Assembly: GCA_947625945.1 (NCBI GenBank)
Contig: CANQQI010000008.1
Location: 1 to 33,743, forward strand
DNA: 33,743 nucleotides
From: an uncultured Oscillospiraceae bacterium
Lineage (GTDB): Bacteria > Bacillota > Clostridia > Oscillospirales > Oscillospiraceae
Direction of reading: 5' to 3'
This document shows, piece by piece, positions 1 through 33,743 of this stretch; position 1 is the stretch's first letter; every line of letters begins with the position of its first letter. The notes below the pieces were generated by a model that was given only the letters and a program-made list of their open reading frames with translations, did no database searches and was not told the DNA's origin. Position numbers and translations under genes: made by a program.

Positions 1-36
1 TTGCTCATCAAATTCAACTACTAAGATACGCCCCAT
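1..36 (-). CDS. Partial CDS, N-terminus only (MGRILVVEFDEQ...), possibly a response-regulator receiver domain
   Basis: Minus-strand ATG at 36 preceded by AGGTGA; 12 visible codons resemble a receiver-domain start. Runs off the window. Confidence 0.3.
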   Translation of the reverse strand, partial: MGRILVVEFDEQ

Positions 37-263
37 ATGATCACCTAAATTAGTTAAAAGTTCCAGAGTGAATTTAATTTCATTTCATTAATATTATATC
101 TCTGCCCTGCAAATTCGTCAATTACTTAAAAAGGACGCTTCTATAGCATTAAAGAGCGTGCCGCCCCAACAGTCCCCTACCTAGGCCGCGCATTATCAGG
201 TTCGCCCATATGTATAGCCCCCTTATAGATGAGGGGAAATCGCGTAATGGTTCTTTAAATTTA

Positions 264-303
264 GCCGCCCCGTTCCAAAGACGGAGCTCCGGAACGGGGC
301 GGC
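264..303 (-). terminator. Candidate terminator hairpin downstream of the GH3 operon
   Basis: Inverted repeat GCCGCCCCGTTCC / GGAACGGGGCGGC (13-bp arms) just beyond the stop of the 349..4701 gene; only a weak T-rich tail on the minus strand. Confidence 0.55.
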
Positions 304-348
304 TCGCGAGGGAAGGAAACCAGGAGGTGATTTGGAAAGGTTATTCGG

Positions 349-3300
349 TCATCCCAGATCCTTGGGATCGATGGTAAAGTCCCCGGTGAGCTGGTCGCTG
401 ACCGCGGTGACATAGTGGAGCTTCAACGGGTCGCCCTCGGCGGTGGCCTCCACACCCTTGGAGTTGGTCAGCGTGAGTACGCCGCCTTCAAAGGTGTAAG
501 TACCGGCATCCTCTACGCTGTAGGACTCAAATTTGAATACATAGGTTCCGTCGGAATTGAAGGTCATAGTAGTGGCGCCGTCGTCACTGGTCACGGTGAC
601 GCCCTCGGTCGGAGCGGACGCCTCACCACCGGCGGGAAGATCCTTGGGATCGATGGTGAAGTCCCCGGTGAGCTGGTCGCTGACCGCGGTGACATAGTGG
701 AGCTTCAACGGATCGCCCTCGGCGGTGGCCTCCGCACCCTTGGAGTTGGTCAGCGTGAGCACGCCGCCTTCAAAGGTGTAAGTACCGGCATCCTCTACGC
801 TGTAGGACTCAAATTTGAATACATAGGTTCCGTCGGAATTGAAGGTCATAGTAGTGGCGCCGTCGTCACTGGTCACGGTGACGCCCTCGGTCGGAGCGGA
901 CGCCTCACCACCGGCGGGAAGATCCTTGGGATCGATGGTGAAGTCCCCGGTGAGCTGGTCGCTGACCGCGGTGACATAGTGGAGCTTCAACGGATCGCCC
1001 TCGGCGGTGGCCTCCGCGCCATTGGAATTGGTCAGCGTGAGCACGCCGCCTTCAAAGGTGTACGTGCCGGCGTCTTCTACGCCGTAGGACTCAAATTTGA
1101 ATACATAGGTCCCGTCGGAGTTAAAGGTCAGCGTAGTGGCGCCATCGTCACTGGTCACGGTGACACCGTCGGTCGGGGCTGTTTGGGCAGGCTGGGTCTC
1201 GTCCTGGGCAGGCTGGGTGGTGGTGTCAGTGGGCTCGTCGCTCTGGTCACCCTTGCCGCCGATGGGATTGGGAGCCGCCGCGCCGGTAGTGAGCATCATC
1301 CGGCTGGCCGCGGTATCGTCCAGGCTGACAGTACGGGCAGCGCCGAACTGCACCCAGAAATCCGCCTGCTCGGTCATGACTCCGCCAGGCAGCTCGACAG
1401 GCCAGGAAGCGATCGTGTCAGTATCGTAGGACATATTGTAACCGCCCACATCGGAATAGCCATTATAGACGATCCGGGTCGCCTCGCTGAGCTGGCAGGG
1501 CGTATAGCCGTCGGCGGAGGTGCCCTTGGTGTAGGTGCCGTAGGCGTTGACAACGGTATTGGACAGGAGCATACTGTAGCCGCAGCTGGCGGTAGAGGTC
1601 GTCAACTTATAGGTGCCGTCCTCATACAGCGTCAACTCATATTCCACAAAGTCGTTGTCACCCATGCTGTTTCCGGCAGCCTCGCCGTAGACATAGACGC
1701 CGATGACGTTGGCCCCACCGGCACTGGAGGAGCCGCCCTTCACCAGGAACATGACCAAGACACCGGCGGCCAGGCCGATCACCAGGGCGGCAACCGTCAG
1801 GATTGCTACGATTTTCTTTTTCACAATGCCATCTCCTTCTTCCTGTTTTGCAGTTTTCGGTTTCGATTTCAGAGTTATCACCAGGCGCAGCGTCGTCCAG
1901 ACCAAGAGGATCGCGGCGCCGCCAAATACAAGAATATTCAGAATGATCAGAGCGACCTGCCATGCGGGCATGGATGCGTGCCCAGCCTTTTCCATGGCGT
2001 TGGTGGTGGACACCGCGTAAATAATATTTTTCGCGGCCCGCTGGACATTGGCCATCACGGCGGCATTGCCGGTCCAGTCGGTGACGGTGCCGTCAATTTC
2101 CGCATAGGCATTGAGCTGCCAATAGTTTTTGTTGGTGTTGAGCCACAAGTCTGTGCCGGCGGCCAGACCGGAAACCATATCCTGATAGAACATGGCGGGA
2201 ACGGAGGCCTGGTCTGTGATGACGCAGCCCTCAAAGCCCCATTCCTCCCGCAGCACATTGGTCATCAGACCCTTGTGGGAGCCGGACCAGGTGGCGCCCA
2301 GCCGGTTCATGGCTGCCATCGCGCCGTTGGAGTCGCCCTCGGTAACGGTGTACTCAAAGCCCTTCAGGAAGATCTCTCGGATCGCCTGCTCATTGGCAAA
2401 GAAAGCGGCGCCGTAGCGGTTGCTCTCCTGGTCATTCAGGGCAAAGTGCTTCATATAGGTAAGCACGCCCTTGCTCCGGGTGCCGCGCACCTCGGCGGCG
2501 CTGATCTTACCAGAAAGGAAGCCGTCCTCGGAAAAATACTCGAAATTCCGCCCGCTGTAGGGAGAACGATGAATGTTCACACCGGGGGCATACCAGCCAG
2601 CCACGCCGGTGGCCACGGAGTCGTCGCCCACGCTCTCGCCCAGCCGCTGGATCAGCTCGGTATTCCAAGTGCTGGCCATCACTACTTCGACAGGATAGGC
2701 CGTGGCGCTTTGGCCACCCACCAGAGTCCCGGAAATACCAGAGGGGCCGTCCTTGTCCTGGGTGGCGGGAAGGCCGATGGCATCCATCTGAATGGTAGCA
2801 TAGCCGCCCAAACGGACAAGCCGCATTGCCTGGTCCGGAGTCAGGCGCTCCACCAGCTCCTGCCAGTCTTCATCACTGTAGTCGGTTCCGGCCAGGTCGG
2901 AGACTGTTTTGTCGCTGTCCTGCTCAAACGCGGGCATGGACTCCCCACCGGAACCGATCACCGACACGTCCCGCTTCCATAGCAGGTCCTTCAGCAGCGT
3001 TTCAGGCGCCTCCCAGGAGCCGTTTTGGTAAGTCGTGGGCCAAGTGCCGGTCCAATCGCTTCTGGATAGATAAGTAAAGTTTCCGTCATAGTAACGGATG
3101 TCCACATCGTCAAACTGGTTGACGATGGCCGTACCGGTGGCAAGGGAGACCGAATAAACGGCGTTGTCCTGACTGCTGACCGTGGTTTTCCAGGTCATGG
3201 CCGGATTGCCCTCGGCAGTCATCCCTTGGGAGACCGTATAGCCCTTGGCGGATAGAATATTATTCACCGCGTCATGCGCATCGTGCCCGGCAGTGAGATA

Positions 3301-4701
3301 GTAGTCGCCGGCATCCAGGATGTAGGTCCCCGCGCCCTTGGCGTCATAGGACTTCATCAGCTCCTTGGGCACGGTGATAGTAACGTCTTCGCTGTCGCCT
3401 GGCTCCAGCACCTCCGTTTTGGCAAAGCCTGCCAGGGTCACAGCGGCCTTCTCGATCCCGTTTTCCCGGTCATAGTCGGTATAGGGAGACTGGAGGTAAA
3501 TCTCTACCACATCCTTGCCCGCCTGGCTTCCGGTGTTGGTGACGGTGACGGACACCTCAAAAGCGTCCTCCTTTTCCTCCACCTGGAAATCGGACCAACT
3601 GAACGTGGTATAGGACAGGCCGTAACCGAAGGGGAATTGGACCGTGGCGGCGTAGTCATAGTCCCCGGCGTTGCCTTGGCCCATGACCGTGTCCTCATAC
3701 CTGGTCTCATAGTACCGGTAGCCCACATAGATGCCCTCGGCATAGACCAGATATTTGTTCCCATTTCCGACAGTGCTGTTGGTAATGGTGTAATCGCCCA
3801 GATTCGCCGCCGACGGGGCGCTGAGCGAGTCATAGGCATAGGTGTCCACCAGCTTGCCGGAGGGATTCACCGTACCGGCAAGCGCCTCGCCGATCGCGTA
3901 GATGCCCGTCTGGCCCACGCCACCGCACCAGAGGACGGCCTTGACGTTGGCATATGCAGGATCATCCAGGAAGCCCAGCTCCACTGGGTTGTTGCTGTTG
4001 AGCAGCAGGACCACATTGTCAAAGCTGCCGCAGGCCATGGAGAGCATCGCCAGCTCTTCCGGGTCCAGCTCCAAATACAGCGAGCCGGTCTCCAGCGGTG
4101 TGGTGGGGATGTCCGCGCTTTCGCCGCCGCTGCGGCCAATACAGACTACCGCCGCGTCGCCAAAGGAAGAGAAGCTGCTCTTGACGTCATCGGTGTACAC
4201 CGATACCGGCACTTCGTTCACGGCAAAGACGCCCGCACCAGTCTCGTCGGGGGTCGTCTTCCGGTAGCCCTTGCCCGGACCGGTGGCGTAAAAGTCCCAC
4301 AAGGTGGGATTTACGGAAAAGCCGGCGGCTTCCAGTGCCTGCTTCAGATTCGCGGCCTTGGAAGTATCCACCGCGCCGGAACCGGCACCGCCATAGACAA
4401 AGTCGACGCTGTCCTGGCCGAAGACAGACACCTTCGCCCCGGAGGCGAGGGGCAAACCGCCCTCATTTTTCAGCAGCACCATGCCCTCCTGCTCGATTTC
4501 CTGGCACAGTGCCTCCGATTCCTTGCTGGAAACCGTTCCGGAACCGCTCAAATAGACGGTAATGAGCTCCCGGTATGCATCGGCGAAATAATTGCCCACC
4601 AGCATGGCGGCAATCAGCACCAGGCATACAACGTAGATCACCACCGCTTTGGCGGTACGGATCGGTTTCAGCATCCCGTTTTTCTTCTTATCCATTTGCA
4701 T
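349..4701 (-). CDS. Membrane-tethered GH3 beta-glycosidase with permuted domain order, C-terminal lipocalin-like/beta domain and tandem repeats
   Basis: 1450 aa. N-terminal TM; GH3 C-type domain (VLLKNEGGLPL...FGYGLSYTTF) precedes GH3 N-type TIM-barrel (DKDGPSG...VITDQ); two further TM segments; Thr/Pro/Gln linker; three 94-aa repeats. Confidence 0.88.
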   Translation of the reverse strand: MQMDKKKNGMLKPIRTAKAVVIYVVCLVLIAAMLVGNYFADAYRELITVYLSGSGTVSSKESEALCQEIEQEGMVLLKNEGGLPLASGAKVSVFGQDSVDFVYGGAGSGAVDTSKAANLKQALEAAGFSVNPTLWDFYATGPGKGYRKTTPDETGAGVFAVNEVPVSVYTDDVKSSFSSFGDAAVVCIGRSGGESADIPTTPLETGSLYLELDPEELAMLSMACGSFDNVVLLLNSNNPVELGFLDDPAYANVKAVLWCGGVGQTGIYAIGEALAGTVNPSGKLVDTYAYDSLSAPSAANLGDYTITNSTVGNGNKYLVYAEGIYVGYRYYETRYEDTVMGQGNAGDYDYAATVQFPFGYGLSYTTFSWSDFQVEEKEDAFEVSVTVTNTGSQAGKDVVEIYLQSPYTDYDRENGIEKAAVTLAGFAKTEVLEPGDSEDVTITVPKELMKSYDAKGAGTYILDAGDYYLTAGHDAHDAVNNILSAKGYTVSQGMTAEGNPAMTWKTTVSSQDNAVYSVSLATGTAIVNQFDDVDIRYYDGNFTYLSRSDWTGTWPTTYQNGSWEAPETLLKDLLWKRDVSVIGSGGESMPAFEQDSDKTVSDLAGTDYSDEDWQELVERLTPDQAMRLVRLGGYATIQMDAIGLPATQDKDGPSGISGTLVGGQSATAYPVEVVMASTWNTELIQRLGESVGDDSVATGVAGWYAPGVNIHRSPYSGRNFEYFSEDGFLSGKISAAEVRGTRSKGVLTYMKHFALNDQESNRYGAAFFANEQAIREIFLKGFEYTVTEGDSNGAMAAMNRLGATWSGSHKGLMTNVLREEWGFEGCVITDQASVPAMFYQDMVSGLAAGTDLWLNTNKNYWQLNAYAEIDGTVTDWTGNAAVMANVQRAAKNIIYAVSTTNAMEKAGHASMPAWQVALIILNILVFGGAAILLVWTTLRLVITLKSKPKTAKQEEGDGIVKKKIVAILTVAALVIGLAAGVLVMFLVKGGSSSAGGANVIGVYVYGEAAGNSMGDNDFVEYELTLYEDGTYKLTTSTASCGYSMLLSNTVVNAYGTYTKGTSADGYTPCQLSEATRIVYNGYSDVGGYNMSYDTDTIASWPVELPGGVMTEQADFWVQFGAARTVSLDDTAASRMMLTTGAAAPNPIGGKGDQSDEPTDTTTQPAQDETQPAQTAPTDGVTVTSDDGATTLTFNSDGTYVFKFESYGVEDAGTYTFEGGVLTLTNSNGAEATAEGDPLKLHYVTAVSDQLTGDFTIDPKDLPAGGEASAPTEGVTVTSDDGATTMTFNSDGTYVFKFESYSVEDAGTYTFEGGVLTLTNSKGAEATAEGDPLKLHYVTAVSDQLTGDFTIDPKDLPAGGEASAPTEGVTVTSDDGATTMTFNSDGTYVFKFESYSVEDAGTYTFEGGVLTLTNSKGVEATAEGDPLKLHYVTAVSDQLTGDFTIDPKDLG
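361..1180. repeat. Three tandem copies of a 282-bp (94-aa) coding repeat
   Basis: Anchor CTTGGGATCGATGGT at 361, 643 and 925 (period 282). First two DNA copies differ at about 4 positions by eye; the third is more diverged and slightly short. Confidence 0.95.
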
Positions 4702-4791
4702 CTGCTCCTTTCTAGAATGGCCCGCGGCTGCGATCCATCAAAAATATATCGGTAAGCGGTCTGGGCGGACTTGCCTTTACCGCCTCCCTGC

Positions 4792-6180
4792 TCATTCCCC
4801 GCTGGAAAACTCCTGGAGCCTCCAGCACGCCGACCAGCGGATCTCCGGCATATCAGCGTGGATAGTCACTGGCAGCCACACATAGCCTGCTACGGAGGTG
4901 TCGGCCGTTTCCAGCACATTCGCTTCCAGCATTTCCTGCCGTTCCGCCGGTGTGGCATGATACCGGTCCGGAGCGTCCTTTTCGGCAATGACCCGGGTAA
5001 ACAGATCCGCGATCCGGGCATCCACCGGATAGCCGGGAAGCCAGCGATCCGCCATGGCGATCAGCAGGCCGCTGCCCTCTACCCGGAATACCTTACAGAT
5101 CTGACTGTTGAAGGAGGCGTTGGTCTCGTCCTCCGGGTGTGGATTCCCGATGTGTTCAAAGGGTATATCCCAGGCATCCGAAACGGCGGCGGCGCTTTGG
5201 TTCGGCACATAGCCGGTCATGCCGCTGGTGAGCATATATTTTCTTCCGCCCCGCTCAAAGAGCGCCGGGGCCTCCCGGGTAAAGGGCGGGTGCAAATTCG
5301 GATAGCTTTTCGCAACCTCCCTGCCGGCATGGAGATAATCCTCCGTCAGCTCCATGCAGAGCATGGAACGGTGGTCCGCGTCGAAGTAGAGATACCCCTT
5401 CCCGGTTTTCTCATCGGAGACCAGGTCAAAATCCCCTGCCTTGTGGCCGCCGGGATTATAGAGGTTCTCCACCATCCGGTAGGGACCTAAAAGCCGGTCC
5501 GCCTGCCACACGGTGAAAGCCGCCTCCGGCCCGGAGAGCTTGATCCAGCAGACATACTTCCCGGTGGCGGGACACTTGAGAATGTGGGGCCGGTCCACCC
5601 GCTTTGCCGGGAACAGTGCGGCATTGGGATCGTCCAGCACTGGGGGGATGAGGAATCCCCGGTCCTCCCAATTATATAGATCTGTGGAAGCGTAGACCTT
5701 GATCCCCCAGGTCCAGACGCCGTTCTTTCCGTCGGTATGCTCCTTGTTTTCCCCATACCAATAGTAGACGCCGTCCTCGAAATATACCGCGCCGCCATGG
5801 GCTTGGATCGGTTCGCCCTTGGTATCCAGCCAGGGCTGACCGGGGTAAAACGCGTCTTGCGTATGGGACGCCGTTTTTGCCTTGGGTTTGCTCTGATCCT
5901 GACGGTCCAGTTCCTGAAAGCGCTGGATCAGTGCCCGCTCTGCCGGGCTGATCCGGTTTTCCGGGGTGTTGAGCTTCTCCAACTCCCTGCCCAGAGATTC
6001 CAGGAGCTGCTCTCCCTGCGGGACCCTGGCATATCGCACCAGCTGCTCCAAGGATAAGGAACCGGCCTGGGGGTTGGCCGCTACCATTTTCCTCATACCG
6101 GGAAGAAACCGGTCAAACAGCGCGGCTCCGGCGGGGTCTTCCAGAAGAGCGGAGAGCTTCATGTTGACACTATAAACCAT
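4792..6180 (-). CDS. GH43-like glycoside hydrolase (beta-propeller) with N-terminal helical module
   Basis: 462 aa; GGAVYFEDGVYYWYGENKE...GIKVYASTDLYNWEDRG...RPHILKCPATGKYVCW pattern typical of GH43-like five-bladed propellers. Confidence 0.8.
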   Translation of the reverse strand: MVYSVNMKLSALLEDPAGAALFDRFLPGMRKMVAANPQAGSLSLEQLVRYARVPQGEQLLESLGRELEKLNTPENRISPAERALIQRFQELDRQDQSKPKAKTASHTQDAFYPGQPWLDTKGEPIQAHGGAVYFEDGVYYWYGENKEHTDGKNGVWTWGIKVYASTDLYNWEDRGFLIPPVLDDPNAALFPAKRVDRPHILKCPATGKYVCWIKLSGPEAAFTVWQADRLLGPYRMVENLYNPGGHKAGDFDLVSDEKTGKGYLYFDADHRSMLCMELTEDYLHAGREVAKSYPNLHPPFTREAPALFERGGRKYMLTSGMTGYVPNQSAAAVSDAWDIPFEHIGNPHPEDETNASFNSQICKVFRVEGSGLLIAMADRWLPGYPVDARIADLFTRVIAEKDAPDRYHATPAERQEMLEANVLETADTSVAGYVWLPVTIHADMPEIRWSACWRLQEFSSGE

Positions 6181-6189
6181 CGCTTTATC

Positions 6190-8361
6190 TCACTTCCTGA
6201 TCTGCTGCAAGGCGGCGTTGAGGGATCTTACCATCTCCGCCGGTACCGCGCCGCCGGCCTGCTTGATCAGGCTCTCCAGGGGCAGCCCCGCCATCATACG
6301 CTGAAGGTTGGCATTCCCGGAGGCGCTTTTGGCTACATCGCCCCGGCTGGCGGTCATGCGCTCCATCATCTTTCCCAAGATCGCGGCGGAGCGGGGATTC
6401 TGCATCAGCTCACCCATGGTATCCTTGACAGAATAGCAGTCGGGGTCATAGTCCGCTTTATCGAACCAGTTGACGACCTCCGCTTTCCGGAAAAGATACG
6501 CCCTGTTGGGCTCCGCCGTGCGGCGCAGGATGATCTGATCCCGGCACTCTCCGGCGACGGCCTCAATTTGATGCTCGCCGGTAATGGGGACGGTAAAGGT
6601 GAAAACGGTTTGCCCCGCAATGGAGCCGATCTCATTCCCGTCCACAAAGAGCGCCACGGAGGGCTGGTTGGAATAAACCTTGACCTGGGTAACCCCTTCC
6701 GCCCGGTCAGCGTATCGCCGCCCGCAGATATGTACGAACGGCTCTTGGCTCCATGCCGCCTTGTACAGGTAAAACGTGTCCTTTCGCAGCTTTCGGTCAA
6801 AGGTCACCAGGCCCTTCTGGTTGATGCCCTTTTTTCCACCCTCATCCCGGCCGTCGGCGGCGAAGTCGAACAGATTCCACACATAGGTAGCCCAAAGATA
6901 GGGCCGCTCCCGGATCACCTTCAGCAGGTGCTCATGGTAGAGGCACTGGTACTCCTCGCTGTAGTCTCCCCGCTCGGGCGTGGAGGAATGGAATTGGGGA
7001 TTAGCGTCGGCGCCGTACTCAGAGAAGCCGATGACCCGTCCGGGGAATTTAGCATGGAATTCATCGAAGAATCGGTCGTTCTGCTCCAATTCTCCCAGAT
7101 ACCAGCCAAAGTACAGATTGTAGCTTCCGATATCGGGAATATCAATAAGCGGGCTGTCGGTCTCCAGCATGAACACATGGGCCATGGTGGTGGGCCGGGT
7201 GGCATCCAGCCGATGGCAGAGATCGTTGAGCAGCCGGTGGTTCTCCATCAAGTCCTCTGTCGCCTCGCCGGATGCCGTGATCTCATTGGAAAGTCCCCAG
7301 CACACAATGGAGGGATGATTATAATTTTGCACGATCAGCTCCCGCATCTGACTGAGGGTGTTCTCCCGGCCGTTCGGCATATGCTCCGTGATATAAGGGA
7401 TCTCCGCCCAGACGATGATTCCGTATTCGTCGCACAGATCGTAAAACTCCTGGGCGTGCTGGTAATGGGCCAGCCGCACGGTATTGGCACCAATCTCCCG
7501 GATGATTTCCAGGTCTTCCCGGTGCTCGGCCATGGTGAGCGCGTTGCCCATACCCTGCCGATCCTGATGGCGGGACACCCCGCGGAGGGGGTAGGGCCGA
7601 CCGTTGAGGAAAAAGCCCTTCTCCCGGTCAAAGCGGATTTCCCGACAGCCGAACCGGGTACTGGTCTCATCGCCGCTTTCCAGCTTCGCGGTGGCAGTAT
7701 ACAGGTACGGGTCCTGCACCCCGTCCCAAAGCCGGACGTTCTCCAGCACAAACTCCGCGCTGGCGTAGCCGTCCACAGAGGGAACGGTCCTGTGCTTTCC
7801 ATCTACCGTGATCTCCACATCGCCGCCATTTTGCCAGGTCTCCACCATGACGGTGGCGGAGCGACGCGCCAGGTCTACGACGGACGTGGCCTTGATGCCC
7901 GGCGTGCCGTCCTTTTCCAGTTCAAAGTGCCGTTCCGGGACAACGATCAGCTTCACATCCCGGTACAACCCGCCATAGAAGGTAAAGTCCGCCTTCTGGG
8001 GGTATACCCGGCGATTTTCTCCATTGTCTACCGTCACTTCCAGCAGATTTTCCTGTCGCAACGCATCGGTCATCTCCGCCCGGAAGGTGGAGTAGCCGCC
8101 CTCATGATGGGCAAGAGGGACACCGTTGAGCGTCACATCCGCGGTCATAGCCGCGCCGCTGAATTCAATATAGACCCGCTCTCCATCCTTCAGCAGAGGC
8201 TTGGGGAAGGATTTGGTATACACCGCGGCGCCGCGCCAGTAGTCATTGCCCCCATCCTGACCATCCACGGCATTCCAGGTGTGGGGCAGAGTGACGGAAA
8301 CAGGCGCCTCCCCAGGCTTGGCAAAGGACCAGTTTCCGTTAAAATCAATGCTTTTTCGCAT
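6190..8361 (-). CDS. Glycoside hydrolase family 2 (beta-galactosidase/beta-glucuronidase-like) with C-terminal helical module
   Basis: 723 aa; N-terminal jelly-roll (FNGNWSFAKPGE...LPHTWNAVDGQDGGNDYWRGAAVYTKSF), GVSRHQDRQGMG, acid/base WGLSNE, nucleophile region GFSEYGAD. Confidence 0.9.
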   Translation of the reverse strand: MRKSIDFNGNWSFAKPGEAPVSVTLPHTWNAVDGQDGGNDYWRGAAVYTKSFPKPLLKDGERVYIEFSGAAMTADVTLNGVPLAHHEGGYSTFRAEMTDALRQENLLEVTVDNGENRRVYPQKADFTFYGGLYRDVKLIVVPERHFELEKDGTPGIKATSVVDLARRSATVMVETWQNGGDVEITVDGKHRTVPSVDGYASAEFVLENVRLWDGVQDPYLYTATAKLESGDETSTRFGCREIRFDREKGFFLNGRPYPLRGVSRHQDRQGMGNALTMAEHREDLEIIREIGANTVRLAHYQHAQEFYDLCDEYGIIVWAEIPYITEHMPNGRENTLSQMRELIVQNYNHPSIVCWGLSNEITASGEATEDLMENHRLLNDLCHRLDATRPTTMAHVFMLETDSPLIDIPDIGSYNLYFGWYLGELEQNDRFFDEFHAKFPGRVIGFSEYGADANPQFHSSTPERGDYSEEYQCLYHEHLLKVIRERPYLWATYVWNLFDFAADGRDEGGKKGINQKGLVTFDRKLRKDTFYLYKAAWSQEPFVHICGRRYADRAEGVTQVKVYSNQPSVALFVDGNEIGSIAGQTVFTFTVPITGEHQIEAVAGECRDQIILRRTAEPNRAYLFRKAEVVNWFDKADYDPDCYSVKDTMGELMQNPRSAAILGKMMERMTASRGDVAKSASGNANLQRMMAGLPLESLIKQAGGAVPAEMVRSLNAALQQIRK

Positions 8362-8371
8362 AGGCTCCTCC

Positions 8372-10861
8372 TTACTTACTTGTCAGGACCGTATTCCCCC
8401 GCACCAAGCGCAGGACTCGGGCAGCGCTGCACCGCAGGTCCTCCATGCGGACTGCGCCGGAGTCGACGCCCTTTTTCAGCGCCTCCACCTGATCCGGCCG
8501 GCCGGGGCAGATGAGGTCGCATTGCGCGGCGGGCGCTTTCTGCGCGTCGCCGCTGAGCGCTTTGCAGCAGTCGGTCCGGTCTGCCTTCATGGCATCCCAG
8601 TCGCTCATAACCAGGCCACGGAAGCCCCATTCGTTTCGCAGCACTTTCACCAGCAGATCGTAATTATTGGGGCAGTATATACCATTGACCTTGTTATAGG
8701 CAGCCATCACCGTCATGGGTGCGCTTTCCTTCACTGCAATCTCAAAGCCCCGCAGATACAGTTCCCGCAACGTCCGCTCCGTCATATTGGAGGAGGAGAA
8801 ATTGCGCTGCAGCTCACAGCTGTTGGCGGCGAAGTGCTTCACGCTCATGCCCTTGCCGGGATGGGACTGAACGCCCCGGACGATGGCAGCGGCCATCTTG
8901 CCAGACACCAGCGGGTCCTCAGAGTAATACTCGAAGGTTCGCCCGCACAAGGGGTTGCGGTGGATGTTCATGCCGGGGGCCAGCCAGACCGTAACGCCAA
9001 AAGCTTCCATTTCCGCGCCAACGGCGTCTCCCACCGCTTCCAGAAGCGCGGGATCGAAGCTCTGGGCCAAAAGCTGGCTGCAGGGCCATGCGGTGGCGTA
9101 CTGATAGTGAACGGTTCCATCCTCCGGTCGGGCCATCTGGCTCTTCAGCGCCATGCCGGCAAAGCCAAACAGATACCGGCGGTATGCCTCCAGTGTCTCC
9201 GGCACCCGGGCAGCTTTTACGGAGCCATCCGGGAGCTCTACCACCTGGCTCGTCAGATTCAGCCCCGCGGGGCCGTCGGATAGAATGGCGTTGGGAATGC
9301 CCAGGGTTTCATACAGCTCCGGCGTGGTGGTGCCGGAGGCGCCCATGGCTGTAACCTGGAGTTGCTTGTTGCCGGTGCCGCCGCCCACCACCAGAGTGGC
9401 CAACTGCTCGACAGTCATGGCCTCCACCAGCGGGTCGGACGGTTCCTCTGGGGTTTCATAGGTGTGCCGGATCGGCTCGGGAAGGTATTCGTCCAGAGCC
9501 CATACCGGCAGGCCGGACACATCCTCGGCAGGCCGGGCAGGAGGAACGATTTCTTTTATCTCATGCAAAGGCGGGCAGACGGAAACGCATTGCTCCAGCA
9601 CCGCCTCCGCGCCAAGGGTCAGCGCGGCCACAGGCACAGCCGCATCGGAGGCGTTGCCCAAACGCAGAATGTATTTTCCGGACCAAAGGACCCAGACGGC
9701 CTTCTCCTCGTCATAGCAGGCCAGGTTCTTCATGGGTACGGTCAGTAGGACCTCCTTGCACGCACCGGGAGCCAAATCTTCCGTTTTGGAAAAGGCTACC
9801 AGTCGCTGACGCTCAGCCCCGGTCTGGCCAAAGGGAACGGAGGCGTAGAGCTGAACCACCTCCCGGCCAGGTACCTTCCCTACATTCTTAACCGACGCGT
9901 GGATCTTCAGCGCCCCTGTTTCAACAGATATATCACACAGAGCGATCTGAAACGCGGTATAGCTCAGACCGTATCCAAACGCATATCGAGGCTTCACTCC
10001 GAAGGTATCAAAGAAGCGGTAACCTACATAGATCCCCTCGTTATACTCCTGGTTATATTCATCGCCGCCCAGATAGGAATAAGTCTCGTTGGAGGGCAGG
10101 TCCTCGAACCTGTAGGCCCAGGAGGTGGCCAGTTTTCCGGAGAAATTCACCTTCCCGGACAGCACATCCGCCAGGGCGTTGCCTCCCTCCTCTCCCCCTT
10201 GGACAAAGTAGACCAAGGCGCTGACATGAAGGGTATCCAGGAAGCTCACGTCGATCACACCGCCGGCATTGATCACAACGATCAAATTCTTGTACGCGCC
10301 AGAAACAAATTCCAGATTTTCCCTTTCCACATCGTCCAGACGGTAGTCGCCCTGCACGTCTTTTCGGTCATTTCCTTCACCGGCCTGCCGGGCCAGGACA
10401 TAGACCACCGTATCGCAACCAGAGGCCGCCACGTCTTCCGCTGTCACCGGGATGCCGGTGGGATGCCGGAAGGGCGGGATCTCATGCAGAATCCGGTAAA
10501 ACTCCCGGACCCCCGCCACCTTTTTCTCCATTTCCTGCCGGTACGCCTCGTAGGTATCGGCATAAAACCGGTCGAATCGATCCAGCCAGCCCGTGGTCGT
10601 GATCTCAAATCCCGCGTTTTCCAGTCCCTGGGCAATGGTGACGGAGTATCGCTCCCGCACGGCGCCGGAACCGGTCCCGCCCTTGACGGTCATTCTGGCC
10701 CCTGAACCATATAGCGCGATTTTTTGATCCTTCAGCGGCAGGACACCGTCATTTTCCAGCAGCACAAAGCCCTCCGCCGCAGCTCTGCGGGCCAGCGCAC
10801 GGTTTCTCAGCTCCATCGGGGACGGCTCTCGGTTTGTACCGCCCATAATGATCGTTTTCAT
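8372..10861 (-). CDS. GH3 beta-glucosidase-like enzyme, permuted domain order, probably cytoplasmic
   Basis: Start placed at MKTIIMGG with GGAGG upstream. GH3 C-type domain first (GFVLLENDGVLPLKDQKIALYGSGA), FnIII-like, then GH3 N-type domain with LVMSDWDAMK nucleophile motif. No signal peptide. Confidence 0.88.
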   Translation of the reverse strand: MKTIIMGGTNREPSPMELRNRALARRAAAEGFVLLENDGVLPLKDQKIALYGSGARMTVKGGTGSGAVRERYSVTIAQGLENAGFEITTTGWLDRFDRFYADTYEAYRQEMEKKVAGVREFYRILHEIPPFRHPTGIPVTAEDVAASGCDTVVYVLARQAGEGNDRKDVQGDYRLDDVERENLEFVSGAYKNLIVVINAGGVIDVSFLDTLHVSALVYFVQGGEEGGNALADVLSGKVNFSGKLATSWAYRFEDLPSNETYSYLGGDEYNQEYNEGIYVGYRFFDTFGVKPRYAFGYGLSYTAFQIALCDISVETGALKIHASVKNVGKVPGREVVQLYASVPFGQTGAERQRLVAFSKTEDLAPGACKEVLLTVPMKNLACYDEEKAVWVLWSGKYILRLGNASDAAVPVAALTLGAEAVLEQCVSVCPPLHEIKEIVPPARPAEDVSGLPVWALDEYLPEPIRHTYETPEEPSDPLVEAMTVEQLATLVVGGGTGNKQLQVTAMGASGTTTPELYETLGIPNAILSDGPAGLNLTSQVVELPDGSVKAARVPETLEAYRRYLFGFAGMALKSQMARPEDGTVHYQYATAWPCSQLLAQSFDPALLEAVGDAVGAEMEAFGVTVWLAPGMNIHRNPLCGRTFEYYSEDPLVSGKMAAAIVRGVQSHPGKGMSVKHFAANSCELQRNFSSSNMTERTLRELYLRGFEIAVKESAPMTVMAAYNKVNGIYCPNNYDLLVKVLRNEWGFRGLVMSDWDAMKADRTDCCKALSGDAQKAPAAQCDLICPGRPDQVEALKKGVDSGAVRMEDLRCSAARVLRLVRGNTVLTSK

Positions 10862-10942
10862 GGCAGCTCCTCCATTTATAATCATGCCGTTGTGGGCGAC
10901 AGCTGTCTGCCGCCGCCCGCATTTTTGCCTCACAATGTGTGG

Positions 10943-12757
10943 TTATTTGCTGTTCTTTTTATTTTCCCGGATGGCCTTTTTTGCGGTCTTCATTGCCTTG
11001 TGGGCAGCTTTCAGCTCGGCCTTTGCCTTTTTTTCCGCCCGTTTGGCCAGTACCTTCTGGTTTTCGGCCTCAAAGTCCAGGCCCTTCTTTTCACATTTCT
11101 CTTTCAGCTCCCGGACGCGGATCTCCTCCGCCATGCGGTCGGCCTCCTCCCGCTCCCGGCGCTCCAGCTCGTCAGCGGGGATATACTCAATACCCAAGGC
11201 GGCGCATTCGGCCACCTTCCGGTCTTGAAGCTCTCGAGACACCTGGGGAAGATGCTTTTCAATGTCGAACAGGAAGAAGAAGATCACGAACACCAGGATG
11301 CCGATAAGGATGTAGCTGCCCTGATAGGCGAAGTTGATCCAGCCGGTGGCAGCCGCGGGCTGGTCTGCATACAGGGCAATATCGCCGTTCATGCCAATCT
11401 GCTGGGGCTGCATATAACCGCTGGCCATCAGGCCTAGGTTGAAGATGCCCTGGGCAATGCCGACGGCAAACATCATGGACGCGCTGGAGAAGCCGCCGGT
11501 AAGCCCGTCGCTGCGGACCTTGGTTTTCCACTCCACATGGTCAATGACATCGCCCATGTAGGAGGTAATGACGTAAGAAAACGAGATATTGCCAATGGCG
11601 GCCAGTGCCGTGCCGATCATAATCATCATACGGCTGCCGGCGTTCATGTAGGCAAATATGGAGCCGAAGACTGTAATGATTGCGCCGCCCCAGATCACCT
11701 TCCGGCGGCCCAGCTTTTTCATCAGCGGCAGGAGCAGCAGAATGCCCGGGCCCATGGGGGACAGCGCGATCATCTGGAAGCTGGCCTGGATCGCGCCAAC
11801 CTCACCGTAAGCGTTGCCCCGGACGACCCATCCGGAGTAGTAGATCAGGGAGATGTTCCGCATATTGGTCAGAATCTCCGTGACCAGCAGCAGGATGATA
11901 AACATCACCCAGTATTTGTCTACAATGCAGGCCTTCAGCTGCTGGAACATGGTTGCCTCGGTGTGAGGGGCAGAAGGCGCGGTAGCATTGGAATCCTCGA
12001 TCCCCACCTGATTGCGGCGCTCCTCCGTGACCCGCTCTCGGGTGTAGAAATACTGCACGAAGGCCAGAGGCACGCTCAGCAGGGCAAAGGCGGACATGGT
12101 CACAAAGTAACCCTGGGCGTTATTGCCGTGCATGGCCGAGCATACAGCGGACAGAATCATGGGGAACAGGATGGACACAAGACCCGTGCCCACATTCGCG
12201 GTGATGCGGGCCGCCATGGCGTTGTTCTTCCGCTGGTTCACATTTCGGGTGGACAAGGCGGCGGACAACTCCTTGGACATATTCCACATGGTGTAGGCCA
12301 CGCAGTAATAGAGGTTGTAGCTGACGATCACCCAAATGGCTTGGGCCATGGTTCCTTGGAATGGCATCCAGAACATCAGAATAATGCTGATGGCCACCAG
12401 CGGAGCGGAGATGATCATCCATGGCCGGACCTTGCCCTGGCGGCAGGTGGTCATGTCGATGAGCTTGCTCATGATGAGGTTCGTCACTGCGTCCAGCAGT
12501 TTGGACACCACGGGGAACAGGACCATAAACGTGGCGATCCAGGCCGCCCGGTCCACCGTAAATCCCAGGATGTCGGTGAGGTACTGGTTGAAGTAGCTGT
12601 TGACGATGGACTGGCCAATGAGCATTCCGTAGGGACCTAAAACGTAGCCCAACCACATCTCTTTGGCAGTGGTGTTGGCGGAAGTGATGCGCGAGTCCCA
12701 TTTGTGGCTGGCAAAGGCCCCGGACAGCAATCCGCGTTTTTCTTTTGCCGCGTTCAT
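10943..12757 (-). CDS. GPH-family MFS glycoside/cation symporter with long charged C-terminal tail
   Basis: 604 aa; TTCRQGKVRPWMI, multiple TM helices, STRNVNQRKNNAMA; Lys/Ala/Glu-rich C-terminus. Confidence 0.88.
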   Translation of the reverse strand: MNAAKEKRGLLSGAFASHKWDSRITSANTTAKEMWLGYVLGPYGMLIGQSIVNSYFNQYLTDILGFTVDRAAWIATFMVLFPVVSKLLDAVTNLIMSKLIDMTTCRQGKVRPWMIISAPLVAISIILMFWMPFQGTMAQAIWVIVSYNLYYCVAYTMWNMSKELSAALSTRNVNQRKNNAMAARITANVGTGLVSILFPMILSAVCSAMHGNNAQGYFVTMSAFALLSVPLAFVQYFYTRERVTEERRNQVGIEDSNATAPSAPHTEATMFQQLKACIVDKYWVMFIILLLVTEILTNMRNISLIYYSGWVVRGNAYGEVGAIQASFQMIALSPMGPGILLLLPLMKKLGRRKVIWGGAIITVFGSIFAYMNAGSRMMIMIGTALAAIGNISFSYVITSYMGDVIDHVEWKTKVRSDGLTGGFSSASMMFAVGIAQGIFNLGLMASGYMQPQQIGMNGDIALYADQPAAATGWINFAYQGSYILIGILVFVIFFFLFDIEKHLPQVSRELQDRKVAECAALGIEYIPADELERREREEADRMAEEIRVRELKEKCEKKGLDFEAENQKVLAKRAEKKAKAELKAAHKAMKTAKKAIRENKKNSK

Positions 12758-12805
12758 TTTGGTTCCTCCCTTTGTTGTTATTCAATTCGCTTTATGGAAT
12801 CGGTA

Positions 12806-13375
12806 TTATGTTTCTACTGCGCTGGAGCGGAATGAATGAATTGCTCCGGCGCACAGATCCATGATCAGCCCGGTCACAGCCTCCGGCTCGTCAGTCATCC
12901 CGTCCCGCACCCATCTGCTGAGAATCGCTCCGCTGCCAAACGACAGATAATCATAGACCAGCCGCTCCCGACCCTGCGGGTGGATCGTAAGGAGCCTTTG
13001 AAAGAGTGGATAGCACTGCTGAAAGCAGGCGGAGAATATTTTGGCGGAGAACGCCGGATCTGCATTGTCCGAGGCCAACACCATGAACCGCCGGCCATCG
13101 TTACGCAGATAGACCAACAGCTCCATCAAAAGCGGCTTGACCTGGGCGGTACCGCCAAAGGCCCCGCAGACTTTTGTGATGAACTGCCGCTCCAGCTTCT
13201 CCAGCAAGTCCGGAATATCCAGATAGTGCTTGTAAAAGGTGGAACGGTTGATGCCGGCACCCGCGCACAACTGCGTAACCGTAATGGCGGAGACCGGCTT
13301 CTCACGCAAGAGGGACAGAAAGGTTTCCTCCACCATATGCTTCGTGTAGTTCACGCGGGCATCGTTGGAATTCAT
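12806..13375 (-). CDS. TetR/AcrR-type transcriptional regulator
   Basis: Start at MNSNDARVNY; N-terminal HTH (MVEETFLSLLREKPVSAITVTQLCAGAGINRSTFYKHYLDIPDLLEKLE). Confidence 0.88.
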   Translation of the reverse strand: MNSNDARVNYTKHMVEETFLSLLREKPVSAITVTQLCAGAGINRSTFYKHYLDIPDLLEKLERQFITKVCGAFGGTAQVKPLLMELLVYLRNDGRRFMVLASDNADPAFSAKIFSACFQQCYPLFQRLLTIHPQGRERLVYDYLSFGSGAILSRWVRDGMTDEPEAVTGLIMDLCAGAIHSFRSSAVET

Positions 13376-13446
13376 GATTATCTCCTTCTTTGGCAACAAA
13401 GCCGCCCATTGTGTCGATTATGTAACAAATGTCGGACCATTGACGG

Positions 13447-13475
13447 TTGCGTTCTTCAGGGGGCAACGGTATAAT
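13447..13475 (+). promoter_or_regulatory. Predicted sigma70 promoter for the plus-strand GPH transporter
   Basis: TTGCGT (13447-13452), 17-nt spacer, TATAAT (13470-13475), 45 nt before the ATG at 13521. Confidence 0.65.
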
Positions 13476-13482
13476 AGTTGCC
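13462..13482. promoter_or_regulatory. Candidate TetR-type operator
   Basis: Perfect inverted repeat GGCAAC-n9-GTTGCC enclosing the TATAAT; an additional half-site GGCAAC at 13392-13397 next to the TetR RBS. Confidence 0.6.
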
Positions 13483-13520
13483 AAGAAATAGTCGGCACAG
13501 GCGGTTTGGGGGAGAGAAAA

Positions 13521-14933
13521 ATGAAAAAGGAGTTTCCTTTCGGGTCTGTTCTGGATTCCCGGACGGACCCTGAGCAGGTCACACGGCGGGAGCAGATCTT
13601 TGGCTATTTCGTCGGGCCCTGCCTCGTTTACAGCGTCTACAACGCCGTGGCGGGTCACTATCTGACCCAGTTTTATACAGACGTGCTGGGGCTTGCCGGG
13701 GCGTTTTTGACCATGATGCCGCTGCTATCCAAACTTTTCAGCGGCGCTGTAAGCATTTTGATCGGTCGGCTTATTGACCGCACGCGGACCCGCCATGGCA
13801 AGGCGCGGCCGTGGATACTCCTGTCCGGGTTTCTCATCGCCCTGTGCGGCATACTGCTGTACACGGTGCCGGCCCAGTCTTTTCAGGCAAAACTCATTTG
13901 GGTGGTGGTCAGCTACAATCTCTTTTTTTCCCTGGCCTTTTCCACCTATTCTCTGGGGCATTCGCTGATGGTGCCCTTGTCCACCAGGGACGCTAAAAAG
14001 CGGGACAGCCTCGCCATGCTGACCTCCACCGGCACCTCCATGCTGCCCGGCATGATCTCTACCATCGTCATGCCCGTGCTGGTGAGGACTATCGGCGTCG
14101 GCCCTGCGGCTCAAAGCCGGTGGCTGACCGTGATGGGCTGCATTTCAATCGTTGCCATTCCCGCGGCGCTGGTCGAATTTTGGTTCACTCGGGAACGTGT
14201 AGCCGCCCAGGAAAGCACCGGGCAGCCCCAGGCCGTTTCCTTCCGAAAACAGGTTGGTGCCTGCTTTCATGACAAATATTGGATCATGGTAGTCGTTTTT
14301 ACGGCTGTGCTGCATCTGTGCAACGGCCTGACCACAAGCTCCATGCTGTATTACTGCAACTGGGTCCTGGGAAACAGCGTGGATTCCGGCGCGGCAAAGC
14401 AGCTTTTGGTTAATGTGGTCGGCCAAGGCCCTATGGGATTTGGCATAGCGTTGCTGTGGCCGCTGGTGCGAAAGTACGGCAAGCGGCGGGTGACCATTGC
14501 CGGATTTTCGGTTGCCTCCCTGGGCAGCCTGGGCGTGCTGCTGGCAGGAGACCGGCTGCCTCTGGTGCTGGCGGCGCTTTTTGTAAAGTCTGTGGGCTCT
14601 CTGCCGACTTATGTAATGGCGGCTCTGCTGGCAGAGGCGCTGGACCACATCGAGCTGAAAAACGGTTTCCGGGCCGACGGTTTTTCCGCCTCCGTGGCCT
14701 CGATCACCCAGACCACCATAATGGGGCTGAGCCAAACCGTTCTGCTTTTAGGGATTACCCTTTTCGGCTATATTTCCCCGGTCGCCACAGAGCAGAGCAT
14801 TGTCCAGCCGGAGGCCGTGCGGGCCTTTTTCTCAACCTGCTTCGCAGGGTTTCCCCTTGTGGGCTATGCCGTCTGCGCCGGGATCATGGTGTTTTACGAC
14901 ATCGGTGAAAAAGTGTCGGAGACGGCTCCATGA
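13521..14933 (+). CDS. GPH-family MFS transporter without the charged tail
   Basis: MKKEFPFGSVLDSRTDPEQVTRREQIFGYFVGP...LIDRTRTRHGKARPWILLSGF; ggggagag RBS upstream. Confidence 0.85.
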   Translation: MKKEFPFGSVLDSRTDPEQVTRREQIFGYFVGPCLVYSVYNAVAGHYLTQFYTDVLGLAGAFLTMMPLLSKLFSGAVSILIGRLIDRTRTRHGKARPWILLSGFLIALCGILLYTVPAQSFQAKLIWVVVSYNLFFSLAFSTYSLGHSLMVPLSTRDAKKRDSLAMLTSTGTSMLPGMISTIVMPVLVRTIGVGPAAQSRWLTVMGCISIVAIPAALVEFWFTRERVAAQESTGQPQAVSFRKQVGACFHDKYWIMVVVFTAVLHLCNGLTTSSMLYYCNWVLGNSVDSGAAKQLLVNVVGQGPMGFGIALLWPLVRKYGKRRVTIAGFSVASLGSLGVLLAGDRLPLVLAALFVKSVGSLPTYVMAALLAEALDHIELKNGFRADGFSASVASITQTTIMGLSQTVLLLGITLFGYISPVATEQSIVQPEAVRAFFSTCFAGFPLVGYAVCAGIMVFYDIGEKVSETAP

Positions 14934-14949
14934 GCCCTGACGGGCGGCG

Positions 14950-14987
14950 GTCCTATTTCCCGGCGGATTCCCGCCGGGAAATAGGAC
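14950..14987. terminator. Long hairpin between convergent transporter genes, likely bidirectional terminator
   Basis: GTCCTATTTCCCGGCGG-attc-CCGCCGGGAAATAGGAC: 17-bp perfect stem, 4-nt loop, between stops at 14933 (+) and 14998 (-). Confidence 0.7.
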
Positions 14988-14997
14988 ATCGATTCCT

Positions 14998-16776
14998 TTA
15001 TTTTACTTTCTTTGCCTTTTTGGCGGCCTTCTTGGCTTCCTTAGCTGCCCGCTTGGCCAGCACTTTCTGGTTTTCAGCCTCAAAGTCCAGGCCCTTCTTG
15101 GCGCATTTTTCCTTCAGTTCTTTAATCCGGTTTTCCTCGGCCTCCTGCGCCTGCAGCGCCCGCTCCTGCTTTTCCAGCACGGACTGGGGGATGTACTCGA
15201 TGCCCTGGGCTTCGCATTCCTTGCGCTTCTTTTCCTCCAAGGACCGCTGTACAGTGGGCATATCCCGCTCGATCTTAAAGAAGAACGCGAAAAGGATGAA
15301 GAACAGCACACCGGTGAGCATATTGGCGCCCTGATAAGAGAAGTTGATCCAGTTGGTGGCTGCCTGGGTCTGATCCGCATACAGAAGGATCTGATCCCCG
15401 TCATTGTTGATGAAGGAGCCAACCACTTCCGGCTGGACGTACTTTGTAACGACCAGACCCAGATTGAACAGCGCCTGGCCTATGCCCTTGGAGAACATCT
15501 CCGCGAAGCCGACCACAGCCGCCGTCAGGCCCTCTACCCGCACGCCCCGGGAGTACTCCACATGGTCGATGGCATCGCCCACGAAAGTGAGCATGGAGTA
15601 GATCAGCGCCATAGCGCCGATGGAGTAAATGGCAGTGCCGCCATAGATCGCACCGGTCTGCCCTACGCTCAGAAATGCGGCAAACGCGCCTACCGCCGCA
15701 AAAACCGACCCGACAACGATGACCTTGGTGCGGCCGAACTTTTTGAACAGCGGCAGCAGCAGGAGCAATCCGGGGCCCATGGGCGCCATGGAGATCATGG
15801 TGAATTTTGCCTGAATGGATGCGTATTCGCCGTAGGCGTTGCCATTGACCACCCAGCCGCTGTAATAGACCTGGGCGACGCTTCGCATGGCGTTGAGTAC
15901 CTGATAGATCAGGATCATCAGGATCAGCATGATCCAGTATTTATCCCGAATGCACGCCTTGAACTGCTCGACAAAGGAGGCTTCCTTCACCAGTGTCTGG
16001 CCCTGGGGCTGGCCGGTCACACCGTACTGATTGCGGCGCTCCTCGGTGATCCGCTCCCGGGTGAAGAAGTACTGCACGAAGGTCAGCGGTACGGCGATGC
16101 AGCACATCACCGCCATGCAGACCAGATATCCATCCCGGGTGTTGCCTACCATGCCGCTGATGGCGGTAAGAATGGTGGGGAACAGGATAGAAATAATGCC
16201 GGTGCCGATATTTTTCGTGATCTGGCCGGCCATGGAGTTGTTTTTCCGCTGCTGGAAATTCCGGGTAGACAGCGCAGCGGTCAACTCATAAGACATATAC
16301 CACATGGTATAGCCCACGGAGTAGAACAGATTGTAGGCCACAATGATCCAAATCGCCATGACCACCGGGTTGGAAAACGGAATCCAGAACAGCATCATCA
16401 GGCTGACGACCATGATGGGCAAGCTCAGGATCAGCCAGGGGCGGAGCTTACCCTGGCGGCAGGTGGTGTTATCCAGGACCTTGGCCATCAAAACATTGGT
16501 GATGGCATCCAGGATCTTGGAGAACAGGGGGAACAGGACCATAAAAGTGCCGATCCAGAGCCCCATACTGGAGGTGAAGCCCAGAACGTCGGTCAGATAC
16601 TGGTTGAAGTAACTGTTGACGATGGATTGCAGCAGCATGGCTCCGAAGGGACCGGCCACATAGCCCAGCCACAGCTCTTTTTTGCCTACGTTGGCGGATG
16701 TAATGCGGGTGTTCCAGAAGCTGCCCCGAAAGGCATTTTCAAGAAGCCCATTTTTGGTTTTCGTCGGTTCTGACAT
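14998..16776 (-). CDS. GPH-family MFS glycoside/cation symporter with charged C-terminal tail
   Basis: 592 aa; TTCRQGKLRPWLILS; tail ELKEKCAKKGLDFEAENQKVLAKRAAKEAKKAAKKAKKVK. Confidence 0.88.
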   Translation of the reverse strand: MSEPTKTKNGLLENAFRGSFWNTRITSANVGKKELWLGYVAGPFGAMLLQSIVNSYFNQYLTDVLGFTSSMGLWIGTFMVLFPLFSKILDAITNVLMAKVLDNTTCRQGKLRPWLILSLPIMVVSLMMLFWIPFSNPVVMAIWIIVAYNLFYSVGYTMWYMSYELTAALSTRNFQQRKNNSMAGQITKNIGTGIISILFPTILTAISGMVGNTRDGYLVCMAVMCCIAVPLTFVQYFFTRERITEERRNQYGVTGQPQGQTLVKEASFVEQFKACIRDKYWIMLILMILIYQVLNAMRSVAQVYYSGWVVNGNAYGEYASIQAKFTMISMAPMGPGLLLLLPLFKKFGRTKVIVVGSVFAAVGAFAAFLSVGQTGAIYGGTAIYSIGAMALIYSMLTFVGDAIDHVEYSRGVRVEGLTAAVVGFAEMFSKGIGQALFNLGLVVTKYVQPEVVGSFINNDGDQILLYADQTQAATNWINFSYQGANMLTGVLFFILFAFFFKIERDMPTVQRSLEEKKRKECEAQGIEYIPQSVLEKQERALQAQEAEENRIKELKEKCAKKGLDFEAENQKVLAKRAAKEAKKAAKKAKKVK

Positions 16777-16861
16777 AATGCTCTCCTTCCTTTTTCTTTT
16801 CTTATTGTAAGATCCGGTTAGATTTTGGAGCTTACAAGCTTATGATACCGCGCCGCGATTC

Positions 16862-16877
16862 TTTTGAAAATTCAAAA
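16862..16877. promoter_or_regulatory. Candidate operator palindrome upstream of the GPH transporter
   Basis: TTTTGAA-AA-TTCAAAA within the AT-rich 318-bp divergent intergenic region. Confidence 0.3.
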
Positions 16878-17093
16878 TTTAGTTATTCTATTCATTAATT
16901 AGATAAATTAAAAAACAGAACGATTTTACAAATAATTAAGCAAATATGTGGATATCATGCTTTTTCGTATCCCTTACAGCTGATTTGTTCACCTACCCGC
17001 CCGCCAAAGACAGTCGAGATTCATTCCAACTCTTGACCAAGACAGACGTCTATCCTTCTTTACAATTCTGGAAAGGCATTGGAGGTTGTTGCC

Positions 17094-18086
17094 ATGATTG
17101 AGCAGTTTTTTATCACCGGAGCAACAGGCTTTTTGGGCAGTACATTGACCAAAGCGCTCGTTGACAGAGGAAAAAAGGTAGTTGGCCTGCGGCAGCCACA
17201 GGACCAAAGCAAACTGCTTTCTGGGGTGGAGTATCGGACCGGAGATATCACGGAGCCCGATACGCTTGGAGATTTCCTGGCGGGTGCCGATGGCCAGTCG
17301 GCGGTCCTCATCCATTGCGCAGGGCTGGTCTCCATTGGGTCGGGGCAAGAGGAGCGGGTCCGGAAGGTCAATGTGGAAGGAACAAAAAACCTTGTTGACC
17401 TGGCAATGCGGAACAATATCGGCAGGTTCATCTATGTTAGTTCCGTTCACGCCATTCGTGAGCAGCCGGACGGCATGGTAATCCGGGAGACCTTGCATTT
17501 TTCCCCGGATGAGATCATCGGTTCTTACGGAAAAAGCAAAGCAGAGGCGACCGCCTATGTGCTGAATGCCTCGATGCACGGTCTAAATGCGACGGTCGTG
17601 CATCCTTCCGGAATGATCGGTCCCGGAGATCTGACCGGCGGCTATATGACGGAAACGATCCGGGCGTTTTTGAAAGGCGGCTTTCCGGTCGCGATCGAGG
17701 GGGGATATGACTTTGCGGATGTACGGGATGTAGCGGAGGGGATTATTCAATGCGTAGAACACGGAAAATCGGGAGAGACTTACATTCTGTCCAACCGGTA
17801 TATTACCGTGAAAGAGATTTTTGAATGCCTCAGCGCATTCAAAGGGACCCCCCGGGCATACAAAACCATTCCTTTGAAACCTTTGATCCTATTTGCGCCG
17901 CTGCTTGAGTGGGCAGCGAAAAAGCTGGGGCTTCCAAAGCTGCTTACGCCGTATTCCCTTTATACCTTGGGTAGCAACGGGCACTTCAGCCATGAAAAGG
18001 CGGACAGAGAGCTTGGCTATTCAGTGCGTCCCCTGGAGCAGACCTTGATCGATACGGCAAAATGGCTGGTAAACGGTACTCCGTAA
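17094..18086 (+). CDS. NAD(P)-dependent epimerase/dehydratase (extended SDR)
   Basis: Start at MIEQFFITGATGFLGSTL (TGATGFLG Rossmann motif), SYGKSKAEA (YxxxK). Confidence 0.88.
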   Translation: MIEQFFITGATGFLGSTLTKALVDRGKKVVGLRQPQDQSKLLSGVEYRTGDITEPDTLGDFLAGADGQSAVLIHCAGLVSIGSGQEERVRKVNVEGTKNLVDLAMRNNIGRFIYVSSVHAIREQPDGMVIRETLHFSPDEIIGSYGKSKAEATAYVLNASMHGLNATVVHPSGMIGPGDLTGGYMTETIRAFLKGGFPVAIEGGYDFADVRDVAEGIIQCVEHGKSGETYILSNRYITVKEIFECLSAFKGTPRAYKTIPLKPLILFAPLLEWAAKKLGLPKLLTPYSLYTLGSNGHFSHEKADRELGYSVRPLEQTLIDTAKWLVNGTP

Positions 18087-18131
18087 AAATCTAAACATTC
18101 GCATGTTGCACATTACTTGGAGGTATTTGAA

Positions 18132-19835
18132 ATGAAAGGCAAAAAAGAAAAAACCAAAATGAGGTTCAGATGGTGGCAGATCATAATGATCATTTTGGCT
18201 GCGGTCATCACATTTATGGTTGTCGCTGGTGTCATTGGTTACAGCATCTCTCGTGCCCGGCGGGGAAATATCTATGTCTATACCCAGGAGGTGCGGCAGA
18301 TCAAGGACCCGGAGGGATTCGGTACCGTGGAGGTCTTTACAATGCCCTTAGACCCTGCGGTCCCGGTGGATCGAGCCTGCTACACGCCTTCCGGCAGAGT
18401 CCTTTTAAGTTATGACGAAGGCCAAGACACCGTGATCTGTACCATGAACGATGACGGCACCGCCTGTTTAGAGCTGTTCCGCGGAAAGGTGCCAGGAAAA
18501 TACCGGCTGATGCTTTGCCAGGACAATGCTAGGGTGCTTCTGGGCGATGCCATGCTGGAGTGCCCTGAAGGACAAACGCTGGATACCTGTGCCCCAGGCG
18601 CCGCCATATTGATTCCCGTGGAGTTTCCCGCTGCATTTGCTGACGATCCCGCTGTGACCAGCAAATGGACGGAGATCATTTTTTCACCTGACGGCCAATA
18701 TATCGCTTGGACCATCCGACGCAGTGACTGCGGAGCTGCTAACGCCATTGGACGGCTGGTGCGCTATGATGACCGCTATGTAATCGAGGACGCCAAATAC
18801 ATCAGCGCCATGAATGCATATTCCCCGGACCCGGAGCATGATGGCCAGCTTCTTTACAGTCCTGTTATCGGCGGCGAGGTCAAGCAATTTGTCCACGGTG
18901 GGGCAGCAATTTCCTTAGTGGGCGCTGATCCCTGCGGTATGGGAGATTCTGTCATACAAGATATTGCCACCGGCGAGGTCCTTCAGGTGACCCACTGCCC
19001 AGGTTATGACGAAACGACCCTGCTGTCCCCTGACGAGAAGCTGGGTATTGTCATGACCAGCCGCTTTTCTAAGTCTTCCGATCTGGCCGTGCTGGGCCTG
19101 GTTCCCAGGCCCTACGGTGACCCACTTCACAACATCATGGCTCAGATCTATATGTATAGCATCACAGGTGTTCGCAACTCGCGCCAGGGCAATATCGGTC
19201 CGGCGCTCATCGATATGGCACGTTCCATGGAGGAGCCCGGCTATGTCGGAGTGGATCTTAGCGACCCGGAGGGGAACTGGGTGTACCACTCTCCCATGTC
19301 CTGGAAGAATGACAGTACGCGCGCAATGTGGATGGAGCGGCAGCGAAATGGAAACGGCATCCGCATCCAGATCGTCTCGCTGCCGGAATACCAGCCCGGT
19401 CCTCCGGTGGCGACGGTGGAAACGCCCCAGGCTGGTGATTACGGCGATACCTCGATCGGAGATCCCACTGTTCACGGCAGGATTCCGGGTAAGGTTTCCG
19501 GGTATGCGGAGATCACCAAGGAGAGCGGGTTTCTGGGCGTAACGACTGTGACGGTCACCTATGAGAATTACAGCGACGACGGCAGGTATTATTTCAACGG
19601 CACGGAGCGCTCCAGCGGTTCCGTCATAACGGCTACCAGCTACACTTCCCATATCCGCGTGACCAATGCGGACGGAAAGGAGCTTGGCGGCATGGATGTG
19701 GAGCTTCGTTTTAGTGCGGCATACCGGCTTTCTTCCATATTTAAGGGTGCCACGCCAGAGCTGGATCTGAGCCAAAGCTCCGGTACCGCCACATGGGACA
19801 CGGTCACGGAAGATATTTCCGTTCTTGCCCCGTGA
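18132..19835 (+). CDS. Membrane-anchored extracellular beta-rich (TolB/PD40 propeller-like) protein of unknown function
   Basis: Start MKGKKEKTK with GGAGG upstream; single N-terminal TM (WWQIIMIILAAVITFMVVAGVIGYSI); repeated IIFSPDGQYIAW / LLSPDEKLGIV motifs. Confidence 0.7.
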   Translation: MKGKKEKTKMRFRWWQIIMIILAAVITFMVVAGVIGYSISRARRGNIYVYTQEVRQIKDPEGFGTVEVFTMPLDPAVPVDRACYTPSGRVLLSYDEGQDTVICTMNDDGTACLELFRGKVPGKYRLMLCQDNARVLLGDAMLECPEGQTLDTCAPGAAILIPVEFPAAFADDPAVTSKWTEIIFSPDGQYIAWTIRRSDCGAANAIGRLVRYDDRYVIEDAKYISAMNAYSPDPEHDGQLLYSPVIGGEVKQFVHGGAAISLVGADPCGMGDSVIQDIATGEVLQVTHCPGYDETTLLSPDEKLGIVMTSRFSKSSDLAVLGLVPRPYGDPLHNIMAQIYMYSITGVRNSRQGNIGPALIDMARSMEEPGYVGVDLSDPEGNWVYHSPMSWKNDSTRAMWMERQRNGNGIRIQIVSLPEYQPGPPVATVETPQAGDYGDTSIGDPTVHGRIPGKVSGYAEITKESGFLGVTTVTVTYENYSDDGRYYFNGTERSSGSVITATSYTSHIRVTNADGKELGGMDVELRFSAAYRLSSIFKGATPELDLSQSSGTATWDTVTEDISVLAP

Positions 19836-19852
19836 CAGGTAAATAGAACGAA

Positions 19853-19890
19853 CCCCGGTAAAAGCGGCACATTTCCTGCTTTTACCGGGG
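19853..19890 (+). terminator. Rho-independent terminator
   Basis: CCCCGGTAAAAGC / GCTTTTACCGGGG (13-bp arms) followed by CTTTCT, directly after the 572-aa gene. Confidence 0.8.
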
Positions 19891-19971
19891 CTTTCTATAA
19901 CAGATTCTTTCTCCACCAAAATCGGTGCTTCCGCAGACGCCAGGGGTGATAGACTGGACCGTTACCTGCTT

Positions 19972-21738
19972 TTAATGGTTCTTCCTCTTGGCCTTCTGTG
20001 CTTCTTTCTTTGCGCGTTTGCTCAAAACCTTATTGTTCTCCGTCTCAAAGTCCAGGCCTTTCCGGGCACAACGCTCTTTTAACTCCCGGATACGGGTCTC
20101 CTCCGCCAGGCGCTCCTGCTCTGCAATTTCCAGACGTTCCTGTTCGTCAGCCGGAATGTACTCGATACCCAAGGCGGCGCACTCCGCGACCTTTCGTTCC
20201 TGAAGCTCTTTTGAAACTTTTGGAAGATACTTTTCCAAATCGAATATGAAGAAAAACACGACAAACATCATCACACCAATGATGATATAGCTCCCTTGAT
20301 ATGCAAAATTGATCCATGTCGTAGCGGCGGCCGTTTGATCTGCATACAGCGGGATGTTATCTGTGGAAATCCCGATCTGCTGAGGCTGTGTATAGCCTGA
20401 CAACATCAGTCCCAAATTGAATAGGCCCTGCGCGATTCCGACGCCGATCATCATGCCCGCACTGGTAAATCCACCTGTCAGGCCGTCACAACGGACACCT
20501 GTTTTCCATTCCACATGGTCAATGACGTCTCCCATATAAGAGGTGATCACATACGCGACACCGATGTTGCCGATGCCGCCCAATGCGGTGCCTATGTAAA
20601 TCATCATTCTGCTTCCTGCATTCATAAACGCGAACACGGAGCCCAGCGCAACAAGGATCGATCCGCCCCAAATACAGGTGCGCCGTCCAAATTTCTTCAT
20701 AAGCGGCAGCAGCAGCAAGATGCCGGGTCCCATAGGCGACAGTGCGATCATTTGAAAGCTCGCCTGAATGGTAGCAAACTGACCATAGGCATTGCCCTGC
20801 ACGACCCATCCGGAATAATAGACCAGGGAAATGTTTCTCATATTTGCCAAGATCTGCTGGACGATCATGACCAGAACAAAACTGATCCAGTACTTGTCCT
20901 GGACACATGCCTTGAGCTGTTCCAGCAGAGACGCTTCCCGTTGCGATTCGGTAAGCAGTGACTTTCCAGTTGAATCTTTGATACCGGTCATATTCCGGCG
21001 TTCTTCTGTCACCCGCTCACGGGTATAGAAATACTGAACAAAAGCCAACGGAATCGCCAGGAGCGCAATTGCCGACATACATACGAAGTAGCCCTTTGCG
21101 TTATCACCGTTTACAGCCGCCGTTGCAGCGGAAAGTACCATTGGGAACAGGATCGATGCCAAACCGGTCCCAACATTCAGCGTAATCCGGTCCGCCATGG
21201 CATTGTTCTTCCGCTGATTCACATTTCTTGTAGACAGTGCGGAGGACAGCTCCTTGGACATATTCCACATGGTGTAGGCGACACAGTAGTATAGGTTATA
21301 GGAAATAACGACCCATACCGCCTGCACAACCGGATTACTTACCGGAATCCAGAACATGAGAATAATACTGATCGCAACAATCGGCGCGGAAATAATCATC
21401 CATGGCCGGACCTTGCCCTGACGGCAGGTGGTATGGTCGATGACCCAGCACATGACCAAATTTGTTATGGCATCTAAAATTTTGGAAATTACCGGGAAAA
21501 GCACCATGAATGTGGCGATCCATGCTGCCCGATCAACTGTAAACCCGATAATGTCTGTAAGATACTGGTTAAAATAACTGTTTACAACAGATTGGCCCAG
21601 CAGCATTCCGTATGGTCCGATGACATAGCCCAACCACATTTCTTTTTTAGTCGTGTTGGCGGATGTGATCCGAGAGTTCCATTTCGGACTGCTGAAGGCA
21701 TTCGCAAGCAGTCCACGTCTTTCTTTTACAGCATTCAT
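19972..21738 (-). CDS. GPH-family MFS symporter with charged C-terminal tail, close paralog of 10943..12757
   Basis: 588 aa; MNAVKERRGLLANAFSSPKWNSRITSANTTKKEMWLGYVIGPYGMLLGQS... aligns along its length with the 604-aa protein. Confidence 0.88.
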   Translation of the reverse strand: MNAVKERRGLLANAFSSPKWNSRITSANTTKKEMWLGYVIGPYGMLLGQSVVNSYFNQYLTDIIGFTVDRAAWIATFMVLFPVISKILDAITNLVMCWVIDHTTCRQGKVRPWMIISAPIVAISIILMFWIPVSNPVVQAVWVVISYNLYYCVAYTMWNMSKELSSALSTRNVNQRKNNAMADRITLNVGTGLASILFPMVLSAATAAVNGDNAKGYFVCMSAIALLAIPLAFVQYFYTRERVTEERRNMTGIKDSTGKSLLTESQREASLLEQLKACVQDKYWISFVLVMIVQQILANMRNISLVYYSGWVVQGNAYGQFATIQASFQMIALSPMGPGILLLLPLMKKFGRRTCIWGGSILVALGSVFAFMNAGSRMMIYIGTALGGIGNIGVAYVITSYMGDVIDHVEWKTGVRCDGLTGGFTSAGMMIGVGIAQGLFNLGLMLSGYTQPQQIGISTDNIPLYADQTAAATTWINFAYQGSYIIIGVMMFVVFFFIFDLEKYLPKVSKELQERKVAECAALGIEYIPADEQERLEIAEQERLAEETRIRELKERCARKGLDFETENNKVLSKRAKKEAQKAKRKNH

Positions 21739-21760
21739 GGTTCTCCTCCTTACTTTGAAA

Positions 21761-22618
21761 TTATCCGATTAAGCAAGCCGGATTATCGTGGGTCATGATG
21801 TACACCTGCCTATGATTGAATCCCCGGTCTAGCATCGCATCCATAAACATCATCAGGCTCTCCACAGGATATTCAGCCCGAATCTGCCCACGGTCTGTGG
21901 AGAGAAATACATTCTCAGCACCCAACTCCCGAATTGTAAGGGCCATATAATCCGCTGAAACAAGATTGTGCCCAATATCCAGCCAGAGTTTTTCGACCAT
22001 CGCGCCTTTTTTGACAAAGGCCTTTTGGACTTCTATGGGCAGACTCGTACAATTCCAATCTGGGTGGGTCAAGACGCACTTCACTCCCATGTCGCAGGCT
22101 GCATAGATCACTGCCGCGGATTCCCCAAGACTGATATGACCCGTGGCCACCACAGCGCCGTACTGCTTAATTAACTCCAGGATCTCATATACTTCGGGCT
22201 TTAGAGTCCCATCTTCATTCAACACTCTGATTCCGGAGGCAGCCTGCTTGCCCCCGACGGCAGCTACATACTCGATATGGTTGTGTGCCTGGATCGTTGG
22301 CATCCAAACCATTTTCGCCCCAAGCCGCAGGCTGGTCTCAACGGCCTGTGGGTTTAAGCCGCCCACAGAGCTGTTTAGGACGATAGAGCCATATGCTTTG
22401 GTATTGAACTTACCGCAGCTGTTTACCAACGCCGCTCTTGCGGCAGTGGAACCACTGTGATTTTTAAGCATGACGCCTGCCATCCCGTAATCATTCGCCA
22501 TGGCTGTTAATTCAAAGTCATTGACAATTCGCGGTAAAGTGTCCGGCGCTGTGTGGGTATGCAGGTCATACGCGCCTGCCATCAATTCCAAGACGGCTTC
22601 ATGCTGGGGTTGGTACAT
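21761..22618 (-). CDS. DUF6282-type putative metal-dependent (amido)hydrolase
   Basis: 285 aa; AYDLHTHTAPDTLPRIVNDFEL, GVMLKNHSGSTAARA, GHISLGES, VLTHPDWNCTSLP: metal-ligand-type His/Asp motifs. Confidence 0.72.
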   Translation of the reverse strand: MYQPQHEAVLELMAGAYDLHTHTAPDTLPRIVNDFELTAMANDYGMAGVMLKNHSGSTAARAALVNSCGKFNTKAYGSIVLNSSVGGLNPQAVETSLRLGAKMVWMPTIQAHNHIEYVAAVGGKQAASGIRVLNEDGTLKPEVYEILELIKQYGAVVATGHISLGESAAVIYAACDMGVKCVLTHPDWNCTSLPIEVQKAFVKKGAMVEKLWLDIGHNLVSADYMALTIRELGAENVFLSTDRGQIRAEYPVESLMMFMDAMLDRGFNHRQVYIMTHDNPACLIG

Positions 22619-22652
22619 ATCCGTTTCTCCTCCCTATGAACAATAATAGACC

Positions 22653-23834
22653 TTATTTTATTTCATACGTCCTTCGGGCAATGCCCAGCTCCTCATCGGT
22701 GGGGATCACCCGCACGCAGACTGCGGAATCCGGCGTGGAGATCACCGCCATTCCTTGGCAGCCTTCGTTTTTTGCTTTGTCCAACCGGACACCCAGGGGG
22801 GCCAATTTTTCGCAGACCATTTTCCGGATCAGCGGGGCGTGTTCCCCGATCCCGGCGGTGAACACCAGATCGTCCAGCCGCCCCAGGTCCAGATAAAAAG
22901 CACCGATATAGTGAACGATGCCGGATACGAACACGTCGATGGCCAATTTGGCCCGGGCATTTCCGGCGGCGGCAGCCTCCTGAATATAGCGCAGGTCGCC
23001 GCTGACCCCGGAGAGCCCTAAAAGACCGCCCTTTTTCTGGAAGCCATCCATAATTTCTTCTTCGGTGAGACCTTGACTGCGCAGGAAAGACACCATGCTG
23101 GCGTCCATGTCGCCTACCCGGTTGGCGTGGATCAGGCCAGACTCCAGAGACATCCCGAAGCTGGTATCCACGCTTTTCCCATTCAGGATCGCGCAGACGG
23201 AGCAGCTTCCGCCCAAGTGGCAGGAAATGGCGGCATATTCCCGCTTTTCTCCGTTGAGGACATCGGCGATATAACTGTGAGACGCGCTGTGATAGCCAAG
23301 ACGCTGCACGCCGTACTTTTCGTACCATTCGTAGGGAACGCCGAAAAGCCGCCGCTCCAAGGGGATGTCCCGGTGAAAAGCGGTTTCGAAGGCGCCGACG
23401 AACCGAGCGTGGGGCAGCGCCTCCCGCATCACTTCGATAGCCTTGATATAGGCGGCGTTGTGTACCGGCGCCAGGGGCAGCCAGTCCCGCATTCCCCGCA
23501 AAACCGGCTCGTCGATCTCATGGACACCGAAAAAGCCCTTTGACAAGGTCGCTTTGAAGCCCACCCGTTCGATCTCCTCTACACGGGAAAGAACTGCTCC
23601 TTCGCCCTCTGTCAAGCATCCCAGGAACCGCCGGATTCCGGTCTGATAGTCAGGGATATCCTGACCGGTAAGGGTATAATCGATACCGGACGCGTAGCTT
23701 TGAAAGCCAAAGATGGCGTCATTCCGGCTGCCGACCCGCTCTGTCCAGCCCCGGGCCAGCACCCGGGCCTCCGGCATCTCATAGAGCTTGAATTTCAGGG
23801 AGGTGCTGCCCACGTTGCAAACCAGAATTTTCAT
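22653..23834 (-). CDS. Divergent acetate/propionate-kinase-family (ASKHA) kinase
   Basis: Start at MKILVCNVGSTSLKFKLYEM with GGAGGG upstream; AFETAFHRDIP, HLGGSCSVCAILNGKSVDTSFG, FTAGIGEHAPLIR. Several canonical acetokinase motifs altered. Confidence 0.88.
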   Translation of the reverse strand: MKILVCNVGSTSLKFKLYEMPEARVLARGWTERVGSRNDAIFGFQSYASGIDYTLTGQDIPDYQTGIRRFLGCLTEGEGAVLSRVEEIERVGFKATLSKGFFGVHEIDEPVLRGMRDWLPLAPVHNAAYIKAIEVMREALPHARFVGAFETAFHRDIPLERRLFGVPYEWYEKYGVQRLGYHSASHSYIADVLNGEKREYAAISCHLGGSCSVCAILNGKSVDTSFGMSLESGLIHANRVGDMDASMVSFLRSQGLTEEEIMDGFQKKGGLLGLSGVSGDLRYIQEAAAAGNARAKLAIDVFVSGIVHYIGAFYLDLGRLDDLVFTAGIGEHAPLIRKMVCEKLAPLGVRLDKAKNEGCQGMAVISTPDSAVCVRVIPTDEELGIARRTYEIK

Positions 23835-23835
23835 C

Positions 23836-24021
23836 TCAGTCCAGCCCTCCCAGTACCGCCAAAATCTCCTGCATTTCCCGGTCTCCGCCGGCAACGGGCT
23901 TCCAGTCCACCTGCACGGTTTGATAGCCCTGCTTTTCCAGCGCCTCGGCAAAGAGTTTCGGCCCCACATTCACCGTTATCAATTCCGAACGGAACAGGCT
24001 CAAAATTTTATCACAATTCAT
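23836..24021 (-). CDS. Small protein matching the FdrA C-terminal domain, encoded as a separate ORF
   Basis: MNCDKILSLFRSELITVNVGPKLFAEALEKQGYQTVQVDWKPVAGGDREMQEILAVLGGLD, like the end of E. coli FdrA as I recall it (VINIGLRSFALEL...VVHYQWSPVAGGNKKLARLLERL). GAGAGGGA before the ATG. Confidence 0.82.
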   Translation of the reverse strand: MNCDKILSLFRSELITVNVGPKLFAEALEKQGYQTVQVDWKPVAGGDREMQEILAVLGGLD

Positions 24022-25582
24022 GTTGATCCCTCTCTTGCTTCTGACGGATGATCTCACCGGCCAGCATGGCCGCCCGGCGGTTGGTTTTGCATACCAGCAC
24101 CCCAGCATCCTCCAGCTTTTTCCTCTGATCATTTACATTTTGAAAATCTGCGTCAGTACCTAAAACGGACGCGACAAACACGATTTGCCGTCCCGCGGCT
24201 GCCGTCTGAGCCTGGGCTTTTCGGATATCGTCCAGCACGAATCCCACCGGGTCCATGTGCCCCGGGGGCGTCAGAATAAAGTCCAGCAGGATGACCGCCG
24301 TCTCCGGATCGGCCGCCTCCCGCAGAATCGCAGGCCGGCGGACGCCGGGATCGATGGCCGGATGGGGCCGCCCCCGGGTAAACTCCTCCTCGCCATAGTC
24401 TACGCAGGCGTTGCAAACGCTTCTGTGGGAATCTGGCAACCGCCACTGCTCTTTCAGAGGGCAGTTGGAATAAACCGGACCGATTCCCTCCACCAGGGTG
24501 TGCATGGCCTCGTCCATGAAGGTGCCTCCGCTGAAGGCGCCCCGGACATACTTCTGCTCCCTTGCCAAGCATGGCACGACCTGTGCCGCCCGCTCCCGGA
24601 TCTGAGCCTCCGTTTCTAAAGGATAGTCTTTTCCAATCAGCCGGAGGCATTTTTGCGCACAGTCATCCAGGTCTGCCGCCCAGATAGCGCCGGTCCGTTC
24701 CACAGCCGCCCGGTCGCTGCTCATAAACATGGCTACCACCGGCTTTTTGCACCGGGAAACCCGGTCCAGAATGGCCGGTTCCACCTGATTGCCGATGCGG
24801 CGGGCAATGAGGGCAATATAGGCCGTCTCCGGATCTGCCTCCAGAGCGTCGATGCCCATGAGCATCATGATACCGCCCACCTCATTTTTCAGATCGTTGC
24901 CGCCGGTGCCGATGGTCTGCGAAACGCCGCTGCCGGCCTCGTGCAAAATGGCTGCCACATGCTGGATGCCCACGCCGGAGGCTCCACAAATTCCAAAGGG
25001 GCCCCGATTGTTCACGCTTGCCAGCACCAGCGCCGCGCCATTGATATTGGCAACGCCGCAGTCCGGTCCCATGCACAGCAGGCCCTTTTCCCGGGCCAGC
25101 TCCTTCATCTCCCGCTCCTGGGAAAGCGGAACATTATTGCTGAATACCACGCAGTGCAGTCCGGCGTTCAGTGCCTTTTTGACCTCCGCCAAGGCATACT
25201 CCCCGGGCACGGCAACGGAACACAGGTTTGCTCTGGGGCAGGCTTCCACCGCCGCCTTGATGGAGGGGTAGGCTTTCGGCAGGTCCTCCCCTTCCCCGTT
25301 TTCCTCCTGCTTTGGCGCCAGATTGGCCTCCACCGCCGCCACGGCGGCGTCAAAAGCCGCCTGGGATTCCGCTCGGGCCGCCACCACATAGCAGCTACCG
25401 TCGCAGCCCTTGATTTCCTCAGTCAACAGGCAGATGTCCGCAAGGATGTCCTTAAACGGCTCTGTTGCCATGCCGGCATAGCCGATTTCCAAGCCTGGCT
25501 GCTCGTTGAGAATGCTGGCGGCCAGCAGCGTTTCCAGAGAATCGATATATCTGCCTCGCTCTACTTTCGTATAGTTGTTCAT
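24011..25582 (-). CDS. fdrA: FdrA / AllF-like protein (succinyl-CoA-synthetase-like fold; oxamate transcarbamylase-related)
   Basis: 523 aa; EKGLLCMGPDCGVANINGAAL, GICGASGVGIQHVA, TIGTGGNDLKNEVGGIMML, FSGGTFMDEA, GRPHPAIDPGVRR. Confidence 0.88.
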   Translation of the reverse strand: MNNYTKVERGRYIDSLETLLAASILNEQPGLEIGYAGMATEPFKDILADICLLTEEIKGCDGSCYVVAARAESQAAFDAAVAAVEANLAPKQEENGEGEDLPKAYPSIKAAVEACPRANLCSVAVPGEYALAEVKKALNAGLHCVVFSNNVPLSQEREMKELAREKGLLCMGPDCGVANINGAALVLASVNNRGPFGICGASGVGIQHVAAILHEAGSGVSQTIGTGGNDLKNEVGGIMMLMGIDALEADPETAYIALIARRIGNQVEPAILDRVSRCKKPVVAMFMSSDRAAVERTGAIWAADLDDCAQKCLRLIGKDYPLETEAQIRERAAQVVPCLAREQKYVRGAFSGGTFMDEAMHTLVEGIGPVYSNCPLKEQWRLPDSHRSVCNACVDYGEEEFTRGRPHPAIDPGVRRPAILREAADPETAVILLDFILTPPGHMDPVGFVLDDIRKAQAQTAAAGRQIVFVASVLGTDADFQNVNDQRKKLEDAGVLVCKTNRRAAMLAGEIIRQKQERDQHEL

Positions 25583-25594
25583 ATCCTATCCTCC

Positions 25595-26863
25595 TCACAT
25601 CCGCGCCGGTGTAAGCCGGAGCGCCTCCCGGTAGATTCCACGCAACGCATCCTTGAAGCATTCCATAGGCAGCTCCGCCGCTCCGGCGCCACCCTGCCCG
25701 CCGCGCTTCAGAGCGGAACCTCCGTGGCTGATAGGCAGAATGTTATAGCCCACCACCTTGCGGGCATCCAGACCCACCGGAAAGCCTCGGAAGTCATCCC
25801 AGGGAATGGGGGCAAAGGTATGCTCCCCCAGGGATACCGCCCGGGCCTTTTCCGTCCGGTCCCGCGCCTCGGCGATATTGGAGCCGGTCATCCGCATATA
25901 GGCCGGACCAGCGATGGCGGACATCCCACCCAAGCCGTAGACCTCCGTGACGCAGCTGTCCCCCAGGTAGCCCAGCAGATCCGCCTCTGTATAGGACGGA
26001 TTCAGGAATGTGCCCTTGATTACAGGCGCCGGGGCGGTGTACCACCGATTTCCGGTCCCCGCAAGCTGAATGCCAAATTCCACGCCGTTGCCGCCCATGC
26101 CTGCCAGAACCGTGGACAGGGGCACCTGCTTCATGGTTGCGGTCAGGCTCTCCACGCCTGCCATCATGGGATGCAGGAAGAATCGGTCGTTGGCGGCGAA
26201 ATGCCGAATCATGGCGTCCCGCTCCGAATCCTCCTGGTCCAGCATCCAGGGAATGACCTGTAGCGCCAGATACATGGATGCCGCCGGTTGGCGATTGTGA
26301 TTTTCGTCGCCCATGCCGGCGGTCTTTGCCAGCACAGTCACCAAATCGATTCCACCGGCAGCCCGAACCGCCCTGCCCAGAGCGGGACCGTAGTGATCCC
26401 GGAACCAGCATAGGTCTCGCTCCACATCTTCGTCATAAAAGCCCCAGCGCAGGCATTTGGGATTGGGGCCGGGGTGAATGGGGGCGTAGCCCCTTCCGCC
26501 GAAAACCCGGTCCTGGGCGATCATCACCGGCATACTGGCGGACACCACCATGCTGGCGGCGCAGCCGCACTGATGGTCCTGGGCAGGTTCCACGGTGATT
26601 TCTCCCCGCAGGACCATCTGCCAGGCCTCTTCCGAGGTCGTGGCCAGTTTTTCATGAACGGCCGCGCCGCAAACCGCGGTACGGATGGGCGTGGTGAGCC
26701 GCTCCACAGGAAGGGGTGGGCCAGGCACGAGAATCCTGGTCCGGGTCATCCCGGGGATGACCTCCAACGCCGGCCGGACATCGATCCATACCGGCCGGCC
26801 CTTGAGGAGGATCTCCATCACTCGGTCATTGGCAGCGTTGACTTGTTGCTCGATGGTCATCAT
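25595..26863 (-). CDS. ylbE: DUF1116 family protein (YlbE/AllG-like)
   Basis: 422 aa; VWIDVRPALEVIPGMTR, DHQCGCAASMVVSASMPVMIAQDRVFGGRGYAPIHPGPNPKCLRWGFYD; adjacent to fdrA as in E. coli. Confidence 0.85.
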   Translation of the reverse strand: MMTIEQQVNAANDRVMEILLKGRPVWIDVRPALEVIPGMTRTRILVPGPPLPVERLTTPIRTAVCGAAVHEKLATTSEEAWQMVLRGEITVEPAQDHQCGCAASMVVSASMPVMIAQDRVFGGRGYAPIHPGPNPKCLRWGFYDEDVERDLCWFRDHYGPALGRAVRAAGGIDLVTVLAKTAGMGDENHNRQPAASMYLALQVIPWMLDQEDSERDAMIRHFAANDRFFLHPMMAGVESLTATMKQVPLSTVLAGMGGNGVEFGIQLAGTGNRWYTAPAPVIKGTFLNPSYTEADLLGYLGDSCVTEVYGLGGMSAIAGPAYMRMTGSNIAEARDRTEKARAVSLGEHTFAPIPWDDFRGFPVGLDARKVVGYNILPISHGGSALKRGGQGGAGAAELPMECFKDALRGIYREALRLTPARM

Positions 26864-27753
26864 TTTCCGTCCTTTCTATCGGTTCTCAGCATCGTGCGCA
26901 TGGCGTTCAAACGTCTTTCCAGAACAGCGGGCGCAGGCGGAGCGCCGGTCTCCACGTCAAAGCCATGATAGGAACCGGGGATCAGATTCACTTCCACCGG
27001 CACACCCGCCTGGCCCAGCCTTTGCCCGTAGGCAACCGCCTCATCCCGCAAAATATCCAATTCCTGGGGCTCCACATAGGCCGGGGGCAGTCCCGTCAAA
27101 TTCTTGCGGCGCATTGGAACCGCGTAGGTTCCCTCCCCCGGGTCCTTCCTGAGGTATTCCTTCCACATAAATCTGTTGGAGCTGGCGGACCAGGCAGCGT
27201 TAGGATATGCCGCCGCGGAGGGATAACGCTCAAAGTGGTCGTCCAGCGCCGGATAGATCAACACCTGTCCGGCAAGCTCCCCTTCACCACGATCCGTCAG
27301 GCACTGGGCCAGCCCAGCGGCAAGGGTTCCTCCGGCGCTCTCCCCGTAGAGAAGGCTTCTCCCGGGCATGGCCTGCCAAACCTCCAGGCAGTCCTGAAAG
27401 GGCGCGGGATAGGGATCTTGCGGCAGCAGCCGGTATTCCGGCAGAAACACCCGTATCCGGAGCCGCTGGGCATATAGAGCCGCAAGGGCCAGAGAGCCGG
27501 TCTGTACCGGCAGCAGGAACCCGCCGCCGTGGCAGTAGAGCATTTCCGGAAGCGCCTCCTCGCCTACCGGCGCCAGAACAAAGCATTCCGTCGATCCGAT
27601 TTTCGTGCGGTCCAGCGTGACTCCGGCAGGCGGCGTCCAGGCCCGGGCGCCGGCCCGGAGATTTCCCGCCAGTGCCCGGATCACCGGCGTCAGCTTGGGA
27701 TTCCCAAAATCGATGGCCGGGAGCCGCCCCGGGGGATGTGTCCAGCCTTCCAT
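26860..27753 (-). CDS. Alpha/beta hydrolase (fold-3, esterase/lipase type)
   Basis: 297 aa; HGGGF oxyanion motif, GESAGG nucleophile elbow, GSYHGFD catalytic His; 4-nt ATGA overlap with the DUF1116 gene. Confidence 0.87.
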   Translation of the reverse strand: MEGWTHPPGRLPAIDFGNPKLTPVIRALAGNLRAGARAWTPPAGVTLDRTKIGSTECFVLAPVGEEALPEMLYCHGGGFLLPVQTGSLALAALYAQRLRIRVFLPEYRLLPQDPYPAPFQDCLEVWQAMPGRSLLYGESAGGTLAAGLAQCLTDRGEGELAGQVLIYPALDDHFERYPSAAAYPNAAWSASSNRFMWKEYLRKDPGEGTYAVPMRRKNLTGLPPAYVEPQELDILRDEAVAYGQRLGQAGVPVEVNLIPGSYHGFDVETGAPPAPAVLERRLNAMRTMLRTDRKDGK

Positions 27754-27856
27754 GGGACATTTCCTCCTGATCTGATGTTTTTCTTATTGTATCGGTAAAA
27801 CGGAAACCGTGATAGCTAATAATTTGTGTTTTTATTTTTGAATTTGCTTATTTTGT

Positions 27857-27869
27857 TTTTTTCGCTATT
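27857..27869. promoter_or_regulatory. Candidate regulator site (TTTTTTCGCTATT), reverse complement of a site upstream of the AraC gene
   Basis: Exact 13-bp reverse complement of 32155-32167; lies in the hydrolase/garR divergent intergenic region near a TATAAT at 27877-27882. Confidence 0.45.
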
Positions 27870-27960
27870 TTTTAGTTATAATATTGAATTTAAGAATAGA
27901 AAGAAACGGGGAATCCTGGTATGATAGGCGTGAAAAAGAGCCCATAAGGAGGAACTGCAA

Positions 27961-28839
27961 ATGAAAATCGGAATGATCGGCCTGGGCATTATGGGAAAGC
28001 CCATGGCGATGAATCTGCTCCGGGCAGGCTATGACCTGACCGTTTCCAGCGCCAACCGGGCCGCTTCGGAGCTGGCGGCGGCGGGGGCCAAGACCGCCGA
28101 CAATCAGCAGATCGGGCGGACCTGCGATCTGGTTCTGACCATGCTCCCCAATTCTCCCCAGGTCCGGCAGGTCATGCTGGGCGAGGACGGCGTGGGAGCC
28201 CAGATGAAGCCCGGTTCGACCTATATCGACATGAGTTCCATCGACCCCATGACCTCCAAGCAGGTCGCCGCCGCCCTGGCGGAACGGGGGGTGGAAATGT
28301 TGGACGCCCCCGTCTCCGGCGGGGAGCCCAAGGCCATCGAGGGCACGCTGGCCTTCATGGTCGGCGGCAAGCAGGAGGTCTTCGACCGGTGCAAGCCGGT
28401 GCTTCTGGCCATGGGTGCCTCCGTGGTGCGCTGCGGCGAGGTGGGCGCCGGAAATACCGCCAAGCTGGCCAACCAGATCATCGTGGCCTGCAACATCCAG
28501 GCGGTGGCGGAGGCCCTGACTCTGGCCCAGAAGGCGGGGGTAGATCCGGCGGTGGTCTTTGACGCCATCAAGGGCGGTCTGGCCGGTTCCACGGTACTCA
28601 GCGCCAAAGCGCCCATGATGCTCTCCGGTAACGACCGGCCGGGCTTCAAGATCGACCTGCATATCAAAGACCTGAATAACGCCCTGGACTGCGCCCACGC
28701 GGTGGGTGCGCCAGTGCCCATGACCGCCCAGGTGCAGGAGGTGTTGCAATGGTTGCACCACCATGAGGGCGGCCAGAAGGACCACAGCGCCATCGCCCAG
28801 TACTATGAAGCCCTTGCCGGCATTCAACTGGGAAGATAG
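27961..28839 (+). CDS. garR: 2-hydroxy-3-oxopropionate (tartronate semialdehyde) reductase
   Basis: 292 aa; KIGMIGLGIMGKPMAMNLLRAGY, DAPVSGGEPKAIEGTLAFMVGG, GAGNTAKLANQIIVACNI, IKGGLAGSTVL, IDLHIKDLNNALD; AAGGAGGA RBS. Confidence 0.92.
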   Translation: MKIGMIGLGIMGKPMAMNLLRAGYDLTVSSANRAASELAAAGAKTADNQQIGRTCDLVLTMLPNSPQVRQVMLGEDGVGAQMKPGSTYIDMSSIDPMTSKQVAAALAERGVEMLDAPVSGGEPKAIEGTLAFMVGGKQEVFDRCKPVLLAMGASVVRCGEVGAGNTAKLANQIIVACNIQAVAEALTLAQKAGVDPAVVFDAIKGGLAGSTVLSAKAPMMLSGNDRPGFKIDLHIKDLNNALDCAHAVGAPVPMTAQVQEVLQWLHHHEGGQKDHSAIAQYYEALAGIQLGR

Positions 28840-28845
28840 TATTTT

Positions 28846-28867
28846 CCGCCCGGCTCACGCCGGGCGG
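28846..28867. repeat. Intercistronic GC-rich hairpin between garR and the dehydrogenase gene
   Basis: CCGCCCGGC-tcac-GCCGGGCGG: 9-bp stem, 4-nt loop, no T tract. Confidence 0.7.
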
Positions 28868-28899
28868 CAGCCCTACAGCTAAAATTGGAGGCGCGGAAC

Positions 28900-30006
28900 A
28901 TGCCAAAAATTCAAAAGGTCGTGACAACGGTCTGGTACAACCGGGAGAATATGTCCGCTTTGCGCCGGGTCTTTCCTCAGGCATCGTTTTGCTATGTAGA
29001 TTTTTATGACAAGGAAAAACTGGCCCGGGAAGCCAAGAATGCGGACGTCGCTATTTTGATGGGGGATGTGGACCCCTGCCTGCTGGGGGAAAATACACTA
29101 AAATGGATTCACTGCGACCACGCCGGGCTAAACGGCTCTGCCCGCCCGGAGGTCTTTGAGAAAGGAATCCCGGTCACCGGGTCTGCGGGCCGCAGCGCCC
29201 CGGTGTTGGCGGAACACTGCATTTATTTCATGCTGCAAAGCTGCTACCACACACGGGCACTTTTGGAGGCCCAGGACGCGCGGCATTGGGGCGTGGCCGG
29301 GTCAGAGCAGTGGCGGGGACTCTACGGTCGAACGGCGGGGATCATCGGCATGGGGCACAATGGCCAGGCGCTGGCCCAACGGCTCCACGCCCTGGGCATG
29401 AAGCTGATTACCTACAATCGATCGCCGGTCCTAGGCTTTGATTATGTGTATAAAAAGCTGACCGCCGCCAATGGAGATCCCTTAGAACCGCTTTTGGCGG
29501 AGTCGGATTTTGTGATTCTTTGCGTCGCCCTGAATGACGAGACCTTCCACCTCATGAACGCGAAAACCTTTGCCCAGATGAAGCCGGGAGCGTTCCTGGT
29601 CAATATGGCCCGGGGCGGCGTGGTCTGCACGGAGGATTTGATCCAGGCTCTGAAAGACGGCAGGCTCGGCGGCGCGGGATTAGACGTTTTTGAAACCCAG
29701 CCTCTGGAGCCGGACAGCCCGCTCTGGTCCATGCCGGAGGTCTATATCACGCCCCACTGCACCCCTCAGGTGCAGGACCGGGCAGCCAGAAGCATCGAGA
29801 TCATCCGGGAAAACGCCCGCCGCTTTGAGGCGGGGCAGCCGCTACTGAATCAGCTTCGGCCATCGGACGCCATGACGGAAGGAAAGGCGGAGGGCGGCTG
29901 GGCCCGGATGATGAATACCAAGCTAACCAAGGAACAGATCGAAAAAATGGACCTGGAAAAATATCTTGGGAAGCGGGGATGGAAGGACCCCTCCGAGTGG
30001 ATGTAA
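28900..30006 (+). CDS. D-isomer-specific 2-hydroxyacid dehydrogenase with C-terminal extension
   Basis: Start at MPKIQK; GIIGMGHNGQALAQRL, NMARGGVVCTEDLIQALKDGRLGGAGLDVFETQPL, ITPHCTPQ. Confidence 0.9.
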   Translation: MPKIQKVVTTVWYNRENMSALRRVFPQASFCYVDFYDKEKLAREAKNADVAILMGDVDPCLLGENTLKWIHCDHAGLNGSARPEVFEKGIPVTGSAGRSAPVLAEHCIYFMLQSCYHTRALLEAQDARHWGVAGSEQWRGLYGRTAGIIGMGHNGQALAQRLHALGMKLITYNRSPVLGFDYVYKKLTAANGDPLEPLLAESDFVILCVALNDETFHLMNAKTFAQMKPGAFLVNMARGGVVCTEDLIQALKDGRLGGAGLDVFETQPLEPDSPLWSMPEVYITPHCTPQVQDRAARSIEIIRENARRFEAGQPLLNQLRPSDAMTEGKAEGGWARMMNTKLTKEQIEKMDLEKYLGKRGWKDPSEWM

Positions 30007-30025
30007 CCTCCTAAAAATAGAAGCA

Positions 30026-30073
30026 CACCGCATCTTCGACCGGATCTCCGGCGAAGATGCGGTGCGCTTTTTT
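30026..30073 (+). terminator. Rho-independent terminator
   Basis: CACCGCATCTTCG / CGAAGATGCGGTG 13-bp stem followed by CGCTTTTTT. Confidence 0.88.
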
Positions 30074-30084
30074 CACAAACGGGG

Positions 30085-32034
30085 TCACTGGATCACGATT
30101 GCTTCATAAGAATTTAAAACATCCAGCCGAATCTCCAGATCGCCATCGTCATCCCGGCAGGAGATTTGGCCCCCGGACAGGGTGCGGACACTGTGCCCCG
30201 CCAGTCCGGGCAGGCGCAGATGAAGATCGCCGATAGGGACCGGCGGGAAATAGTGGCCGTCAAAGCAGCCGCTCTCGTTGACAAGCTGAACGACGGCGCA
30301 GCCTTCCTTCTTGGCCAGGGTCAGCTCCACCATGGCGGATACGCCGGGCACCAATTCCGGGAGCCCGCACAGTCCGAACAGGAGATCCTGCATGAAATTG
30401 AGGGTGTTCTGCCAGCCCTCTCGGTAATAGAGGCTGCCCAGCAGCGCCGGAACGTAGATTCCCCTGCCCGCGCCGTAAGGATGGACAGCAACTCCAGGCT
30501 GGTCGCAGGAGGGCACCGGATAGCACCGTTCCGGCGGGCCGTAGGGATGCTCCGGAATCAGACGCAGATAGGTTTTTGCCTCCGGCGCAAACGCTACCAT
30601 TCGGAAGTCTCCGCCGATCGCGATGACCGGCGCATCCGCACAGCGGGCAAATACTGCCCGGTCTGCCTCGGAAACCTCCAGTGCGGTGGACATCAGTCCC
30701 TTTTGACGCGCGCCGACCGCCGTTATTCCCAGGCATTTCAGCGCAATGGCATTACCCGCAATGCCGGTGTCGCCGGTGGCCAGCACCGTTCCGCCGTTTT
30801 CCGCGAAAGCATCCAGCAACTCAGCCTGACCGGCGCTGAGGGGCCGGACATCCCCCAGCAGCACCACCGATTTGCCGTCCAGCGCTTGGGCAGTCAGCTC
30901 CTGTAGCTTGCAGGTATCGAAGGGGACGTGGCTCTGGGTCAGGCTGTGGACCCAGCCGTATACCTCCGGGTCCTCCCGGCTCATACCGCCCTTCTCCACC
31001 ACCAGCACCGAAGCCGCCGAGCGCAGTCCAGCGTATACCTCTTCATTCCGCTTATGAAAGGCAAAAACCTTTTGGACCCGTTCATAGCCTGAGACATCCC
31101 GATGGTTGTCCAGTCTGCCCATGATGTAATAGCTCAGTCCGCCGCCGTTCGCCAGGCTCTGCCATAGCCGCAGCTCCGTGAGCGCCGGTGAAACGGAAGT
31201 GTCCCGATAGCGGAAGCCGACGAAATCCACACAGGCATTGTCCACGATCTGCCGCCGGCCGCCGGAGCGGGCGTTTGCCGAGGAACAGTACACCCATGCG
31301 CCCCGACCGATGTCCGTATTGCATTCCGTCCGCAGGTAATCAAAGCCGTTGACGGCCACCTCCGGATTGATGTCTCTGATGAAGCGCATCTGTCGGGCTT
31401 TATTGATGGCAATCTGCTTGGACTGGAAGCCCACATAGCGCATAAATCCCGGGTCCCGGAGCCCTGCCGCCGGAGGTTCCAGCCCAGTCTGCTCCCGATA
31501 CAGCCTTTTGCAGGTATCGCACATACATGGGCCGTATAAGGTCCCGTCATAGCCGGTCACAAATGCCCCGCTCATATTAAAGAAAATGCCGTCAAAAGGC
31601 AGGGCGGTCAATAATTCTTTTACAATGTCGTACAGGACCTGACGCTGGTAGGCGCTGTTGGGGCACACCTGAATATCACCGTTACAGTCAAACACCTTGC
31701 CTTCCGCGCTGCGGTAGAGCCAGTCGGGATGTCGGTCCGCAATGGGGTGGCGGATCTTTGAAAAATCCGTCCGGGCGATGACCCGAATCCCGGCTTTGTG
31801 GCACGCGTCCAGCAGACTTTTCAGACTGTCGCCGTGTAAATGCGCACTTTGGGTATGGTCAGGAATCGCCGTAAAATAGCTGGCAACGATTCCGGCGGCA
31901 TTCACCATCACTACGGTTGCGTCGAACTTCTGTAGATCCCGAACAAAGCGTTCCGCATCCAGGTCCTCCATATCCTGTTCCCGCAAATTGGTCTGGATCA
32001 TGCGCCAAGGATGATTTTCCCACCAATGGCTCAT
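30085..32034 (-). CDS. GHL6-like hypothetical glycosyl hydrolase with beta-galactosidase-trimerisation/GATase-like domain
   Basis: Start at MSHWWENHPWRMIQTNLRE with GAAAGGGGG upstream; TIM-barrel start (FDATVVMVNAAGIVASYFT...FDGIFFNMSG...YGPCMCDTCKRLY), later LGDVRPLSAGQAELLDAFAENGGTVLATGDTG. Confidence 0.75.
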   Translation of the reverse strand: MSHWWENHPWRMIQTNLREQDMEDLDAERFVRDLQKFDATVVMVNAAGIVASYFTAIPDHTQSAHLHGDSLKSLLDACHKAGIRVIARTDFSKIRHPIADRHPDWLYRSAEGKVFDCNGDIQVCPNSAYQRQVLYDIVKELLTALPFDGIFFNMSGAFVTGYDGTLYGPCMCDTCKRLYREQTGLEPPAAGLRDPGFMRYVGFQSKQIAINKARQMRFIRDINPEVAVNGFDYLRTECNTDIGRGAWVYCSSANARSGGRRQIVDNACVDFVGFRYRDTSVSPALTELRLWQSLANGGGLSYYIMGRLDNHRDVSGYERVQKVFAFHKRNEEVYAGLRSAASVLVVEKGGMSREDPEVYGWVHSLTQSHVPFDTCKLQELTAQALDGKSVVLLGDVRPLSAGQAELLDAFAENGGTVLATGDTGIAGNAIALKCLGITAVGARQKGLMSTALEVSEADRAVFARCADAPVIAIGGDFRMVAFAPEAKTYLRLIPEHPYGPPERCYPVPSCDQPGVAVHPYGAGRGIYVPALLGSLYYREGWQNTLNFMQDLLFGLCGLPELVPGVSAMVELTLAKKEGCAVVQLVNESGCFDGHYFPPVPIGDLHLRLPGLAGHSVRTLSGGQISCRDDDGDLEIRLDVLNSYEAIVIQ

Positions 32035-32154
32035 AGAAAAGCCCCCTTTCACTACTTGTATCATATCACGCAATTCCGTATTGGTATATATTGATATTAG
32101 CGAAATATTTCTTAAATTAGCGCTCAATTACGGTTGTGTAAAAAGATTATATAC

Positions 32155-32167
32155 AATAGCGAAAAAA
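32155..32167. promoter_or_regulatory. Candidate regulator site (AATAGCGAAAAAA) in the GHL6/AraC divergent region
   Basis: TAGCG boxes also at 32098 and 32118; exact reverse-complement match at 27857-27869. Confidence 0.45.
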
Positions 32168-32214
32168 CATGATATATTATTTATAATAAGCAGAGATATG
32201 GAGGTGCCGGTAAA

Positions 32215-33432
32215 ATGTCCATCCTGTCCCAACCCATCGACGAGCGGATCGCGTGCCTGCGAGAACTGCTGGAGTGTAACGGGAATCTGTTCAGCTGGAC
32301 CTACGATCCAGAGGGGACCCTCCTGGATGCCAGCAGCGAGGAGCTGGTCCTTAACACGCTGTTTTCCTCCACCGGGAGTATGCAATATATGCTGGAATAC
32401 AGCCGGAGCAATCATGCGCCGCTGATTCTCAGTATCCCTTACAACCTGGTATGGAGCGCGGTATTTGAAACAAAGGACGATGAAGTCACCCGCATCCATG
32501 TATTCGGGCCCTTCTCCACCAGGGAGACGCTGTCAACGGAGATTCGGCGCGCCATCGCCCGGGCACAAGTGCCCCGGGCCTGGCTGCCAAAGCTGATGCG
32601 GAATTTGGAACGCATTCCCACGGTCATGGTTAATCAGCTCTTTCAGTACACCCTGATGCTGCACTACTGCGTGGCAGGCGAACGGCTCAGTACCGGCGAC
32701 ATCCACTTTCAGCGTGCGGAGCTTGCCAGCCAAAAGACAGCCGACCATCCAAAGGGCGACCGGATGCAGACCTATATGGCGGAACGAGCGCTGCTGAAAA
32801 TGGTGCGGGAGGGAGATCCAAACTATAAAGCGGCGCTGTCTCAGGCATCTTCCATCAGCGGCGGCGTGGGGATTCAAAGCAGCGATTCTCTGACCCAGGC
32901 AAAAATCTCTGCCTCGGTATTCACCTCCCTCTGCACCCGGGCGGCTATTGAAGGCGGTATTTCACCCGAAGCGGCCTACTCCCGTGGGGATGCCTATATT
33001 CAAGATCTCATTGAATGCCATACCATGACTGATGTGGTGTTCGTCAATCACAAAATGTATGAAGACTTCATCATGCTGGTTCGCAAAAGCCGCATCAATC
33101 CCCACTGGTCCAAGCAGATTCAAAGCTGCTGCGATTATATCGAGCTTCATTCCGAAGAAAAACTCACCCTTTCCTTCTTGGCAGGGCGGATCGGTTACGC
33201 GAATTACTACCTGTCCAGAAAATTCAAGGAGGAAACCGGCGTCAGCATCAACACCTATATCAAGATCGTGCGGGTGGAACGCGCCAAAATGCTCTTGACC
33301 ACCACCCAGCTGAGTATTCAGGAGATCAGTGAGCGTCTTTGCTTTGGCACCCGCAGCTTTTTCGATGATACCTTCAAAAAAATAACAGGCGTAGCCCCTG
33401 CTGCTTACCGGGCGCAGAATCAGAAGCTATAA
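32215..33432 (+). CDS. AraC-family transcriptional regulator
   Basis: 405 aa; C-terminal double HTH (LSFLAGRIGYANYYLSRKFKEETGVSINTYIKIVRVERAKMLLTTTQLSIQEISERLCFGTRSFFDDTFKKITGVAPAAYR). Confidence 0.92.
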   Translation: MSILSQPIDERIACLRELLECNGNLFSWTYDPEGTLLDASSEELVLNTLFSSTGSMQYMLEYSRSNHAPLILSIPYNLVWSAVFETKDDEVTRIHVFGPFSTRETLSTEIRRAIARAQVPRAWLPKLMRNLERIPTVMVNQLFQYTLMLHYCVAGERLSTGDIHFQRAELASQKTADHPKGDRMQTYMAERALLKMVREGDPNYKAALSQASSISGGVGIQSSDSLTQAKISASVFTSLCTRAAIEGGISPEAAYSRGDAYIQDLIECHTMTDVVFVNHKMYEDFIMLVRKSRINPHWSKQIQSCCDYIELHSEEKLTLSFLAGRIGYANYYLSRKFKEETGVSINTYIKIVRVERAKMLLTTTQLSIQEISERLCFGTRSFFDDTFKKITGVAPAAYRAQNQKL

Positions 33433-33463
33433 GGGACGAAATATCTCGGTTTGTCCACAAAAA

Positions 33464-33490
33464 CACAGCCACCTGCAACCGGTGGCTGTG
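33464..33490. terminator. Terminator-like hairpin
   Basis: CACAGCCACC-tgcaacc-GGTGGCTGTG 10-bp perfect stem; TTTTTG tail on the minus strand, so it may mainly serve the right-edge minus gene. Confidence 0.6.
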
Positions 33491-33638
33491 CTTGTCAAGA
33501 ATCCTCTCTATAAACTCAAACTAGTAAAAACAGGGATTTCTTTGTAAATTATGGAAAAAACAAGGTATTTTGGCAAAACGGAGTATGGCGCCGAGGGAAT
33601 CGCTCCTTATGAATCCCACATTCTTCACCAGTGTGGGT

Positions 33639-33743
33639 TTATGCCCAGGGGTTCTCCGTGGGATAGGGCAGGCTCTTGGGCTGGTTGTAGGAGATGTCCT
33701 GGATGCCCAGGAATTTGAACACCTCAAACAGGGCCTTGCCGTA
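33639..33743 (-). CDS. Partial CDS, C-terminus only, unidentified
   Basis: In-frame minus translation YGKALFEVFKFLGIQDISYNQPKSLPYPTENPWA* running off the right edge, with a terminator-like hairpin further downstream. Confidence 0.5.
   Translation of the reverse strand, partial: YGKALFEVFKFLGIQDISYNQPKSLPYPTENPWA

Follow-up and report, generated by a model that had tools for sequence, protein, structure and literature searches.

A remodelled acetokinase-family kinase beside divergent FdrA and AllG proteins in an uncultured Oscillospiraceae bacterium

In E. coli, the oxamic transcarbamylase AllF-AllG-AllH interconverts oxalurate plus phosphate and oxamate plus carbamoyl phosphate, and the carbamate kinase AllK, encoded in the same operon, makes ATP from the carbamoyl phosphate (PMC11326118; see also PMC9843812). 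In true acetate kinase (AckA, EC 2.7.2.1), Arg91 and Arg241 contact the acetate carboxyl, and the R91A variant has less than 1% activity (PMC6461089); Asn211 contacts the beta-phosphate of ATP and forms a hydrogen bond to Gly239, both being important for rate, N211 variants are impaired, and Val93, Leu122 and Pro232 are the published determinants for acetate (PMC4390882). In the non-phosphorylating L-fucose/L-rhamnose route (FucF/FucG, LRA5/LRA6), hydrolysis of a 2,4-diketo-3-deoxy acid yields pyruvate and lactate (PMC11199699). Here we compare these systems with a locus in a 33,743-nucleotide stretch of DNA from an uncultured Oscillospiraceae bacterium of the gut (contig CANQQI010000008.1; the window), in which an acetokinase-family gene lies beside homologues of AllF (FdrA) and AllG.

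Over the kinase gene the plus-strand frame is broken by stops, and the minus strand is open. The product matches TIGR00016 with 313 bits, above the cut-off of 293.4, and PF00871 with 315 bits; it does not reach the butyrate kinase model TIGR02707 (53 bits against a cut-off of 289.1), Buk being a distant ASKHA relative, and has no match to the carbamate kinase model TIGR00746. Its best solved relatives are the AckA enzymes of T. maritima (2iir) and M. thermophila (1g99/1tuy), which it resembles in length and fold at 38-39% identity, and its AlphaFold model (mean pLDDT 93.8) superposes on 1g99 with a TM score of 0.94 at 38% identity. The profile matches and the superposition bear out the initial annotation, made from the letters alone, in calling the protein an acetokinase homologue with an intact scaffold.

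Table 1. Features of the kinase locus in the window
Feature	Position	Strand	Evidence or remark
GPH-type sugar/glucuronide symporter (MFS_2)	19972..21738	-	profile matches
DUF6282 protein	21761..22618	-	PF19799, 227 bits; 34 bases downstream of kinase
Acetokinase-family kinase (K91/E148/G211 clade)	22653..23834	-	393 aa; profile, alignment, model
FdrA-tail ORF, 61 codons	23836..24021	-	homologous to C-terminal tail of E. coli FdrA
FdrA/AllF homologue, succinyl-CoA-synthetase-like	24011..25582	-	NF004760, 357.9 bits (cut-off 433); PDB 3dmy, E 1.2e-58
AllG homologue, divergent clade	25595..26863	-	PF06545 (DUF1116), 211.9 bits; PDB 3clq; tree
Alpha/beta hydrolase (Abhydrolase_3)	26860..27753	-	first gene of run; end 4 bases inside allG
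Tartronate semialdehyde reductase	27961..28839	+	TIGR01505, 391 bits (above 340.75); divergent neighbour, conserved in window-type loci
D-2-hydroxyacid dehydrogenase family protein	28885..30006	+	profile matches; conserved partner
GHL6 hypothetical glycosyl hydrolase	30085..32127	-	PF14871; conserved partner
AraC-family regulator	32215..33432	+	profile match; conserved partner

The minus-strand run reads alpha/beta hydrolase, AllG, FdrA, a 61-codon ORF, kinase, DUF6282 protein and GPH symporter (Table 1), and its adjacent genes overlap or are separated by gaps of up to 34 bases. An apparent 176-base gap between FdrA and the kinase is occupied by the 61-codon ORF, which is shorter than the size limit of the initial ORF list and whose ATG overlaps the end of fdrA. 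The ATG at 23834 is likely the start of the kinase, because the stop of this conserved small ORF precedes it by one base; a longer start at 23969 was rejected, as that stretch is occupied by the small ORF in a different frame. The small ORF recurs between FdrA and kinase in loci of the window type (identity 63-100%); in E. coli-type loci this tail is part of FdrA itself, and sugar-acid loci have it joined to the N-terminus of AllG. Conserved partners of window-type loci are tartronate semialdehyde reductase, D-2-hydroxyacid dehydrogenase, GHL6 and the AraC regulator, together with a MOFRL or GlxK-type glycerate kinase and glycoside hydrolases. Neither AllH (PF11392) nor any match to arcC/TIGR00746 was found in the window genome, which is 92% complete, and such absence calls depend on genome completeness.

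With three GPH-family symporter genes in 34 kb (10943-12757, 14998-16776 and 19972-21738) alongside GH2 and GH3 genes, the contig is a glycoside/uronide utilisation island. Two of its GH3-like proteins (8372-10933 and 349-4701, both minus strand) match the HMM in permuted order, the C-terminal part of the profile lying near the protein N-terminus and the catalytic part beyond residue 600. The 572-residue product of 18117-19835 (plus strand) resembles a membrane anchor at its N-terminus and matches nothing in Pfam or NCBIfam.

The active site of the kinase was compared, in M. thermophila numbering, in an alignment of 71 relatives and 10 canonical enzymes. The altered motifs quoted in the initial annotation (GFKATLSKG, LAPVHN, GYHSASH, HLGGSCS and SLESGL-HANRVGD) are all present, the alignment confirms their mapping to residues 91, 93, 122, 179 and 232, and the equivalents of His180 and Arg241 are retained as described, here and in 71/71 relatives. 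Relative to AckA, the window kinase carries H90F, R91K, V93T, L122V, F179Y and P232L, so that the acetate-pocket determinants Val93, Leu122 and Pro232 are replaced by Thr, Val and Leu. Further changes absent from that annotation are Asp148 to Glu (FDTAFH to FETAFH), Asn211 to Gly, Gly212 to Ser, Gly239 to Ala and a one-residue loop deletion after position 94. Lys91, Glu148, Gly211 and Ser212 each occur in 71/71 relatives, against Arg, Asp, Asn and Gly in 10/10 canonical enzymes, and the remodelling is therefore not chance. His90 is Phe or Tyr and position 95 is deleted in 71/71, Ser11 is Thr in 70/71, Gly239 is Ala, Ser or Asn in 69/71, Leu122 is Ala or Val in 58/71, and Pro232 is Leu in 56/71. 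The changes at Asp148 and Asn211 are the two most telling, and the case for remodelling is stronger than the initial annotation made it. Both catalytic residues Arg91 and Asp148 of AckA are thus absent throughout the clade, and the hydrogen-bond partners Asn211 and Gly239 have changed together.

The impairment of true AckA by R91A and by changes at N211 weighs against an active enzyme, and catalysis with Lys91 and Gly211 may be regarded as putative. That the protein is an ASKHA paralogue with a regulatory role or no catalysis at all, as the importance of Arg91 and Asn211 (PMC6461089, PMC4390882) might indicate, is nevertheless very improbable, given that no other nucleotide or metal residue varies and that the clade is maintained across phyla. 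Asn7, Ser12, Lys14, His123, His180, Arg241, Arg285, Gly331 and Glu384 are unchanged in 71/71, and all of these except Ser12 are ATP- or metal-site residues whose retention supports a working kinase. Lys91 and Glu148 may form a length-swapped salt bridge. By themselves, the residue changes do not establish specificity.

The substituted kinases form a single clade apart from canonical AckA and TdcD (SH-aLRT 99), the tree supports here and below coming from quick searches and most loci from MAGs. Hosts are Oscillospiraceae, Lachnospiraceae, Erysipelotrichaceae, Spirochaetota, Latescibacterota and Poribacteria. A separate, canonical AckA scoring 509.6 bits is encoded elsewhere in the window genome, on a different contig. 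Of 28 clade genomes tested, most have a second, stronger acetokinase-family match. An ordinary acetate or propionate kinase with neutral or compensatory motif drift would agree with the TIGR00016 score and the close superposition on 1g99, and R91K and D148E could compensate each other. Against this stand the separate AckA genes, the invariance of the substitutions in 71/71 relatives, the linkage to FdrA/AllG and the lack of Pta among the scanned neighbours of the kinase, and we consider it improbable; an ordinary AckA duplicate was rejected as the main reading on account of the separate AckA and the invariant substitutions. The initial annotation had proposed a new carboxylate or carbamate specificity. 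There is good indirect support for a changed specificity, since the hallmark substitutions are clade-wide, the genome has its own normal AckA, and the kinase is linked to FdrA/AllG instead of Pta. The carbamate part of that proposal fares less well, as set out below.

The locus resembles the E. coli system in that a kinase gene adjoins those for AllF- and AllG-type subunits. It differs in that its kinase has the acetokinase fold and AllK the amino-acid-kinase fold, in its divergent AllG, and in the lack of ureide genes, a detected AllH or an adjacent carbamate kinase. A survey of AllG (PF06545) took in 341 genomes from the class and 399 from the phylum, and neighbourhoods were read for the class matches and 20 phylum loci. 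Divergent AllG proteins (about 187-230 bits on the Pfam model) adjoin a clade acetokinase in 7/7 loci on intact contigs, and three further divergent loci are cut at contig ends; near E. coli-type AllG (36 loci read), the clade acetokinase occurs in 0/36 and a carbamate kinase in 15/36. For the acetokinase, Fisher's test gives p = 3e-8, or p = 2e-6 with the three cut loci scored as lacking it, and for carbamate kinase (0/10 beside divergent AllG against 15/36) p = 0.019, with the loci drawn from related genomes and hence not fully independent, and with some short flanks. Across 43 AllG loci, carbamate kinase and the clade acetokinase are mutually exclusive. One further locus with a distant AllG-like gene (L178) belongs to neither type. 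In three loci (L121, L133 and L153), one open frame of 999, 1046 and 1003 aa, respectively, runs across FdrA and AllG, constituting natural FdrA-AllG fusions.

The kinase-linked AllG proteins likewise form a single clade (SH-aLRT 99), in which the sole non-linked member is a 4.2-kb fragment; one sequence in the AllG tree (L126) is mis-framed, and its long branch is meaningless. AllG retains an invariant core (E. coli numbering D184, H187, R189, N259, G260, G300, D301, S302 and E306), and both kinase-linked types, of the window and of sugar-acid context, share the changes N116D, N190Q, R258G, R266Q/K, M315A, N380H and T381G. The simplest reading of this pattern is unchanged chemistry on a different substrate.

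That the initial annotation named carbamate is notable because the E. coli FdrA/AllG proteins make carbamoyl phosphate (PMC11326118), and it would have been correct if the acetokinase were a carbamate kinase by convergence, replacing AllK and using carbamoyl phosphate that FdrA/AllG releases from an oxalurate-like ureide. AllFGH and AllK supply the precedent for such a pair (PMC11326118), and the mutual exclusion of the two kinases, the absence of arcC from most kinase-linked genomes, including that of the window, the tartronate semialdehyde reductase and glycerate kinase genes that also neighbour E. coli allFGHK, and a single Ldh_2 (AllD-like) gene ahead of kinase-AllH in one locus (L037) agree with it. 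The AllG substitutions common to both linked types, however, and the sugar-acid dehydratases and SDRs that relatives carry in place of ureide genes argue against it, as does the gene content: no carbamate kinase, ornithine carbamoyltransferase, allantoinase (allB), allC or allE was matched in any of the 86 loci that contain homologues of the kinase family, the AllG-linked ones included, and no glyoxylate carboligase exceeded the cut-off in any of 31 genomes. An allantoin/ureide operon is not supported for the same reasons, and glyoxylate is an unlikely source since no carboligase passed the cut-off in those 31 genomes. We regard carbamate as the substrate as unlikely.

We favour, with moderate confidence, an ATP-forming acyl-phosphate kinase (acyl phosphate + ADP to acid + ATP) that would act beside a divergent FdrA-AllG in the usual kinase position, its acyl group most likely being non-carbamoyl and derived from the breakdown of plant-sugar acids. 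The observations behind this assignment are family and fold, the conserved remodelling, the operon coupling and the mutual exclusion with carbamate kinase. What favours a non-carbamoyl acyl phosphate is the divergence of residues in AllG, together with the genomic context of relatives, which is one of sugar-acid genes.

That context comes from the second of the two settings of AllG-linked kinases, the divergent AllG clade often lying among sugar-acid genes. The module comprises a Lactamase_B (lactonase-like) or Amidohydro_2 protein, SDR dehydrogenases, an IlvD/EDD dehydratase, a fumarate-reductase-like flavoprotein, FdrA, AllG, kinase and AllH, occasionally with a KDPG-type aldolase and a PfkB kinase; in four near-identical genomes it is split, with dehydratase-flavoprotein-FdrA-AllG on one contig and kinase-AllH on another. 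Its SDR, lactonase-like and dehydratase genes recall the L-fucose/L-rhamnose pathway (PMC11199699). That the dehydratase, flavoprotein and AllH of this module are missing from the window locus weighs against the assignment, and the KDPG-type aldolase of some modules could cleave the intermediate without phosphorolysis. The hydrolase of the L-fucose/L-rhamnose route belongs to the FAH family, and no FAH-family gene was seen among the scanned sugar-acid module genes; FdrA, AllG and the kinase would swap hydrolysis for phosphorolysis.

For the step itself, we infer that FdrA/AllG would use phosphate to cleave its substrate, in the way AllFGH of E. coli cleaves oxalurate, and would pass the acyl phosphate on to the kinase. 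A 2,4-diketo acid (HOOC-CO-CH2-CO-R), of which oxalurate (HOOC-CO-NH-CO-NH2) is the nitrogen analogue, is a chemically natural candidate substrate and would yield (hydroxy)pyruvate and a hydroxyacyl phosphate. Attack of phosphate at the distal carbonyl would release pyruvate or, from a substrate hydroxylated at C3, hydroxypyruvate/tartronate semialdehyde, plus the acyl phosphate, from which the clade kinase would form ATP and a hydroxy acid; the tartronate semialdehyde reductase and glycerate kinase of window-type loci would fit C3-hydroxylated products. By this analogy it is possible, and we put it forward tentatively as rather doubtful in its particulars, that FdrA/AllG(/AllH) of the clade cleaves the C-C bond of a 2,4-diketo (3-deoxy) sugar acid to (hydroxy)pyruvate and glyceroyl-, lactoyl- or glycoloyl-phosphate, from which the kinase makes ATP. 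In a search limited to open papers, we found no description of such a substrate-level phosphorylation step or acyl-kinase specificity and no paper tying FdrA/DUF1116 to diketo acids or acetokinase.

The idea that the entire clade depends on FdrA/AllG as partner was rejected: AllG is present in only 9/46 genomes with wider-clade kinases. A kinase can therefore belong to the clade with no FdrA/AllG beside it, and in most wider-clade genomes searched the kinase must have another role, with acyl phosphate from elsewhere. The neighbours of AllG-free clade kinases have no common theme (ProA with C15 peptidase, cation efflux, URO-D, AsnA, methyltransferases). In two loci (L043 and L045) the kinase lies near a strong ProA (glutamate-5-semialdehyde dehydrogenase, more than 600 bits), with a C15 peptidase between them in L045, and ProA is a possible acyl-phosphate reduction partner there. 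Latescibacterota loci, among them L072 and L074, have the order MFS-kinase-MR_MLE (enolase superfamily), another sugar-acid-like context.

Taken by sequence, these kinases are a coherent acetokinase subfamily, part of which is predicted to act beside a divergent AllF/AllG complex. Current family models label the clade kinases acetate kinase and FdrA acyl-CoA synthetase. With the kinase swap beside AllF/AllG recognised, there is an acyl-kinase subfamily open to test, and the AllFGH transcarbamylases, a recently named family, separate into two or more functional types. Should the cleavage prove to be phosphorolytic, these anaerobes would gain one ATP where known pathways merely hydrolyse the diketo acid.
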